DNA of 62,609 nucleotides. Origin: Candidatus Bathyarchaeota archaeon (lineage in GTDB: Archaea; Thermoproteota; Bathyarchaeia; Bathyarchaeales; Bathyarchaeaceae). Every line of letters starts with the position of its first letter. Positions within the stretch are counted from its first letter, which is position 1. The stretch is from contig SOJZ01000016.1 of NCBI GenBank assembly GCA_004376295.1, forward strand, positions 1 to 62,609. The letters are read 5' to 3'. The notes beneath the pieces are model-generated. The model was not told the DNA's origin. It did not search any database and saw only the letters and a program-made list of their open reading frames with translations. Shown here one piece after another: positions 1 to 62,609 of this stretch. A program made the position numbers and the translations under genes.

Positions 1-434
1 CCAGAACTGCGATTTCGCAACCTCCACAACTAGCCGCCCAATATAAAGCAAATTTCAGTTTTTCCATACGACCACCCATACGGAGACATTACACTAGAAT
101 CTGATAGAAAGAGAGCTTCTCAAATTTAAGTTTAGCCATTCGTGCGCGTTACGCGCCTTTTTTATGTTTTTGAAGGTAAATAATATACAAAACCGAGAAA
201 TACCCGATTCTATTGCTTATTTTGCTGTAAAATCTCTCAAAAAGGGACATTCCACTTCAGAAGCGCAAGCTTGCGAAATGGCTCTTTTCAAGACCATTGA
301 ATTAAGACGACCCAAACAATGCAAAACGCATGCATTCTATATATGGTACATATGAAATATATGCATAATGTTTCATAATAGTATTTAGAAATATTATAAA
401 CAGTTCTGAAACAATATTGTATTTGGGGAATGTT
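1..434. other. Leading intergenic stretch, no supported gene
   Basis: I see no recognisable coding sequence here. A 63-codon open frame from 164 has no ribosome-binding site and no family resemblance. The stretch holds a hairpin followed by a T-run (144-163) and an AT-rich TATA-like sequence near 390-400 that probably serves the gene beginning at 435. A GCATGCAT motif lies at 328-335. Confidence 0.5.
144..163 (+). terminator. Hairpin plus T-run, terminator-like
   Basis: GCGCG and CGCGC (144-148 and 152-156) form a 5-bp GC stem with a 3-base loop, followed directly by C and six T. This is the classical intrinsic-terminator shape on the + strand. The gene it would terminate lies off the left edge. 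Confidence 0.5.
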
Positions 435-743
435 TTGGCTGTCAGAAAACTCTCACAAAAAGAGGCGTTCTACTTCTTTACGTCAATTGGCAATTTCACT
501 GGCAGGATTGCAACATCACTTGAGAGTTTCTTGAAAGAGATTAGAGATGTCGAAGCAAAATCACTAGAGTTTCATCTGGAAAGGAAAGACTTTGAGAAGT
601 GGATCATTGACGTTCTGAGGGACACAAAGTTGGCTAGAGAAATCCGGAACCTGCGAAATCAAAAACTCACTGGAAAAGCCCTGCGGAATAGTCTTTGCAC
701 AACCGTTTCAAGACGTTATAAAGAGCTAGCAGGAAAAAAGTAG
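435..743 (+). CDS. DUF5752-like small protein
   Basis: A 102-residue protein resembling the archaeal DUF5752 family, whose biochemical role is not known. It has the aromatic start (FYFFTSIGNFTG), a helical core (SLEFHLERKDFEKWI) and a basic C-terminus. The TTG at 435 is preferred over the upstream TTG at 417: GGGGA sits just before it, and the paralogue at 24112-24423 begins at exactly the equivalent residue (MTFGKL against LAVRKL). The two copies share the FH..R.DF.KW core and the LRN.L C-terminal helix. A TATA-like box lies about 40 bases upstream. It is monocistronic and points toward the PhoU/DUF2061 pair. Confidence 0.7.
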   Translation: MAVRKLSQKEAFYFFTSIGNFTGRIATSLESFLKEIRDVEAKSLEFHLERKDFEKWIIDVLRDTKLAREIRNLRNQKLTGKALRNSLCTTVSRRYKELAGKK

Positions 744-803
744 TTAACAGACACCAAAATTTACCCCACAAATTTCATTATCCATGGCATGCATGCATAC
801 TGG

Positions 804-1004
804 CTACCCTTTTCCCCAATTGGTTCGTTCCCACAATCTTTCATGAAAGTAATAGAAAACAACCTGAATTACATTAAATATCGCAGTGATGTATGTCGTC
901 TGGATCCAATTGCCTGTAATGATCCATGTGGTTGCTCCTAATACTAAAATCCCCGTAACTCTCCAAGTTGCGCTCTTGAGCAGGCTTCTCAATTTTGTGT
1001 CCAA
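804..1004 (-). CDS. DUF2061 small membrane protein
   Basis: A 66-residue integral membrane protein matching the DUF2061 pattern: KSATWR near the N-terminus, two hydrophobic helices (about residues 15-30 and 36-52), and the diagnostic YYFHERLWERTNWG tail. The molecular role of the family is unknown. A clear ribosome-binding site (GGAGGGTG) lies five to ten bases before the ATG. The gene follows the PhoU-like regulator at 1037-2083 by 32 bases on the same strand, so the two are probably cotranscribed. A GCATGCATGCAT run (787-798) lies in the convergent gap beyond its stop. Confidence 0.85.
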   Translation of the reverse strand: MDTKLRSLLKSATWRVTGILVLGATTWIITGNWIQTTYITAIFNVIQVVFYYFHERLWERTNWGKG

Positions 1005-1036
1005 TTTTCACCCTCCAAGCACGCGCATTCCTCTTT

Positions 1037-2083
1037 CTATTTGAAGCTTGTTGACCAGCGTTTCGAACATATCTTAGTTTTTCTTTCAAGAGAGTTGTCT
1101 ATGGCTATCAAGGCAATGCGTGCACCATTGTGTGCTATTCTGGTGATGTTCCAAAGTATCAACCTCAAATGCGGTATTTCAGGAAGCTCCTGCATCAACC
1201 GGTCTCTTTCCAGCTCAATGAAAGTCCGTATTTCTAAAAGGCTGTTTGCGATCTTGATGTCGCCTATGAAGAAGCAGTCTACAGATTTTAAGACCAAGTC
1301 ATGGGTTAAGTCATTTAGATTGCTTATTCTTTCGATTACCCATTTAGGCAATTGATCTCTATATTTTTGTAGTAGTTCAATAACTCTGCGGGCTATTTCT
1401 TCAGCGTAATCAGCAATCAACTCAAGGTATCTCAACATCAGTCCAAAGTATAGAATGTGTAAGGGGTCTTTCAATCCTATTTCTTTAGCTACTTCTCTTC
1501 TTCTTTGTGCAGAAATTAGCAACCGCATCGCAAGCAAATACATCATATCAGCTTCATCCTCTCGGTTTATAGCGTCTTTTGCTAATGAAGTGTCGAACTC
1601 TACGAGTGCTTGGACTGCTTCCTTTACAATGGTCAACGAAATTATGGAAAGCCTTCGCAACAGCATGTCCAAATGGAATTTTCTTGGGTCAACAGAACAT
1701 TGAAGTACAACACGATCAGGCGTCTCCTCTACGATTCCTAATCCGATCAGTTTAGACATTATCCCCCTGACTTCTTCGATATGTTCAGAACGCATCCTTT
1801 CAGAAGATATTATTGAGAAGAGGTCACGGCCGAGAATGTAGCTACCAACGATTATCCGTTCCAACATCTTCGGGTCGTCACATAAATCAGAGTTGCAGAT
1901 GTACTCCTCGATTCCTTCTGTTGGTTTGAGAATTTTGCTTGGAAATAACTTAAGAGAGCCATCTTTTTCTGGCGCAAGGAAGACTGTGTCTCCACGTTTC
2001 AGATTCATTTCCTTCACATAGTTGCTGGGTAGAGAGACCGATAAGGTTGAGTAGCCAACTTTTTGTAACTTTCTACTCTCCAT
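1037..2083 (-). CDS. AbrB-PhoU phosphate-uptake-type regulator
   Basis: A 348-residue protein with an N-terminal AbrB/SpoVT swapped-hairpin DNA-binding domain (about 1-48, RKLQKVGYSTLSVSLP and RGDTVFL) followed by two helical PhoU-like repeats (about 115-340). This architecture is common in archaea, where it is annotated as a phosphate-uptake or metal-responsive regulator; no pst genes are adjacent. The acidic-aromatic PhoU metal motif EADMMY is visible near residue 175. The start at 2083 has no strong Shine-Dalgarno, and a TATA-like ACTATAAATAG lies only about 20 bases upstream, which could indicate a leaderless message. It is divergent from the RHH-GcvH-like genes. Confidence 0.85.
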   Translation of the reverse strand: MESRKLQKVGYSTLSVSLPSNYVKEMNLKRGDTVFLAPEKDGSLKLFPSKILKPTEGIEEYICNSDLCDDPKMLERIIVGSYILGRDLFSIISSERMRSEHIEEVRGIMSKLIGLGIVEETPDRVVLQCSVDPRKFHLDMLLRRLSIISLTIVKEAVQALVEFDTSLAKDAINREDEADMMYLLAMRLLISAQRRREVAKEIGLKDPLHILYFGLMLRYLELIADYAEEIARRVIELLQKYRDQLPKWVIERISNLNDLTHDLVLKSVDCFFIGDIKIANSLLEIRTFIELERDRLMQELPEIPHLRLILWNITRIAHNGARIALIAIDNSLERKTKICSKRWSTSFK

Positions 2084-2155
2084 ATGACACCCACCATCTA
2101 TTTATAGTATTTACTAATGGCTACAATATAAACATTACGTATTTATTGACATGCG

Positions 2156-2164
2156 TTATAAATA
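2156..2164 (+). promoter_or_regulatory. TATA-like promoter of the RHH-GcvH/hdr region
   Basis: TTATAAATA lies in the divergent gap, with a second candidate AATATAAAC around 2126-2134. Either could drive the + strand genes starting at 2191. The second leaves room for the GAGGTGGT ribosome-binding site (2179-2186) in the leader. The assignment is from sequence alone. Confidence 0.4.
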
Positions 2165-2190
2165 TACTTGGTGGAAAAGAGGTGGTATAT

Positions 2191-2778
2191 ATGCCAAAAT
2201 GGAAAACCGTAAGGCTCCGGCAAAAACTCGTAGAAGAAGCTAAGAGAGAGGTCGAAAGAAGCCAATACCAAAGTCTCTCCGAATTCGTTTCAGAAGCAAT
2301 TCGAAATCGCATGCAAACATTGGCCAAAGAAAGAGTATCGGAATATCTAGAACGAGATAGGAAAAGCAGGACGCTTTATCGCCACCATCAATTATTCTAT
2401 ACGCCAAAACACATTTGTGCCCACGCGGCTCTTCAAAGGAACGTCAAAATCGGAATAACCGATTATTTCCAGGACCAACTCAAGGAGATAGTTAATATCC
2501 GAACTGACAAAGCCGGAGAAAAAGTTTCTAAAGATGAACCCTTCGGAGTGGTAGAAACTTGGTGGTTCACATATGACTTGTATTCTCCATTAAACGGAAA
2601 GATAGTCTCAGTTAACAAAAAGATCATCGACGATCCATTCCTATTGAACGTAGATCCGTATCAGTGGGTTGTGGAAGTTGAGCCTACACACACTGAAGTC
2701 AACTCATGGATGAATGGGCTACTAAGTTTAGGAGAGTACAAAAATTTAGTCACTAAACTTGAAGGTCGACTTCACTGA
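2191..2778 (+). CDS. RHH domain fused to a GcvH-like domain lacking the lipoyl lysine (copy 1)
   Basis: A 195-residue protein. Residues about 2-45 form a ribbon-helix-helix DNA-binding domain (TVRLRQKLVEEAK then SLSEFVSEAIRNRM). Residues about 66-188 follow the glycine-cleavage H-protein fold closely: ITDYFQDQLKEIVNI, GEKVSKDEPFGVVE, DLYSPLNGKIVSVN and the C-terminal LSLGEYKNL. In true H protein the VESVKAA motif carries the lipoylated lysine. Here the motif reads VETWWFT, so the lysine position is Trp125 and the domain cannot carry lipoate. A GAGGTGGT site precedes the ATG; longer in-frame starts overlap the divergent phoU gene and lack one. It may be a repressor sensing a ligand or partner through the H-like domain. 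The paralogue follows 21 bases later, then the hdr operon. Confidence 0.85.
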   Translation: MPKWKTVRLRQKLVEEAKREVERSQYQSLSEFVSEAIRNRMQTLAKERVSEYLERDRKSRTLYRHHQLFYTPKHICAHAALQRNVKIGITDYFQDQLKEIVNIRTDKAGEKVSKDEPFGVVETWWFTYDLYSPLNGKIVSVNKKIIDDPFLLNVDPYQWVVEVEPTHTEVNSWMNGLLSLGEYKNLVTKLEGRLH

Positions 2779-2799
2779 GTGAAGATAGGAGAAAAGTAC

Positions 2800-3396
2800 A
2801 TGCCAGAATGGAAAACGATACGCGTCAGACAAGAACTCGCGACCGCGGCAAAGAGGACGCTTGACACGGGCCGCTACCGTAGTCTCTCCGAATTTGTTTC
2901 TGAAGCTATTCGACTGCGCCTCGATGAACTGAAGCAAAGCCATGAAAAGATTGCTGAGAAGCAGGCTAAATACCCCATGATCCAAGAACGACTGCTTTAC
3001 ACACCCAATCACATGTGGGCAATGGTAACTCCAGAAGGAAAAATAAGTGTAGGTCTATCCGACTACGCCCAAAGGCACCTGAAGGGAATAGCCGACATCC
3101 AGACCCACCCAGTTGGATATGAAGTGAAGAAAGGGGAGCCCTTCGGAGTTGTTGAAACATGGATGTTTATGTTTGACCTCTACTCGCCCGTCAGTGGCAA
3201 AATAATCAAAATCAATAAAGCCCTCCTAGACGAGCCTTACATAATCAACAAGGATCCATATGAAATAATATGGATAGCAGAAATCAAACCTAACACCATA
3301 GTCACATTAGAAGAAGAATTAAGGGATTTGATGGTGACAACTCAATATAAAACGTGGGTGCATAAGCCCAGTCGATCACGAATCCTAAGCATCTAA
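2800..3396 (+). CDS. RHH domain fused to a GcvH-like domain lacking the lipoyl lysine (copy 2)
   Basis: A 198-residue tandem paralogue of the preceding gene with the same order: ribbon-helix-helix at about 2-45 (SLSEFVSEAIRLRL), linker, and H-protein-like domain at about 65-190 (VGLSDYAQRHLKGIADI, KKGEPFGVVE, FDLYSPVSGKIIKIN, NKDPYE). The lipoyl-lysine position is Met122 in VETWMFM. It keeps even more H-protein consensus than copy 1, yet also lacks the lysine. The ATG at 2800 has GGAG eight bases upstream; an in-frame GTG at 2779 directly follows the previous stop but has weaker support. It ends 57 bases before the flavoprotein gene that opens the hdr operon, so it may regulate, or be cotranscribed with, that operon. 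Confidence 0.85.
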   Translation: MPEWKTIRVRQELATAAKRTLDTGRYRSLSEFVSEAIRLRLDELKQSHEKIAEKQAKYPMIQERLLYTPNHMWAMVTPEGKISVGLSDYAQRHLKGIADIQTHPVGYEVKKGEPFGVVETWMFMFDLYSPVSGKIIKINKALLDEPYIINKDPYEIIWIAEIKPNTIVTLEEELRDLMVTTQYKTWVHKPSRSRILSI

Positions 3397-3453
3397 TCAA
3401 CGCCCCTTTTTTTAACATCGCTAAGCGGACAACAGTGGGGGTGCTTCAAACGT

Positions 3454-5187
3454 ATGGCGGCAGCTAGTTGCGCTTTCAAGAACAAACGGAGGCTACCACC
3501 ATGTCGCGCCGCATGTCCCGCTGACGTGAATGTTCAAGGGTACATTGCTCTACTTCAGCAAGGCAAATTCAAAGAATCGGTGGAACTTATAAGAAAGAGC
3601 ATGCCCTTTCCGGCAATTTGCGGCAGAGTCTGCTTCAGTCCTTGTCAAGATGCCTGTTCAAGAAAAAACATCGACCAGCCTGTGGGCATTCGTTATTTGA
3701 AACAGTTTGCTGCAGACATTGAACGCGAACAAGGGCGAATCAAACCAGATCCCATACCTAAAACGCACAGCGAAAAAGTGGTGATAGTTGGCGCGGGACC
3801 AGCAGGACTGAGCGCTGCATACGAACTCGCAAAACTCGGCTATCCAGTCACAGTTTTTGAGCGTATGCCTGAACCTGGCGGCATGATGCGATATGGTATC
3901 CCTGACTATCGTCTGCAAAAATATGTTGTGACCAATGAAATAGCTTACATCCAAGATCTGGGTGTGGAAATCAAGACAGGAGTAGAATTCGGCAAAGACG
4001 TGCAGCTCGACACTCTACGAAACGAGGGCTACAAAGCTATATTCATAGCGAACGGAGCGCAACTGAGCAGAAAACTAAGGATACCAGGCGAGGATTTAGA
4101 GGGCGTTTTTCACGCGATTGAGTTTTTAAGGCATGTATCTCTAAGAAAAACCGTTGATGTAGGCGAAAAAGTTGCAGTCATTGGAGGAGGCAACAGCGCC
4201 ATTGATGCCGCTTGCACCTCGCTAAGGCTTGGGGCAAAAGAGGTCACGATTCTCTACCGTCGCTCGCGGAACGAAATGCCAGCGCTTCCCCACGAAATAG
4301 AGGCCGCCAAAGAAGAAGGAATTAAGTTCAATTTTCTAGTTGCACCCACACAAATTATTGGTGAAGAAGGCAGGGTCAAGATTATAGAATGTTTGAAGAT
4401 GGAGCTGGGAGAGCCTGACGCAAGCGGCAGAAGGCGTCCAGTGCCCATCCAAGGGTCTGAGCACACGTATGAGGTGGATACAGTAATTCCGGCGATCGGC
4501 CAACTGCCGGAAACTTCATGTCTACCTTCCATTCTTTTGGATGAGCGTGCACATGCAATTTCGGTTGATCCATTAACGCTGGAGACTAGTATCCCAGGCG
4601 TTTTTGCGGGAGGCGACATAGTCACTGGTCCCGCAAGCATCATCGAGGCTATAGGTGCAGGCAAACGAGCGGCTGTCTCGATCGACCGTTATTTAAACGG
4701 CAAGAATTTGAGGACTGGAAGAGAAGAGGAAATTGAGGAGACAACTTGGGTTAAAGACTGGGAAAAGATAACGAAAAAGCCTGAAAGATACACCGCCCCA
4801 CACATAGACATAGGGAGACAGAAAGTAAGCTTTGAGGAAGCCGATGAACTTTTAGCGAAGACCAAAGAAGTCGCCATGTTCGAAGCCAGGAGGTGTCTCG
4901 AATGCGGGCCATGCACAGAGTGTCTCGGAAGCGATGGGTTGTGTGAAGCTGACAAAGCTGTAGTTGATGAAACTTTATGCACCGGCTGCAACGTCTGCGC
5001 GGTAGTTTGTCCATACGGCGCCATAAAGAAGAACGAAAGGGGGATTGCACAAGTCGACGAAGATCTGTGTAAAGGCTGTGGAACCTGTAGTGCAAGTTGT
5101 CCCGACCGGGCGATTACTATGCAGCGATCTACAGTTGTTCAAATTGTGACTAATGTTGTAGCCGCTTTGGGGAGGGAGTCCGTATGA
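3454..5187 (+). CDS. GltD/NfnB-like NAD(P)H flavoprotein with C-terminal 2x[4Fe-4S]
   Basis: A 577-residue FAD- and NAD(P)-dependent oxidoreductase of the glutamate-synthase small-subunit family. An N-terminal cysteine cluster domain (CRAACPADVNVQGY, about 17-30, then CGRVCFSPCQDAC) is followed by the FAD site VGAGPAGLSAAYEL (about 110), the pyridine-nucleotide site IGGGNSAIDAA (about 241) and the C-terminal FAD contact GGDIVTGPA. The tail (about 480-560) adds CLECGPCTEC and two ferredoxin-type CxxCxxCxxxC motifs. There is no GltB partner nearby. It overlaps the next gene (ATGATG), so it probably feeds or draws electrons between NAD(P)H and the HdrA-MvhD complex. Confidence 0.85.
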   Translation: MAAASCAFKNKRRLPPCRAACPADVNVQGYIALLQQGKFKESVELIRKSMPFPAICGRVCFSPCQDACSRKNIDQPVGIRYLKQFAADIEREQGRIKPDPIPKTHSEKVVIVGAGPAGLSAAYELAKLGYPVTVFERMPEPGGMMRYGIPDYRLQKYVVTNEIAYIQDLGVEIKTGVEFGKDVQLDTLRNEGYKAIFIANGAQLSRKLRIPGEDLEGVFHAIEFLRHVSLRKTVDVGEKVAVIGGGNSAIDAACTSLRLGAKEVTILYRRSRNEMPALPHEIEAAKEEGIKFNFLVAPTQIIGEEGRVKIIECLKMELGEPDASGRRRPVPIQGSEHTYEVDTVIPAIGQLPETSCLPSILLDERAHAISVDPLTLETSIPGVFAGGDIVTGPASIIEAIGAGKRAAVSIDRYLNGKNLRTGREEEIEETTWVKDWEKITKKPERYTAPHIDIGRQKVSFEEADELLAKTKEVAMFEARRCLECGPCTECLGSDGLCEADKAVVDETLCTGCNVCAVVCPYGAIKKNERGIAQVDEDLCKGCGTCSASCPDRAITMQRSTVVQIVTNVVAALGRESV

Positions 5188-5957
5188 TGTTTAGGCCTAA
5201 AATCATTGGTTTTATATGTAACTGGAGTTTGCCTACAGAGGTGGACATTGCGAGCACTAGCAGAATACAAGGTTACCCCAAAATACGCATCGTACGAGTA
5301 ATGTGTGTTGGGAGAATCGATCCAGTTATCGTGCTGGAAACCTTTGCCCGAGGTGCAGACGGAGTTTTAGTAATTGGTTGTCACCCACCCGATTGCCATT
5401 ACATCGAAGGAAACCTTCAAGCAGAACGAAAAATTAAGATGCTGAAGAAACTCATTTCGCGAACTGGTCTTGAACCAGAGCGCCTTCGGCTAGACTGGGC
5501 TTATGCATCCGAAATTGAGTGCTTCCCAAAGATCGTTGACGATTTTAGAAATCAGGTGACGGCGCTAGGACCGTCTCCTTTAGCCGGAGAAGAACCAGAC
5601 AAAAACATATTGGCTGAAATAATGGCAGCCAAAGCGGTGGCGGGAGATTCTAGACTACGAACGCTGGTGGGCAGGGAGAAGCAAATGATCGAAGAAGGAA
5701 ACGTATACGATGAGAAGGTGGAGCAGGAGGAGTTTGACGAAGTGATGGATGAGAGCATTGATGCAGAGTACGTACGAAGCAGAATCCGTCTCCTAGTGAA
5801 GGATAACCCCATGTCCATTGAGGGGTTGGCCAAACATTTGAGCTTAGACCCGAAAAAGGTGTTGCGTCACATAGTAGTTTTGAGGCAGAGGGGTTTAGTT
5901 GCGCTGGATAGAATCGAAGGGGAGGACCCACTATACATCGCATTGGAGGTAGTGTGA
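5184..5957 (+). CDS. MvhD-like iron-sulfur subunit with C-terminal winged helix, one cysteine missing
   Basis: A 257-residue protein. Residues about 1-130 match MvhD/FrhD, the [2Fe-2S] protein that wires hydrogenase or dehydrogenases to HdrA (RIVRVMCVGRIDP, GADGVLVIGCHPPDCHY, EPERLRLDWA). The usual CNWC near the N-terminus is CNWS, so one otherwise conserved cysteine is serine; the canonical copy at 8967 keeps it. Residues about 130-195 form an acidic helical linker, and about 195-257 look like a winged helix-turn-helix (MSIEGLAKHLSLDPKKVLRH). The start overlaps the upstream stop and is preceded by GGAGGG. It could be a redox-sensing subunit or an altered electron relay; the electron-transfer role of this copy is uncertain. 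Confidence 0.8.
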   Translation: MMFRPKIIGFICNWSLPTEVDIASTSRIQGYPKIRIVRVMCVGRIDPVIVLETFARGADGVLVIGCHPPDCHYIEGNLQAERKIKMLKKLISRTGLEPERLRLDWAYASEIECFPKIVDDFRNQVTALGPSPLAGEEPDKNILAEIMAAKAVAGDSRLRTLVGREKQMIEEGNVYDEKVEQEEFDEVMDESIDAEYVRSRIRLLVKDNPMSIEGLAKHLSLDPKKVLRHIVVLRQRGLVALDRIEGEDPLYIALEVV

Positions 5958-8900
5958 TGAAGGAAAAGGTGGGCGCCGTGCTAGTCGTGGGTGGCGGAAT
6001 TGCCGGAATACAGGCGTCGCTCGATCTGGCTGACTCAGGATTCAAAGTGTATCTGCTAGATGAATCGCCCAGCATAGGAGGCACCATGACGCAACTTGAC
6101 AAAACGTTTCCAACTAATGATTGTGCAATGTGCATTCTCGCGCCGAAATTGGTTACGGCTGGAAGGCACCCCAACATTGAACTAATAATGGGCGCAGAAA
6201 TAAAGAGCGTCGAAGGTGAAGAAGGACACTTCCAGATCACGTTGGTAAGGAAACCAAGGTACATTGATGAAGAGAAGTGCACAGGCTGTGGTGTATGTGC
6301 TCAAGAGTGTCCTGTTGAAGCAATAGACGAATTCAATCAAGGCCTAAGCGAAAGAAGCGCGATCTACGTTAAGTATCCTCAGGCAGTTCCATTAGTTTAC
6401 GCCATTGACAGGGACAAGTGCATCGGCTGTGGCACCTGCCAAGAAGTCTGTAAGGCAGGCGCGGTCCAATATGACGAAAAGGAAAAGGAAATTGCGTTAC
6501 ATGTTGGTTCAATCATACTGGCACCAGGTTTCGAAGAGTTTGATCCAAAGCTCAAAAGGGAGTACAGCTATGGGCAATGCTCGAACGTGGTGTCAAGCAT
6601 TGAATTTGAGCGTATTTTAAGCGCTTCAGGACCCTATGGTGGATTGGTTTTACGCCCCTCTGATGGTAAGGTTCCACGGAAGATAGCATTCATTCAATGT
6701 GTTGGTTCACGTGACGCTAAGCTCGGAAATAATTACTGCTCCTCAGCTTGTTGCATGTACGCCATTAAAGAGGCAATCATAGCTAGAGAACACAACCCGG
6801 ATCTTCAGTGCACCATTTTCTTTATGGATATGCGCACTTACGGGAAGGAGTTTGACGCTTACTACAATAGGGCCGAAGACGAATACGAAGTGAAGTTCGT
6901 TAGATCTCGAGTATCCCATGTTGAAGAGGTTCCAGAATCACAAAACCTCTTGGTGAGATATGTTGAAGATGGGAATCCTAAGACGGAAGAAGTAGATCTC
7001 GTGGTGCTATCAGTTGGAATGAGGCCACCTAAACACGCTGAAGAATTGGCAAAAACGCTCGACATCAAATTAAATAAATATAACTTCTGTTATTTCGAAA
7101 CATTCTCACCATTAGAAACATCTAGGCCAGGAATATTCGTTTGCGGAGCGTTTTCCTCTCCAAAAGACATTCCTGAAAGCGTGGCGCAGGCGAGCGGGGC
7201 TGCAGTGAAAGCGGCTAGCTTGATTTCTTCAGAGAGAGGGATGCTCGCAACTGTAAAGGAGTATCCACCGGAGAGAGATGTATCTGGCGAGGAGCCCCGC
7301 ATTGGAGTTTTTGTCTGCCACTGCGGCATAAACATTGGTGGAATAGTCAATGTGCCGGAAGTCGTAGAGTACGTTAAAGCACTGCCAAATGTTGTTTACG
7401 CGGAGCACAATTTGTATACCTGCTCACAAGACACACAAAAGAGAATAAGGGAAATAATAAACGAACACAACCTCAATCGCGTGGTTGTGGCATCGTGCAC
7501 CCCCAGAACTCATGAACCGCTTTTCAGAGAAACCATTCGCGAAGCCGGACTTAACATTTACCTCTTCGAGATGGCAAATATTCGTGACCAATGTAGCTGG
7601 GTACACATACATGAACCTGAAGAAGCAACTAAAAAAGCGAAGGACCTTGTTAGATCCATCGTCGCCAAAGCCCGCTTGATGAAGCCTCTCAAAAAACCCA
7701 TGATTGATGTTACGCCCACTGGCCTAGTGATCGGTGGCGGCTTGTCTGGAATGACTGCTGCCTTAGAACTCGCAAAACAAGGCTTCGAAGTCCATTTGGT
7801 GGAGAAGGAGAAGGAACTGGGAGGGCACCTACGCCACATCCACTATCTTCTTGGATCTGAGGACCCGCAGGAGCGACTGAGGTCAATAATTAAGGAAGTT
7901 ACTGAAAACGAGAAGGTTCACGTTTATCTAAATTCTGAAATTTCTGATGTTGAGGGATACGTGGGGGGCTTCAAGACAACCCTAAACAGTGATGGAAAGA
8001 ACAAGAAAATAGACCACGGCATCGTGATAGTAGCCAGCGGAGCCATGGAATATAGGCCAACCGAGTATCTCTATGGCGTCAACGAAAGAGTGTTAACTCA
8101 GCGTGAATTAGAGGAGAAGCTGGCTAATGGACGGTTTAACGCTAAGACAGTGGCGATGATCCAGTGTGTAGGGTCTAGGAACAAGGAACACCCCTACTGC
8201 TCGCGAATATGCTGTTCTCAAGCCGTAAAGAATGCTTTAAAGATTAAGGAGTTAAGCCCTGAAACAGATGTGTACATCCTTTACAAGGACATGAGAACCT
8301 ATGGATTCTTAGAGGATTACTATCGTGAGGCGGCAAGCAAGGGAGTTTTGTTTATACGCTACGACGACGAAAACAAGCCTAGGGTTATTCAAGAAGATGG
8401 AAAGCTCGAAGTGATGGTGTGGGAGCCAGTTATAAAGATGTGGATTCCCATCGAGGCGGACCTCTTGGCACTGAGTGCCGCCACCATTCTAAGTTCAGAC
8501 AACGAACGCATAGCAAAAATGTTGAAAGTTCCACTCAGCAAAGATGGGTTCTTCTTGGAAGCTCACATGAAGCTCCGTCCCGTTGACTTCGCAACGGATG
8601 GCGTATTCCTTTGCGGGTTGGCTCACTGGCCCAAATCCATCGAAGAGAGTATCTCACAAGCGTGTGCGGCTGCGGCTCGAGCAATCACAATATTATCCAA
8701 GGAGGCATTAGAAGTAGAGGGCGCCATAGCAAGCGTTAACGAAGACTTCTGTGGCGGATGTGGATTCTGCGAGCCCGTTTGCGAGTATGGCGCCATCAAA
8801 ATGGAAGAAGTGGATGGAAAGCTGAGGGCGCACGTTATCGAAGCTCTATGTAAAGGTTGTGGTGTTTGCGGCTCCACCTGCCCTTCAGGAGCCATATCCA

Positions 8901-8974
8901 TGCTTCACTTCACGGACGACCAAATTCTTGCCCAAGTTAGGGCAGCGTTAAAGGAGGAAGCAAAATATGACTAA
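5957..8974 (+). CDS. hdrA: HdrA-like flavoprotein, double length (1005 aa)
   Basis: The FAD and iron-sulfur core of heterodisulfide-reductase-type electron-bifurcating complexes. HdrA is usually about 650 residues; this one holds two HdrA-type flavin modules. Module 1 (about 1-440) has GGGIAGIQASLDLADSG, NDCAMCILAPK and an inserted 2x[4Fe-4S] ferredoxin (KCTGCGVCAQEC, KCIGCGTCQEVC). Module 2 starts with the HdrA N-terminal Fe-S motif CHCGINIGG (about 453), then the FAD site IGGGLSGMTAALE (about 589), CVGSRN and CSRICC, and a C-terminal 2x[4Fe-4S] ferredoxin (CGGCGFCEPVC, CKGCGVCGSTC, about 930-985). ATG 5957 is chosen over GTG 5954 because GGAGGT is well spaced; it overlaps the upstream stop by one base. 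Confidence 0.92.
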   Translation: MKEKVGAVLVVGGGIAGIQASLDLADSGFKVYLLDESPSIGGTMTQLDKTFPTNDCAMCILAPKLVTAGRHPNIELIMGAEIKSVEGEEGHFQITLVRKPRYIDEEKCTGCGVCAQECPVEAIDEFNQGLSERSAIYVKYPQAVPLVYAIDRDKCIGCGTCQEVCKAGAVQYDEKEKEIALHVGSIILAPGFEEFDPKLKREYSYGQCSNVVSSIEFERILSASGPYGGLVLRPSDGKVPRKIAFIQCVGSRDAKLGNNYCSSACCMYAIKEAIIAREHNPDLQCTIFFMDMRTYGKEFDAYYNRAEDEYEVKFVRSRVSHVEEVPESQNLLVRYVEDGNPKTEEVDLVVLSVGMRPPKHAEELAKTLDIKLNKYNFCYFETFSPLETSRPGIFVCGAFSSPKDIPESVAQASGAAVKAASLISSERGMLATVKEYPPERDVSGEEPRIGVFVCHCGINIGGIVNVPEVVEYVKALPNVVYAEHNLYTCSQDTQKRIREIINEHNLNRVVVASCTPRTHEPLFRETIREAGLNIYLFEMANIRDQCSWVHIHEPEEATKKAKDLVRSIVAKARLMKPLKKPMIDVTPTGLVIGGGLSGMTAALELAKQGFEVHLVEKEKELGGHLRHIHYLLGSEDPQERLRSIIKEVTENEKVHVYLNSEISDVEGYVGGFKTTLNSDGKNKKIDHGIVIVASGAMEYRPTEYLYGVNERVLTQRELEEKLANGRFNAKTVAMIQCVGSRNKEHPYCSRICCSQAVKNALKIKELSPETDVYILYKDMRTYGFLEDYYREAASKGVLFIRYDDENKPRVIQEDGKLEVMVWEPVIKMWIPIEADLLALSAATILSSDNERIAKMLKVPLSKDGFFLEAHMKLRPVDFATDGVFLCGLAHWPKSIEESISQACAAAARAITILSKEALEVEGAIASVNEDFCGGCGFCEPVCEYGAIKMEEVDGKLRAHVIEALCKGCGVCGSTCPSGAISMLHFTDDQILAQVRAALKEEAKYD

Positions 8975-9401
8975 ATCTGAATTCAAACCAAAAATTATGG
9001 GTTTCCTTTGCAATTGGTGCTCCTACGCTGGTGCCGACCTAGCGGGTGTAAGCCGAATTCAATATCCTCCAACCCTTAGAATCGTGAGGGTGATGTGTAG
9101 CGGAAGAGTTCACCCAGCTTTCATCCTTGAAGCCTTCAGAAGCGGAGCAGACGGAGTTCTCGTCGCTGGCTGTCACCCTGGCGACTGCCACTACCTCTCG
9201 GGAAACTACAAAGCGCAAAATAGAGTTTTGTTGCTGCAGAAGGTTTTGGAACAGCTCGGTCTCGAGCCTGAGCGTCTGAGACTTGAGTGGGTCTCCGCCT
9301 CAGAGGGAGACAGATTCGCAATGGTTATTAAGGACATGACGAAGGAAATAAAGAAACTTGGTCAGAATCCTTTAAGGGCTGGAGGTAAGACCCGTGGCTG
9401 A
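8967..9401 (+). CDS. mvhD: MvhD-type [2Fe-2S] electron-transfer subunit
   Basis: A 144-residue canonical MvhD/FrhD family protein with CNWCSYAGADLAG, RVMCSGRVHP and GCHPGDCHYLSGN, keeping the cysteines absent from its longer relative at 5184. It accepts or donates electrons to HdrA. It overlaps the hdrA stop (ATGACTAA) and is followed by hdrC with an eight-base overlap. No MvhA/MvhG hydrogenase subunits lie in the window, so its redox partner is more likely the GltD-like flavoprotein of the same operon or an enzyme encoded elsewhere. Confidence 0.92.
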   Translation: MTKSEFKPKIMGFLCNWCSYAGADLAGVSRIQYPPTLRIVRVMCSGRVHPAFILEAFRSGADGVLVAGCHPGDCHYLSGNYKAQNRVLLLQKVLEQLGLEPERLRLEWVSASEGDRFAMVIKDMTKEIKKLGQNPLRAGGKTRG

Positions 9402-9945
9402 GACGGAGAAAATACAAGAAAGGGGGACGAAACAGAAAACGGTGCTCAAAATAACCGATATGGACCCCAAATTCAAATACGAGATCAGTAAGATCCCTGG
9501 CGCAGAGAAGGTCATGCTGTGCTTCCAGTGCGGTACATGCACAGCTGACTGTCCGATAGCGCGATTTGACGACTTTTACAGACCCAGAAAACTCATTCGG
9601 ATGACTCAGTTGGGATTAAAAGACAGGCTTCTTTCAAACGACGTCATCTGGCTTTGTTCCACATGCTTTACGTGTGTCGACCATTGCCCGCAAGACGTAG
9701 GAATCGCCAGTATTGTACGAGCTCTTCGAAACCTAACTGTAGAAGGGGGGCGTATGCCTGTCGGATATAAAGAGCAAGCTTCTAACATCCTAAAAACAGG
9801 CTACGCATACGTGATTTCGGACCTGCGGCTTAAAAAGAGGCAGCAGAAAGGACTGCCCGCATTGCCAAAAGCTAACTTAGAAAGTGTCGCAAAGCTTTTT
9901 GATATCACAGGATTTTCGAAGACGCTTGAAAAGGTGAGGACGTAA
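9394..9945 (+). CDS. hdrC: HdrC iron-sulfur subunit
   Basis: A 183-residue subunit with two [4Fe-4S] motifs typical of HdrC: CFQCGTCTADCP (about 43-54) and CSTCFTCVDHCP (about 87-98). It passes electrons between HdrA and HdrB in a soluble HdrABC complex. The GTG start at 9394 has an ideal GGAGGT upstream and overlaps mvhD. The C-terminal 60 residues are basic and variable. hdrB begins one base after its stop. No membrane helices are visible, so the complex should be cytoplasmic. Confidence 0.92.
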   Translation: MAETEKIQERGTKQKTVLKITDMDPKFKYEISKIPGAEKVMLCFQCGTCTADCPIARFDDFYRPRKLIRMTQLGLKDRLLSNDVIWLCSTCFTCVDHCPQDVGIASIVRALRNLTVEGGRMPVGYKEQASNILKTGYAYVISDLRLKKRQQKGLPALPKANLESVAKLFDITGFSKTLEKVRT

Positions 9946-9946
9946 A

Positions 9947-10828
9947 ATGACGGAGTTGAAGTACCTACTTTTTCTGGGATGCGCTATCCCGTACAGGCTT
10001 CCTAGTTACGAGATTTCCACGAGAAAAGTTCTAAGCAAACTTGGCGTAGAACTGGTGGAGATGCCAGAGTTTAATTGCTGTGGGTTTCCACTGGATCCAG
10101 TGAACCACGACATGATGCTCACCTTGGCAGCGCGAAACCTATGTTTGGCGGAACAACAAAATTTGAACATCATGGCCTTATGCAACGGATGTTTTGGTAT
10201 TCTAAACCATGTAAACAAAGAGCTCAAGGAAGACAAAGAAATTAAGGAGACGGTCAATGGATACTTGAAGGAAATAGGCATGGAATTTAAGGGAACGATA
10301 AAGGTTAAACATCTCATTCACGTTCTCGCAGAAGATGTCGGCTTTGAAAAAATAAAAGAAACTGTTCAGAACCCACTTAGTCAACTTCGCGTGGTGCAGC
10401 ATAGCGGATGCCACGTCGTTCGTCCCGCAAAGTACATAGGTTTTGAAGACCCAGAAAACCCCACAACTCTCAAGAAACTAATTCAAGTAACCGGCGCAAA
10501 ATGCTTGGACTATATGGATGAACCGGAGTGCTGCGGTGCACCAATAGTCGGTGTAAACGACAAAATCCCACTTCAGTTGGCTAGGGAAAAACTTGACCAC
10601 ATCAAGGCTGTAGGAGCACAAGCGATGATTACTGTGTGCCCTTATTGCCACATAATGTATGACCTTAATCAACCCAGAATAGAAAGAATTTTCAACGAAA
10701 AATTCGGCATACCCGTGCTACACTATCCACAGCTATTGGGGCTAAGCATGGGCATTTCCCCAGAGGAACTAGCTCTGAAAGACCTTAGAGTGAATGCAGC
10801 TGAAATTGTGAACATTTGTAGTCCGTGA
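9947..10828 (+). CDS. hdrB: HdrB catalytic subunit with two CCG domains
   Basis: A 293-residue protein with two cysteine-rich CCG motifs: GCAIPYR, FNCCGFP, CNGCFG in the first half and SGCHVVRP, EPECCGAP, CPYCHIMY in the second. These hold the noncubane [4Fe-4S] clusters that reduce disulfides or related acceptors in HdrB. The substrate in a non-methanogen is unknown, since CoM-S-S-CoB would not be expected without mcr genes. It starts one base after the hdrC stop, and the run of six overlapping genes ends here. Confidence 0.92.
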   Translation: MTELKYLLFLGCAIPYRLPSYEISTRKVLSKLGVELVEMPEFNCCGFPLDPVNHDMMLTLAARNLCLAEQQNLNIMALCNGCFGILNHVNKELKEDKEIKETVNGYLKEIGMEFKGTIKVKHLIHVLAEDVGFEKIKETVQNPLSQLRVVQHSGCHVVRPAKYIGFEDPENPTTLKKLIQVTGAKCLDYMDEPECCGAPIVGVNDKIPLQLAREKLDHIKAVGAQAMITVCPYCHIMYDLNQPRIERIFNEKFGIPVLHYPQLLGLSMGISPEELALKDLRVNAAEIVNICSP

Positions 10829-10872
10829 TCATTTGGCATGCATTTTTATGCTTACACAAAGAGAACTGACAA

Positions 10873-11379
10873 ATGAAAAAGCAGCATACAACGGATACAA
10901 TCGAACTTGAGAACAAGTTGCAGAGTTGGCTTTCTGATGCTCGAAACGTCGTAGTCACAGGCATTGGAAATCCTCTTAGAAAAGATGATTTTGTTGGAGT
11001 CAAAATTGTAGGAAATCTACATGGCAAAGTTTCACAGCTTGTTTACTTGATAGAATGTGAAACCGTTCCTGAGAGTTTCATAGGGCCGATAACCAAGTTC
11101 AAACCCACACATATACTACTAATAGACGCGGGTATTCTAAATCAAAAGCCTGGTTCATCAAAACTCATAGACCCCGACCAAATGGCAACTCAGACAGCAA
11201 TATCGACCCATGCGTTGCCTCTCAAAATATTCTGCAAGTACCTCGCAAAAACAACAGACGCTAAGATCGCTCTCCTGGTGATACAGCCGAAGGACACAAG
11301 CTTCGGAGAAGGATTAACCGCAGAACTAAAGGAAACTGAAAAACATTTGACTAATCTCCTGTCAAAATCTCTTCCTTGA
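10873..11379 (+). CDS. HycI-type hydrogenase maturation protease
   Basis: A 168-residue protein of the HycI/HyaD/FrcD endopeptidase family, which trims the C-terminus of [NiFe]-hydrogenase large subunits after nickel insertion. Visible motifs are TGIGNPLRKDDFVG at about 31-44 (metal-binding Asp), a mid-protein IDAG, and STHALPL, which supplies the metal-binding His. No hydrogenase large subunit lies in this window, so its substrate is encoded elsewhere. It lies 44 bases after hdrB with its own GCATGCAT (10836-10843) and AT-rich sequence upstream, so it may be transcribed separately. Confidence 0.85.
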   Translation: MKKQHTTDTIELENKLQSWLSDARNVVVTGIGNPLRKDDFVGVKIVGNLHGKVSQLVYLIECETVPESFIGPITKFKPTHILLIDAGILNQKPGSSKLIDPDQMATQTAISTHALPLKIFCKYLAKTTDAKIALLVIQPKDTSFGEGLTAELKETEKHLTNLLSKSLP

Positions 11380-11492
11380 GACAGCAAGTTCGTTGACTTG
11401 TCAGTGCTGATGACAAACGGGTTCTCCAGCCATCGTCTACACCGAGAGTCTACGGCTTAGCAATGCCTAGATGTTGAGGTCGACAAAAAAAC

Positions 11493-11500
11493 CTTTAAGA
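11493..11500 (+). promoter_or_regulatory. TATA-like box for the mgtE-type gene
   Basis: CTTTAAGA follows an A-run. An archaeal start site about 25 bases downstream would fall near 11521, the first base of the P1 helix of the structured leader. This coincidence supports both calls. Confidence 0.45.
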
Positions 11501-11520
11501 ACGCAAGTTTATGAAGCTTT

Positions 11521-11679
11521 AACACTCTTTGGGAACGCAAGGAGCTAAAGAAATAGTGTTAGAACCTGGGAAGCCTGAGTCATGCTTGGTTCCAGAAACC
11601 AGCAGAGACATATCTATGGGCACCGTCTACCCCGATAACGCGTTATCCGAAGAGCAGAGGAGACACAAGATGGGAGAGA
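11521..11679 (+). promoter_or_regulatory. Candidate structured 5' leader upstream of mgtE-type transporter
   Basis: Non-coding leader of about 160 bases with several complementary segments: AACACT (11521-11526) with AGTGTT (11555-11560), CTTT with AAAG inside it, GAACC/GGTTC (11562-11566, 11588-11592) enclosing AAGC/GCTT, and a perfect 14-bp palindrome GATAACG-CGTTATC (11634-11647). It ends in GGAGAGAG before the start. I match it to no known magnesium riboswitch (M-box, mgtA). It may be a regulatory RNA or hold an operator. A 92-codon frame through it is low-complexity and overlaps the real gene, so I do not call it. Confidence 0.45.
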
Positions 11680-12987
11680 GTGAGTGCGATGACGGTTCGC
11701 AACATAACCAACGAGATACTGTTACGAGTCAACAGAGACGGTGCGTCATCTACCCAGAGAGTTCAGCGAAGCGTGCTCCGAAGCCTCCTAAACATTCATC
11801 TAGATAGATTCCCTCAAACATTCAAGCAATCCATTTTTTCGTTGTCATTCAATTTGGGTGCTATTCTGGCTGGGACGCTGCTCGCAGTATATTTTGGAAT
11901 TTTCTCTCTTGCTCCATGGACACTTGCTGTATATCCAGGCATCCTAAGTATGAGAGGGGTTATAGGTGGTTTATTCAGCGGTCGCCTTAGCACAGGCTTA
12001 CACATAGGAACCGTGAGGGTTGGCTTCACCAAAAACACGAGAAATTTCTACACGCTGTGGCGAGCAACCATTGTACTAGCGCTTGAAAGTAGCGTTATGC
12101 TGGCGATAGTTGCTTCGTTATTTGGCATATTCTTTTGGGGAATCAATTTTATGGATTCTATCGCTATTTTAGGCGTTGTTACTGCGACCATGGCTTTGTC
12201 ACTTGTATTCATTTCTCCGATTACGGTGGCTGTTTCAGTTTTATCTTTTAGGCGTGGTTTGGACCCCGATGTCACCGTATATCCAATTATATCAACCGTG
12301 GCTGACATTGTTGTTACCGCATGCTACATTTTGGTACTAAACGCCTTCTTTTCGTTAAGCTATACAGGATATTACTTGATTGGAGTCTTCAACCTCGTTT
12401 TTCTATGTCTTGTGCTGTATATTTTGTCTAAAGATGTTAGGGAAGAAGAATTTGTTAAAACAATCAAAGAATCCTTTCTTACCATAGCTTTAGTGGCTTT
12501 CATTGTAAACGTTACAGGTTCCTTTCTCGCTAGAATTACTGAAGTTGTTGGCAGTAGACCGGAGATATACATTGTTTACCCTGCGTTGATCGATACTATA
12601 GGAAGCGTAGGATCCATTGTGGGTTCAACTGCCACTACAAAGCTGATTTTGGGAACGCTCAAGTCGTCTTTTTCATCGATTAAGCAGCATTTAAATGAGA
12701 TAGGTGGCGCGTGGGCGGCGTCGCTTGTGATGTTTATGCTTTACTCTATAATTTCATCTGTTACGCAAGGGATGGTCGTATTTGAGTTCTTAAGATTCAC
12801 AGCGCTACTTTTTGCCACAAACATCTTGGCTGCCTTGTCCATGGTTATTATCGCCTATGCTATAGGGGTACTTACATACAGAAAAGGATGGGACCCAGAT
12901 AACTTTGTGATACCCATTGAAAGCTCGTTGGCTGACACAATAACAACTATCGCCCTCCTCGCAGCTCTTACTGTAATAGGCTGGTAA
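11680..12987 (+). CDS. MgtE/SLC41-type divalent cation transporter
   Basis: A 435-residue integral membrane protein with two tandem MgtE membrane domains (about 45-230 and 255-435), each containing the family's conserved loop: YPGILSMRGVIGGLFSGRLS in the first and YPALIDTIGSVGSIVGSTAT in the second, and repeated DPD...PI sequences (LDPDVTVYPIIST, WDPDNFVIPIESS) before the closing helices. It lacks the cytoplasmic N and CBS domains of bacterial MgtE, as in SLC41-like archaeal proteins, so gating by those domains is absent. Probably moves Mg2+ or another divalent ion. GTG 11680 is used; ATG 11689 is an alternative. A structured leader precedes it. Confidence 0.85.
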   Translation: MSAMTVRNITNEILLRVNRDGASSTQRVQRSVLRSLLNIHLDRFPQTFKQSIFSLSFNLGAILAGTLLAVYFGIFSLAPWTLAVYPGILSMRGVIGGLFSGRLSTGLHIGTVRVGFTKNTRNFYTLWRATIVLALESSVMLAIVASLFGIFFWGINFMDSIAILGVVTATMALSLVFISPITVAVSVLSFRRGLDPDVTVYPIISTVADIVVTACYILVLNAFFSLSYTGYYLIGVFNLVFLCLVLYILSKDVREEEFVKTIKESFLTIALVAFIVNVTGSFLARITEVVGSRPEIYIVYPALIDTIGSVGSIVGSTATTKLILGTLKSSFSSIKQHLNEIGGAWAASLVMFMLYSIISSVTQGMVVFEFLRFTALLFATNILAALSMVIIAYAIGVLTYRKGWDPDNFVIPIESSLADTITTIALLAALTVIGW

Positions 12988-13035
12988 CCCCGGCGCTGTT
13001 GAAACTGCACAAAAAGATTATAGTGCCCATTTCTT

Positions 13036-13132
13036 CATGCATGCAACTGAAACAATGTTGTTTTTAGTGGTTCAAAGTTTTAAGACTATATTGTTTGAAT
13101 GTAGCAACCACTAAAACTAATGCATGCATGCA
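13036..13132 (+). repeat. Hairpin element copy 1 bounded by TGCATGCA
   Basis: A non-coding element of about 97 bases. The core is AACAATGTTGTT (13051-13062), outer stem TTTAGTGGTT (13063-13072) with AACCACTAAA (13106-13115), a 13-base 5' bulge, inner stem CTATATT/AATGTAG (13086-13092, 13098-13104) with a 5-base loop, and one base back to the outer stem. It is bounded by CATGCATGCA and TGCATGCATGCA. The copy at 15462-15558, in the opposite orientation, keeps every spacing and shows compensatory stem changes. It could be a MITE-like element or a structured RNA. Confidence 0.75.
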
Positions 13133-13198
13133 ACGCTTCATATGACCGATGATATTAATGGTGAATGGTTATGGACGAAAGAAGAGAGGTGAAAGAAC

Positions 13199-13300
13199 GT
13201 GCCATTGTATGAAAAAATCTGTGAACTTTGTGGAAAGGAATTTTCAACGACGGACAAAAAACGCCGAAAATGCATAAACTGTGAGTATGCCGAGAGATGA
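13199..13300 (+). CDS. 33-aa zinc-ribbon microprotein
   Basis: A 33-residue protein (MPLYEKICELCGKEF...) with CxxC at about 8-11 and a second CxxC (CINC) at about 25-28, the spacing of a single zinc ribbon. The GTG start at 13199 has GAGAGGTGA eight bases upstream. The stop TGA overlaps the ATG of the next small frame (ATGA), a typical coupled arrangement. A 16-codon frame from ATG 13142 precedes it and may be a leader peptide or nothing. Function unknown; such microproteins are often nucleic-acid-binding. Confidence 0.55.
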   Translation: MPLYEKICELCGKEFSTTDKKRRKCINCEYAER

Positions 13301-13443
13301 ATGAACAAATTAGAAAAGACCTTTGCGGTTGCGTTTGGAAAATTCAACAAGGCGTATGGGTTTGCATTAAAAAATGTAAGAAACACAGCAAACCAAAAAA
13401 GAAAAGACCATACAGACCTAAAGCGGAATGTGTAAGACCATGA
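13297..13443 (+). CDS. 48-aa Cys-rich basic microprotein
   Basis: A 48-residue frame coupled by ATGA overlap to the zinc-ribbon microprotein. It has CGC at about 10-12, then CIKKCKKH at about 23-30, and a Lys/Arg/Pro-rich tail. The Cys-Cys...Cys-Cys-His pattern suggests a small metal-binding, possibly nucleic-acid-binding, protein. Two other frames over the same bases are also open (+ strand from 13301 and the antisense), so the assignment rests on the cysteine pattern and the coupling. A TGCATGCATG sequence follows the stop. Confidence 0.4.
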   Translation: MNEQIRKDLCGCVWKIQQGVWVCIKKCKKHSKPKKKRPYRPKAECVRP

Positions 13444-13462
13444 CAAGTGATGCATGCATGTT

Positions 13463-14254
13463 TTACGTGTACATGTTCAGCATTTTCTGCCAGATTTTGC
13501 TTTTCTGTATCACGAGGGAATATTCTTTCAGTTCTTGTTTTCTCTTTTTATAGTCTGGGCAGAATTTTTCGACTATATACCAGAATTTTCTGTTGTGATT
13601 TGGTTGTGTGGCGTGGGCGAGTTCGTGTATTACTATGTATTCTATGATTCGTTTCGGTAATGCTGCAAGTTTGATGTTGAAGTGGATGTTGCGTTTTTGG
13701 GAGTAGCTTGCCCATCTTGTTTTTTGGTTTTTTATGTAGAATTTACCGATTGGAGCTTTCATTACCCTTTCATATTCACGCAGGAAGTTGGTCAGCGTCT
13801 TGAGGAGTTCCCCTCTTATCCACTTCCTGAGATATTCATACTCCCGACTTCTGGGTTTACCTGATCCTGGCATTCGTATTCGAATCTTGCTGTCATCCAG
13901 TGAAATAGCGTATTTTTCGCTCTTGTAGACTTCAACGTCGTAGAATTTACCAAAGAGTAGTAGCTTGTCTTTCCGTATAGCTACCTCACCTCTGCCACTA
14001 TTTCTCAACCTTGACTGTTTTGCATGCATCTGCATACGCGTATCTTGAATCTTCCTTCTAACGCCATCTACAACAAGCAAAGCACCCAGACCCCAGAATA
14101 AAAATGGCAGACTTTCAATAAGTGGCTTCGCTAAGGGTGGAGGGTAAATCAGTATCCACAGTATTTGCTTGGACCATCGCCACAAGATGAAACCGATAAC
14201 GATTAACAATATTCCTACACAAATTTCGAAAACGGCTACTCTTCTACTTTCCAT
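13463..14254 (-). CDS. YgjP/M48-type zinc metalloprotease with two N-terminal membrane helices
   Basis: A 263-residue protein. Two hydrophobic helices (about 8-26 and 45-62) anchor a cytoplasmic domain of the DUF45/YgjP type. The catalytic signature VIHELAHATQPNH gives HExxH plus a third His, and the family's KTRWASYSQKRNIHFNI and PDYKKRKQEL motifs are present (RWGSC is the usual form). The substrate is unknown. It is convergent with the microprotein pair and lies in the TGCATGCA-rich patch; one TGCATGCA is inside the gene (encoding MQMHAK). Confidence 0.8.
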   Translation of the reverse strand: MESRRVAVFEICVGILLIVIGFILWRWSKQILWILIYPPPLAKPLIESLPFLFWGLGALLVVDGVRRKIQDTRMQMHAKQSRLRNSGRGEVAIRKDKLLLFGKFYDVEVYKSEKYAISLDDSKIRIRMPGSGKPRSREYEYLRKWIRGELLKTLTNFLREYERVMKAPIGKFYIKNQKTRWASYSQKRNIHFNIKLAALPKRIIEYIVIHELAHATQPNHNRKFWYIVEKFCPDYKKRKQELKEYSLVIQKSKIWQKMLNMYT

Positions 14255-14302
14255 GATAATACATTGAATAGCCGTGGTAGAAATTGATTGCGATTACACA
14301 AA

Positions 14303-14364
14303 AAGAGTGGCGAGTGCTTGTCGGACACTCTTGAAGTCCAGAGGTTGATGTCAACCCCTCTGGA
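14303..14364 (+). ncRNA. Candidate structured RNA, two strong hairpins
   Basis: AAGAGTG (14303-14309) pairs with CACTCTT (14326-14332). Five bases further, TCCAGAGGTTG (14337-14347) pairs with CAACC and TCTGGA (14352-14356, 14359-14364) across a CC bulge. The 62-codon frame crossing it has no family resemblance. TGCATGCA lies about 30 bases downstream. Strand is undetermined; the inverted repeats could also be protein-binding sites. Confidence 0.35.
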
Positions 14365-14444
14365 AACATTTCAGCGAATGTATCCTCAAATATACATGCA
14401 TGCATCACGCATGACGAAGAGGCTTCATTGCAGCTTGGCAGTGC

Positions 14445-14678
14445 CTAATTGGGAGGCTCTTCACGCTTACGGTTAATGACAGGAGGAATAACCCAATACT
14501 TCCAGCCATCACGATAAATGGTGTGATAAACCCGACCTTCATAGATCTCTGTCACTGGGCTGTTTAAGATCTCTTTTGCGAGCTCTGGTTCCTGTTTGAT
14601 TAAAATGTATTCGTGAGGGCAGACGTAGTTAGTTGGTGTCCAGGTTAACCCTTTCTGCTTCTTTGCCGTGGGATTCAC
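14445..14678 (-). CDS. Small conserved hypothetical protein (77 aa)
   Basis: A 77-residue soluble protein. Its pattern (WTPTNYVCPHEYIL, EGRVYHTIYRDGWKYWVIPPVINRKR) resembles small archaeal proteins of unknown function in which a Cys-Pro-His-Glu-Tyr segment and a C-terminal YWV..NR recur. One Cys and two His are close enough to hint at metal binding, but I cannot name a family. It stands alone between the structured element at 14303 and the divergent DUF998 gene, with a perfect 12-bp palindrome in the shared upstream region. Confidence 0.55.
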   Translation of the reverse strand: MNPTAKKQKGLTWTPTNYVCPHEYILIKQEPELAKEILNSPVTEIYEGRVYHTIYRDGWKYWVIPPVINRKREEPPN

Positions 14679-14707
14679 CCCATGCTTTTTATCAACGTTT
14701 TTGTAGT

Positions 14708-14719
14708 ATCATTAATGAT
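14708..14719. promoter_or_regulatory. 12-bp palindrome in divergent promoter region
   Basis: ATCATTAATGAT is a perfect palindrome between the 77-aa gene and the DUF998 gene, followed 15 bases later by CATGCATGCATGC (14735-14747). Either could be an operator. No regulator can be assigned. Confidence 0.3.
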
Positions 14720-14813
14720 GAACTCCGTTTTAAACATGCATGCATGCGCAGGGGGATACTCGAATAGTGCCAATTAGATATGCAAATATAGTAGATCGGA
14801 TGATTTGTACCAA

Positions 14814-15458
14814 ATGCCTGATATCTCGCGAAAATTCCTGGCTATTTGCGGCATAATCGCACCGATCATATTCGCTATCATAGTGATAATCGCAGGTTTG
14901 CTCCGACCTGACTATAGCCATCTGACTAATTTCGTAAGTGAGTTAGGTGCAGTCGGCGCCCCTAACGCTATTATGCAAAGAATAAACTTTGTATTGGTAG
15001 GTATTCTGATAGTAGCGTTCACCTTCGGTCTTCACCGAGGAATAGGTGAAGGAAAAGGCTCAATTATCGGTCCTCTACTGATCGCCATATTTGGGCTCAG
15101 TGCAGTGGTATCGGGGATCTTTTCAACAGATCCAATTCAACCTGGATCGTTTTCTGACATAATGCATAGCATGTCTTCCGCAATCGGTTCAATAGCGGCG
15201 ATTCTCGCCTTTTTCATTATATCGAACAGGTTAGAGCAAGACACTTTGTGGAGGCGTTATCGATATTTCTCCATAGTAATCGCATTCGTCGCGATAATGG
15301 TTTCAGTAGTTGGGGTTGGACTTCTTGGTGTGTTGGGGGCCCCAGGATTAGCGCAAAGGCTCTTTATGGCAGTATTGTTCTTATGGATAGAAGTGATGGC
15401 GATCCGACTCTTTCAGGTTTCGGGCCAGTCACTCGTTTCTCCTGCACTTCCCAAGTAA
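14814..15458 (+). CDS. DUF998 membrane protein
   Basis: A 214-residue protein with six hydrophobic helices and the DUF998 signature: the loop YSHLTNFVSELGA after helix 1, then FSTDPIQPGSFSDIMHSMSS between helices 3 and 4. The family is widespread in archaea and bacteria with no assigned biochemistry. ATG 14814 is chosen over TTG 14805 because the family typically starts just before this first helix. It is followed immediately by hairpin element copy 2. Confidence 0.8.
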   Translation: MPDISRKFLAICGIIAPIIFAIIVIIAGLLRPDYSHLTNFVSELGAVGAPNAIMQRINFVLVGILIVAFTFGLHRGIGEGKGSIIGPLLIAIFGLSAVVSGIFSTDPIQPGSFSDIMHSMSSAIGSIAAILAFFIISNRLEQDTLWRRYRYFSIVIAFVAIMVSVVGVGLLGVLGAPGLAQRLFMAVLFLWIEVMAIRLFQVSGQSLVSPALPK

Positions 15459-15461
15459 TTT

Positions 15462-15558
15462 ATGCATGCATGGATTTACTTTAGAGGTTCTTATGTTGAT
15501 AGAACATAATGATTTTCCGCACAACCTCTAAAAACAACATTGTTACGAATCCATGCAT
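15462..15558 (-). repeat. Hairpin element copy 2 bounded by TGCATGCA
   Basis: The reverse-orientation partner of 13036-13132. Read on the minus strand: AACAATGTTGTT (complement of 15533-15544), outer stem TTTAGAGGTT with AACCTCTAAA, 13-base bulge, inner stem TTATGTT/AACATAA with 5-base loop, one base, and outer stem. Outer arms on + are 15480-15489 and 15523-15532 with exactly 33 bases between, as in copy 1. The ends ATGCATGGATT and AATCCATGCAT also pair. Confidence 0.75.
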
Positions 15559-15597
15559 ACAAAACATATAATGAGAGATAGAAGGTCTGGTTTTGCT

Positions 15598-16101
15598 TCA
15601 GACGGGCACGGCTTTCATGGCTTCCTGGAACAGTTTCCTAACTATAGATCTTCTAGCCTTTTGAGCGAGAATATCAGAGGTTACAAGATCCAATGCTTCT
15701 TCTGGGCACCATTCGATACACTGGGGTTTACCTTGGTCTTGACAGAGATCGCATATGTAAACCACTTTTGTCTCTGGATGTAACATGACGGCTCCGTAAT
15801 CGCAGGCTTCAATGCACCAGCCGCATCCGTTGCATTTATCTTCATCCACCATGATTATGCCAGTTTCTTCAGACTGTGTCAAAGCATCTCTTGGGCACGC
15901 AGCTACGCACGGGGGGTCTTCGCAAAGTCTGCATGTAACCGCAAGGTTGGCGAACGGGTTCAGTCGTACAGTTCGTATTCTAGATTTTGTCGGATTGTAG
16001 GTCTTTTCCTTCACCATTGAACATGTGTATTCACAAACAGCGCAGCCAACGCATTTGTTAGGGTCTGCAGAGACAAATTTCTTCGCGTGAGTTGTAGGCA
16101 T
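15598..16101 (-). CDS. 4x[4Fe-4S] ferredoxin-like electron-transfer partner of AOR
   Basis: A 167-residue polyferredoxin with four cysteine clusters: CVGCAVCEYTC, CRLCEDPPCVAAC, CNGCGWCIEAC and CDLCQDQGKPQC/C. Its family accompanies tungsten aldehyde oxidoreductases, DMSO-reductase-type and HycB-like enzymes. It starts 15 bases after the AOR stop on the same strand with AAAGGAG upstream, so it should be the dedicated electron acceptor of the AOR at 16117-18018. No signal peptide is visible. Confidence 0.88.
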   Translation of the reverse strand: MPTTHAKKFVSADPNKCVGCAVCEYTCSMVKEKTYNPTKSRIRTVRLNPFANLAVTCRLCEDPPCVAACPRDALTQSEETGIIMVDEDKCNGCGWCIEACDYGAVMLHPETKVVYICDLCQDQGKPQCIEWCPEEALDLVTSDILAQKARRSIVRKLFQEAMKAVPV

Positions 16102-16116
16102 ATCTATCTGCTCCTT

Positions 16117-18018
16117 TCACTTTGCTCCTTTCTTAGTTTTTTCAATTTTACCTTTCACAATGTGCGCGAATTTGTTCAAACCTAATTCTTTGAGTTTTTT
16201 CTCCGTAGGAATACCATTTTTTGTCCATCCACGTGTCTCGTAGTAGTCATCTAGGCCTATGTCAAACTCTTTCTGGTTGACGTAGCTTCCCTTTGCAGCT
16301 CCCTTGTCCGGTATTGGCACGGTCATTATTTTTGGTGGCAAAGTGTCGTATTCTCTCGTTCCCTTGCCCTCTCGGATGTTGAAGAGCCTTGCTATGTTGT
16401 TGATTCTTTCACCTGCCTGTCTCAGCCCTTCAGCGGTCACCTTGATACCGGTGGCTAGGGTGTAATATTTCGCCATATCCTCAAGTCCATCATAATATAC
16501 GCCTCTTGAGAATTTGCACAAAATAAGCGAGTCGATAACGTTATATTGGTCTTCAAGGTCCATGACGATTTTTCCCCTTCCCTTTTCAATCTTGTAACGA
16601 TCCACGCTTCCCTTCACATCAGGCGAGTAGGCTCCAGATCGGAGGTGACAAGCCCCACGGAAAGAAACAGCAAACCCCAAGGCAGCAGTTTTCAATCCCC
16701 TGAGGTCGTAACCCGGCAGTTCCAATCCCTTAATATGATTAGCATATTTCACTGCGCCCTTACCGATCTTTTCCGCAGCTCTCATAGTTCCCTCTGCGAG
16801 TACATCGCCCAACCAGCCCTTTCGAGAACCGATTCTCTTCACCATCTCCACTAAGGCTTCGTGATTGCCAAAGCGCAGGTCCAAGCCTTCCGTGTCTTTT
16901 TTAGTCAGGATACCATGCTCGTAGCAGTCCATGGCAAAGCCCACGATGACGCCTGTGGATATGCCGTCCATACCATAGTAGTTGCATTGGCTGATTGCCT
17001 CGATAACCGCATCCAAATGATCGACACCACAGTTCGGGCCGAGTGCCCATAAACACTCAAATTCCACCCTCGCAGTTGTTCCCTTGTACGGGCCCTCAGG
17101 AACAAATGCAATGTGGTCGCAGCGCATGCCACACGTTGCGCATCCAATAATTTTTTTGATGTAACGCTCATTCAAGTATTCCCCGCTGACTTTCTCTGCA
17201 CCTTCAAAAGTTGCTTGGGTGAAATTCCTTGTAGGTAAGGCTGCTAGGGCATTTAGAACGAGGACGTTCTCTGGCGTCCCTAAGGTTCTGTATTTTCTTG
17301 TTTTCGGGCCCTTCATGCGTTCGTGTATCATCTTTATAAATTCTTTGAACTCCTCAAGGTTCGCCACGTTTACATCTTTTGTTCCGCGAACGGCAACTGC
17401 CTTGAGGTTCTTGGACCCCATGACAGCGCCCATACCAGTTCTTCCTATCGCCCTGAATTCGTCGTTTAAGGCGCAGGCAACTCGAACAAGTTTTTCTCCG
17501 GCTTCACCAATCGACATCACACGGACGTAATAATCGCCTAGCTCTTCTTTGATAGTTTCCTCTGTTTCATGGGGAGACTTTCCCTTCAGACGTTCGGCAT
17601 CCATAAGTTGAACCGAATCGTCGTCGATAAACACGTAAACCAGTTTTTCAGATTTCCCGGTGATGATGACCGCGTCGTAGCCGGCTCGTTTCAAGTCGGC
17701 TCCGAAGAAGCCATGGGCCTTAGATTCGGCTATTCCTCCAGTTGCAGGTGACTTCGAAACCACTGCGTAGCTGTTTCCTGCTGAGGGGGCCATGGTACCG
17801 CTGAGAGGTCCTGTGACGAAGATCATGGGATTCTTGGGGCTGAAAGGGTCTGTGCCTGGTTTGGAATGGTCGAAAAGCAGGCGCATCCCAAGTCCTATGC
17901 CTCCTATGAATTCCTTAGCCAGTTCCATGTTTAGAGGTTTGGTTTCAACCTTTCCACTTGTCAAGTCTATATGAAGTATTTTTCCAGCGTAACTCACTTT
18001 ACTCCACCTATTACTCAT
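16117..18018 (-). CDS. aor: Aldehyde ferredoxin oxidoreductase (tungstopterin), copy 1
   Basis: A 633-residue AOR-family enzyme that oxidises aldehydes to acids with a tungsten-bispterin and a [4Fe-4S] cluster. Features: N-terminal pterin domain (LHIDLTSGKVETKPL, FIGGIGLGMRLLF), GNSYAVVSKSPATGG, RTGMGAVMGSKNLKAVAVRG, cluster cysteines CATCGMRC with the fourth in ILCKFSRG, and GACHLRSGAY near the active site. Length is typical (605-640). It is cotranscribed with its ferredoxin. The aldehyde specificity cannot be read from sequence here. Confidence 0.93.
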   Translation of the reverse strand: MSNRWSKVSYAGKILHIDLTSGKVETKPLNMELAKEFIGGIGLGMRLLFDHSKPGTDPFSPKNPMIFVTGPLSGTMAPSAGNSYAVVSKSPATGGIAESKAHGFFGADLKRAGYDAVIITGKSEKLVYVFIDDDSVQLMDAERLKGKSPHETEETIKEELGDYYVRVMSIGEAGEKLVRVACALNDEFRAIGRTGMGAVMGSKNLKAVAVRGTKDVNVANLEEFKEFIKMIHERMKGPKTRKYRTLGTPENVLVLNALAALPTRNFTQATFEGAEKVSGEYLNERYIKKIIGCATCGMRCDHIAFVPEGPYKGTTARVEFECLWALGPNCGVDHLDAVIEAISQCNYYGMDGISTGVIVGFAMDCYEHGILTKKDTEGLDLRFGNHEALVEMVKRIGSRKGWLGDVLAEGTMRAAEKIGKGAVKYANHIKGLELPGYDLRGLKTAALGFAVSFRGACHLRSGAYSPDVKGSVDRYKIEKGRGKIVMDLEDQYNVIDSLILCKFSRGVYYDGLEDMAKYYTLATGIKVTAEGLRQAGERINNIARLFNIREGKGTREYDTLPPKIMTVPIPDKGAAKGSYVNQKEFDIGLDDYYETRGWTKNGIPTEKKLKELGLNKFAHIVKGKIEKTKKGAK

Positions 18019-18070
18019 GATCTAACGTTTGAAGAAAATATTAGAGAAGAGTAGATAGATATTAATATTC

Positions 18071-19282
18071 CTAAACTTTTAAGCGTATTTCCATCTTCGT
18101 TAAGTTATTGCATCCACTCTTCGTGACTTCTACGATGTCTTCTATTCTCACCCCGCCTACATCTGGGTTGTACAATCCCGGTTCAACGGTGACTACATTG
18201 TGTTCCTTCAGTGGAAACTTGTATAGTTCGCTGAGGCTGGGGCCTTCATGTATCTCTAGTCCTACTCCATGGCCCAAGCTGTGAACAAATCCCTTTGTTA
18301 TTCGTTTCCCGCCTCTCACCGTCTCATAGCCAGCCTTCTCCAACACATCACAGCACACATCGTTCATGTCGCTGCCGATGGCGCCTGCGTGAAGAGCATC
18401 GACGGAAGCATTTTTAGCCTCAAGAACCGCGTCGAACATTCTATTGACCTCATCTGAGGCTTTTCCCTTTACAATCGTCCGTGTCATATCTGACCAGTAG
18501 CGTTTCCGTTCGCTTCTTGGAAAGACGTCCATGATGATGGGTTGGTTTGCTTTAAGCTTATCTTCTGGGTCGCCCTTATAGTGTGGGTCTGATCCGCGAG
18601 GACCGCATGCGACTATGAGTTCTTCCTCTATTATGATTCCTTGGTCAAGGAATTTGTGTCCGATGAATGATTTTACTCTTTTAGCTGTTAGAGGCTGCGT
18701 CTTTCCGTCGATTTTAGAGATCAACGTTTGATTTGCGCCTACCTCAGTGTTTGCTATCATGTCTATTGCTTCGGAGACGGCTTTTTCCGTAGCCGCTTGC
18801 ACAGCTTTAATCACCGCTATCTCATTTGCATCTTTGGTCTCTCTGGCTTTTCCAATTACATCAAACATGGGCTTGATGGTTAAACCTTCTTTTCTCAGTG
18901 CATCTGTTACGATTGTTGGGAAGTTGGGAGGTACATAGATGCTTGTTCCTTTGCCTAGTTCCTTTTCAACCACTGTGGCTATGAATTTCATGCCGCCGAG
19001 TTTCGGTTCCTTCGCCGACTTCACCACTTCTAAATAATTGTAGTCCATGTACGATCGTACGTCTTTGACGATTGACTCCTTTTGCGCTCGAGGATACTCC
19101 ATCGAACTAATAACCATTATCGGGTCTGAGTCAACTTTTTTGAGGAGTATGAAGCGGTCTGGACCAAGAAACTTGGTCAAATAGTACATGTTGGCATCTT
19201 TGAAACTTTCCGCGTAGAGGAGCAACGCCTCTGCTCCTTTTTCGGTAAGAATGTTGTCAAGGTCTCTTCTCAAAACGACCAC
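18071..19282 (-). CDS. M24-family Xaa-Pro peptidase-like protein
   Basis: A 403-residue protein with a creatinase N-terminal domain (about 1-140) and a pita-bread M24 catalytic domain. Metal ligands are visible as the Asp of PIIMDVFPR, Asp of YWSDMTRTI, His of HSLGHGVGLEIHEGP, and two Glu in VTVEPGLY and GVRIEDIV. It therefore looks catalytically competent as an aminopeptidase P/prolidase. The GTG start at 19282 is used. It lies upstream of the AOR-ferredoxin pair by 52 bases on the same strand, which is compatible with peptide fermentation feeding AOR. Confidence 0.88.
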   Translation of the reverse strand: MVVLRRDLDNILTEKGAEALLLYAESFKDANMYYLTKFLGPDRFILLKKVDSDPIMVISSMEYPRAQKESIVKDVRSYMDYNYLEVVKSAKEPKLGGMKFIATVVEKELGKGTSIYVPPNFPTIVTDALRKEGLTIKPMFDVIGKARETKDANEIAVIKAVQAATEKAVSEAIDMIANTEVGANQTLISKIDGKTQPLTAKRVKSFIGHKFLDQGIIIEEELIVACGPRGSDPHYKGDPEDKLKANQPIIMDVFPRSERKRYWSDMTRTIVKGKASDEVNRMFDAVLEAKNASVDALHAGAIGSDMNDVCCDVLEKAGYETVRGGKRITKGFVHSLGHGVGLEIHEGPSLSELYKFPLKEHNVVTVEPGLYNPDVGGVRIEDIVEVTKSGCNNLTKMEIRLKV

Positions 19283-19403
19283 GCTCTATTAACAAGCCTT
19301 GTTAGACTTCGAATGTAATTCTCAATGGGAACATAAATCTTGCTGTAAACGGTTCAGTGGGGTTAGACGCCAATTTCTGGTTGTTCCGAATGAGGCAAGA
19401 TAG

Positions 19404-19946
19404 TTAGAGATGTTTTGCCAATGAGGGCATTTCCTTTTTTAGTTCTTGATAAACTTTGATGAAATCTTGTGTCTCATCTTCAATATACCTGATTATTTCA
19501 GCGAATTTGCCTTTTCTGTAGAGTTCAGAAATATCCTTGTTTTCAACAGGATTTGTTTTAGGCATCAATTTCTGATAACCTACAAAGCAACCTTTATTCA
19601 TCAAAACCAAAACAGGTTTAATGTCTAAAGTAACTCTTTCATAGAGATGACGAAGGTTGAATTCGCCAAGATTATGGTGCTTCATTCTTTGATTTAGCAT
19701 ATTAAAATCGAACAACAAGTTTTTACCAACAAAAATGAAATCCCAATGATGACAAGTTAAATTCGGAGAAAAGTTCTCTAAGATTTCCTTTTCAGAAGAT
19801 TCCCAGCTCTTCAATATGTTTAGTTCACCTATCGGCTCTCCCGTGAATCTATCTACTTCTTGCCATTGAATAGTGATTATTTCATCTTTGTCAAAGTCGA
19901 AGCCTGTAGTTTCAGTATCAAAATAATATTCTGCCACGTTTCTCAC
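19404..19946 (-). CDS. DEDD/RNase H-like 3'-5' exonuclease
   Basis: A 180-residue protein with the exonuclease motifs: Exo I YFDTETTGFD (about 8-17), Exo II GKNLLFDFNML, and Exo III near the C-terminus in YIEDETQDFIKVY. The domain is stand-alone; the substrate (DNA or RNA) is unknown. GTG 19946 is the likely start. The 10-bp iteron repeat (20062-20131) lies about 115 bases upstream and reads toward it on the minus strand, so its leader might include the repeat. Confidence 0.7.
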   Translation of the reverse strand: MRNVAEYYFDTETTGFDFDKDEIITIQWQEVDRFTGEPIGELNILKSWESSEKEILENFSPNLTCHHWDFIFVGKNLLFDFNMLNQRMKHHNLGEFNLRHLYERVTLDIKPVLVLMNKGCFVGYQKLMPKTNPVENKDISELYRKGKFAEIIRYIEDETQDFIKVYQELKKEMPSLAKHL

Positions 19947-20061
19947 TTCACTTTTGTATTTTAATTACTTGCTTTTGGTTCTGCTATAACTTTTTCCGTA
20001 TTCAGCAATCTGAACGACAGCTTTGAAGCTCACAGCTTGAGTTAAGGGCAAACTAGCCCAC

Positions 20062-20285
20062 CTTTTCGTATCTTTCCCTATCTTTTCGTATCTTTCTGCA
20101 TCTTTCCCCATCTATTCCCATCTAATCCTATCGTGACTTAAGCAATATTCAAACGCCGTTCACAAAAAGAAGCCCATTTCAAGCTTCTCAAAAAATAGAC
20201 CAGGGGGCTATAAAGAGAGAGATATAAGAAACTACAAAAAAAATTATAGGGGGGGCTATAGGGGGTCTAAAAAGAGAGAGACTAG
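20062..20285 (-). repeat. Iteron-bearing repeat, copy A
   Basis: A non-coding repeat of about 220 bases. Positions 20062-20131 hold seven tandem 10-bp units (CTTTTCGTAT, CTTTCCCTAT, and so on). Then come a conserved block (20132-20190) containing GTTCACAAAAAGAAG and the GAAGC/GCTTC hairpin, and then oligo-G/A motifs that are the reverse complement of AGACCCCCTATA (20190-20285). The same order recurs inverted at 62037-62215. It fills the 425-base gap before the second AOR gene. Confidence 0.8.
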
Positions 20286-20371
20286 ATAACACAAAAAAAC
20301 GTAACAAAAATTTTAACAGAACGTTCAATAACATAAAACAAGGTAGTTATCATTCCAACAGGTGAACCAAA

Positions 20372-22492
20372 ATGCCAATTGCCGAATTCAAATACGACCT
20401 AGGAAAAGTCGAAAAAGGATACAACAACCGAACCCTCCACATAAACCTCACAAACAACAAAATCACAAGCAAACCAGTCACCAAAAAAATGAAACAAACA
20501 TTCATCGGAGGCCGAGGCTTCAACCTATGGCTACTATGGAACGCCCTGCCCAAAAACCGCACAGTCAAATGGAGCGACCCAGAGAACGAAATATGCATAG
20601 CATGCGGCCCTCTAGGCGGCACTACACTCTTTCCAGGAAGCGGAAAAAGCATCGCCGTTTCAATATCACCCCTCACAAATTCTGTAATGGACTCCAACGC
20701 AGGCGGATATTTTGGACCATACCTAAAATTTTCCGGATGGGATGCACTGGAGATACAAGGAAAGGCTAGATCCGAAGTGACCATCTTTATTGACGGCGAC
20801 GAAGGAAACGTCCAGATCGTAGACGCCGAAGAGCTACCATCCGAAACCCACTTGCTCGGCGAGATTCTAACAGAAAAGTACGGTGATGCGAACAAACGCA
20901 GTATTTCAGTAGTTTCCTCAGGTCCAGGTGCAGAACATACACGATTTGGAGCCCTCAACTTCTCATGGTATGACTCACAACGCAAAACAGTAAGGTACAA
21001 ACAAGCTGCAAGAGGCGGCATAGGCACAGTCTTTCGTGACAAGAAAATAAAAGCAATCGTAGTTAAATTCTCCAATCTAAGAGCAGATACTAATCACCCC
21101 GCAAATTTCAACATCCTGAAGCAAGTTGGCCCCACATACAACAAAGAAATCAGAACCCTTGACCCAAAACAGAATGAGATGGCAGTTGTAGGAACAACAC
21201 ATCTAGTTGATATCATGAACAAATTCGACCTTCTTCCCACACACAATTTCAAATTCGGAAGCCATCCCAAAGGCTCCAACCTCAGCGCAGAAGTGTACAG
21301 GAAAAAATTCCATCCCGGATTTGATGGATGCTGGGCAGGATGCACAGTAGCGTGTTCTCACCTCGTCAAAGATTTTGAACTCAAAACAGGTCCATTCAAA
21401 GGCAAGTATGTCTTTGTGGACGGCCCAGAATATGAAACCATAGCTGGCCTTGGCAGTAACTGCGGAATCTTTGATGCGAACCACGTGATCGAGATTAACT
21501 TCTATTGCGACACCTACGGCTTGGATACTATCTCAGTTGGGACAGCGACAGCCTTCGCCATGGAATGTTATGAGATGGGATTGATCGACAATGAGGTCAC
21601 TGGCGGCCTTGAACTGAATTTCGGGAATACAGAAGCCGCGATGGAACTTATTCATCAAATGGCGAGGGGAGAAGGATTTGGAGTGATTATTGGCCAAGGG
21701 GTTCGCAGAATGAAGAAGCTCTTCGCAGAAAAATACGGCGTTGACCCAAAAATACTGCAGGACATTGGAATGGAAGCAAAAGGCTTAGAATTTTCCGAGT
21801 ACGTTACCAAAGAGTCTTTAGCACAACAGGGTGGATACGGGCTTGCGCTAAAGGGTCCGCAACATGATGAAGCGTGGCTAATATTTCTAGATATGGTACA
21901 AAATCTAATTCCGACTTTCAAGCAGAAGGCAGAGGCTTTACATTGGTTCCCGATGTTTCGAACATGGTTCAGTTTGAATGGTTTGTGCAAACTTCCTTGG
22001 AATGACATCACGTCTGAAGACAACAAGAACACTCCAGAACCAGCCAAAATCATTGCGCACGTGGAGAATTACGCGAACTTCTTTTATGCGGTGACTGGTC
22101 GAAAAGTTTCAACGGACGATCTTATTTTGATGAGCGAAAAGGTGTACAATTTCCAGCGCATTTTCAATTTAAGGATGGGTTTTGGTACACGTGAACACGA
22201 TAACATTCCATATCGCGCAGTTGGACCAGTGACAAAAGAAGAATATGAAAGCCGTGCGAAGCGTTATGACAAACAACTTAAGGAAAAGTTTGGTTATGAC
22301 CCAACTGGCAAATCGACGGAGGAAAAGTTGGCGATGTTGAGGAAACATCGTCAGGATGAATATGAGACGCTTAAGGACGCGGTTTACAAGAGAAGGGGAT
22401 GGAATTTAAATGGCGTTCCGACTCTGCGTAAGGTGAAGGAGCTTGGGATCGATTTCCCTGATGTGGTTGAGCTTGTTAAGAAGTTTCAATGA
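20372..22492 (+). CDS. Aldehyde ferredoxin oxidoreductase family protein, copy 2 (706 aa)
   Basis: A second AOR-family tungstopterin enzyme, about 70 residues longer than copy 1 and clearly divergent. It has FIGGRGFNLWLLWN, GPLGGTTLFPGSGKS, RGGIGTVFRDKKIKAIVVK, the cluster motif CWAGCTVAC with a fourth Cys in LNGLCKLPW, and a C-terminal extension rich in charged residues (about 600-706). No ferredoxin gene is adjacent. AGGTGA precedes the ATG. Its first few hundred bases are strikingly A/C-rich on the coding strand. Inverted copies of the AGACCCCC repeat lie on both sides (20190-20285 and 22577-22609). Confidence 0.9.
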   Translation: MPIAEFKYDLGKVEKGYNNRTLHINLTNNKITSKPVTKKMKQTFIGGRGFNLWLLWNALPKNRTVKWSDPENEICIACGPLGGTTLFPGSGKSIAVSISPLTNSVMDSNAGGYFGPYLKFSGWDALEIQGKARSEVTIFIDGDEGNVQIVDAEELPSETHLLGEILTEKYGDANKRSISVVSSGPGAEHTRFGALNFSWYDSQRKTVRYKQAARGGIGTVFRDKKIKAIVVKFSNLRADTNHPANFNILKQVGPTYNKEIRTLDPKQNEMAVVGTTHLVDIMNKFDLLPTHNFKFGSHPKGSNLSAEVYRKKFHPGFDGCWAGCTVACSHLVKDFELKTGPFKGKYVFVDGPEYETIAGLGSNCGIFDANHVIEINFYCDTYGLDTISVGTATAFAMECYEMGLIDNEVTGGLELNFGNTEAAMELIHQMARGEGFGVIIGQGVRRMKKLFAEKYGVDPKILQDIGMEAKGLEFSEYVTKESLAQQGGYGLALKGPQHDEAWLIFLDMVQNLIPTFKQKAEALHWFPMFRTWFSLNGLCKLPWNDITSEDNKNTPEPAKIIAHVENYANFFYAVTGRKVSTDDLILMSEKVYNFQRIFNLRMGFGTREHDNIPYRAVGPVTKEEYESRAKRYDKQLKEKFGYDPTGKSTEEKLAMLRKHRQDEYETLKDAVYKRRGWNLNGVPTLRKVKELGIDFPDVVELVKKFQ

Positions 22493-22576
22493 GTTTGTGT
22501 GATCCGTAATAATGGAGATATTCCTTGGTTTTTGTTGCTTTCTCTAAAGTGAGTTTTTGTCATGTTATCTATGTTA

Positions 22577-22609
22577 GTCTCTCTCATTAGACCCCCCTAT
22601 AATTTTTTT
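22577..22609 (+). repeat. AGACCCCC-TATAATTTTTTT motif, copy B
   Basis: GTCTCTCTCATT followed by AGACCCCCCTATAATTTTTT, 85 bases after the AOR copy 2 stop. It is inverted relative to copy A on the other side of that gene. The T-run could act as an archaeal terminator. The rest of the 293-base gap to the next gene shows a TATA-like GTTTTATAAT (22735-22744) but nothing coding. Confidence 0.7.
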
Positions 22610-22785
22610 GAGATTTCTATCACAAGTGCGACTGTACGAAAGCTTTCAAGACAAAAACTGAAATCACAGCAATAACTATCAACTATATCCAAGGAAAGCC
22701 TAACAGAAAATGTAGTGAATGACCAGACTATTAGGTTTTATAATCGGAAGAGACATAAAGCTTGTCGTACAGGAGAGTTTTAGCC

Positions 22786-24072
22786 ATGCTGAATCGTTAC
22801 GTGTCAAAGACGCCCAAGTCTCAGCAACTGCATCAAAAAGCTGAGAAGGTTCTTCCCGCTGGAGTCTCATATTTCCTCCGATACATAGCGCCTTATCCCT
22901 TCTACACCGCAAAAGCGAAAGGAAGCAAACTGACTGATGTAGATGGCAACGAGTACATCGATTTTTGGCTCGGCCACACCGCCCTCATCTTGGGACACAG
23001 CCCACCAGAAGTCATGAAAGAAGTTAGAAGACAAATCGGGAATGGAACCCATTACGGAACAGCGCACGAACTCGAAATCGCCCTAGCCGAGCAGATAGCG
23101 AAGATGGTTCCAAGCGCTGAAATGGTTCGCTTCACGAACTCCGGAACCGAAGCAAACATGTACGCAACACGACTAGCCCGCACATACACTAACAGAGGCA
23201 AAATCGCAAAGTTTGAAGGCGGATGGCACGGAGGCTACGATGCCCTCAATATAGCTATCAAACCTCCGTTGGATGTTCCCGAATCCGGTGGATTGACATC
23301 TGGAGCCTTGAGGGATACAATTGTACTTCCATTCAATAACATCAAAGAAGCGAGAAGGAGGATAAAAAATGAGATACTTGCCGCAATTATTATAGAGCCT
23401 GTGCAGGGAGCAGGAGGCTGCATCCCAGCCGAAAGAGAATTTCTAAAAGAGCTGAGAGAATTATGCACCAAAAATGGAACGCTTCTAATTTTCGATGAAG
23501 TCATAACAGGGTTCAGACTAGCACCTGGAGGAGCACAACAACACTACGGAGTCCTACCGGACATCACGGTAATGGGAAAAATCCTAGGAGGCGGATTCCC
23601 AATAGGCGCATTCGCAAGCCGCAAAGAAATCATGAACCACATGAACCCCATACTCTATGAACGACCGAGATTCTCCTTTCATGGAGGAACATTCTGCGCA
23701 AACCCCATCACTATGACCGCGGGCTTAGCAACGCTAAAACTGCTCCAAGATGGACAACTGTTGAATGAACTGAACAAGCGTGGAAACAACCTTCGACAAA
23801 AACTTTCCGACATCTTTGAGAGAAACCACGTTGATGTTCAAGTTACGGGTGAGGGCTCGCTTTTCCACACGCACTTCACACGCGAAAAGGTGAAGGACGT
23901 TCGTGACGTTTTTCGAGCAGACCGAGGAAAACTGTTAAACTATCATATGCACTTGATTATGAACGGAGTTTTTTTCCTTCCAACGCGCACAGGCGCATTG
24001 AGCACCACACACACAGAAAGCGACATAGAAAGACTTTTGACAGAGGCAGAAATCTTCGCAAAGAAAAACTAG
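22786..24072 (+). CDS. Glutamate-1-semialdehyde 2,1-aminomutase-like class III aminotransferase
   Basis: A 428-residue PLP enzyme of the GSA-aminomutase (HemL) branch: the PxGVSYFLRYIAPYPFY entry, TNSGTEANMYATRLARTYT, GGWHGGYD, LIFDEVITGFRLAPGG and the PLP lysine in TVMGKILGGGFPIGAF. No other haem genes are near, and HemL paralogues of unknown aminotransferase function are common, so the exact substrate is open. ATG 22786 is preferred because CAGGAG lies about ten bases before it; the TTG at 22762 has none. Confidence 0.85.
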   Translation: MLNRYVSKTPKSQQLHQKAEKVLPAGVSYFLRYIAPYPFYTAKAKGSKLTDVDGNEYIDFWLGHTALILGHSPPEVMKEVRRQIGNGTHYGTAHELEIALAEQIAKMVPSAEMVRFTNSGTEANMYATRLARTYTNRGKIAKFEGGWHGGYDALNIAIKPPLDVPESGGLTSGALRDTIVLPFNNIKEARRRIKNEILAAIIIEPVQGAGGCIPAEREFLKELRELCTKNGTLLIFDEVITGFRLAPGGAQQHYGVLPDITVMGKILGGGFPIGAFASRKEIMNHMNPILYERPRFSFHGGTFCANPITMTAGLATLKLLQDGQLLNELNKRGNNLRQKLSDIFERNHVDVQVTGEGSLFHTHFTREKVKDVRDVFRADRGKLLNYHMHLIMNGVFFLPTRTGALSTTHTESDIERLLTEAEIFAKKN

Positions 24073-24111
24073 TGGACACCAGGCCGTTATATCGGAATCA
24101 TCACGTGCGCA

Positions 24112-24423
24112 TTAGTGACTCTTGCTTGTCAATTCCTTGCGTCGTTCATACACTATGCGGTAGAGACGATTTCTCAAAGCTTGCCCACGAAGTTTTTGTT
24201 TCCTCACTTTTTCTATATCTTTCGCCAACTTTTTATCTTTAAGCATGTCCAACACCCATTTTTGAAAGTCTCCCCGCTGAAGATGGAAACTCAAGGATTT
24301 TGCCTTAACTCGTTTAATGCCTGTCAAGAAGTCTTCGTAGGATGCTGCGCTTATACCCGTATAGCCACCGATATCGACGCAGAAGTGGAACAGCGCAACA
24401 TGCTCAAGTTTCCCAAAGGTCAT
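24112..24423 (-). CDS. DUF5752-like small protein, second copy
   Basis: A 103-residue paralogue of the protein at 435-743: FHFCVDIGGYTG, SFHLQRGDFQKWVLDML and LRGQALRNRLYRIVYERRKEL align end to end. ATG 24423 with GGAGGTG eight bases upstream is the best start; the longer frame begins at a GTG that contains that site. It is convergent with the aminomutase gene. Function unknown. Confidence 0.75.
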   Translation of the reverse strand: MTFGKLEHVALFHFCVDIGGYTGISAASYEDFLTGIKRVKAKSLSFHLQRGDFQKWVLDMLKDKKLAKDIEKVRKQKLRGQALRNRLYRIVYERRKELTSKSH

Positions 24424-24549
24424 GAAATACACCTCCATCCATTTCCTCACTGGGTCAGTCTTGGGTAGTGAATATATGTTATGAAAACGAAATCTGCATT
24501 CTGAATCTACACGCGCAAAGGTTCCACGACATGCGCGCCGAGAACTATG

Positions 24550-25209
24550 CTAAGACATTTTGGTATCTATTTTGAACCTATATTCCGCTTTTTTCAAGTC
24601 TTCCAAAGTGTTAATGTTGAAAAAGGTCAACAGCTCCGAATCAATTTGCTTAAGAACTAGAGTCGAAACGTACCGTATGCCCTTCAAGTGAGTTATCATA
24701 GACTGCAAGTCAAGTTTTTTCTCTTTCAAAGCAGTTTTTGCTGCGGTCAGAGCTGATTTTGTATGGTAGACGGCTTGAAGCGGTTCGATATATCCGTTAG
24801 GCCATCTTGGGATAACTGCACTTTTGTTGATACACAAATCCAAGAGCAGCAACGCTATGCGGCTTGAGACAAACGGCGTGTCACACGGAAGAAGAAGCGA
24901 ATATTTGCCCTTAGCGTCCCTAAAACCAGTTGATGCACCAATAAGAGGACTTTGTGTTCTACTTTCATCAACTACTATATTTGCTTTACCCTGCAACAAG
25001 CCTTCAATTGGGTCTATTTGACATTTTGAACTGATAACAACTACGGTTTCATCAACCACTCCAGAAATCGCATCAAGTACGTGGAGAACGAGGGGTTTAC
25101 CCGCTAATTCAACCAACCCTTTGTCCCGACCAAACCGCTTGGAGAAACCACCCGCAAGAATCACTGCCGATCTTTTCAAAGGCATCAGTCTCATTTCACT
25201 TGTAACCAT
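24550..25209 (-). CDS. mobA: MobA-type molybdopterin guanylyltransferase
   Basis: A 219-residue nucleotidyltransferase. The GTP-binding start VILAGGFSKRFGRDKGLVELAGKPL, the Asp-containing LLLPCDTPFVSS and the C-terminal NINTLEDLKKAE are typical of MobA. It attaches GMP to the pterin of Mo/W cofactors. With two tungsten AORs nearby it may also serve other Mo/W enzymes, since AOR itself uses a bispterin without nucleotide. Several in-frame starts (25209, 25194, 25185) are possible. Confidence 0.8.
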   Translation of the reverse strand: MVTSEMRLMPLKRSAVILAGGFSKRFGRDKGLVELAGKPLVLHVLDAISGVVDETVVVISSKCQIDPIEGLLQGKANIVVDESRTQSPLIGASTGFRDAKGKYSLLLPCDTPFVSSRIALLLLDLCINKSAVIPRWPNGYIEPLQAVYHTKSALTAAKTALKEKKLDLQSMITHLKGIRYVSTLVLKQIDSELLTFFNINTLEDLKKAEYRFKIDTKMS

Positions 25210-25299
25210 TCGTTCTCTTCCGCCAAATCTCCCTTCTGTTCAAACTCTTTTCGTAAAAACACCTACGCAAAACTTGATCTTTTGCATAACCGAATTCCT

Positions 25300-26196
25300 C
25301 TACACATTCAATTCGGAGAGAACGTACTGGATTATCTCGTCCGCAATGTTAATTGTAGTAACTGATTGTAATCCTCTCCACCCTGGCTGACTGTTCAGTT
25401 CAACTATCAGCGGTCCTTCAGGTCCTTCTAAGATGTCGACACCAGCCACTATACACCCGATCATTTTCGCTGCTTTCACCGCAAGATTCTTCATTTCCTT
25501 ATCCAGCTTCAACGCCACCGGCTTCGCCCCCAAGCTTACGTTTGTTTTCCAGTCGTCTGCTACTCGCCTCATAGAGGCTACGACATGATCACCTAAAACC
25601 AGCGCTCGAATATCGGAATTTCCATGCGGGATAAACTCTTGTATGTACAGAACACCGTGATGGAAGGAAACTGCTCTGAACACTCTTGTGGCAACCTCTG
25701 GGTCCGAAACTCTTGTGGAGCCAACTCCCCTTGATCCAAACAAAGGCTTTACCACAACGTCTTCTCCCAGCTCGTAGAAGGACTTCAAAGCGTCATCAGG
25801 ATTTTCTGTCACTGCTGTGCGTGGAACAGGCAATCCGTGCTCCTCCAAAAGAGCCAGCGCATAGTATTTGTCTACTGAACGTTCAATGGACAACGGGGGA
25901 TTTATGATCGGCATTCCTAGGCGTTCAAGGCGATGCAGAAGGTCCATCCTAAAGATGATTTCCTCAAGGGAACCGCGTCCGATAGGACGTATGATTAATG
26001 CGCTCAAGTCTCTAAGGATATCTGTTGCGTCCACCGACGCTTCAGGTTTATGTTTAATGCGAGCAACGATTTTGGGAAAGCTGAAACACATAGGCGTGAC
26101 GTTTCGCCTTTCCATTGCTCTTCGCAGTTGAGTGATGGTCCATCCATTCTCGTTTCCCGTGATGACCCCCATCTTCAAAACAGCATCCCTCATCAT
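25300..26196 (-). CDS. RimK-family ATP-grasp ligase (MptN/LysX-like)
   Basis: A 298-residue ATP-grasp enzyme. The central GEDVVVKPLFGSRGVGSTRV is the ATP-binding loop, and IVAGVDILEGPEGPLIVELNSQPGW supplies the metal-binding Glu and Asn. RimK relatives add glutamate or other amino acids to a carboxylate: MptN and CofF to pterin or F420, LysX/ArgX to the LysW carrier. It resembles the MptN/RimK group; substrate not proven. A MobA gene follows it on the same strand about 90 bases on. Confidence 0.8.
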   Translation of the reverse strand: MMRDAVLKMGVITGNENGWTITQLRRAMERRNVTPMCFSFPKIVARIKHKPEASVDATDILRDLSALIIRPIGRGSLEEIIFRMDLLHRLERLGMPIINPPLSIERSVDKYYALALLEEHGLPVPRTAVTENPDDALKSFYELGEDVVVKPLFGSRGVGSTRVSDPEVATRVFRAVSFHHGVLYIQEFIPHGNSDIRALVLGDHVVASMRRVADDWKTNVSLGAKPVALKLDKEMKNLAVKAAKMIGCIVAGVDILEGPEGPLIVELNSQPGWRGLQSVTTINIADEIIQYVLSELNV

Positions 26197-26260
26197 CAGC
26201 CTTTATTCGGATTAAGGAATAAAGGTTAGCGTTGCCAACTGCTTTTTTATCTGCGAGAAT

Positions 26261-27211
26261 CTAAAATTTATGGACATGTTGTATGAGTTGTTTGGCGTTT
26301 TCCATCTTCTCGGAGAGGTTTAGATGCAGATACACTCCAAACTCGTTGTAGTATGGTGGACCCCTCCTTGAAAACAACGTTAAAATCTTTCCACCATGAT
26401 TTATCTTGAAACCTTCCCCAGTCGGTTCGTGTCCCCGAATCAACACCTTGACATTCAACATTTTTAGAAGCTTCTCTGTGATATCTTCACCAAAAAGTCT
26501 TCCAGCCCCTCTAGGCGAGGGATAAGTCCCCCTCATACCCTCTCTAGGGTCACTCCAAAGTATCTCCTCCAGATGGGGTTCGCGTGGATGCTTCTCATGA
26601 GCGAAGGCTAAATCCTCTATTGTAGAAGCTTGGCTTGGCACTCCGCCGTGAAGCAAAACGTACCTTTCGTCTATAAGCACTCCACTGTACAAATAGTTGA
26701 AAAGTTCACGTATCCTCATATAGACATGTGGTGCAACATCGCCGAACTTCCTCTGCAGGTGAGCTAGCAAATCGTGTGGATAGGCGAGGAGGTCATCAGG
26801 TCCTTCGTGATTGCCTCTCATGAGAACAACATGCTTTGGAAACAGTTCTTTGAGCTTTAAGATAACGTAGTAGACCTCGGGCGAGTGGAGTCCTCGGTCT
26901 CCGTAATCTCCAAGGAAGATCATAGTGACGTCTTCATCTTTACGGCTTTTCTTCATGAAATCGCTGTCTCTCAAAACAATCATGAGGCTCTCCAAGTCTC
27001 CATGGATGTCTCCAACGACGATTGCCTCACCTACTGAGGGTGTTGAAACAAGCCTGCCGGTAATTTGCATGCTTCCTATTTGTCCGTTCTCTTTAGCCAA
27101 TAGCTGCGTGGCTTTTTCAACTAGCTGGAGAAATTCGTTGATATCTACTTTCTTAGCCATGTCGATTATGTTAGAAGGGTCTTTAACGTTGATGGCCACA
27201 TTCATCACCAT
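26261..27211 (-). CDS. PPP-family serine/threonine phosphatase
   Basis: A 316-residue metallophosphatase with the PPP signatures GDIHGDLES, FLGDYGDRG (usually GDYVDRG) and LMRGNHEGPD, plus the later LLHGGVPS and IRGHEPTGEG histidines. All metal ligands are present, so it should be active. An N-terminal helical segment of about 60 residues precedes the catalytic domain. Archaeal PPP enzymes dephosphorylate proteins; targets here are unknown. It lies on the same strand upstream of the ATP-grasp gene. Confidence 0.88.
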   Translation of the reverse strand: MVMNVAINVKDPSNIIDMAKKVDINEFLQLVEKATQLLAKENGQIGSMQITGRLVSTPSVGEAIVVGDIHGDLESLMIVLRDSDFMKKSRKDEDVTMIFLGDYGDRGLHSPEVYYVILKLKELFPKHVVLMRGNHEGPDDLLAYPHDLLAHLQRKFGDVAPHVYMRIRELFNYLYSGVLIDERYVLLHGGVPSQASTIEDLAFAHEKHPREPHLEEILWSDPREGMRGTYPSPRGAGRLFGEDITEKLLKMLNVKVLIRGHEPTGEGFKINHGGKILTLFSRRGPPYYNEFGVYLHLNLSEKMENAKQLIQHVHKF

Positions 27212-27348
27212 TCGTCTAAATACGTACTATAGATGATTGAGCTTCTTCAAATAATATTTCTAAGTTTTGGTTCTTGTCTGAGCATTTTCTTGATGTTTTC
27301 ACTTAGCGGTTCATCTTAGACGTTAAAAGAGGGGCACTACGCCAGATG

Positions 27349-27679
27349 TTACTTCTCGTATGGAGTGAAGCAGAGGAACTTTAGAGTTTTGTCTCCTACG
27401 TTTTTGAAGCAGTGAGGGACGTTTGGCGGGATAAAGATGGCATAGCCTGGGCCGACGCGTTTTTCTTGGTCTCTGCATTCAACTAAGTAGTGTCCATCCA
27501 GAATGAAGACTTCGTGTTCCCATCTGTGTGAGTGGTGTGCCGAGTGTCCTTTTGGCTTTACTTCGAAGTAGCGCATAGCGAAGTTTTTTGCACCGTCGTC
27601 TTTCGTTATCAACCATCTGACTTGGATGTCTTTGTATCCGGGTTCTTCCGGGGACTTTGATTGCCTTGAGACTCTTCAT
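27349..27679 (-). pseudogene. Cupin, apparently frameshifted near its N-terminus
   Basis: The 87-codon frame ending at 27349 is a single-domain cupin (HHSHRWEHEVFILDGHYLV, PPNVPHCFKNVGD) with metal-binding histidines intact, but it starts mid-domain at a TTG. Upstream in the same frame the codons read EEPGYKDIQVRWLITKDD, the expected cupin N-terminus, yet no start codon exists before a stop. An ATG at 27679 opens MKSLKAIKVP in another frame. Removing one C from the CCCC run (GGGG at 27650-27653 on +) joins them into a 109-residue cupin. It may be a sequencing error, a recent mutation or a shift. Confidence 0.7.
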
Positions 27680-27737
27680 AATTTTCGCTGTGTTAATAGT
27701 AAAACGATTTCTAAACAAAAAAGAAAAAAGGGAAAGT

Positions 27738-29345
27738 TTAGCCAAGAATTCTTTCAATCGCGTCAGCATCTACCTCTTCGGCTAACGGAATCCTCGTAAC
27801 CTCGGCAGCTCTCTTTGACAACGCCATCAAATCACCACGCTCAATCAAATTCAGCTTCCACTTTCGGGCTCCCGCCATCAACTGCTTTAAGCCAACTCCA
27901 ATGCGGTCGGTAAGATAGCTGTGAAGGCCCACAGCTTCCCAAGGAATTTCTTTGAATCTCTTTCCATATTTGGCTTTTAACTCAGGAACGATAATGAAGA
28001 ACTTTTCCGGCGTCGTGCCATAACGTTGCGCAAAAGTCTTAGGTAACTTGCCTTCCTTAGCCAATTCCATGAAATATGAAGCTTTCATCGTAGCAGTTAA
28101 TGGAGACCTGCCCATCAAAACGCCTTTCACATATGGTCCATCACCAAAGTTGCTCATAGCAATAGCCTTGAAAATCTGTGTCTCACTAATGAAGCCACCG
28201 GCCATAAGGATGTCTGGCACAAATCGGCCTTTCTTTCGCAAAATCTCTGCACACTTCAAAACCCATGCTTCCAAGTAGACCGTGGGAATACTCATTTCAT
28301 CCATCATAGGCACGGGACTCATACCCGTTCCGCCTCCAGCACCGTCAAATGTTACAGCCTCGATCTTCGCCTCTGAAGCCAGCTTCATTGTGTAAGCAAT
28401 CGCGGACGGTCTGTACGCCCCGGTTTTTAGACTGACATGTTTTGCGCCTTGACTTCTCAGCCACTCGATATCCTCGATGAAGCCTCTTTCTTTCGGTATG
28501 CCCACGCGGCTGTGTCTCTCGAAGGATTTGAACACTCCTTCTTTGAACGCCTCTTGCACTATTGGGTCTTCTGGGTCTGGAATTACGATGTAGCCTCGCT
28601 TTTTCAGCATAATTGCCTTGTCAAGGTTTCGAATTCGAACTTCGCCTCCGATGGCTTTGGCGCCTTGTCCCCATTTTCTCTCAATTATGTTCACTTCTAG
28701 CTTGGAGATGGCGTAAACGTCCACCCCTAGTCGCTGGTCTTCCACATTGGTTTGAACTACTATATCTCCGTATTTTCCATCCCAAAACTTTCGGAACAAG
28801 TCGACTCTTCGTTTCAGCTCCTTTGAGTAAGTTACTTTGCCTCCCTCAAATTTTGATTCCATGTCCATTCCGCACACATTTTCTCCGACGGTTAGGATGA
28901 TACCTGAAAGAGCGCAACCTATTGCCAAGCCTTCCCAGTTTCGCCTGCCCACTTCGGTTGAACCGAATGCGCCTGCTACGATGGGGAGTTTGAGGGGGAT
29001 GCCGGCTATCTTGGTTTCTGTGTTCACGTTAGGAAAGAGCGCCACATCCGAGTCTGCTTCGATGCCGTGTACCTCAAAGACGGATGATTGAATGTTAAAG
29101 TGGGACCAGTCTAACCCAAAGTCTTTGAGCGCCCCAGCGGTGCTAGAACCGAATTGCAGAGGCTCTGGATATAGAGTTTCTCTTCCTCGGAAAGTGGACA
29201 AGCCGATTTCGCAGAGGAAGGGGCAGTTTCGGATGCATATCGGGCACATACCACTTGTTGGACTAAGATCTTTCACTCGTGTCATTGTTCCGGTGGTGGA
29301 TTTGCTGTTTAGGTATGAAGAGTTTCTTGAAACACGTTCTGGCAT
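27738..29345 (-). CDS. FMN-binding glutamate synthase-like protein
   Basis: A 535-residue protein of the archaeal GltB central-domain type: an N-terminal cysteine motif MCPICIRNCPFLCE (about 33-46), then a TIM-barrel FMN domain with EVRIRNLDKAIMLKKRGY, HVSLKTGAYRP, FDGAGGGTGMSPVPMMDE and LMAGGFISETQIFKAIAMSN. The glutaminase domain is absent, as in other archaeal stand-alone forms, so ammonia or a partner would supply nitrogen. The GltD-like flavoprotein at 3454 is far away and operonic with hdr genes. Function as a glutamate synthase is therefore tentative. Confidence 0.82.
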   Translation of the reverse strand: MPERVSRNSSYLNSKSTTGTMTRVKDLSPTSGMCPICIRNCPFLCEIGLSTFRGRETLYPEPLQFGSSTAGALKDFGLDWSHFNIQSSVFEVHGIEADSDVALFPNVNTETKIAGIPLKLPIVAGAFGSTEVGRRNWEGLAIGCALSGIILTVGENVCGMDMESKFEGGKVTYSKELKRRVDLFRKFWDGKYGDIVVQTNVEDQRLGVDVYAISKLEVNIIERKWGQGAKAIGGEVRIRNLDKAIMLKKRGYIVIPDPEDPIVQEAFKEGVFKSFERHSRVGIPKERGFIEDIEWLRSQGAKHVSLKTGAYRPSAIAYTMKLASEAKIEAVTFDGAGGGTGMSPVPMMDEMSIPTVYLEAWVLKCAEILRKKGRFVPDILMAGGFISETQIFKAIAMSNFGDGPYVKGVLMGRSPLTATMKASYFMELAKEGKLPKTFAQRYGTTPEKFFIIVPELKAKYGKRFKEIPWEAVGLHSYLTDRIGVGLKQLMAGARKWKLNLIERGDLMALSKRAAEVTRIPLAEEVDADAIERILG

Positions 29346-29523
29346 TTCACTTCACCTTTACGTTTGTAAACCTAGAGTATTGGAAATACAGAAACTACGC
29401 TTTTAAATGTTACTTCCTACGACAAGTACAAACACGCCTCTACGAGAAAATTAGTACAAAATGAACACAAAAACGGTTTTAGATAAATTCTCGCTTTAAA
29501 TTTATTCAAAGGACCAATGTTTT

Positions 29524-31521
29524 TTAAGACTTTATAACTCCTCTCCCCAAAGGTATGAATCTCTGTATTTCTTCCAGAGGAATTTCAAGAATTCGTTTTT
29601 GTAACACCTCAGAAAATTTTTTTGCCAAAAGCCCTCGGATATGTTTTGCAAGCCCACCGCTTTTTTGGGTCCCTGGAATTATTTCAACGTAGACGCTTGT
29701 CTGTTTAGAGATGGCTTCTATGGGGCCTCCAACAACCAGAGGGCATCCTTCTTTCATCTGAATCCCAATAGCAATCTTCAAGGGCACATTCCGGATATAG
29801 TTTTTCGATCCACGAATAATAAATGCTCCTCTCTTTAGTGGTAAGGCGACTTTGCTCACTTGTTTAGGAGAAACCCAGTAAACGTTAAGCGTGTCGAACA
29901 TTTCCCTCCAAGCTCGGGAATATGAAGCTGCAAGTTGAGCTGATTCGTTCATTGTTTGTTCGGGCGGATGTTTTCCTTCGGTCTTGATCAAAACGAAGGG
30001 CGCGCCGACGACATCCGCGTGGAAAACAACATCATGAGGTTCCATGTGTTTTTTGACAAGAACTTCATTAGTTGTTGCGTCTCTTCCTCCGAGCACAAGG
30101 AAACCATCCGAAGAATGAAACCATCGGAATTTTTCGTACCAAGCCTTTTTCCGTCTTTCAGGTGGAAGCTTGCGGTTTTCCTTCACTAGTTTAACCCTTT
30201 GTTGTTGCAAATCCATAATCTTGGTTGGGGTTTCTTTTAGCGCTTTCTTAACTCCCTCAAGTTTCCTTTTGGCTTTTTTCGCTTTCTTGTAATAGTTTGC
30301 TGCGTTGACTTGAATGGAACTGCGAGTGTTAAGAGGGAACACCAAGCCGTCTACTGAAACGTTGAGTATTAGGCGTTCAGGCTGAAGAGAATAAAAGTGA
30401 ATGGCGGGGATATGTTCTGCTTTCTTTTCCTTTTCGATGCTTGAGACTATTTGTTTCCAAGATTTTCCGTCTCTTTTCTCGCCCACGATTTTTTGGAGGA
30501 GAAACTGTAAGTCGTTGAGGTGTGTATAGATTATGTCACCAATTTTTCTGTTTTGTTCAATCTTCTCTATTGAATCTTTCAAGGCTTTCTGTTGTCTTTT
30601 AAGGATTCTTCGTTGTTTTGCCAGCTCTTTCTCAGCTTCTTTAGAAACCTCGACTACCCTTTCTTCCACCGCTGTCTTTGTGGAGTATTCATCGAGAGCC
30701 TTGTTGACAGTTTTATATGGTTTTTGTTTGAAGTGGGCATATTTTTTTAGGAGCATGGGAGTCACATCAATCCACACACCTCGTTCATTAACCACGATAC
30801 AAGGTTCTACATTCCCAGTTTTAAAAATGGAAAGAATTTGGTGGACCTCATCGAAAATTCTATCCATCTCTTGGCTCGTAAGGGATTCACAAGCAACATC
30901 TTTGTTGACACCCGCACGAAGAAGAAATTCCTCGGCGTAGAGCCCACCGACGCTCAGAAATTTCGTGAGAGCCTTTACTATTTCTAGTTGTCCTAGAGTT
31001 TTTATCTCGCCGAAGTCTGGGCGACTTAGTTTGAAAGGGTTTCTGCCGCGTGGAGGAGCGTGCTGGAAGACTTCGCCACGCAAAATGTTTCGGTCTCGCA
31101 TTCTCCGATACGTTAGGGCGTGTAAAATCTTGTTTTGTGGGTCCACCAGAATGATGTTTCCTCCACCGAATAGTTCAGATATAAGTTGGAAGTTCCCTTT
31201 TCCCGTGCTTACGTAAATTATGACGGTTCGTTCAAACTCGTGCTGTTGGATTCCTGTGATCCTACCGTTTCTGAGGTGTTTTCTGAGAGCCATACAAAAG
31301 GCGGTGGGCCTTTTTGGTTTTTCAAGAGCATACGAGGTTAGGTGAAGTCGCTTTCCCGCCTCTATGAGTAGATGAAGAGATGGTTGGCTTGGTTGACGAA
31401 GCTTTAAAAGCAGAGTAGTGGGATTAATTTGGTAAATGTTATCAATGCGAGCATCCTTAATAGTTTGGTCAAGTTCAGGAGTAAGCGCGGCAATGTCGAA
31501 ACTCGTCATCTCTTCCTTCAA
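29524..31521 (-). CDS. rqcH: RqcH/NEMF ribosome-quality-control protein
   Basis: A 665-residue NFACT protein: NFACT-N at about 1-210 (LRQPSQPSLHLLIEAGKRLHLT), coiled-coil helices at about 285-450 (KEAEKELAKQRRILKRQQKA), and the NFACT-R domain at about 460-590 (WFHSSDGFLVLGGRDATTNEVLVKKH, VVFHADVVGAPFVLIKTEG). The family binds split 50S-peptidyl-tRNA complexes and recruits tRNA to add C-terminal tails. Length is typical for archaea. It is divergent from the PKD gene by 27 bases. Confidence 0.92.
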   Translation of the reverse strand: MKEEMTSFDIAALTPELDQTIKDARIDNIYQINPTTLLLKLRQPSQPSLHLLIEAGKRLHLTSYALEKPKRPTAFCMALRKHLRNGRITGIQQHEFERTVIIYVSTGKGNFQLISELFGGGNIILVDPQNKILHALTYRRMRDRNILRGEVFQHAPPRGRNPFKLSRPDFGEIKTLGQLEIVKALTKFLSVGGLYAEEFLLRAGVNKDVACESLTSQEMDRIFDEVHQILSIFKTGNVEPCIVVNERGVWIDVTPMLLKKYAHFKQKPYKTVNKALDEYSTKTAVEERVVEVSKEAEKELAKQRRILKRQQKALKDSIEKIEQNRKIGDIIYTHLNDLQFLLQKIVGEKRDGKSWKQIVSSIEKEKKAEHIPAIHFYSLQPERLILNVSVDGLVFPLNTRSSIQVNAANYYKKAKKAKRKLEGVKKALKETPTKIMDLQQQRVKLVKENRKLPPERRKKAWYEKFRWFHSSDGFLVLGGRDATTNEVLVKKHMEPHDVVFHADVVGAPFVLIKTEGKHPPEQTMNESAQLAASYSRAWREMFDTLNVYWVSPKQVSKVALPLKRGAFIIRGSKNYIRNVPLKIAIGIQMKEGCPLVVGGPIEAISKQTSVYVEIIPGTQKSGGLAKHIRGLLAKKFSEVLQKRILEIPLEEIQRFIPLGRGVIKS

Positions 31522-31548
31522 TGTGGTTCCCTTTAAGAAGGTGAGAAA

Positions 31549-32067
31549 ATGAAGCCTTTAAGCGTTGTTTATTCAATCAGAGCCTGCTTAGGCATTGTTG
31601 CAGCTGCAATGTGTGTTCTTCTGAGGCTTGACGACCTTTTAACTGGCATTTCACTTGGAATCTTTTTTTATCTTCTCACATATTATTTTCTTAAGCATTT
31701 TTTCGTTGCCAAGGTGGAAAAACCGTCTAAAATAATGACTATGGGAATAGGTGCCTATTTCCTTACGTTTGCTGTTGTATTTGGTTTGTTGTTTACACTT
31801 ATGATTCCTACAGCTGTTTTCACGTACTCAGTCGCAGATCAAACAGTAACCTTCGACGCGACAGGAAGCTATGATCTATTTAGTGGCATCGAGAGCTTCG
31901 TTTGGGATTTTGGAGACGAAAATATAACCACAACAACCGACTCGTCAATGACCCACACATACACGGCTCCTGGCAATTATTCAGTTATCTTAACTGTTAA
32001 AGACGACGAAGGATATACAAGTACGTCGCAAAAAGTCGTCACAGTTACCAACAGCACTGAAACCTAG
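31549..32067 (+). CDS. Membrane-anchored PKD-domain protein
   Basis: A 172-residue protein with three hydrophobic segments (about 8-24, 28-48 and 60-86) followed by an extracellular PKD domain (about 92-170: FDATGSYDLFSGIESFVWDFGDE, HTYTAPGNYSVILTVKDDEG). PKD domains are beta-sandwich modules of surface proteins. The last hydrophobic segment leads straight into the PKD domain, placing it outside. No partner is evident. Confidence 0.75.
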   Translation: MKPLSVVYSIRACLGIVAAAMCVLLRLDDLLTGISLGIFFYLLTYYFLKHFFVAKVEKPSKIMTMGIGAYFLTFAVVFGLLFTLMIPTAVFTYSVADQTVTFDATGSYDLFSGIESFVWDFGDENITTTTDSSMTHTYTAPGNYSVILTVKDDEGYTSTSQKVVTVTNSTET

Positions 32068-32086
32068 AAAATAAAAAGGAGCACCG

Positions 32087-32575
32087 TTATACAAGTTTCG
32101 TCTGTACAATTCTTTTGAGTTTAGCACTCGTCTCAGATTCAATTTGTTTGGGCTTAATTTTGGATGCCTCTTGAGGTTTTTTCTTTGTTTGCTGCTTAGA
32201 TTTCACGCTTTTCATGGTCTTAACCTCCATAGGCTTCTCAAGTTTTGTTAGTATGCGCATGTAGTTAGCCCAAGCTGAGAAGAAACCCCGGTCATAATCA
32301 GCGTGAAGCTTGTTCCTAGTGTGTTTTAAGAATTCGCGTCGATAATTTTTTAACTCGTCTGGGTTGTTGAAATCGTTGTTTGAAAGAAAAGCATATCGGT
32401 CGTTATTCGATTTTTTGGCTAAAAATATGCCGTGGAGCGCCTGAAAATATCCGCTGTTCCACTCGGTTTTCTGTATTCTCTGCTCTAGTCGTTCAAGCAT
32501 TCGTTCTGCCTCGGCGAACCGTCTCTTTGTTACAAGTTGAAAGAATCGTGTCACGAAGGCTGACGGGATAGGCAT
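32087..32575 (-). CDS. Conserved hypothetical protein coupled to radA
   Basis: A 162-residue protein of helical appearance (about 1-110) with a Lys-rich, low-complexity C-terminal tail (about 118-162). It begins one base after the radA stop on the same strand, so it is almost certainly cotranslated with RadA. I recognise no family; the basic tail suggests nucleic-acid contact. Confidence 0.65.
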   Translation of the reverse strand: MPIPSAFVTRFFQLVTKRRFAEAERMLERLEQRIQKTEWNSGYFQALHGIFLAKKSNNDRYAFLSNNDFNNPDELKNYRREFLKHTRNKLHADYDRGFFSAWANYMRILTKLEKPMEVKTMKSVKSKQQTKKKPQEASKIKPKQIESETSAKLKRIVQTKLV

Positions 32576-32576
32576 T

Positions 32577-33566
32577 TTATCTTCGTCTCGGCTTATCTTC
32601 CTCGGCTACGTCTTCTACTCCGTTTTCAGTGATCTTGAACACCCTCTCACCTTCGGGTAGGTAGGAGCTTGAAACGAGGCGGGCGATTCTTACGGGTCCG
32701 CGTGCAGATTTGCGAAGGTATAAGCGGGTGCTGCTTGTATGTGCAACGATGTGACCGCCGATGGGATGTATGGCGTCGCCGAAGAAAACGTCTGGCTTGG
32801 CCATCACTTGATTTGTTACAACTGCGGCGGCGTTGAAGGCGCGAGCTAACCGTACTAGTTTGTGCATGTGTTTGTTGAGCTTCTGTTGCCTCTCCGCTAG
32901 CATTCCTCTGCCGAGGTATTCGCTTCTAAAGTGGGAGGTTAGGGAGTCTACGATGATTAGGCGGATGCCGTTTTCTTTTATTATTTTATCTGCGTTGTCG
33001 AGGAGAAACATTTGGTGGTCTGAGGTGTATGCTTCAGCGACTATGATGTTTTTGGCTACCTCTTCGGGGACTAAGCCTAGATGTTGTGCCATTTGGACGA
33101 TGCGTTCGGTTCTGAAGGTGTTTTCTGTGTCGATGTATAGGGCTCCGGTGTTTAGTCCTCCTTTTTCAGTGGGTAGCTGCACGTTTACGCATAGTTGGTG
33201 GCACATTTGACTTTTGCCGCTTCCGTATTCTCCGTAGAATTCTGTGATTGTTTGAGTTTCGATTCCGCCTCCTATGAGTTCATTCATTGTTTTGCTTCCT
33301 GTCGTTAGCCGTAGGACGTTTTGTCGCATTTTTAATAGTTCGTCTGCTCGGATGAAAGAGACGGTGAGAGACGATCTTGCTATGCGGATGACTTCTAAGG
33401 CTTTTTTTTCGCCGATGCCTGCGGATTGTAGTTCTCGTGCTGCTGCTGTGCCTAGGGATTCTACTGTGTGGAAACCTAATTCGTGTAGTTTTTGTGCTGT
33501 TGCTGGTCCGATGCCTGGTAGGTCTTCAAGGTATTCATACTTTTTTTGTTGAGGTTCTTCGGTCAT
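32577..33566 (-). CDS. radA: RadA recombinase
   Basis: A 329-residue archaeal RecA/Rad51 homologue. N-terminal helix-hairpin-helix domain ([18 protein letters not shown], about 16-33), Walker [14 protein letters not shown] at about 111-123, Walker [16 protein letters not shown], and L2-region [23 protein letters not shown]. It forms the recombination filament on single-stranded DNA. The 5' part of the gene is A/C-rich on its coding strand, and the AGACCCCC repeat copy C lies upstream. Confidence 0.95.
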
Positions 33567-34381
33567 TTTGGCTCCTCGGTTGAGGGTTTGAGGGAAAGTT
33601 GGGTTATGGTATATTTAAATTAGTTGAAGGAACAGATAAAAGGTTCTGTGAGAGTGTTGGCTGAAACTAATGGTAATCTCTCTGAATATATGGGTTTTGT
33701 TGATTTGTTTGGATGTTGTTACTTATTTGTGTGTGTCTCTCTTTTTAGACCCCCTATAATTTTTTTACAGTTTCTTAGTCTCTCTCTTTCTAGACCCCCT
33801 ACCTAGGGGGGTGGTTGCTGCAAAGCTTGTTTTTCGTTGGTTTTCTGGAAGTAAGCTTAAAAGCGGTTTATCCCACGTTTAAAAATGTATCTGAACGTAT
33901 GGAATTGTCGGAAAAAGGTGGAAAAGGTGGGAATTGACGTTGCCCGTATCAGAAACCTCGTGGTTTCACGCGGATTTTGTTTTCTTCGGCATACTGAAGT
34001 TGACTGGTCAGTATGGGTGAACTTGTTCCGAGGCTGAAAACATCTATTTCGTTGAAAGAGATGGCGAAGTTTTGATTATGCTATGGATCATGTATGCATA
34101 TTAGGTACCTAGAGTCTTGATGCTCTCTAGAACTGCAAATACTCCGGCAGCTCTAGCCCTCCTCTCAAGGTATTCTTGGTCTAATTTACCTTCTTGCCTA
34201 ACCAACACACTTTTGACATCCTGTTCATCATTCACACCTCAATTGGGTCTCGCCAGCTTGTTGCATGCATGCACAGAACAAAGAACAAATCAGCATTCTT
34301 CAAAATAAAGAAAAACCTCAAAAATCCCTAACAAGTTTTAATAACTCTTTGGTTAATGTCATATCGGAGTGTAGCTGCACC
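33567..34381. other. 815-base gap upstream of radA, no supported gene
   Basis: Short frames here (33624-33806, 34117-34308) show no family features or ribosome-binding sites. The gap contains the radA promoter region, repeat copy C (33735-33811) and a TTGCATGCATGCAC motif (34262-34275). Two further near-repeats GGAAAAAGGTGGAAAAGGTGG lie around 33910-33930. Nothing else is identifiable. Confidence 0.5.
33735..33811 (+). repeat. AGACCCCC-TATAATTTTTTT motif, copy C (double)
   Basis: First half (33735-33766) is GTCTCTCTTTTT then AGACCCCCTATAATTTTTTT. The second half (33778-33811) repeats GTCTCTCTCTTTCT then AGACCCCCTA, here closed into a 7-bp hairpin CCCCCTA/TAGGGGG (33795-33801, 33804-33810). 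The double arrangement matches copy A read on the minus strand, including TTTCTTA between the halves. No 10-bp iterons follow. Confidence 0.7.
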
Positions 34382-34963
34382 ATGGCTGAGATGGGCATCA
34401 GAGCAAAAATGTTGGTAAAAGATGTTATGAGTAGTCCTACCATTACAATTGATGAGGAAGCATCAGTCTACAAGGTAGCCCAACGTATGGAAAAGTACAA
34501 AGTAGGCGGTATCATCGTAACTGGCAAGCAGGGAAAACCCTTAGGCATCATAACCGAAAGAGACCTCATCATACGAGTTCTGGCAAAAAGTAGTAGACCC
34601 AGCAAACTAAATGCCAAACAAGTGATGACCTCACCCCTCATCACCGTGAATCCAGATGAAACCCTGAGCGAGGCCGCTAGAAGGATGAGTCGCCTCAACA
34701 TTCGAAGGTTAGGCGTCATGTACAAGGGAAATCTTGTAGGAGTAATCACAAGCAAGGATATTCTAGCAATCACACCTGAACTCATAGCAATCATACAAGA
34801 GCAAGCTCGCATTCAGGGAGAAACGGCAATAGAAGAGGCTCCAGAATATTCACCTCTAGCGGGGCATTGCGACCGATGCGGACGCTGGTCAGATACGCTT
34901 GAAGAGGTTGAAGGTAGTTTTCTCTGTGGGGAATGTAAAGCAGAATTTGGAGCCAAATACTGA
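34382..34963 (+). CDS. CBS-pair protein with C-terminal zinc ribbon
   Basis: A 193-residue protein: two CBS motifs (VKDVMSSPTITIDEEAS... GIITERDL, then MTSPLITVNPDETLSEAARRMS... GVITSKDIL, about 10-130) and a zinc ribbon (CDRCGRWSD...FLCGECKAEF, about 160-190). CBS pairs bind adenosyl ligands and regulate a partner. ATG 34382 is chosen; an upstream extension runs through a TGCATGCA motif and lacks family similarity. First of three consecutive CBS genes. Confidence 0.85.
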   Translation: MAEMGIRAKMLVKDVMSSPTITIDEEASVYKVAQRMEKYKVGGIIVTGKQGKPLGIITERDLIIRVLAKSSRPSKLNAKQVMTSPLITVNPDETLSEAARRMSRLNIRRLGVMYKGNLVGVITSKDILAITPELIAIIQEQARIQGETAIEEAPEYSPLAGHCDRCGRWSDTLEEVEGSFLCGECKAEFGAKY

Positions 34964-34975
34964 GAGGTCGAACGT

Positions 34976-35758
34976 TTGCGTGTTCAAAATCTAATGAACC
35001 GAAAATATCCCTCCCTTTACAGTGATGAGCTTGCCACAAAGGCTCGTGCTATTCTTCGCAACCGAGAATTACGCGTTCTTCCCGTTGTGGACAAGCATAA
35101 ACATTTTATTGGCATGATCTCCCGCAGTGACATAATGGCCATAACTTCATCGGTCTCCCCCATTCGGGCGAAGGGAATCATGTCAATGCCCAGATTCATT
35201 GCAGCCGAGGAAATGGACGTTATTCAAGTTGCACGGGAAATGATTCGTTCAGATGAATGGTATGCTCCTATAGTAAAATCGTCTCAAGATTACACCTATT
35301 TAGGAATGCTCGGCTTAGAAAACCTCATTGATTTATTTTTGAAAAAAGGTTTTGCCAAACTTGCAAAGCCTCTTTCTGAGATTATGTCAACGGAACCTGT
35401 TACATGTTCTCCTGATGATGATGTGGATAACGTTTGGCGTTTGATGCAAGAACATTCTTTCGCTGGGTTGCCAGTTGTGAAAAAAGGTAAGCTTGTTGGC
35501 ATAGTAACACAGAAGAATTTGCTAGATAGCAGGGTGGTGTTTCCGATGTTTGAAGCGAAAAAAGGACGATTCAAAGCGCCATCAAAAATATCATCTGTGA
35601 TGAGAACTTCTGTTATTTCTCTTAAGCCAGCATCTCTGGTCAAGGAAGCAGCTGAACTTATGCTTGAGAAAAACATTGGACGTGTGCCTATTATTGATGG
35701 GAAAGGTAAGCTTATCGGCGTGGTTGATCGTGAAGACATCGTGAAAGCACTCCTTTGA
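34976..35758 (+). CDS. Four-CBS-domain protein
   Basis: A 260-residue protein made of two CBS pairs and no other domain (IGMISRSDIMAI, LSEIMSTEPVTCSPDDD, GIVTQKNLL, VMRTSVISLKPAS, GVVDREDIVKAL). The TTG start at 34976 has GAGGT about eight bases before it. It follows the zinc-ribbon CBS gene by 12 bases. Probable ligand sensor; the partner is unknown. Confidence 0.82.
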   Translation: MRVQNLMNRKYPSLYSDELATKARAILRNRELRVLPVVDKHKHFIGMISRSDIMAITSSVSPIRAKGIMSMPRFIAAEEMDVIQVAREMIRSDEWYAPIVKSSQDYTYLGMLGLENLIDLFLKKGFAKLAKPLSEIMSTEPVTCSPDDDVDNVWRLMQEHSFAGLPVVKKGKLVGIVTQKNLLDSRVVFPMFEAKKGRFKAPSKISSVMRTSVISLKPASLVKEAAELMLEKNIGRVPIIDGKGKLIGVVDREDIVKALL

Positions 35759-35778
35759 ACTGAATAGAGGTTTAAAAT

Positions 35779-36705
35779 TTGGCAGTACGTCGTAGTGGAA
35801 AGCGAGAATCCTTTCGGCGCAGGTTACGAGAGAAAGGGGCTCTACGTTTGAGGGGCCATCCTTCCAAAAAACGTGAAGGAGAAATAATGACCATCGCAAA
35901 AAGTCCAGTGGTCACAATGGCTCCTACTACACCAGTCTATGACGCCATACAGATCATGAGTAAAGAGGGTTTTCGACGCATACCTATTGTTGATCCGGGA
36001 ACCAAAAATCTTCGCGGCATAATTGTCGCCACTGACATCATTAATTATCTTGGCGGAGGTGAAAAATTTCAGATAATTCAGCGAAAGTACGCTGGCAACT
36101 TTTTTAAGGCGATAAACGAGCCGGTCAGATCGCTCATGACTCAAAAGGTGCTTTCGGTTCCTGTCTCTGCTAAAATCAGTGACGCGATAAGACTCATGAA
36201 AAAACATAACATCGGCGGCTTACCAGTTGTAGATGAAGAAAACCACGTATGGGCTATCATAACAGAACGGGACATAGCACTGCTCTTTAGTAAAAGGTTA
36301 AGGGGAGCTAAAGTCGCAGATGTAATGTCTAAAGATGTTGTGACGGCGAAGCCTGATATAACCGTCTCTGAAACCGAAAAAACGATGATCAAGCACGGAT
36401 TCAGGCGATTGCCTATCGTTTCAAACCATGAAATCGTTGGCATAGTCACCGTCATGGACATATTACGCTTTTTTGGTACGGGCCAGGTTTTCAAACATCT
36501 ACAATCCGGAACCATTTCTCAGGTTTTGCAGACACCTATTCTCGAAACAGCCACAAAAGACATTGCAACAATTGAACCTGACGCCGATGTGGGTCAAGCT
36601 GCGAGAATCATGCAGGAAAGAAACATAGGCTCCCTGCCCGTAGTAGAGGATGAGAAGCTCGTTGGCATAATAACAGAACGAGACTTCTTCAAACTTATTG
36701 ATTGA
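35779..36705 (+). CDS. Four-CBS-domain protein with basic N-terminus
   Basis: A 308-residue protein with an Arg/Lys-rich N-terminal 38 residues (RRSGKRESFRRRLREKGA) then four CBS motifs (MTIAKSPVVTMAPTT, MTQKVLSVPVSAK, MSKDVVTAKPDITV, TKDIATIEPDADV). The basic tail might bind nucleic acid. The TTG start at 35779 has AGAGG upstream. Third of the CBS run, likely one operon with the preceding two and ending before dihydroorotase. Confidence 0.8.
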   Translation: MAVRRSGKRESFRRRLREKGALRLRGHPSKKREGEIMTIAKSPVVTMAPTTPVYDAIQIMSKEGFRRIPIVDPGTKNLRGIIVATDIINYLGGGEKFQIIQRKYAGNFFKAINEPVRSLMTQKVLSVPVSAKISDAIRLMKKHNIGGLPVVDEENHVWAIITERDIALLFSKRLRGAKVADVMSKDVVTAKPDITVSETEKTMIKHGFRRLPIVSNHEIVGIVTVMDILRFFGTGQVFKHLQSGTISQVLQTPILETATKDIATIEPDADVGQAARIMQERNIGSLPVVEDEKLVGIITERDFFKLID

Positions 36706-36729
36706 GCAGATTTATTATTCTCAGTAACC

Positions 36730-38115
36730 ATGAACATTTCAAATAAACTTGAGGGCAAGCGTTTGCCTGTTGACTTGGTTCTTAGCAACGCCAAAGTCTA
36801 TACTCGTAGAGGAATTGTTGAGGCTGGTCTAGCTATAGATAATGGGAGAATTTTTAGAATAGCCAAGGAGACGAACCTCCCTCAAGCTTCAACTAAACTG
36901 GATTTACAAGGATGTATAGTACTTCCTGGATTAATAGACATGCATGTGCATCTTCGAGACCAGCAATTAGCGTATAAGGAGGATTTCTTCACCGGAACAT
37001 CAGCCGCAGCCGCGGGCGGTGTTACGTTAACCGTGGATATGCCAAACAACAAACCGGTAACAATGAGTTCAAAATCGTTAAGAGAACGCATGAAGCTGGC
37101 GGAAAAACGGATAACCGTTAACGTTGCTTTTTACTCAGCCTTTCCAGCGACCTTGGGAGAAATATCTTCAATAGTCGAGGAAGGAGCCGTAGGATTCAAA
37201 CTCTTTCTGTCGCAAGGGATAGGAGGACTAGACATCGAAGACAATGACGTGTTGTTGCGTGCATTCAACAAAGCAGGAGAGATGAATGTTCCTGTCGCGG
37301 TACACGCAGAGGACAAGGAAATACTTGAAAACATCAAAAATAAGATGAAGCAGGCCGAACGCAACGATATGAACGCTTATCTTGAAGTTCACCCGCCAAA
37401 CGCTGAAATGAAGGCAATACAGCGCATCATTCAACTTGTAAAGGAATCTGAGGTTCGTGTTCACTTTTGTCATATCAGCTCAGCTGCTGGGTTAAACGCC
37501 TTTTTGGCAGCGAAAAAAATGGGAATTTCTGTCACTTGCGAAGTTACCCCGCATCATCTCTTTTTGTCACATGAACATTTGAAACGGTGCCGGACTACAG
37601 CGCTTGTCCATCCTCCATTGAGAACCAAGAGGGATGTCAAAGCTCTTTGGAACGCTCTTACGCGTGGGTTAATCGATACTATAGCTTCAGATCACGCTCC
37701 TCACACGATTGAGGAAAAGGAAGCTAAGTCAATCTGGGATGTAAAACCGGGCATACCTGGACTTGAGACAATGCTTCCGTTGTTGCTCACACAAGTAAAT
37801 GAAGGAACTTTAGCATTGTCTGATTTGGTGAAAATGACTTCAGAAAAGCCAGCGGAGATATTTAGCCTGAAGGACAGAGGAAGTTTAGATGAAGGCTGCT
37901 TAGCTGATCTTGTGGTGGTGGATGTCCATCGAAAGCATAAGATCGACTCATCTAGATTTCTTTCAAAAGCTAAGTATTCCCCATTTGACGGATGGAAAGT
38001 CAAGGGTAAGCCGATAAAGACCTTTGTAAACGGGCAGTTAGTTATGGACGAGGGCGAAATTGTGGCGAAGCCTGGGACTGGCCAAATCGTTCTGTGGAAA
38101 AATTGCAGCCATTAA
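36730..38115 (+). CDS. pyrC: Dihydroorotase / cyclic amidohydrolase
   Basis: A 461-residue amidohydrolase: MHVHLRDQ (metal His pair), the carbamylated-lysine region GFKLFLSQG, VAVHAEDKEIL, VHFCHISSAAG and ASDHAPHTIEEKE. This pattern fits the class I dihydroorotase/allantoinase branch. It closes dihydroorotate in pyrimidine synthesis, or opens hydantoin-type rings; no other pyr genes are adjacent, so allantoinase-like activity is the alternative. Confidence 0.85.
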   Translation: MNISNKLEGKRLPVDLVLSNAKVYTRRGIVEAGLAIDNGRIFRIAKETNLPQASTKLDLQGCIVLPGLIDMHVHLRDQQLAYKEDFFTGTSAAAAGGVTLTVDMPNNKPVTMSSKSLRERMKLAEKRITVNVAFYSAFPATLGEISSIVEEGAVGFKLFLSQGIGGLDIEDNDVLLRAFNKAGEMNVPVAVHAEDKEILENIKNKMKQAERNDMNAYLEVHPPNAEMKAIQRIIQLVKESEVRVHFCHISSAAGLNAFLAAKKMGISVTCEVTPHHLFLSHEHLKRCRTTALVHPPLRTKRDVKALWNALTRGLIDTIASDHAPHTIEEKEAKSIWDVKPGIPGLETMLPLLLTQVNEGTLALSDLVKMTSEKPAEIFSLKDRGSLDEGCLADLVVVDVHRKHKIDSSRFLSKAKYSPFDGWKVKGKPIKTFVNGQLVMDEGEIVAKPGTGQIVLWKNCSH

Positions 38116-38190
38116 ACTTGTCTAACGAGTATGGACGAATATTCGGTACGCTTATCTATGTGCAGTAGGAACAATCTGGCAGGTAATGAA

Positions 38191-38334
38191 ATGCCCAGAG
38201 ATCCTGTTTGCGGAGTGGTGCTTGACGAAAGAACGGCTAAATTCAAAATCAAGTTTGGAGGAGAAACGCACTATTTCTGTTCAATAACGTGTAAAAAAAG
38301 ATTCAAGAGAAGCCCAAACAAATTTGTAAAATAA
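38191..38334 (+). CDS. Short YHS-domain protein
   Basis: A 47-residue protein that is entirely a YHS domain: RDPVCGVVLDERTAKFKIKFGGETHYFCSITCKKRF. The three cysteines (VCG, FCS, TCK) probably bind a metal, as in the heavy-metal-associated YHS/TRASH family. ATG 38191 is preferred; a longer frame from 38131 adds an unrelated leader. It lies between dihydroorotase and the Mut7-C gene. Confidence 0.7.
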   Translation: MPRDPVCGVVLDERTAKFKIKFGGETHYFCSITCKKRFKRSPNKFVK

Positions 38335-38368
38335 AGCCTGTTTCGCAAGTGTCTGTGCATGCACATCG

Positions 38369-38863
38369 GTGGAAACGTTGAAGTTCATAACTGACGGCAT
38401 GCTTGGAAAGCTCACTCGATGGCTTCGCATGCTCGGCCAAAACGTTGAATACTCCAGATCTCTTGACGATAAACAGTTAATAGAAATCGCGAAAATGCAG
38501 CGCCGTGTCCTCCTTACTCGTGACCTCAGACTTTATCAACAAGCTGTGACGCATGGAGTGAGTGCCTTTCTTGTTGAGGGCGCAACAGAAGCTGAAAAGC
38601 TCGCTAACTTGGCAAAGCGATTTGATCTCACGCTTGAAGTCGATGTCACTGTTTCACGTTGTCCCAAATGCAACACACGAATCAAACCAGTTTCTAAAGA
38701 TAAAGTTGTCAACAGGATTCCCAAAAAAACTTCTTCATACTACAATGAGTTTTGGATATGTCCCAACTGTGAACAGATTTACTGGCAGGGAGCCCACTGG
38801 GAACGAATCGGCAAGACGTTGAGAAACGCTAAGCAAGCATTAGAAAAGCTCGATAAAATTTGA
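38369..38863 (+). CDS. Mut7-C (DUF82) putative RNase
   Basis: A 164-residue protein with a PIN-like nuclease core (FITDGMLGKLTRWLRMLG, RRVLLTRDLRLY) and a C-terminal zinc ribbon (CPKCNTRI...WICPNCEQIYWQGAHW, about 92-142). Mut7-C proteins are predicted RNases. The start is either GTG 38369 or TTG 38378, the latter giving the usual MKFI. A TGTGCATGCACA palindrome lies just upstream (38354-38365). Confidence 0.85.
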   Translation: METLKFITDGMLGKLTRWLRMLGQNVEYSRSLDDKQLIEIAKMQRRVLLTRDLRLYQQAVTHGVSAFLVEGATEAEKLANLAKRFDLTLEVDVTVSRCPKCNTRIKPVSKDKVVNRIPKKTSSYYNEFWICPNCEQIYWQGAHWERIGKTLRNAKQALEKLDKI

Positions 38864-38925
38864 GAATACAGAATATAAGCTCAAGCTGAAAAAAAGTACA
38901 AAAAAGTTGGGAAGACAGATGGTTT

Positions 38926-39162
38926 TTAGTCTTTTGGAAGGAGCCATTTTAGTGGAATGTCTTGGTATGTTCCATCTGGCAGCGTTCGACGAATAGTGAT
39001 GGGAAGATTTTTGCTCTCAAGTTCTTGAAGGGCAATGTCGATAGCGTTTGAAACGTTTTCCGAAGGTTTAACGAGTACGGGTGCGCCCATGGCGATTTGA
39101 AGAGCTCTGGCCCCCACTATACGAGCCTTTTCAAAGCGTGTAAGCTTAGGGGGGCCTATCAA
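38926..39162 (-). CDS. rpoK: DNA-directed RNA polymerase subunit K
   Basis: A 78-residue RpoK/Rpb6 homologue: PPKLTRFEKARIVGARALQI, MGAPVLV and the invariant tail ITIRRTLPDGTYQDIPLKWLLP. It stabilises the RNAP clamp and assembly. The frame is open far upstream into the thermosome gene, but family alignment begins near the TTG at 39162, with GAGAGAAG ahead of it. The thermosome stop is about 30 bases upstream on the same strand, so both may share a transcript. Confidence 0.85.
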   Translation of the reverse strand: MIGPPKLTRFEKARIVGARALQIAMGAPVLVKPSENVSNAIDIALQELESKNLPITIRRTLPDGTYQDIPLKWLLPKD

Positions 39163-39191
39163 AACTTTCTTCTCTCTGGATGTCAGTTTCG

Positions 39192-40844
39192 TTAGTACGC
39201 CCCCATGCCTGGAGGCATTCCACCAGGTCCACCTGGCGGTGTTGGTGGAGCTTTCATCTTGCCAACCGCGATGATATCGTCGATCTTTAAGATCATGCAT
39301 GCGGCTTCACCGGCTGATTTGATGATTTGTTTTTTGACTGCAAGCGGTTCAAAGACATTTATTCGTTTCATGTCTCCTACTTTTCCTTCATGAACATCGA
39401 CTCCCATCCAAACTTCACCCTTCTCATGTCGAGCCCGAAGCTCAGATATGATATCGATTGGATCGAGCCCTGCGTTCTCGGCTAGCGTGGTTGGTATCGC
39501 TTCAAGTGCCTCTGCAAAACGCATTGCTGCGAGTTGTTCTCTTCCCGGAAGTGTCCCTGCATACTCCTTAATAATCTTTGCAATTTCCATTTCTGGTGCT
39601 CCGCCGCCGGCTACGATTTTTGGTTCTTCAACAACGTCACGTGATACACATAGTGCGTCATGTAATGACCGTTCGGCTTCGTCAACGATTCTTTCGGTTC
39701 CACCTCGTATGAGTATGGTAACTGACCGTGGGTTCTCGCATCCTTCGATGAATGTCATTTTATCGCCGCCGATTTTTCTTTCTTCTACGAGTTTAGCGTA
39801 GCCCAAGTCTGCTTTGGTCAAATCGTCTAAGTTTGTGGCAATTTTTCCTCCAGTTGCTTTTGCGAGCTTCTCCATATCCGATTTTTTGACTCGACGCAAT
39901 GCGAAGATATTCTTTCTGGAAAGGAAATGCTGAACAAGATCGTCTATGCCTTTTTGACAGATAACCACGTTAACGCCTTTTGCGGTGATTTTCTTGACCA
40001 TCTGTTTTAGCATATTCTCTTCCTCTTTTAAGAAAGCATCCATCTGCTCTGGGCTTTCTATGTTGATTTTCGCGTCGAACTCGGTTTTTTCAATTTCAAG
40101 TGCAGTATCCAATAAGACAATTTTGGCGTTTTCCACGCGTTTTGGCATGCCTGAATGAACAACTTCTTTATCAATTATAATTCCGTTGATGAGTTTTGTG
40201 TCGGTCAGCGCCCCACCAGCTTTTTTTTCAACCTTAACATCGTCAATGTCCACTTTGTATCCATCCTTGCCTTTTTCAGCGACTTGAAGAATACTCGAAG
40301 AAGCGATTTCTGCTAGGTATTCTCTGTTCTCAGCCACAAGCTTGCTAGCCATAGAGGTCATTGCAACCTTCTTCAACGATTCTTTGTCATTTGGCTTCAC
40401 CGAGATGGCGATTTTATCAAGTGCTTCAAGCGCCTTTTTAGCGGCCTTTCGGTATCCATCTATGATAACGGTTGGATGGACCCTTTTCTCAATAAGGTCT
40501 TCAGCTTTTGCTAACAACTCTCCGGCCATGATTACAGATGTTGTTGTTCCGTCACCTACTTCATCGTCCTGTGTCTTCGCAACTTCAACCATCATCTTCG
40601 CGGCGGGGTGTTGAATGTCCATTTCGTCAAGAACTGTACGACCGTCGCTTGTGATGGTAACGTCACCCATGCTGTCTACAAGCATTTTATCCATGCCTTT
40701 CGGTCCGAGAGCGCTTTTCACCGCTTCAGCAACAATTCGAGCTGCCATCATGTTGGCACGTTGAGCTTCTCTTCCCCGAGATCGAGATGCTCCTTCCCTC
40801 AATATCAGAATTGGGGTTCCAGCAGATTGTAAAGACAATCTCAA
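39192..40844 (-). CDS. thsA: Thermosome subunit (group II chaperonin)
   Basis: A 550-residue chaperonin subunit: N-terminal [23 protein letters not shown]-binding [15 protein letters not shown] and [16 protein letters not shown], the hinge [17 protein letters not shown], and a Gly/Met/Pro-rich C-terminal tail ([16 protein letters not shown]) that projects into the cavity. The start is a TTG at 40844 with AGGAGG upstream. It folds cytoplasmic proteins in a double ring. Confidence 0.95.
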
Positions 40845-40883
40845 ACAATCCTCCTATTATAGCGGAACAGTAGAAAACGGATT

Positions 40884-40893
40884 AAGATATAAG
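40884..40893 (-). promoter_or_regulatory. TATA box of thermosome gene
   Basis: On the minus strand GCTTATATCTTAATCC lies about 45 bases before the start, leaving room for a transcription start about 25 bases on and the AGGAGG site in the leader. The same 227-base gap has a separate AT-rich TATA region (ATTATATATGG around 40984) and GAGGAG for etfB on the + strand. Confidence 0.5.
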
Positions 40894-41071
40894 CTTTACG
40901 CGTGTTTTCATGGGTTAAACCTCAAACTCTCTCTTTTTATGTCTAAGACAAATGCATACACGACAGTTCCCTTTCTCCAAACATTATATATGGTTAAAAT
41001 TAATAAGTTTCGTAAATAAAAAAAGCTGAATAGTTAAACATTAACGCATTAACGAAGAGGAGCGTTTAGGG

Positions 41072-41866
41072 ATGCCTACAATAATCGTGTGCCTCAAACA
41101 AGCCGTGGACGTAACCGAGTTAAAAGTAGATTCTGCTACGCAACGTCTAATGACCGCAGATGCGCCACGGAAAATAAGCGACTTTGACAAGAACGCGTTA
41201 GAAGAAGCTGTGAAACTAAAGGAAAAGCTCGGAGGAGAAGTAATTATAGTAACCGTTGGTCCAGAAGATGCCAGGATGGTTCTGAGAGAAGCCTTAGCAA
41301 TAGGTGCAGATAAAGCGTATCTTCTAAGCGATCCTTCATTTGAACACTCAGACACGCTTGCCATCTCCTACATTCTCGCCGAGGGAATCAAGAAACTAGG
41401 AAACTTTGATCTGATCCTCTGCGGCGAAGCATCCATTGACAGCTATTCAGGTCAGGTTGGGCCTCGCCTAGCCGAGAGACTAGATCTTCCACAAATAACG
41501 TATGTAAGAGCTCTTAGCCTAGATGAAGACACCGTAATGGCTGAGCGAAGCTTAGAAGATTGCCATGAAACGGTTAAAGCGAAAACGCCGGTGCTGTTAA
41601 CGGTAACCAAAGAAATCAATGAGCCTAGGATTCCTTCCCTCATGGCTATCATGAAAGCATCGAAAAAGGAAATCACGATTTGGAACGCGGAAAACCTCAA
41701 AGTTGCTAAAGCGAGAGTTGGAGAGGTTGGCTCAGCAATTCAAATATTAGAAGTCCTTGCGCCAAAGATGGAGCGGAAAAAAATTGTGGTGAAAGCAGAG
41801 ACTGTCGGGGGAGTTGCAGAGAAATTAGCGAAGGCTCTCGTTAAAGAGGGAGTCGTAGGAAGGTGA
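41072..41866 (+). CDS. etfB: Electron transfer flavoprotein beta subunit
   Basis: A 264-residue EtfB: IVCLKQAVDV at the start, MTADAPRKISDFDKNALEEAVKLKEK, the signature region DLILCGEASIDSYSGQVGPRLAERL and VTKEINEPRIPSLMAIMKA. It pairs with EtfA to carry electrons from acyl-CoA dehydrogenases. GAGGAG precedes the ATG. It overlaps etfA by four bases (GTGA). Whether it is a bifurcating type cannot be read securely here. Confidence 0.93.
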   Translation: MPTIIVCLKQAVDVTELKVDSATQRLMTADAPRKISDFDKNALEEAVKLKEKLGGEVIIVTVGPEDARMVLREALAIGADKAYLLSDPSFEHSDTLAISYILAEGIKKLGNFDLILCGEASIDSYSGQVGPRLAERLDLPQITYVRALSLDEDTVMAERSLEDCHETVKAKTPVLLTVTKEINEPRIPSLMAIMKASKKEITIWNAENLKVAKARVGEVGSAIQILEVLAPKMERKKIVVKAETVGGVAEKLAKALVKEGVVGR

Positions 41867-42843
41867 AGTCTTTGAGTGAATTTCGAGGCGTTTGGATTTT
41901 CTCTGAAAACCTAGATTTGATGCTTGAGTTGCTTGGGAAAGGAAGCGAGTTGGCGGATAAGCTAAGCGTAGAATTGACCGCTACGCTGGTGGGACATAAC
42001 GTTAAGGATCAAGCAAGTAAGCTTATAGAATACGGAGCAGACAAAATCTTCATAGTTGATCATCCAGCACTCAAAAATTTTTACGTTGAACCATACACCA
42101 GTGCACTCGTTCAACTGGTCCAGCAACATAAGCCTGAAATTCTCTTGATCGGTTCAACGAGAAGGGGAAGGGAGGTGGCCTCAAGGCTTGCCACAAGGCT
42201 GGAAACTGGATGTGTTCCAGACTGTACAGAGCTGAGCATCGATGATGATGGGAGGCTGATTATGAGTCGAATGGTGTACGGCGGGAATGCTATAGCCACG
42301 GAGGTTTGCCGCGTCAAGCCACAAATTGCCACCGTGCCCCCACGGGTCTTTGAGAAGCTTGAGTTCAAAGAAAGAAAGGGAGAGGTCGTCGAAGCCGATG
42401 TTGAGCTTGAGGAGCCGAGAACTGAGGTTGTTGAAACTAGAGAAATTGAGGCGGCGAAGGTCAAAGTGGAAGAAGCTAAAGTGATCGTTTCTGGTGGACG
42501 GGGCGTGGAGAAGAAGGAGGATTTCAGAATCCTTGAGGAACTAGCAGAAATATTGGGTGGTCAGGTTGGAAACTCCAGACCGCTCGCGGAAGATCGCAAA
42601 TGGTTTACGGAGTGGATTGGGCTTTCAGGTCACAAGGTTAGGCCTTTGCTTTATGTTGCCTGCGGCATTTCCGGCGTGATTCAACACGTTGCGGGAATAC
42701 GTGATTCCCAAGTAATCGTAGCTATCAACAAGGATGCTGAGGCGCCGATTTTTGAGGTTGTGGATTACGTGGTTGTTGGGGATTTGTATGAGGTTGTTCC
42801 TGCGTTGTCTGGTGCTTTAAGGAAGTTGTTGAAGGGCGGTTAG
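41863..42843 (+). CDS. etfA: Electron transfer flavoprotein alpha subunit
   Basis: A 326-residue EtfA. The C-terminal FAD domain has GGRGVEKKEDFRILEELAEIL, LSGHKVRPLLYVACGISGVIQH and INKDAEAPIFEVVDYVVVGDLYEVVPAL, all canonical. The start is GTG at 41863 overlapping the etfB stop. The acyl-CoA dehydrogenase gene lies convergent just downstream, the likely redox partner. Confidence 0.94.
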   Translation: MKSLSEFRGVWIFSENLDLMLELLGKGSELADKLSVELTATLVGHNVKDQASKLIEYGADKIFIVDHPALKNFYVEPYTSALVQLVQQHKPEILLIGSTRRGREVASRLATRLETGCVPDCTELSIDDDGRLIMSRMVYGGNAIATEVCRVKPQIATVPPRVFEKLEFKERKGEVVEADVELEEPRTEVVETREIEAAKVKVEEAKVIVSGGRGVEKKEDFRILEELAEILGGQVGNSRPLAEDRKWFTEWIGLSGHKVRPLLYVACGISGVIQHVAGIRDSQVIVAINKDAEAPIFEVVDYVVVGDLYEVVPALSGALRKLLKGG

Positions 42844-42888
42844 TAGACACGCGTAGAGACGAATACGCAGAGTGAGAGCCAGATAGGC

Positions 42889-44115
42889 CTATTTGTAGGG
42901 AACAAATTCTTTTCCAAGCAGTTCTCTTGCAATGACAATTCTCTGAATGTTCGTAGTTCCTTCAGCCCCGATGCAGTAAGACATGATTCCCCTCAACCCC
43001 ATTTCAAGCGGGCATTCCTTGGTATATCCATAAGCTCCATGCCACAACATCGCATCCTTGAACGCCTTGAACGCAAAGTGCGGCGCCTTCAACTTGCACA
43101 TAGATATCCACTTAGCAACCTCGGTGGGTGAAAAACGTTTTTTCTCGTATCTTTCATCCATCATCCAAGCCGTCTTGTAGACGAGCCCCCGTATCATTTC
43201 AAGTTCAGTATAATCATCTGCAAGTTCAAACTGTATCCCCTCAAACTTACCTATTGGACGCCCAAATACCCTTCGTTCTTTAATGTAATCCATTCCAATT
43301 TCAAGCGCGCGTTGAGCCGCCCCTACACATGCAGCTCCAATGAGAAGCCTCGCCGCGTCAAAACCCTCCATAGTGAGGTAAAATCCTTTATTCACTTCCC
43401 CCAGGACGTAACTGTCTGGCAGCCGAACATTTTTCATCAAGAAGCCTCCGGTTGATACTGCCATTCTACCCATGTCATCGAATCGTTTTGACACTTCAAC
43501 TCCTGGAGCCTTAATGGGAAGGTAGAATCCTGTCATGCCTCTATGAGGAGCACCTAAGGGTGGGGGTGCAGTTCTGGCAACCGTGAAAAAGCCGCCTCCA
43601 AGTTTGAGAGCTTCTTCTGTGCCGCTGATATACATTTTCTCTCCATTGAGAACCCATTCGTTTCCTTCTTTTTTTGCTGTTGACTTGAACGCAGCGACAT
43701 CGGAGCCGCCGCCAGCTTCGGTTGACGCTATGCCGATAAATGCGTCGCCTCGTATAGCCTTCCGTATCACCTCTTCTCTAACCTCTTCAGTGCAGTACTT
43801 GTCCACCACAAAGCCCCAAGACGACTCAACCAACCATAACACGGGTATTGCTATGCTGATGTCTGCATAGGCTAGTTCTTCAGCCGCTATGCAGGCAGTT
43901 ATCCAACCTGCTCCTGTTCCGCCATGTTCCTCCGGTGCAGTCATGATCAGCAGGCCAAGGTCGGCCATTTGCTTGATAAGTTCGCGTGGAATTTCCTGTT
44001 TGGTGTCCATTTCTCTAATCTTTTCTATGGTTAAATTCTTTTCACACCATTCTCTCAAGGCTTTTCTAAACAGCTCTTGCTCCTCTGTAAAGCGAAAATC
44101 TATCACGTCTTTCAC
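42889..44115 (-). CDS. Acyl-CoA dehydrogenase
   Basis: A 408-residue flavoprotein of the acyl-CoA dehydrogenase family: APEEHGGTGAGW, IASTEAGGGSDVAAF (FAD/substrate loop), KMYISGTEEA, RVFGRPIGKFEGIQFELAD and QRIVIARELLGK at the C-terminus. The catalytic base position appears as Glu in IGAEGTTNIQR. It oxidises acyl-CoA esters, passing electrons to ETF encoded next door. The start is GTG 44115. Confidence 0.92.
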   Translation of the reverse strand: MKDVIDFRFTEEQELFRKALREWCEKNLTIEKIREMDTKQEIPRELIKQMADLGLLIMTAPEEHGGTGAGWITACIAAEELAYADISIAIPVLWLVESSWGFVVDKYCTEEVREEVIRKAIRGDAFIGIASTEAGGGSDVAAFKSTAKKEGNEWVLNGEKMYISGTEEALKLGGGFFTVARTAPPPLGAPHRGMTGFYLPIKAPGVEVSKRFDDMGRMAVSTGGFLMKNVRLPDSYVLGEVNKGFYLTMEGFDAARLLIGAACVGAAQRALEIGMDYIKERRVFGRPIGKFEGIQFELADDYTELEMIRGLVYKTAWMMDERYEKKRFSPTEVAKWISMCKLKAPHFAFKAFKDAMLWHGAYGYTKECPLEMGLRGIMSYCIGAEGTTNIQRIVIARELLGKEFVPYK

Positions 44116-44280
44116 CTTTAAGGTAGAAGTCTGTATAGATATGGGAATATAAAATTTGCCAGAAAGCTCAAAGTAGTCATGACAGAGACTGCTGAAATCC
44201 TACACTACTTGTAAAACGCTTAACGCTTATATGAAAGTAAGAGGTTATTTCGAATCTGCTCTTTGCAAGGAGTGACTATC

Positions 44281-45603
44281 GTGAAGAAGGTTAAGGTCAT
44301 CATAATGGGGGCAGCTGGAAGAGATTTTCACAACTTCAACGTCTACTTCAGAAACAACGATGAATACGAAGTCGTGGCATTCACTGCCACTCAGATACCC
44401 GGCATCGAGAAACGAGCATATCCAGCTGAATTGGCAGGTCCAAACTATCCCAAAGGCATACCCATCTATCCCGAAGAGGAACTTCCGGAACTCATCAAGA
44501 AATACGATGTGGATCAAGTAATTTTCGCATACAGTGATGTTTCTTACGAATATGTTATGCACAAGTCTTCGATAGCGTTGGCTAACGGCGCCGATTTCAG
44601 ACTAATGGGACCATCGTCTACTATGCTTAAGGCCAAAGTTCCCGTAGTTTCAGTCTGTGCAGTTAGAACAGGATCTGGAAAAAGTCAAACATCAAGAAAA
44701 GTCTCTAAGGTCTTAAGAAAAATGGGCTTTAAAGTAGTTGTTGTGCGACATCCGATGCCATATGGCGATTTACGCAAACAAGTCTGTGAGAGATTTGCAT
44801 CCTATGAAGACCTCGATAAGTACGAGTGTACAATTGAGGAGCGAGAAGAGTACGAGCCGCACATCAACAACGGAATTGTGGTTTACGCCGGAGTTGACTA
44901 TGAAAAGATTCTGAGGGCGGCTGAAAAGGAGGCAGACATCATAATATGGGATGGAGGCAACAATGACACATCCTTCTATAAATCTGATTTACACATCGTA
45001 GTGGCTGATCCGCACAGACCTGGTCACGAACTAGCCTATCATCCAGGAGAGACCAACCTGAGAATGGCTGATGTAGTTGTCATAAACAAGGTCGACACAG
45101 CGGATCCAATGAACATTGAAACCGTTCGAAAGAACATAAAGGCAGTCAATCCTAAGGCGACAATCATAGAAGCAGCCTCACCCATAACTGTGGACAATCC
45201 AAGCATTGTTAAGGGGAAAAAAGTCTTGGTTATAGAAGATGGTCCTACTTTGACTCATGGCAACATGGCGTACGGTGCTGGAACCATCGCGGCAAAAAAG
45301 TTGGGAGCGAGTGAAATAGTTGACCCGCGTCCGTACGCTGTCGGTTCAATAAGGGCTACTTTCGATAAATACACTCATTTGGGACCACTGCTTCCTGCCA
45401 TGGGTTACGATGAGGCGCAGATAGGAGAACTTGAAGAAACCATCAACAAAACGCCTTGCGACGTAGTTGTTATTGGCACCCCCATAGACCTGCGAAAGGT
45501 GTTACGACTAGCCAAACCTGCCACAAGAGCTCGATACGAACTTCAAGAGATTAGTAAACCATATCTGGAAGACATATTGACACAGCATTTTCCTAGACGG
45601 TAG
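44281..45603 (+). CDS. Cyclic 2,3-diphosphoglycerate synthase-like GTPase-fold protein
   Basis: A 440-residue protein matching archaeal cDPGS: an N-terminal Rossmann-like domain (VIIMGAAGRDFHNFN), a P-loop CAVRTGSGKSQTSRKV at about 132-147, DIIIWDGGNNDTSFYKSDLHIVVADPHRPGHE and VVVINKVDTAD. The enzyme makes the thermoprotectant cDPG in some methanogens; homologues in other archaea and bacteria may have other roles. GTG 44281 is chosen (AAGGAG eight bases before) over TTG 44263. Confidence 0.82.
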   Translation: MKKVKVIIMGAAGRDFHNFNVYFRNNDEYEVVAFTATQIPGIEKRAYPAELAGPNYPKGIPIYPEEELPELIKKYDVDQVIFAYSDVSYEYVMHKSSIALANGADFRLMGPSSTMLKAKVPVVSVCAVRTGSGKSQTSRKVSKVLRKMGFKVVVVRHPMPYGDLRKQVCERFASYEDLDKYECTIEEREEYEPHINNGIVVYAGVDYEKILRAAEKEADIIIWDGGNNDTSFYKSDLHIVVADPHRPGHELAYHPGETNLRMADVVVINKVDTADPMNIETVRKNIKAVNPKATIIEAASPITVDNPSIVKGKKVLVIEDGPTLTHGNMAYGAGTIAAKKLGASEIVDPRPYAVGSIRATFDKYTHLGPLLPAMGYDEAQIGELEETINKTPCDVVVIGTPIDLRKVLRLAKPATRARYELQEISKPYLEDILTQHFPRR

Positions 45604-45637
45604 CGCATTTTAGTGTCAAGGTATGGAGGTAAAAGAG

Positions 45638-46015
45638 ATGCCAAAGGAAAGCTTGTCCCGTATACCCGTCAAGTTTTTGATTGAAGAGGTCGGTGAGGCA
45701 GAGGGAGAACTCATTCGTTATTTTGCTCCGAGAACAGTAGACGCCATTGTGAGATTGCTTCCAGTTGAAGGGCGAGCAGCCCGTTGGAAAGAGGAGATTT
45801 ACTTCGAAATTCCTGTGAAGATGGGAGAAGAAAAAGCGAAATCCACAGTTGAAAACGGTGCCATCGCCTACTGGCCTATGGGAAACGCGCTCTGCATTTT
45901 CTATGGCGAATCCCAACCCTACAGCCCAGTTAATGTTATGGGCAAGGTCACAAAGAATCTGCATCTTTTTGAGCAGATAGGAAGTGGCAAAAAAATTAGA
46001 GTAGAAAAGATCTAG
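45638..46015 (+). CDS. Cyclophilin-like fold protein (TM1367/DUF369 type)
   Basis: A 125-residue protein resembling the small cyclophilin-like family: RIPVKFLIEEVGEAEGEL, RWKEEIYFEIPV and the diagnostic GAIAYWPMGNALCIFYGESQP. Members have a cyclophilin barrel but unproven isomerase activity. ATG 45638 is preceded by GGAGGT; the upstream ATG at 45623 contains that site. It follows the cDPGS gene by 34 bases and is probably cotranscribed. Confidence 0.75.
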   Translation: MPKESLSRIPVKFLIEEVGEAEGELIRYFAPRTVDAIVRLLPVEGRAARWKEEIYFEIPVKMGEEKAKSTVENGAIAYWPMGNALCIFYGESQPYSPVNVMGKVTKNLHLFEQIGSGKKIRVEKI

Positions 46016-46158
46016 TGTGAATAAGGTCCCACTTTTGCTATATTTTCCTTTTCGAAATAAGTCTTTAAACCAACATGGATTCTGATAGTGTTGAAGAAAA
46101 AAGGAGAGAGCTCGCTCTCTTGTAAAAATGATGTTGAAACCTTCGAAGGTCGAACGTC

Positions 46159-48345
46159 TTGGGAGAAACAACTAAGGATTATTTCGGAAACGGAACTGAG
46201 GTTATCCGTGGCAAAAAATGGAACTGGAAGTCATTCAAGTCTACAGAAGATTATCCGGTTTCTCCCAACCTTCTTGACTGGGTTATAGGACAAGGGCAAG
46301 CGCTGAAAGAATGCTATTTGTGTCTAGATGAATGGGTTCATAAACTCAAATACATGGGAAAAGAGAAATGGTTTGAGGCATGGAAAGACCCAGAAAAAGA
46401 AAAGAATCAGTCAAGGAACATGATTGCCCCTGGACCGTACCTTCTATTGCTTGGAGACCCCGGCACCGGCAAGTCCCTAATTGGACGAGCACTAGCCGCT
46501 CACTTGACCGAGCTCTACAAGAAACACAAAATCCAACTTCAAGACGTTATGTGCTGGCGAAATGGGCTGATTCCAAGTGAACCTAAAATCTCGTGCCATC
46601 CTGCTGGCGAAGGAAAGAAAATAGTTTTCAAGGAAAAAGTGAAAGAAGGCAAGAAACTATTCCTCCAGAAACTGGGAATGAAAACTCTAGTTTATCTAAT
46701 GATGAGTGTAGCCATAGTTTTCATATTCGCCGGCTTTTTCTACCTATGGCAAGAAAAAGTTCGCTGGGACATCAACCTATCGAGTCCAACGCAAATATCC
46801 ATTCAAACAGTGTATGAAGGAAATTTTCTTAGGTTCATATTAGACGCTTTTATTTCAATTGGAAGCACAACTTTTCTACCAGCTGGAATGATGCTGATGT
46901 TTCTGGTACTCGTAGTCTTTCTCGGACGCTTCGGAGCGATGAGTGGTGCTAAAGGAGTTGGAGGAGCGAAGGCGACGAATGTGCCGAAGCTCATAGTTGA
47001 CAACTCCAAAAGGGTTGCGCCCTTCATAGACGCAACTGGTCACGGTACCGCTCAACTCTTTGGTAGCATAGCTTGGGATCCATTTCAGACGGGCGGTCTC
47101 GGCACGCCGGAGCATCAAAGAGTAACTGCTGGAGATGTTCATCGCGCGTGTCTCGGCATTTTGTATATAGATGAAATCAAAAATTTGAAGCCTGACGAGA
47201 CTGTCACGTTATTGACAGTTTTGGAAGATGGACAATTGCCAGTAACCATGAGGAGTCGTTGGGGTGCAGGTGGAACTGCAGCTATGGCTGTGGCAACCGA
47301 ACCCGTGCCCTGTATGTGCTTCCTAGTGTGTGCAGGAAACTTCGATAGCATTGGCCAAATCCATCCTGCGCTTATGGACAGAATATATGGTTACGGCAAA
47401 GTCGTTAGAATGAATAACGATATGCCCAACACTGCTGAAAATCGTCGCAAATATGTTCAGTTCATTGCTCAGGAGGTTTCAAGGTTCCATCTAATTCCGT
47501 TCAGTAGAGAAGCTTGTGAAGAAATTATTGATGAAGGACGTAGGCGAAGCAACAAGAAAGATGCTTTGATCACAAAATTCCGGCCAATGATAGCTATATT
47601 GAAAACAGCCGCCACATTGGCAATAAATGATGGTCAACGGTTTGTTGAAAGAGAGTATATTAAGGAAGCCATAGAGAACCATTGTAAGACAATTCAGAAG
47701 CAGATTCTTGAACATCAAATGAGCGAGAGAGGAAAACTTCTTGAGATTAGACCAAAAGGAGCGAAAATCGGTCAAATATACGGACTCGCTGTCGTTACCG
47801 ATCCATACAGCGGAGAAATGACTGGAAACGTTTTAACCGTAAGGGGGTTTCTTGAGAAAAACGGTACAGGTCGAAAGAACTCTTTGAAAGGCTATTACAG
47901 GGTTACTGGCATAGCGAAAGGAGAAAAACAGAATTTCATCGAAGACAGTGTAGTAAAAGTTAGAAGTGTAATCCTACAGAAATATGGCATTGACATCGCC
48001 CAAGAATGCTTCACACATATAGATTTTGCTCAAGCCTACGGAGTTGACGGCCCAAGCGCTGGTGTCACCATGACAATTCTTTTATGCTCGTTGATTGAAG
48101 GCAAACCGATACGACAAGACATTGCGGTAACGGGAGAAATCAACGTAGGCGTAGTCAACTCAATACAAGTAACAGCTGTCGGTGGTTTGCACGAAAAAAT
48201 CAAAGTAGCTGAAACGTGGGGGTTTAAAAAAGTCATCATTCCACAGAAGAACTACTTGCACTCCATAGATCCAAAAGACTACAACATAGAAGTAATCGCA
48301 GGCGAAACCCTAGAAGACTATCTAAAAGTATGCTTAGCTGATTAG
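46159..48345 (+). CDS. lonB: LonB, archaeal membrane-anchored ATP-dependent protease
   Basis: A 728-residue Lon-family protease. Walker A LLGDPGTGKS at about 98-106, two membrane helices inserted in the AAA+ domain (about 176-196 and 226-256), Walker B LGILYIDEIKNL, sensor region LVCAGNFDSIGQIHPALMDR, and the proteolytic dyad Ser in VDGPSAGVTM and Lys in LHEKIKVAE. This is the usual archaeal LonB architecture. It degrades damaged or regulatory proteins at the inner membrane face. The TTG at 46159 is the likely start. Confidence 0.93.
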   Translation: MGETTKDYFGNGTEVIRGKKWNWKSFKSTEDYPVSPNLLDWVIGQGQALKECYLCLDEWVHKLKYMGKEKWFEAWKDPEKEKNQSRNMIAPGPYLLLLGDPGTGKSLIGRALAAHLTELYKKHKIQLQDVMCWRNGLIPSEPKISCHPAGEGKKIVFKEKVKEGKKLFLQKLGMKTLVYLMMSVAIVFIFAGFFYLWQEKVRWDINLSSPTQISIQTVYEGNFLRFILDAFISIGSTTFLPAGMMLMFLVLVVFLGRFGAMSGAKGVGGAKATNVPKLIVDNSKRVAPFIDATGHGTAQLFGSIAWDPFQTGGLGTPEHQRVTAGDVHRACLGILYIDEIKNLKPDETVTLLTVLEDGQLPVTMRSRWGAGGTAAMAVATEPVPCMCFLVCAGNFDSIGQIHPALMDRIYGYGKVVRMNNDMPNTAENRRKYVQFIAQEVSRFHLIPFSREACEEIIDEGRRRSNKKDALITKFRPMIAILKTAATLAINDGQRFVEREYIKEAIENHCKTIQKQILEHQMSERGKLLEIRPKGAKIGQIYGLAVVTDPYSGEMTGNVLTVRGFLEKNGTGRKNSLKGYYRVTGIAKGEKQNFIEDSVVKVRSVILQKYGIDIAQECFTHIDFAQAYGVDGPSAGVTMTILLCSLIEGKPIRQDIAVTGEINVGVVNSIQVTAVGGLHEKIKVAETWGFKKVIIPQKNYLHSIDPKDYNIEVIAGETLEDYLKVCLAD

Positions 48346-48409
48346 AGATATCTGATATCTCTTTTTTATGGCTTGATAAGAGGCGGTTCAGGCGTAGGCA
48401 ATGTAAATT

Positions 48410-48736
48410 TTAGTTTGCGAGTTTGTATATTTTGAGGTTCTTGCTCCCTGAAACGTATTCTATGACGCGTCGTCGTTCCAGCTCCTCAAGAAGGTCTCTG
48501 GCCACGCCTAGGCGCAGGTTGAAACGTGAGGCCACTGTGTAAGGAGTGAGAGCTCTTATCTTTTTCAGCTCGCTAAGGACCTTTTCACTTTTAGAGTCGG
48601 GCGAAACTATTCCAGCAGTCTTCTTTTCGGTTATATGTCTACTAGGTTTGCTTGGTTTGCTTTCCTTTTGTGCACCTTTTCGACTGCGCGCTTTTTCCAT
48701 CTTCCTGAGAGTTGTCTTCTTCTTACCTCCGCCCAT
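48410..48736 (-). CDS. rps25e: Ribosomal protein S25e
   Basis: A 108-residue S25e: a long basic N-terminal tail (KKKTTLRKMEKARSRKG) and a winged-helix core KIRALTPYTVASRFNLRLGVARDLLEELERRRVI. It is a small-subunit protein found in eukaryotes and TACK/Asgard archaea, so it is a useful taxonomic cue. A G-rich start follows ATG. It is convergent with lonB. Confidence 0.9.
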   Translation of the reverse strand: MGGGKKKTTLRKMEKARSRKGAQKESKPSKPSRHITEKKTAGIVSPDSKSEKVLSELKKIRALTPYTVASRFNLRLGVARDLLEELERRRVIEYVSGSKNLKIYKLAN

Positions 48737-48788
48737 TTTTCACACCCGAATTTGAAAAAGAACAGTGGACCTTATAGACTTTCCGACG

Positions 48789-50291
48789 CTATGCCACCGC
48801 ACTGACTTCTCTTTTATGCTTCTGTTGCCACTCATTTATGGGAATTCCGAGCTGTTCTTCAATTTTCGATCTATGTATGGAGTTCATGGTGCAGAATGGG
48901 ATAATTCTGCCGTCTGGCACGCCATAGTGTATGCAGCATCGCTGCACTCTTTCTAAGTCAAAGTTGTATGGGTCCATGAAATGCATGGATGAGATAAGAA
49001 GCATCTTTCGGTGCAGTTCGCCTAGAGACTCGTAACTTCCTGTTCTAAGTATCGGCAAAAGATATTTTCTCAACAGGCCGAACTTGATGTGGCGTAAGAT
49101 CCCTATTAAAAGGAGTTTAGCTCGCTTCTTGTGCCCCTTCGAAGCCGCTTCGTAGACTTGCTTCATTGTTCTAATAAACTTTTCAACGTTTCCATAACGA
49201 GTGATTGGAACCATTTCTCCGTCTTCGATGAAGACGTATGTTGCCATGCCGCAGTGAGGATGAGCTGTGAACTCCACGTATCGTTTGTCTTTCCAAGCGC
49301 CGACTGCCTTGGAAATGGGAACTACCGTGGGCACCGGATAGAAGTCTGAGACCTTTATTTTCCCGTCAGTCTGTTCTTCGACTAGTTTCATGAAGTCAGG
49401 GATAGTTATGCGCATTTTTGCTCTTTCTTTCTCTGGTAGTCTACCGCATAGAGATACTGGCTGAACGTTTACACATCGGATTATGTCAAAATTTTCAACT
49501 GCAAATCTTATGATGTCGCCGAGTTGATGATCGTTGACGCCTTTAATTAACGTGACGACTAGGACTATGCTTTCTATCCCTGCTTTTCGGCAATTTTCTA
49601 TAGCTTTCATTTTGTTGTTTAGCAGGTCGCACCCTCGCGTGAACTCGTAAACGTCTGGGGTCAAGCCGTCGAATTGTAGGTAGATCGTGCTTATGCCAGC
49701 CTCTTTTAGACCCCGACAATACTCCACGCTCTGTGCGAGTCGGAGACCGTTCGTATTGACCTCTACATGTTCGAAGCCCAGTTCTTTCGCCATTCGTATG
49801 AGTTCGAAGAGGTTTTTTCGGATCGTTGGTTCTCCGCCTGAGAACTGCAACGCTGGGGCCGGTACTGGCTTGTTTTGTCTGAAGTTTTCCAGCATCGCTT
49901 GAATTTCCTTTTTGGATGGCTCGTAGACGTATCCTGCCGCGGCAGCGTTGGCGAAGCAGACAGGACAGCGGAGGTTGCAGCGGTTGGTTACGTCTATTAT
50001 GGCGAGTCCTGTGTGTGATTTGTGTTGGGGACATAGACCGCAGTCGAGTGGGCAGTCTAGCTTTGTTTTGGTTCTGGGGTTTTCTATTCCGTCGCCTTCG
50101 TATCTGAATTGTTCGGCTCGTTGGTACTGTTCGTAGTCGCTCCAGTAGACGTCTCGAAACTTCCCGTGCTCTGGGCATTCCTTTTTTATGTAAACTTTAT
50201 TCTTATCTTCGTATATTGTTGCGTCTAGAACTTTGAAACATTCGGGGCATATGCTTTTGGTTTGTTTGATAACTTGCAGGTTTGACACCAC
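48789..50291 (-). CDS. tes: Tetraether lipid synthase (Tes)-like radical SAM protein
   Basis: A 500-residue radical SAM protein with four cysteine clusters: CPECFKVLD, CPLDCGLCPQH, the SAM-cluster motif CNLRCPVCF and C-terminal cysteines (CCIHYGVPDGRIIPFC). This pattern and length match the MJ0619/Tes family that couples two archaeol chains into GDGT membrane lipids. Other motifs: GGEPTIRKNL, QFDGLTPDVYEFTRG. GTG 50291 is proposed; an upstream-open frame to 50483 reads low-complexity and overlaps the divergent gene. Confidence 0.85.
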   Translation of the reverse strand: MVSNLQVIKQTKSICPECFKVLDATIYEDKNKVYIKKECPEHGKFRDVYWSDYEQYQRAEQFRYEGDGIENPRTKTKLDCPLDCGLCPQHKSHTGLAIIDVTNRCNLRCPVCFANAAAAGYVYEPSKKEIQAMLENFRQNKPVPAPALQFSGGEPTIRKNLFELIRMAKELGFEHVEVNTNGLRLAQSVEYCRGLKEAGISTIYLQFDGLTPDVYEFTRGCDLLNNKMKAIENCRKAGIESIVLVVTLIKGVNDHQLGDIIRFAVENFDIIRCVNVQPVSLCGRLPEKERAKMRITIPDFMKLVEEQTDGKIKVSDFYPVPTVVPISKAVGAWKDKRYVEFTAHPHCGMATYVFIEDGEMVPITRYGNVEKFIRTMKQVYEAASKGHKKRAKLLLIGILRHIKFGLLRKYLLPILRTGSYESLGELHRKMLLISSMHFMDPYNFDLERVQRCCIHYGVPDGRIIPFCTMNSIHRSKIEEQLGIPINEWQQKHKREVSAVA

Positions 50292-50371
50292 TGAGAGTTG
50301 TAAATTATTTACGTCAGAATTGCGGATAGAGTATAAGAAGGTTTCCAAACGTTTCAGACGGTGAGAAGGGT

Positions 50372-50724
50372 TTGAGCGTTGTGGTCGGTGAGGATGCGAG
50401 GAAGTTTCTGCGTGATGTCGGATTAACCGACTACGAGACCCGCGCGTATTTGGCTTTGCTTGAGAGAGGCGTGATGACTGCAAGTGAAGTTAGCGGGCAA
50501 GGAGGGGTTCCTTATTCCAAGATTTACGAGGTGCTGAATAGTTTAGTCAAAAAGGGCTGGGTTAAGGCTGAGGGTGGGAGGCCTAAACGGTACTATCCCA
50601 AGTCTCCTTCCGAGGCTTTAGAGGCGGCTAGGCTTAGGTTGGAAGAGATGGTGGGTAAATGGAAACGTGTAGTAGTGAACGAGTTGCAGCCTTTGTACAA
50701 GCGTAGAGAGCCACGTGAGAAGCC
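50372..50724 (+). pseudogene. TrmB-family regulator, 5' part (interrupted gene)
   Basis: The N-terminal 117 codons of a TrmB-type regulator: winged helix VGLTDYETRAYLALLERGVMTASEVS and GVPYSKIYEVLNSLVKKGWV, then a coiled-coil linker to NELQPLYKRREPREKP. At 50714-50724 the sequence CGTGAGAAGCC marks the break; the frame then continues into 20 unrelated codons and stops at 50785. The missing ligand domain is at 57246-57650. The truncated product might still bind DNA. Start TTG 50372 with GGTGAGAAGG upstream. Confidence 0.9.
50714..50724 (+). repeat. Target-site duplication, left copy (11 bp)
   Basis: CGTGAGAAGCC, identical to 57246-57256. Both copies are in the trmB reading frame (R-E-K-P), as expected if the element duplicated 11 bp on insertion. 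Confidence 0.85.
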
Positions 50725-50807
50725 CTACACTTTTGGAAGAAGCCCTACATTATTTCAGAACTCAGCATTACTTTGTCCTAAATGATGTTTAGCTAAGGAA
50801 TTGGTTG

Positions 50808-51755
50808 TTACTTGGAGCCCACAACTTCTTTTATCGCATCTATGAACAAGTTGTTTTTATAAATGAGGATACCATCCGCAGCAGGCTTCTGTAGAGTAAG
50901 GTCGGCTCTCGAAATAATGTTCATTTTCTTTGGGATTACTTGAATGGGTAGTTCGAAGAACTCTTTTCCCTTATAACAGCCCGAATACCTGAAATCTTTC
51001 AGAACATCGATATATTTGGAGAAGGCCCCAGGCAAAAAGAGGGATTCCAAATCCACAAGAATCTTGAACTCTTGACCAGCAGTTTTTTCTCTTGCCAGTC
51101 TCCGAAGTTTTGGAAGAGCTTTCCATTGTTGGCGTGGGTCAACTTCTGACATAACTTCAAAGAAAGTCTTCAATCTTCTTATGAAGGAGGGTGGAACCGT
51201 CGTCTTTAGTTCATTATGGACTCCGACATCGACTGTAACGTCAATATCTCTGAGGTCGAATCTCCCAAATCTCTTATCTAATATCTTTGGATGTTTCAAC
51301 TGAGCAGACATCCAATATTCATTCTTTTCAGCTCCACTGGGTTCGTGTGCCTTTTTTCTATCAACCAAGTCGTCAAGAAGTGAAATGTCATTCAACTGAT
51401 AGCTGACGGTTATTGAAATCAAATCACACTCTCGGGGCAATAGTTTGGGAAAGAGCGCATAAGCAAGTTGACCGGTGGGATATTCTACTTCTCTTATTGC
51501 TTCTCTTACAGTCCGAGGAAAAGGGTGTAGAGATGACGCAGAAACCCTAATTATAGAAGGTGCGCTGATTTCTATCACTTTTCTTATGGACCTGAAATTC
51601 GGGGGTATACTGGCAGCTAATGTGTAGTCTACAACGGATTCGGGAACGTTTATTGTGATTTCTTGATTCAAAATCTCAGTCTTTGGGATTTTCTTCCATA
51701 TGCCATATACGTATTCCGCAACTCCAAAAAGGGATTTTAGCATTTTCTCCTCCAT
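50808..51755 (-). CDS. Unrecognised island protein (315 aa)
   Basis: A 315-residue soluble protein I cannot place in a family. It mixes predicted beta-strands (TVDVGVHN, FKILVDLESLF, FELPIQVIPKK) with helices (about 195-225), without Walker, nuclease or membrane motifs. It starts five bases after the stop of its 344-aa neighbour, so the pair is one translation unit. The C-terminus ends LTLQKPAADGILIYKNNLFIDA. Unknown function; the setting in a mobile island next to an ATPase-TOPRIM pair makes defence or conflict plausible, but that is inference. Confidence 0.7.
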   Translation of the reverse strand: MEEKMLKSLFGVAEYVYGIWKKIPKTEILNQEITINVPESVVDYTLAASIPPNFRSIRKVIEISAPSIIRVSASSLHPFPRTVREAIREVEYPTGQLAYALFPKLLPRECDLISITVSYQLNDISLLDDLVDRKKAHEPSGAEKNEYWMSAQLKHPKILDKRFGRFDLRDIDVTVDVGVHNELKTTVPPSFIRRLKTFFEVMSEVDPRQQWKALPKLRRLAREKTAGQEFKILVDLESLFLPGAFSKYIDVLKDFRYSGCYKGKEFFELPIQVIPKKMNIISRADLTLQKPAADGILIYKNNLFIDAIKEVVGSK

Positions 51756-51760
51756 ATTTT

Positions 51761-52795
51761 CTAACCCCAGTCAAATAGTCGATATACTGGCACTTTCACT
51801 GGCTTCCCACGACTCGTGAATTCAATCTTCGGTAATGCAATATCATCGTAAGTATCATATACTTTGTCCGTCTGTGAGATTTTCAGAGTGATTTCTTCCT
51901 TCTTTTCTCCAAGGAGGATTTCATCAAATGGGTTAATCAGGAGAATGTCCTTTGAAACCAAAGACTCGTATACTCTGATGAACTTCTGAACAGCGTCAAT
52001 CAGTTCAGTATTTCTTGCGAATGCCTTTGCATATGCTTCCGCAAATCCCTGTAGAAGAGCTTTGTTACTTCCGAGAACTTTCACTAATTTGTTCGTGTAT
52101 TCTACCACACTGTTGCGTTCATCTTCGGTGAGTTCCATTAGGTTTAGGTCTCTGTTCTCCCATTCAATCATTTCTTCATATATAGGCTGGAACTCTGGAA
52201 ATTCTTCAGTCAATTCAGACATCTCTTCAAAAAGGTCTGATACAAACTTCTCTGCAAACTCACGGTGTTCAGGTGGAGTCTCCAGCATTCCGCTTTCCGC
52301 TGCAGAAATCCGCATTATAAGGGTGCCTCTTCCAATATTCTTGACACCCATTCGACCTTTGACGAAAAGCGTTTCAGGGTCGATTGTGATTTTTCTCTCT
52401 GAAACCTTAACCTCAAGCTCTGGTCTGAATAATTTAATCTCTTTGGTTTCTTTAATTACATCGCCATTTGATAGGAAGAGTCTATATTTCACTGGGACAA
52501 CAACTTCGATGGCAGATACCTTGCTTGTTTCAAAAGAGAGACCGACATAGCCTCCCAATTCAATTTTTTTGATAGCTAAATTGTTGTCTTTGACCTCCCA
52601 AGTCTTAGCGTTGAAGACATCTTTCAGTTTCAACGGAGAGTCAAAAGAAACTTGAATAGCATCAACTTTCACATTTTCCCAAAGTATGTGAGATGGTATA
52701 TCTTCCCCTTGCAGTCCTTCTATCGGCAAATATACAGAACTTCTTGGCTTGAATTGATACTTTTTGGTCGGTGTAGAAGCCGAGTTGAGTAACAT
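51761..52795 (-). CDS. Unrecognised island protein (344 aa)
   Basis: A 344-residue soluble protein with a beta-rich N-terminal half (about 1-160; LGGYVGLSFETSKVSAIEVVVPVKYRLFL), a strongly acidic helical middle (about 178-270; FVSDLFEEMSELTEEFPEFQPIYEEMIEWENRD split over two helices) and a short beta C-terminus ending YRLFDWG. No catalytic motif is visible. It is the first gene of a two-gene operon with the 315-aa protein. A TATA-like ATTAATC region precedes it, and the ATGCATGCAT at 52874-52883 lies upstream. Confidence 0.7.
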   Translation of the reverse strand: MLLNSASTPTKKYQFKPRSSVYLPIEGLQGEDIPSHILWENVKVDAIQVSFDSPLKLKDVFNAKTWEVKDNNLAIKKIELGGYVGLSFETSKVSAIEVVVPVKYRLFLSNGDVIKETKEIKLFRPELEVKVSERKITIDPETLFVKGRMGVKNIGRGTLIMRISAAESGMLETPPEHREFAEKFVSDLFEEMSELTEEFPEFQPIYEEMIEWENRDLNLMELTEDERNSVVEYTNKLVKVLGSNKALLQGFAEAYAKAFARNTELIDAVQKFIRVYESLVSKDILLINPFDEILLGEKKEEITLKISQTDKVYDTYDDIALPKIEFTSRGKPVKVPVYRLFDWG

Positions 52796-52900
52796 AGATT
52801 AGGGGTTAGTTTGGCTCAAATATTAATCTTTGCACTTTCATACTGCGTGGCATATAAAGAAACGGTTTCGGAAATGCATGCATAATCAAAAACATAACCA

Positions 52901-53071
52901 ATGCGCGCGCAAGTCATGGTAATTGATGGATGTAAAAGATTGTTTGCAAAACGCACTTTTCCTGAGGAGAACAAGGCGAAGTTTCACCGATTTGGCATCG
53001 AAAATGTTCTCTATGAAGTAAACAAGGCTTTCACCCCTCACCTGACCGTGATTGACGGGACAATAGGTGTT
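52901..53071 (+). pseudogene. DUF362-type protein fragment
   Basis: About 57 codons resembling the middle of DUF362 (iron-sulfur-associated) proteins: KAKFHRFGIENVLYEVNKAF followed by PHLTVIDGTIGV. After that point the frame becomes unrelated hydrophobic sequence that is the antisense of the small membrane gene at 53133. Neither the family's N-terminal part nor its ferredoxin tail is present. It looks like a decayed remnant. Confidence 0.45.
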
Positions 53072-53132
53072 TTCTTGTCAGTTCTGCTTCGTTGGTCAGC
53101 TTCAAATTCTCTAAGATTGTTTTTTTGTCTCC

Positions 53133-53318
53133 CTATGGCTTTCTTGGCTTTGGCGGCTTTCTCCTTCTTCTAATTTTAAAAACGTAAACAGCTATAACAA
53201 TCATTCCAGCGATAGCAATTACAGCAATTACAACCTCGCCAGCAAACATCGAAAGAATACCAACAACAACAAGTAAGCATTCAAAAACGATGAATGCTAC
53301 GAACTTAAACATCTTCAT
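53133..53318 (-). CDS. Small two-helix membrane protein
   Basis: A 61-residue protein with two hydrophobic helices (about 4-22 and 25-47) and a strongly basic, proline-rich tail (KIRRRRKPPKPRKP) that should face the cytoplasm. No family recognised. It lies between the DUF362 fragment and repeat module R1. Confidence 0.5.
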   Translation of the reverse strand: MKMFKFVAFIVFECLLVVVGILSMFAGEVVIAVIAIAGMIVIAVYVFKIRRRRKPPKPRKP

Positions 53319-53394
53319 TGGGTTTTTTGCTCCAATTTTTTTACCATACTCACTCTACTATTTTGTGGTAAAAACGCTGATATAATTTGTGGTC

Positions 53395-53489
53395 GGTCTT
53401 AAACATAAAAAAAAGGGAAATTGCGGGGGTTATTGTCACCACGATGTAGGGTTCTTTAAGAAACACCTCAATCCTTGAGGGAACCCTAC
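53395..53489 (-). repeat. R-module copy R1 with nested hairpin
   Basis: First part (53395-53454): GGTCTTAAACATA, an A-run, GGG, TTGCGGGGG and TGTAGGGTTC. Read on the minus strand this ends CCCCCGCAA...CCC and a T-run, terminator-like. It is continuous with a strong hairpin: GTAGGGTTC/GAACCCTAC (53446-53454, 53481-53489) enclosing CCTCAA/TTGAGG (53466-53471, 53475-53480), with an 11-base bulge on one side only. The minus-strand gene at 53486 ends within it. Confidence 0.65.
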
Positions 53490-53701
53490 AATTCTTCGCT
53501 GCCCTTGGGTTTTCTGTATAGATGTACGTCGTCGACTTGGTCGAATTTCTCAAAGCCTACAGTAGCGAGCGTCATCATGCCTTTGATTGACACGGCTCGC
53601 CTCACGATGAATTCATTGTTCAATTGTTGGAACAGCTTTTCCTCGAGGTGAATGTAGATTTGTGTGCTGATGAGGCTTTTGCTTAGAAACAGAACAAACA
53701 T
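53486..53701 (-). CDS. Small island protein (about 71 aa)
   Basis: A roughly 71-residue protein; a longer frame to 53767 would run through a tRNA-T-arm-like sequence. It has a basic-amphipathic core (IYIHLEEKLFQQLNNEFIVRRAVSIKG) and ends VGFEKFDQVDDVHLYRKPK. The last 20 residues recur in a 26-codon remnant at 54734-54814, which shows the frame is under, or was under, protein selection. Function unknown. Confidence 0.5.
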   Translation of the reverse strand: MFVLFLSKSLISTQIYIHLEEKLFQQLNNEFIVRRAVSIKGMMTLATVGFEKFDQVDDVHLYRKPKGSEEL

Positions 53702-53818
53702 GGAGCGCCTGTTCAAATCCGGCGGGTTCAAATCCCGCGATATAAGAATTTTAGTGCATACATGCAAGTTTAAATTAGCACCCCTAATAATCTACGGAAT
53801 GGTGAGGGTGTTAACATA

Positions 53819-54538
53819 ATGAGTAACAAAAAACTTGTAATAGGCATAGTCCTCGGCGTACTTCTAGTTGCTACACTCGTTGGATTAGCCGTTTCAGAAT
53901 ATTTCAAACTTGAGGTTCAAGCTGGCTATGATAAAGGGTGTTCCGAAGGGTACAGTGAAGGGCATAGCGAGGGTTTAAGCGAGGGCTATGACCAAGGCTT
54001 CCTCGTTGGCAACTCAACAGGCTACCAAACTGGAAATAGTAGTGGCTACGAATCGGGATATGACCATGCTTATGACATAGCCTATAATGAGGGACACCTC
54101 CAAGGCTTCACCGACGGCAACACGTTAGGGTACGAAGAGGGATACGATAGTGGTTATTCTCAAGGATTAGATGATGGGGCAGGACACGGCTACACCATAC
54201 GCGACCCCACATACCAGGAAGCCCTACAATTCATAAATGACGATAGAACTGATGCCAACCGGTACGATGACGAAACTTACACATGCGCCAATTTTGCAGC
54301 AGACTTCAAAAACAACGCCTTCAAAGAAGGCTTCCAATCGGGATACGTCATAATCGAGTTTCCCGTCTGGGGCCACGCTATAGTGTGCTTCAACACGATA
54401 GACCGAGGATTAATATTCATAGAGCCACAAGCAGATGAAATAGTTTCATTGAGAGTGGGTTACGTGTATTGGGACCGAACCATCTATGAAGCACCAGATT
54501 ATGATGACACAGTTGTACGGTATATAATAGTATGGTGA
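53819..54538 (+). CDS. Secreted or membrane-anchored protein: GY-repeat stalk plus cysteine-hydrolase-like domain
   Basis: A 239-residue protein. Residues about 5-24 form a signal anchor. Residues about 36-120 are a four-residue-period repeat (GYSEGHSEGLSEGYDQGF type), likely a surface stalk. The C-terminal domain (about 135-239) has TCANFAADFKNNA, VWGHAIVCFNTIDRG and FIEPQADE, in the order Cys, His, Glu/Gln expected of a transglutaminase- or papain-like fold. No exact family identified. TATA-like AATAATC and GGTGAGGGTG precede the ATG. Confidence 0.7.
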   Translation: MSNKKLVIGIVLGVLLVATLVGLAVSEYFKLEVQAGYDKGCSEGYSEGHSEGLSEGYDQGFLVGNSTGYQTGNSSGYESGYDHAYDIAYNEGHLQGFTDGNTLGYEEGYDSGYSQGLDDGAGHGYTIRDPTYQEALQFINDDRTDANRYDDETYTCANFAADFKNNAFKEGFQSGYVIIEFPVWGHAIVCFNTIDRGLIFIEPQADEIVSLRVGYVYWDRTIYEAPDYDDTVVRYIIVW

Positions 54539-54632
54539 ATTTAGAATGAGTGTTCGCATAACCCCCACATTTCAAGCCGTCCTAAACAAGCAGTTAGCTA
54601 ACCTCATGCAATAGATGAAGGCAGCACATTGT

Positions 54633-54699
54633 GGTCTTAAACACAAAAAAGGGGGTTTGCGGGGGATTAACGTCTGCTTGTCTCCACAAACTCGGGCTT
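54633..54699 (-). repeat. R-module copy R2
   Basis: GGTCTTAAACACA, A-run, GGGGG, TTTGCGGGGG, ATTAACGTCTGCTTGTCTCC. It shares with R4 the string GTCTxCTTGTCTCCAC and with R1 and R3 the leading TTAAACA and TGCGGGG. A decayed copy of the HLYRK peptide follows on the minus strand. Confidence 0.65.
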
Positions 54700-54733
54700 C
54701 ATTAGAAGGGCGTGTAGAGCGAAAGAAACGTGA

Positions 54734-54814
54734 CTAATCCTCAACGGTTTTCTGCTTTCGATAGAGATGTATGGCGCCAATCTGGTCGAATTTGGTGAAG
54801 CCCACTGCAGCCAT
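54734..54814 (-). pseudogene. Remnant of the HLYRK small-protein gene
   Basis: A 26-codon frame, AAVGFTKFDQIGAIHLYRK and a short tail, is a clear relative of the C-terminus of the 53486-53701 protein. A stop four codons upstream and no further similarity indicate a truncated copy. It sits beside R2 as the full gene sits beside R1. The rest of the gap 54539-54868 shows nothing else. Confidence 0.55.
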
Positions 54815-54868
54815 AAGAAACTGCTATGTACATACTAAAAAGGAGTTTTGACCTAAGCACGTTCTTAC

Positions 54869-55486
54869 TCATGAGATAACTTGATTAATGAAATCCTTTA
54901 CTTGATCAAATGCAACATCACCAAAAGGCCAATATCCTGCTTTAGCCGCTTCACCCAATCGTTTATCTGGTGTTGGTCTTGATGCAAGAAAGACATGAAC
55001 TTTGGCTTTAGACAGTTCATTAGGGAAGACACTATGCTCATTTAAACACTGAAAGTAACTTTCCATGCAAGGAGTAGCAGGATTTGAGCTTACGGATTCG
55101 ATACACAAATCTTCCAACATGCCATTTTCTCTTACTCTCGGCAATATCATCACTTCAACCTTGGGATTGCTACCAATAGGCACTAATGGTTGTGGTGGTT
55201 GTTGTAAATTCGCACCTCTCAAAGCTGCACAAACGCTCTCGAAGGTGGCGGAATTGTCGTCATCTGCATCTACAGCGATGCCCAATGAAGTAACTTGGTG
55301 GAAGCCAGAAGCAATAACAAGAGCTTCGAGATAATCTCCTAGTCTTGATTTTCCACTGCATTCAACAACTTGAATATTCTGCAAATTCATGTGATCGATT
55401 AGCGCTTCAAAGAAATTTAAGTCATCTTTACCCTCTACAACCACTAATCTTGGCTTGGTAATGCGAATTGGTGGCTCCCATGTCAT
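54869..55486 (-). CDS. TOPRIM-type DUF3226 protein
   Basis: A 205-residue TOPRIM-fold protein: Glu of VVVEGKDDLNFFEALI (about 15-30) and the acidic AVDADDDNSATF (about 73-84), with a C-terminal helical part. DUF3226/DUF4435 proteins pair with ABC-type ATPases in OLD- and PARIS-like anti-phage systems, where the TOPRIM acts as a nuclease effector. Its ATG overlaps the ATPase stop (TAATG). The effector role is inference from that family. Confidence 0.8.
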   Translation of the reverse strand: MTWEPPIRITKPRLVVVEGKDDLNFFEALIDHMNLQNIQVVECSGKSRLGDYLEALVIASGFHQVTSLGIAVDADDDNSATFESVCAALRGANLQQPPQPLVPIGSNPKVEVMILPRVRENGMLEDLCIESVSSNPATPCMESYFQCLNEHSVFPNELSKAKVHVFLASRPTPDKRLGEAAKAGYWPFGDVAFDQVKDFINQVIS

Positions 55487-56577
55487 TATCTCACCTCTAG
55501 TCCACTTTCAATTGATGTTGATAGTGTGTTTTGGTCATATGTCACTGCACGTATAATATCGCGTTTACGTTCCAGCCGATGTAACCGAAAGTCATTAAAT
55601 CCACTCTCCAAAAATGCATGATGAGCTGCTACAATGCATTCATAACTGTGAGTCGTCGCAAAGATTTGAGTATTGAACTGTCTCGAAGCTTCCCCCATAA
55701 CACGCCAAATTTTGGGTAAAATAGTGTGATGAATACCATTCTCAAATTCATCCAAGAGCACAATGCCATTCTGGGCATCGCTAATAGCCAAGGTCAAACT
55801 TGCAATTCGCATTATCCCTTCACCCATAAGCTGTAGAGGCACAAGGCGATCAAGTCCAATGTCGCCCTTTATCATTTCCAAGTCACCTTCTTTGACCAAA
55901 GAAAGACGTTCAAGTCTTGGCTCTATTACCCTCAGGACTCGCAAGAGCACATCTTGTCTCTTATTTGTTTCAAGTTTCCCAAAGCGCTCTATGTCTTCTT
56001 TGAAGGGACGAATCCTTGCAGGCATGAAAATTAGTTTAAATGGCAGAGATGGCGGAATTGGTAGAACAAGAGGATTTTTCCATCCACGACCAAATATCAT
56101 GTAATATTCAAAAATGTCTTCTCCAGGTTTCACAAACTCAAATCTGAGCACATGAGCAGCTTCTAATGAGATGTGTCTCTCTCCAGGACTTGCCGCTGGG
56201 TAGCTCGAGATAAGTCTGCTTATTTTCATTAGTCCCTCAGGATCCCGAATGGCTCTCAGCCGAAGCGTCATTGTACCACTCTCTTCATAATCTCCAACAA
56301 ATTCAATTGTCTTTTCTGTATCAAAACCTCTAAAGAGTGAAATCCAAGGTATGTCAGCCCACTGACCAAACTCAATCTTCACACCTCTAATGCCGCGAAA
56401 GTTGTCGATTCGCATAGTCAATTCCGGATTATATGCTCCAGAATGAACAAACAAGGCTTCCAAGAGAGCTGTTTTTCCGATATTATTTGCACCTGAAATT
56501 AGATTGATCCGTGATATATCCGGAATCGTTAGATCTTGGAAGCAGCGGAAATTGCTGACTTTGAAAGAGCGGTACAT
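55486..56577 (-). CDS. OLD/AriA-like AAA ATPase (ABC-type, AAA_15/21)
   Basis: A 363-residue ATPase: Walker A SGANNIGKTALLEA at about 28-41, ABC-type signature region LMGEGIMRIASL, Walker B NGIVLLDEFENGIHH and the switch ATTHSYECI. The middle region is divergent. It has no coiled-coil long enough for an SMC. With the translationally coupled TOPRIM gene it forms a two-gene unit like PARIS (AriA/AriB) or split OLD. It probably senses invading DNA or a phage protein and unleashes the TOPRIM partner. Confidence 0.82.
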   Translation of the reverse strand: MYRSFKVSNFRCFQDLTIPDISRINLISGANNIGKTALLEALFVHSGAYNPELTMRIDNFRGIRGVKIEFGQWADIPWISLFRGFDTEKTIEFVGDYEESGTMTLRLRAIRDPEGLMKISRLISSYPAASPGERHISLEAAHVLRFEFVKPGEDIFEYYMIFGRGWKNPLVLPIPPSLPFKLIFMPARIRPFKEDIERFGKLETNKRQDVLLRVLRVIEPRLERLSLVKEGDLEMIKGDIGLDRLVPLQLMGEGIMRIASLTLAISDAQNGIVLLDEFENGIHHTILPKIWRVMGEASRQFNTQIFATTHSYECIVAAHHAFLESGFNDFRLHRLERKRDIIRAVTYDQNTLSTSIESGLEVR

Positions 56578-56660
56578 TTGAAATCACCTCTATTTCTCCA
56601 ATAATAGTTTGAGCACCTTTTAATCTTTAGTGTTTCATGTACCTGAACGGTTTTTGCGGC

Positions 56661-56725
56661 ATGCATGCATTCTCTCTTTCCACCGAATATGAATTCATGT
56701 GTTCAGCATTTAGGCATGCATGCAC
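56661..56725. repeat. Pair of GCATGCATGCA motifs
   Basis: GCATGCATGCAT near 56661-56672 and GCATGCATGCA near 56714-56724, about 40 bases apart, upstream of the ATPase gene. A central ATATGAATTCATGT is near-palindromic. The arrangement recalls the ends of the hairpin elements at 13036 and 15462 without their core. Confidence 0.5.
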
Positions 56726-56780
56726 GTAGCAAAATTGGTTTAGATAACACGGTTTTTCGTCTAGTTATTTATGAATGGCT

Positions 56781-56845
56781 GGCCTTAAACACAAAAAAAG
56801 AGGGAAGTTGCGGGGATATCCCCATTGCTCTGGGGTTCGAATCCG
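56781..56845 (-). repeat. R-module copy R3 with palindrome and tRNA-like TTCGAATCC
   Basis: GGCCTTAAACACA, A-run, GAGGG, TTGCGGGG, then a perfect GGGGATATCCCC palindrome (56812-56823) and GGGGTTCGAATCC, the consensus of a tRNA T arm. No complete tRNA can be folded here. Confidence 0.6.
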
Positions 56846-56881
56846 ACCCTCACTTTTGGAGTCGATCGATCTTTCTTAACC

Positions 56882-57118
56882 TCAGTTTGCGGATTCCTTT
56901 AACCACCGTTTGCAAATCTTTTGCCATAGCACCATCCACGTCACAGCGATTATTAAAATGAAGATGCCGCCCAAAGCTACCAGACCTCCCACAACCATGC
57001 GCATGTGTACAGCCAGAACGATTCCAATAACAATTTGTATTAATCCCACTACGAAAAGATATTTTGCGTACCAGCTTGCAGAAGAAAACATCGCCTTTAA
57101 TTTTTTCGCGAACTCCAT
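56882..57118 (-). CDS. Small two-helix membrane protein (78 aa)
   Basis: A 78-residue protein with an amphipathic basic N-terminus (MEFAKKLKAMF), two hydrophobic helices (about 18-38 and 42-66) and a basic tail WQKICKRWLKE. It lies between R3 and R4 at the right end of the island. No family recognised; a frame starting seven bases further out is its shadow. Confidence 0.5.
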   Translation of the reverse strand: MEFAKKLKAMFSSASWYAKYLFVVGLIQIVIGIVLAVHMRMVVGGLVALGGIFILIIAVTWMVLWQKICKRWLKESAN

Positions 57119-57177
57119 GTTTCACCGCAAATTAAGGATTAACCAGCAATGTATAAATCTTCGTTTGGAATAACCAC

Positions 57178-57245
57178 AGTGAACTGCAATAAAAAAGGGG
57201 ATGTGCGGGGGATAAACGTCTCCTTGTCTCCACGCTATAGGGTTT
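57178..57245 (-). repeat. R-module copy R4 at the right end of the island
   Basis: CAATAAAAAAGGGG, TGTGCGGGGG, ATAAACGTCTCCTTGTCTCC then CACGCTATAGGGTTT, ending exactly at the target duplication. It is the closest relative of R2. This suggests the R module is the element's terminus and that R1-R3 are internal or former ends. Confidence 0.65.
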
Positions 57246-57650
57246 CGTGAGAAGCCTGACGTCTGGATTTTGCGAGGGGAGTTCAGTGTTTTGGCGAAGT
57301 TGCGGGAGATGTTGAGAGAGACTAGGAAGGAGTTAATGGTTGCGGCCCCATTGTTTGCGAAGGGTTTTGTGAGTGCCAGTGTTCCGTTGTTGAGTCGTTT
57401 GTGTGATGATGGAGTTAACGTTCAGGTTATGGTTACACATGATTGGGGTCTAGAGAAGCTGGCTGGGACTGGAGAGGTCAGGGTTCGGGATAGTATGTTT
57501 GGTGGAGGCGTCATTGCAGATGGTAGAGAGGCTTTGCTTTTTCTCGGTGAGGATGAAGCTACGCTTGTTATATGGTCAAATCACATGGGACTAGTCAAGT
57601 TTGCAAGAGACTACTTTCAGTATTTGTGGAGTTCATCCGAGAAAGTGTGA
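57246..57650 (+). pseudogene. TrmB-family regulator, 3' part (interrupted gene)
   Basis: Begins R-E-K-P-D-V-W-I-L-R-G-E-F in the same frame as the 5' part and continues through the TrmB C-terminal sugar/ligand domain with PLD-like fold (RKELMVAAPLFAKGF, VNVQVMVTHDWGLEKLA, LVIWSNHMGLVKFARDYFQYLW). Joined to 50372-50724 with the duplication removed it gives about 248 residues, the normal family length. It has an in-frame TTG at 57270 but no good ribosome-binding site. Confidence 0.9.
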
Positions 57651-57680
57651 TTACAAAGCTTTTTTGTGGGCCTAAACGTG

Positions 57681-57998
57681 TTATTCTCTTCTTTCAACCG
57701 CTAAGGTGCATCTTGTGGCTAAGGCGGCTATTGTTCCCAGCGCTGCAAGCCACGGGGCTATGATGACTCCTACTACTCCAACTGTGGCGGGTATCTCAAG
57801 GAGCGTTTTGCCTTTTTCGTCCCTTATAATAATTCTTGTGACGTTTCCTTCGCGGATCAGCTCTTTGACTTTGCTAACAAGGTTGTCTGCTGAAATTGAG
57901 AATTCTTCTTTCACAACTTTCTTGACTGCGACTCCACAATTGGGACAAAATCTTGAATCTTCGGGCAACTCGGCTCCGCATTTTGCGCAATGTACCAA
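57681..57998 (-). CDS. Zinc-ribbon plus DUF4342 protein
   Basis: A 105-residue protein: N-terminal zinc ribbon CAKCGAELPEDSRFCPNCG (about 4-22), then a DUF4342 domain (EEFSISADNLVSKVKELIREGNVTRIIIRDEKG) ending in a hydrophobic hairpin (PATVGVVGVIIAPWLAALGTIAAL). The family is of unknown function, possibly membrane-associated. It is convergent with the trmB 3' part, just outside the island. Confidence 0.85.
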   Translation of the reverse strand: MVHCAKCGAELPEDSRFCPNCGVAVKKVVKEEFSISADNLVSKVKELIREGNVTRIIIRDEKGKTLLEIPATVGVVGVIIAPWLAALGTIAALATRCTLAVERRE

Positions 57999-58026
57999 TT
58001 TCTTACTCCCACACAGTGTTAGAGAA

Positions 58027-58674
58027 TCATTTGAAATATGTTCTGGCTTCTAGGAGGTCTTTCATGGTGTTTATTGTAAACCACATTCCATGGTAGGTGT
58101 ATCCGCGGAGTATTTTTTGGTCTGCTAGTCTTTGCATCGTGGTGAGTTCGAAGTCGCCTTTTTCTGGGAAGTATCTTTCAACTACCGCTTTTTTGAATAC
58201 GTGGTGACCAGCACTTACGTAGATGTCAAGTGTTGGTCTGCGTTCAAATCTCACTACTTCGATTCCGTTTCGAAGTGTTACTTTGCTGAAAGGTAGGATG
58301 GGTTTGGCGAGGAGTGTTCCAGCTCCTTTGGTGGCGTAGTCGTAGAGTTCATTTGGGTCATAGAAGACGATGTCGTCTATGTTCATGACGTAAGCTATGT
58401 TTCCTTTGATTTTTTTGAAGGCTTTTTTGGTGGCTCCTCCTGTTCCCAAGTTGTCCTTTTCCACAGAGAATGTGACTGGGAGTTTTGTTAGGTCGTCTCT
58501 GTTTGATGCTATGATGATGTTTTCGAATCCGTGTGAGCGTAGCCAGTTTATTTGATGGTCTATGAGGGTTTGTTTGTTTATTTTTAGTAGGGGTTTTGGA
58601 ATCCATGTGGTGGGTTTGAGTCTCCATCCTTGTCCCCCTGCGAGCACTATTGCCTCTTGCACGTTGTCTTTCAC
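58027..58674 (-). CDS. Sugar-phosphate nucleotidyltransferase-like protein
   Basis: A 215-residue Rossmann-type nucleotidyltransferase: VLAGGQGWRLKPTTWIPKPLLKIN (G-x-G-x-R-L-x-P-T and the PKP lysine) and MNIDDIVFYD for the metal Asp. It resembles mannose-1-phosphate guanylyl- or glucose-1-phosphate thymidylyl-transferases but lacks the longer C-terminal acyltransferase domain. It follows the zinc-ribbon gene region on the same strand; sugar specificity is unknown. Confidence 0.82.
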   Translation of the reverse strand: MKDNVQEAIVLAGGQGWRLKPTTWIPKPLLKINKQTLIDHQINWLRSHGFENIIIASNRDDLTKLPVTFSVEKDNLGTGGATKKAFKKIKGNIAYVMNIDDIVFYDPNELYDYATKGAGTLLAKPILPFSKVTLRNGIEVVRFERRPTLDIYVSAGHHVFKKAVVERYFPEKGDFELTTMQRLADQKILRGYTYHGMWFTINTMKDLLEARTYFK

Positions 58675-58870
58675 CTACGTCACTTCAAATTGCCAGTGTG
58701 TCTAAAGAATTATGTGATTAAGTGTAGATGCTTATATCAATTGCTAATGTGACCCAAAAGCTGTATCAGGCCTGAGAAGCCTGTTCAAGAATCAAGTGAC
58801 CTATGGAAAAGGAGGATTAGAGATAGTCAAGTTATATGAATCAAGTTGAAAACATAAAACGAGCGGGTTG

Positions 58871-59008
58871 ATGATGGAAAAGATTATCTTGGAGGGCCTA
58901 TACTCACATTTTGGACTTGCATATCGAACTAAAGAAAACTACAGCTTTGCAGATTACGTATTCTCTCCTATTTGCCTCTCCTTTCTAAGCTTGAATAGTT
59001 TTCAGTAA
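58871..59008 (+). CDS. Possible 45-aa small ORF
   Basis: A 45-codon frame (MMEKIILEGLYSHFGLAY...) in the 395-base gap before the dihydrolipoamide dehydrogenase gene. It begins with a tandem ATG but has only a weak GCGGG upstream and no known relatives that I recognise. The rest of the gap holds a TATA-like TTATATGAATC near 58832-58842 and no other structure. Confidence 0.2.
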   Translation: MMEKIILEGLYSHFGLAYRTKENYSFADYVFSPICLSFLSLNSFQ

Positions 59009-59069
59009 CGCGCGCTAACCAAGGCTCAAATATGACTTGCTCAATATTGCTAAGTCGATAGTGGCTGAT

Positions 59070-60506
59070 ATGAAAGAATACGATTTGATTGCAATAGGTA
59101 CGGGCTCGGCGATGTCCATTGTGGATGCCATGATTCAAGAGAATCCGGACATGAGAGTTGCCATCATAGATAAGGATGAACCTGGTGGGATTTGTCTCAC
59201 ACGGGGTTGTATACCTTCAAAAATATTGTTATATCCTGCTGAGTTAGTGAGGACGGTACAAAGAGCTGGTAAATTTGGAATAGAGATTGATGTGAAGAAG
59301 ATAGATTTTGAAAAGGTCATGGAGCGGATGAGAACCCTTATTCATGGAGAGGTAAACATGATACGAGAAGGACTTTCGCATTCTAAGAACATAGATTACT
59401 ATCCCGCTATAGCAGAATTTATTGCACCATACACATTAAAGGTTAACAATGATACCATAAAGTCAAAGTTGATCTTTCTTTGCACGGGATCGAAGCCCAT
59501 GATCCCTCCAATAAAAGGACTTGAAAAGGTAGGTTATCTTACTAGTGACACAATCCTTGGAATAAATCGACTACCTGCAAGTATCGCCATTGTTGGTGGA
59601 GGATATATTGCTACTGAATACGGTCATTTCCTTTCAGCCATGGGATCAAAAGTTACAGTAATTGGCAGAAATCCACAGTTTCTCCCAAAAGAAGAACCCG
59701 AAGTATCGGCACTGGCCAAAAGAGAGTTGCAGAAACACATGAAAATTATCACTAACCACGAGGTGCGCGAGGCAGAAAAGACGTTGACGGGTAAGAAGAA
59801 ACTCGTTGCTGTTGACAGAGATAATGGAAAAAAGATAGAAATAACAGCCGAAGAAATACTGGTCGCTACCGGAAGGGGTTCAAACACAGACGTACTTCAT
59901 CCAGAAAGAGGGGAAATAAAAACGGACCAGAGAGGATGGATTATCGTTAATGAGTATCTGGAGACCTCGCAACCAAATGTTTGGGCCTTCGGAGACGCGA
60001 ACGGCAAATACCAATTCAAACATGTGGCAAACTACGAAGCTTTAGTCGTATACTACAATGCCATACTGAAAAAAAGGGTAAAGGTCGATTACCACGCTAT
60101 ACCGCACGCTGTATTCGCGTATCCTGAAATAGCAAGTGTCGGGCTTAAAGAGAAAGAAGCAGTAGAGAAATACAGGAAAGACAAGGTACTAATCGGGATC
60201 CAGAGATATCAAGACACTGCTAAGGGAGAAGCCATGGGTGTAGAAGACTACTTTGTCAAGGTCATCGTTGAGAAGCGAACAATGAAGATCTTGGGAGCAC
60301 ATATCATTGGGCCTTATGCCTCTGTTCTAATACAGGAGGTAATAAACCTGATGTACACTCCTGAACAAAGCGCAGAGCCAATAATTAGAGGAATGCATAT
60401 CCATCCTGCTCTAAACGAGGTGGTAGAAAGGGCATTTCATTCCCTTATGGCAACAGAACAGTACCATCACGTCATTGAGCACCACTATGAACTTCCTATT
60501 AAGTAA
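59070..60506 (+). CDS. lpd: Dihydrolipoamide dehydrogenase-like flavoprotein
   Basis: A 478-residue pyridine nucleotide-disulfide oxidoreductase: FAD site IAIGTGSAMSIVDAM, redox-active CLTRGC (GGICLTRGCIPSKIL), NAD site IVGGGYIATEYGHFLSAMG, and the C-terminal His-Glu in HIHPALNEVVERAF. This fits Lpd (or mercuric-reductase-like relatives). ATG 59070 is preferred over the 59037 start because the family begins just before YDLIAIG. No pyruvate or glycine complex genes are adjacent; interestingly the GcvH-like proteins at 2191-3396 cannot carry lipoate. Confidence 0.87.
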   Translation: MKEYDLIAIGTGSAMSIVDAMIQENPDMRVAIIDKDEPGGICLTRGCIPSKILLYPAELVRTVQRAGKFGIEIDVKKIDFEKVMERMRTLIHGEVNMIREGLSHSKNIDYYPAIAEFIAPYTLKVNNDTIKSKLIFLCTGSKPMIPPIKGLEKVGYLTSDTILGINRLPASIAIVGGGYIATEYGHFLSAMGSKVTVIGRNPQFLPKEEPEVSALAKRELQKHMKIITNHEVREAEKTLTGKKKLVAVDRDNGKKIEITAEEILVATGRGSNTDVLHPERGEIKTDQRGWIIVNEYLETSQPNVWAFGDANGKYQFKHVANYEALVVYYNAILKKRVKVDYHAIPHAVFAYPEIASVGLKEKEAVEKYRKDKVLIGIQRYQDTAKGEAMGVEDYFVKVIVEKRTMKILGAHIIGPYASVLIQEVINLMYTPEQSAEPIIRGMHIHPALNEVVERAFHSLMATEQYHHVIEHHYELPIK

Positions 60507-60551
60507 GTGAGGATATCGTTTAACGCCTGCACTAAGTTAGTTGCGAAAAAG

Positions 60552-61934
60552 TTATTGACTGCCTAGAATCTTTTCTTCAGACGGCGGAGCAGATATAAGT
60601 CCTTTTTTCATCAACAAAGCAGTAGAGTCCATAGCGTTTCTAATAATAGAAACAGCCCTATCCCACAGTTCTTGCCTACTCAACTTCACGCGGGCAACAC
60701 CCTCCTCAATCGACTTTAATGCGCAAGCAACGGCCTCGCGAGGATAGACCTCCCATTCTTCCATTCTAGGAACAATGTCTCCTTCATGAATTCCCCTCTC
60801 TTCAGCGAACTTGGCCAGTTCCTTGCCTGCAGCGATGCACATGTCGTCGGTGATGGTCTTTGCCTTTACGTCTAAGACTCCTCTGAAGATTCCTGGGAAG
60901 CCAAGAGAGTTGTTTATCTGGTTTTCGAAGTCTGAACGTCCTGTTGCCACGATTTTGGCTCCTGCTTCCTTTGCTTCCCATGGCCATATTTCAGGGATTG
61001 GGTTTGCGCACGCGAATACTATGGAATCTGTTGCCATTTTGGTTATCCATTCTTTTTTGATTGTGCCGGGTCCTGGTTTGGATGCTGCTATGCAAATGTC
61101 GGCGTTTTTCAGCGCGTCAAGTGTGCTTCCTGTTCTTCCTTCTGCGTTTGTGTTTAGGCAGAAATCCCATTTCCACGGGTTATCTTGTTTTTCAGCTTCT
61201 ACGTCTTTTCTGTTAGAGTGGAGGATTCCTTTGCTGTCGACCATTATGATGTTTCCTGGTTTGACTCCTGCTCTCATGAGGACGATGGCTGTTCGTGTGT
61301 TTGCCGATCCTACTCCGATCATGGTTATTTTTGCTTGGTTCATTTTTTTGCCTACGATTTTGAGTGCGTTTATTATTCCTGCTAGTATTACTGTAGCGGT
61401 TCCTTGCTGGTCATCGTGCCAGACGGGTATGTTCAGTTTTTTCCTTGTTTCTTCTAGTATGCGGAAGCATTTTGGTTTGCTTATGTCTTCGAGGTTTATT
61501 CCCCCAAACGTAGGTTCTAACCATTTGCATGCTGTTATGATTTCCTCTGGGTTTTTGGTGCCTAGGCAGATTGGGAATGCGTCGACTCCGCCGAGATATT
61601 TGAATAGAAGCGCTTTTCCTTCCATGACTGGTAGCCCTGCTTGCGGTCCGATGTCTCCGAGTCCGAGTACGCGTGTCCCATCGCTTACTACTGCCACGAA
61701 GTTCCATTTGTTTGTCTGTGTGAAGACTTGTTCTGGGTCGTCTTTGATTTTTCGGCATGAGGCTGCTACGCCTGGTGTGTACCAAATTGCGAAGTCCGCT
61801 GGTGTTCGGATTGGGCATTTTGGCATGATCTGTATTTTTCCTTGATAGTACGGGTGGTATGCTAGTGCGAGTTTTGCTGGTTTTTTTGCTTTCGCTAATA
61901 ATTCTTCTACTGTGAGTTTTTTAGATGGGGTCAT
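60552..61934 (-). CDS. Malic enzyme (NAD(P)-dependent)
   Basis: A 460-residue malate dehydrogenase (decarboxylating): IRTPADFAIWYTPGVAASCRKI, GDIGPQAGLPVMEGKALLFKYL, NIPVWHDDQQGTATVILAGIINAL, the nucleotide site IGVGSANTRTAIVLMRAG and IVFACANPIPEIWPWEAKEAGA. It converts malate to pyruvate and CO2. A 344-codon antisense frame over the same bases is a shadow. Its upstream region carries iteron repeat D. Confidence 0.93.
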   Translation of the reverse strand: MTPSKKLTVEELLAKAKKPAKLALAYHPYYQGKIQIMPKCPIRTPADFAIWYTPGVAASCRKIKDDPEQVFTQTNKWNFVAVVSDGTRVLGLGDIGPQAGLPVMEGKALLFKYLGGVDAFPICLGTKNPEEIITACKWLEPTFGGINLEDISKPKCFRILEETRKKLNIPVWHDDQQGTATVILAGIINALKIVGKKMNQAKITMIGVGSANTRTAIVLMRAGVKPGNIIMVDSKGILHSNRKDVEAEKQDNPWKWDFCLNTNAEGRTGSTLDALKNADICIAASKPGPGTIKKEWITKMATDSIVFACANPIPEIWPWEAKEAGAKIVATGRSDFENQINNSLGFPGIFRGVLDVKAKTITDDMCIAAGKELAKFAEERGIHEGDIVPRMEEWEVYPREAVACALKSIEEGVARVKLSRQELWDRAVSIIRNAMDSTALLMKKGLISAPPSEEKILGSQ

Positions 61935-62036
61935 ATTGTGTTACCTCGATTGCTTGTGGAGATGTGTTTGGTGTTTGTTTGTGGATTTAAGCGTTTTTGT
62001 TTCTGTGTGCCTGTCTTTGTTATGTTGTTTGCGTAT

Positions 62037-62215
62037 GTCTCTCTCTTTAGACCCCCCCTATAATTTTTTTGTTCTTCACAAAGCTTGAAATGAGCTTCTT
62101 TTTGTGAACAGCGTTTAAATATTGCTCAAGTCACGATAGGATTAGATGGGAAAAGATACAAAAAGATATAGAAAGATAGGAAAAGATACGAAAAGATGCA
62201 AAAAGATGGGAAAAG
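62037..62215 (+). repeat. Iteron-bearing repeat, copy D
   Basis: GTCTCTCTCTTT and AGACCCCCCCTATAATTTTT (62037-62070), the conserved block with AAGCT/AGCTT hairpin and TTTTTGTGAACAGCGTTTAAA (62083-62119), then eight 10-bp units from 62136 to 62215 (ATAGGATTAG, ATGGGAAAAG, ATACAAAAAG, ATATAGAAAG, ATAGGAAAAG, ATACGAAAAG, ATGCAAAAAG, ATGGGAAAAG). It is the inverted partner of 20062-20285. GTTTAAATAT at 62113 is TATA-like; a start 25 bases on would transcribe the iterons. Confidence 0.8.
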
Positions 62216-62609
62216 ATGGCGGCTATATTGGAGGACGCGAGTTTTCCTGTGTTCCAAACACGTGGGTACTCCTTAATCACAGGTTTCCCTACCTATAAGC
62301 ACTTTGATGTAAAAACAATGTTATTTTGGCATAATCAGATTATACCTAGGGGGGTCGTGGCTTGTGTCAGATTTGTTCTTGGGTTTTGTTTCTGTTTTTG
62401 TGTTTGAGTTGAGCGCTGTTTAAGTTCCGATTACGTGAGTTTTCAACATGAATCACGTGAAAATTGGTGCGGTTTGATGTGTTTGTGTGTGAGGGGTCTA
62501 GTTTTTGGTTGGTAAGGCGGGGTGGATGGGGGAAAGGGTTATTTTTGATGGTGTGCTTTGAAATAGTGAGAGCTAGGAAATTGACGTGGGACGTAATACC
62601 TCTGAGTTG
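62216..62609. other. Trailing region, no supported gene
   Basis: A 63-codon frame from 62216 starts at the edge of the iteron array and reads low-complexity Cys/Phe at its end; I do not support it. CCTAGGGGGG at about 62346 echoes the hairpin of repeat copy C. The last 150 bases are G/T-rich without recognisable coding sequence. Confidence 0.4.

Follow-up and report, generated by a model that had tools for sequence, protein, structure and literature searches.

The genes P1 and P2 of Candidatus Bathyarchaeota archaeon each encode a ribbon-helix-helix (RHH) domain fused to a domain resembling the glycine cleavage H protein (GcvH), and lie directly upstream of an operon for heterodisulfide reductase (Hdr) subunits. 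The fusion is a real, conserved and apparently undescribed regulator architecture of Bathyarchaeia, tied to Hdr and hydrogenase genes. Both genes are contained in the window, the whole stretch of 62,609 nucleotides that was analysed (contig SOJZ01000016.1); the features of the locus are collected in Table 1. In the openly accessible literature, we found no paper combining RHH with heterodisulfide reductase, nor one combining a GcvH-like with a DNA-binding domain, nor one that describes such a fusion. Papers containing both RHH and glycine cleavage were unrelated, judging by their titles and abstracts.

Table 1. Features of the P1-P2 locus, in window coordinates.
Feature	Positions	Strand	Description
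gene A	1037..2083	-	MazE/AbrB-type DNA-binding N-terminus and PhoU domain; divergent partner at 39/44 fusion loci
Box1	2105..2116	.	palindrome TAGTATTTACTA (TAGTA-WW-TACTA); 21 nt to gene A start, 86 nt to P1 start
Box2	2126..2146	+	ATATAAACATTACGTATTTAT; sole genome site with 2 or fewer mismatches
P1	2191..2778	+	195 aa; RHH aa 1-60, H-protein-like domain aa 66-188; lipoyl Lys replaced by Trp125
P2	2800..3396	+	198 aa; RHH aa 1-50, H-protein-like domain aa 63-188; lipoyl Lys replaced by Met122
gene C	3454..5187	+	GltD/NfnB-like FAD-NAD(P) oxidoreductase with ferredoxin domain; first hdr operon gene
gene D	5184..5957	+	MvhD (aa 7-129) fused to C-terminal ArsR-like winged helix (aa 198-239)
gene E	5954..8974	+	HdrA2-type HdrA
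gene F	8967..9401	+	MvhD without winged-helix extension
gene G	9394..9945	+	HdrC
gene H	9947..10828	+	HdrB
HycI-type [NiFe]-hydrogenase maturation protease	10873..11379	+	MvhG-MvhA in this place at many sister loci

Architecture and Fold of P1 and P2

The start of P1 is separated from the divergent gene A by 107 nt, and 21 nt lie between the P1 stop codon and P2, which has a GGAG ribosome site just upstream and an alternative GTG start at 2779. The Pfam GCV_H model matched both proteins (E = 1.4e-22 for P1 and 3.1e-28 for P2); against the NCBIfam gcvH model they scored 75 and 88 bits, below its curated cut-off of 115.85 bits. AlphaFold monomer models were built from the family alignments and compared with H-protein crystal structures in Foldseek. 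The best matches of the P2 model had E = 6e-13, TM (target) 0.88-0.93 and rmsd 1.2-1.4 Å, and the P1 model matched with E = 7e-12 and TM (target) about 0.9; the best ten H-protein crystal matches of the two models spanned TM (target) 0.86-0.93 over about 125 columns. Both predicted structures thus match the H-protein barrel.

The RHH region was recognised at the level of the family. None of the Pfam RHH models reached its cut-off with P1 or P2 themselves; among 42 family members, RHH_1 matched 26 (E below 0.1; best 4.3e-6) and ParD_antitoxin matched 13, and the RHH of the fusion gave a weak profile match to NikR chains (E about 0.03). The monomer models show two helices in this region, with a low-confidence N-terminus and the strand missing. 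The initial annotation had assigned an RHH and a GcvH-like domain to both proteins, with Trp125 and Met122 in place of the lipoyl lysine. The GCV_H matches, the structures and the RHH profiles in the family confirmed P1 and P2 as RHH and H-protein fusions, and the residue numbers were borne out by the H-protein alignment, in which W125 of P1 and M122 of P2 occupy the lipoyl lysine column.

Distribution and Conservation of the Fusion

Full-length fusions with 53-77% identity to P2 were found in about 40 genomes out of the 257 genomes of Bathyarchaeia searched, and P1-type tandem copies share about 40-45% identity with P2. In a scan of 84,980 species, full-length matches were limited to records of Candidatus Bathyarchaeota or of uncultured archaea matching genomes of the same class. 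Every match in other organisms began at residue 39 or later, most of them at 61, corresponding to plain GcvH.

The H domains of 49 fused proteins were compared with 22 ordinary GcvHs from the same class. Position 122 is lysine in all 22 ordinary proteins and in none of the fused domains. The preceding residue, valine or isoleucine in ordinary GcvHs, is tryptophan in every fused domain (49/49), and position 123 is phenylalanine in 47 of them, while the acidic residues 119 and 126 that flank the hairpin tip are retained in nearly all. The changes cluster in the lipoyl hairpin and in strand 96-103 (E..YVELP in ordinary GcvHs), with the remaining H sequence kept. Loss of the lipoyl lysine in all 49 domains next to an invariant tryptophan argues that the altered tip is under selection and, as judged from these alignments, that the lipoyl-handling face was remodelled and then kept constant. 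A quick tree from few columns placed the fused H domains in one starred clade (99*), separate from all sampled lysine-bearing GcvHs, with P1 as a single clade inside the fused group. One fusion event followed by tandem duplication would fit this topology.

The window's genome also encodes three ordinary GcvHs; two further weak GcvH matches were rejected as biotinyl carriers. One of the three (L009:6306-6722) is convergent to a cluster rich in HdrA and MvhD (9799-17088) and forms a second GcvH-Hdr neighbourhood. In another genome (G043), a stand-alone H-like domain (L175:238-723) has a Trp-Asn-Phe hairpin and neither the lysine nor an RHH.

Gene Neighbourhood

Recurrence of the fusion beside hdr genes was upheld by the genome-wide search, which found it so placed in many genomes. 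Genes for HdrABC or [NiFe] hydrogenase lie within 9.5 kb at 34 of the 44 fetched loci, and at most of the others a contig end or a 100-N scaffold join interrupts the locus (as such a join does in L078). Downstream of the fusion, there usually come gene C (NfnB/GltD-like), MvhD with winged helix, HdrA, MvhD, HdrC and HdrB, in this order, and in many relatives MvhG and MvhA after them. Gene A adjoins the fusion at 39 of these loci, several of the remainder being contig ends. Reciprocally, nearly every genome with a gene C orthologue (60% identity or more) has the fusion in front of it. G217 (L169), with genes C and D and no fusion, is a true exception to this pairing, and G186 (L079) a possible one. 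An apparent hdr operon lacking the fusion in G060, with an "MttB-NfnB" chimera (L168:8100-10511), was rejected as an artefact of a 100-N scaffold join. No Rfam family matched window positions 1-15000.

Most loci of family f5 have a different set of genes: the fusion, a TauE-like transporter, a 124-aa protein, NuoE, NuoF, a HoxU-like protein, and the small and large [NiFe] subunits. At the f5 loci with this NAD-type [NiFe] hydrogenase, no Hdr gene adjoins the fusion. The common denominator of the fusion loci is therefore hydrogenase and H2-linked electron transfer or bifurcation, rather than Hdr as such.

Gene D is conserved at its full length (about 250 aa) in the sister operons, as an electron-transfer subunit carrying a DNA-binding domain inside its own operon.

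The Promoter between Gene A and P1

The divergent promoter contains two conserved elements. Box1 occurs in perfect form once in the 1.89-Mb genome and at most once in each of 34 relatives; it is perfect in 10 of 38 promoters, compared to 0.02 expected from shuffling. At most loci its distance is 17-21 nt to gene A and 86-91 nt to the fusion gene. Several loci with long gaps have two copies, one per gene, the second being 87-91 nt before the RHH gene. Box2 (ATATAARCATTAYGTATWTAT) was found in nearly all P1-bearing loci, and both boxes are degenerate in family f5. Box1 abuts the TATA-like sequence TATAAATA of gene A, and Box2 contains the TATA-like sequence GTATTTAT of P1. Off-locus copies of Box1 at G056:C93 and G063:C108 were discarded because they fall within an acetyl-CoA synthetase gene, and a third at G123:C4 because it is in an unrelated frame.

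There was no good Box1 in front of the hdr operon. In the window, the region from P2 to gene C contains a T-rich stretch and no clear TATA box. In the f4 loci that were read, a TATA-like promoter belonging to the hdr operon itself follows a T-rich stretch, also without Box1, and direct control of hdr is thus not supported at these loci.

RHH Genes without an H Domain

Box2 recurs before four RHH genes that lack an H domain, two of which lie beside another hdr operon. One of these, reached via an off-locus Box1 in G188, has both Box2 and a perfect Box1; it encodes a 119-aa protein with a P1-like head and a Cys-containing tail, and is divergent from another hdrA. The second (G063) is downstream of another hdrA-hdrC-hdrB set. 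The gene in G185 lies at the main locus, beyond gene A, and that in G182 has an AbrB-like gene about 4.6 kb away. In G063, G185 and G182, Box2 has 2-3 mismatches and is located 55-65 nt from the start, an arrangement that was not reached by any shuffle. Since the RHH head is the simplest common factor of the box-bearing genes, Box1 and Box2 are most likely RHH operators, as candidates identified from sequence. Box2 could also be a promoter retained after gene duplication. When RHH strand variants and box variants were paired by eye, there was no clear indication as to which protein binds.

We considered the possibility that gene A, itself an AbrB/MazE-PhoU protein, reads Box1, that the RHH of P1 and P2 merely tethers or auto-represses, and that the H domain serves as a scaffold without regulatory role or as an adaptor of the Hdr or hydrogenase complex (docking as LbpA might, without lipoate). 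Gene A is a more constant neighbour of the fusion than the hdr operon is, and at most loci Box1 sits close to its start. However, no gene A was present in the fetched regions around the H-less genes of G188 and G063, which carry Box2 and, in G188, the perfect Box1; furthermore, the second Box1 of the long intergenic regions is retained before the RHH gene. We consider this explanation unlikely, and prefer to regard the RHH head as the reader of the boxes.

In G053, the gene at the equivalent locus (L225:5758-6564), which is flanked by the AbrB-PhoU gene and an HdrA-MvhD-HdrC-HdrB operon, encodes an RHH joined to DUF2096 (E = 3e-12) rather than to an H domain. This speaks for C-terminal domains being interchangeable sensors on one RHH reader head. 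Three H-less RHH proteins of 111-119 aa (L222:5695-6054, L223:9178-9537 and L224:5965-6300) end in a Cys/Trp-rich tail with CPMFGWF, GCK and CTW motifs, which is a possible metal or Fe-S sensor; the genes in L222 and L223 adjoin another hdrA/hdrC/hdrB operon.

Comparison with Known Systems

NikR-type regulators are a known one-component example in which an RHH is followed by a C-terminal sensor, a nickel-binding ACT-like domain. The fusion has a similar RHH reader head, small C-terminal domain and hydrogenase-linked context, but its C-terminus is an H-protein barrel. GcvH-L of Streptococcus pyogenes (5a35), which occurs in a macrodomain operon context, has an H-like fold that matches P2 (E 2.5e-6), although the identity is 13% and GcvH-L has no RHH.

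With GcvH (PF01597), P1 and P2 share the whole fold (TM about 0.9) and most conserved residues; they differ in the missing lysine, the remodelled hairpin and facing strand, and the N-terminal RHH. Nor are P1 and P2 linked to gcvT or gcvP; their neighbours are AbrB-PhoU and hdr genes. The H domain could nevertheless be a dead mimic of apo- or holo-H protein by which lipoylation or glycine cleavage is monitored, being sequestered by lipoate ligase or by P- or T-protein, with the RHH reporting this. Retention of the fold and of most of the H-protein sequence is in keeping with this idea, as are the ordinary GcvHs of the window's genome and the presence of P-protein in 19 of 23 genomes searched. 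However, P-protein was not found in four of the genomes with the fusion, three of which are at least 94% complete; the P-protein gene of the window's genome is on another contig (C12); and the part that was rebuilt is the very hairpin read by lipoate enzymes. The four genomes without P-protein and the unrelated neighbourhood, of Hdr and hydrogenase rather than gcv genes, make glycine cleavage less likely as the signal, and we regard the explanation as quite improbable.

LbpA, which belongs to the sHdr sulfur-oxidation system, is likewise a GcvH homologue associated with Hdr-type proteins; it carries lipoate and is encoded with shdr and lipS1/S2-slpl genes (PMC10332631). The fusion lacks the lysine and lies beside an HdrA2-MvhD-HdrCB(-MvhGA) operon, with no shdr and lipS1/S2-slpl genes at the locus. 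The analogy to LbpA and sHdr drawn in the initial annotation consequently had to be given up: the operon after P2 belongs to the HdrA2/MvhD/HdrC/HdrB type, a lysine that could be lipoylated is missing, and the f5 fusions stand next to [NiFe] hydrogenase instead. P1 and P2 are neither GcvH nor LbpA, because the defining lysine is missing and the operon type differs.

Decaying GcvH duplicates, or antitoxin-like RHH proteins with an accidental C-terminal tail and no dedicated function, are hardly credible: although the head resembles ParD/CopG antitoxins and G166 has one degenerate copy without the RHH, the proteins persist at the identity noted above in about 40 genomes with W121 invariant, frames intact and synteny and promoter conserved, and no toxin gene was recognised at the locus.

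A Model for P1 and P2

We propose, with moderate confidence, that P1 and P2 are local, autoregulating one-component RHH regulators of hydrogenase and Hdr genes with a co-opted, non-lipoylated H domain as sensor; DNA binding, the direction of regulation and sensing are what we infer. The RHH N-termini would pair into dimers that bind Box1 and Box2 in the promoter shared with gene A, and P1 and P2 would thereby control their own gene or genes and gene A, as well as the hdr operon, which in the window's genome would be reached by read-through. Repression is proposed because the boxes overlap or abut the TATA-like sequences of gene A and P1, such that their occupancy would exclude TBP/TFB from both. 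In the H domain, the hairpin has been rebuilt as an aromatic and hydrophobic tip (Trp-Met-Phe or Trp-Trp-Phe), which may dock a partner protein or ligand of the HdrABC-Mvh or [NiFe]-hydrogenase system and so alter DNA binding. This docking is the weakest step of the model.

The initial annotation had suggested a regulator family beside hdr that reused the H fold as a sensor of an Hdr-linked signal. A regulator-like family does emerge from the conserved fusion, the recurrent hdr adjacency and the conserved palindrome in the divergent promoter; Hdr as such does not, given the f5 loci beside hydrogenase, and the sensing role stays conjectural. A broader and more tentative possibility is a modular family in which one RHH head carries swappable sensors (a dead H-protein, DUF2096 or a small Cys-rich tail), each serving one hdr or hydrogenase operon. 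The dead H-protein might then dock the Hdr-hydrogenase machinery and couple transcription to the state of the electron-bifurcating complex.

As far as the searched literature shows, regulation of HdrABC-Mvh and hydrogenase genes is undescribed in the abundant, uncultured Bathyarchaeia. That dozens of related archaea have the fusion next to genes for hydrogen-linked electron-bifurcating enzymes points to an undescribed mode of control, for which the 107-bp divergent promoter (2084-2190) provides a defined target that is directly testable in vitro. If the model is true, one of the oldest carrier folds would have been put to a new use, with a lipoate-less H-protein as the sensor of a DNA-binding head.
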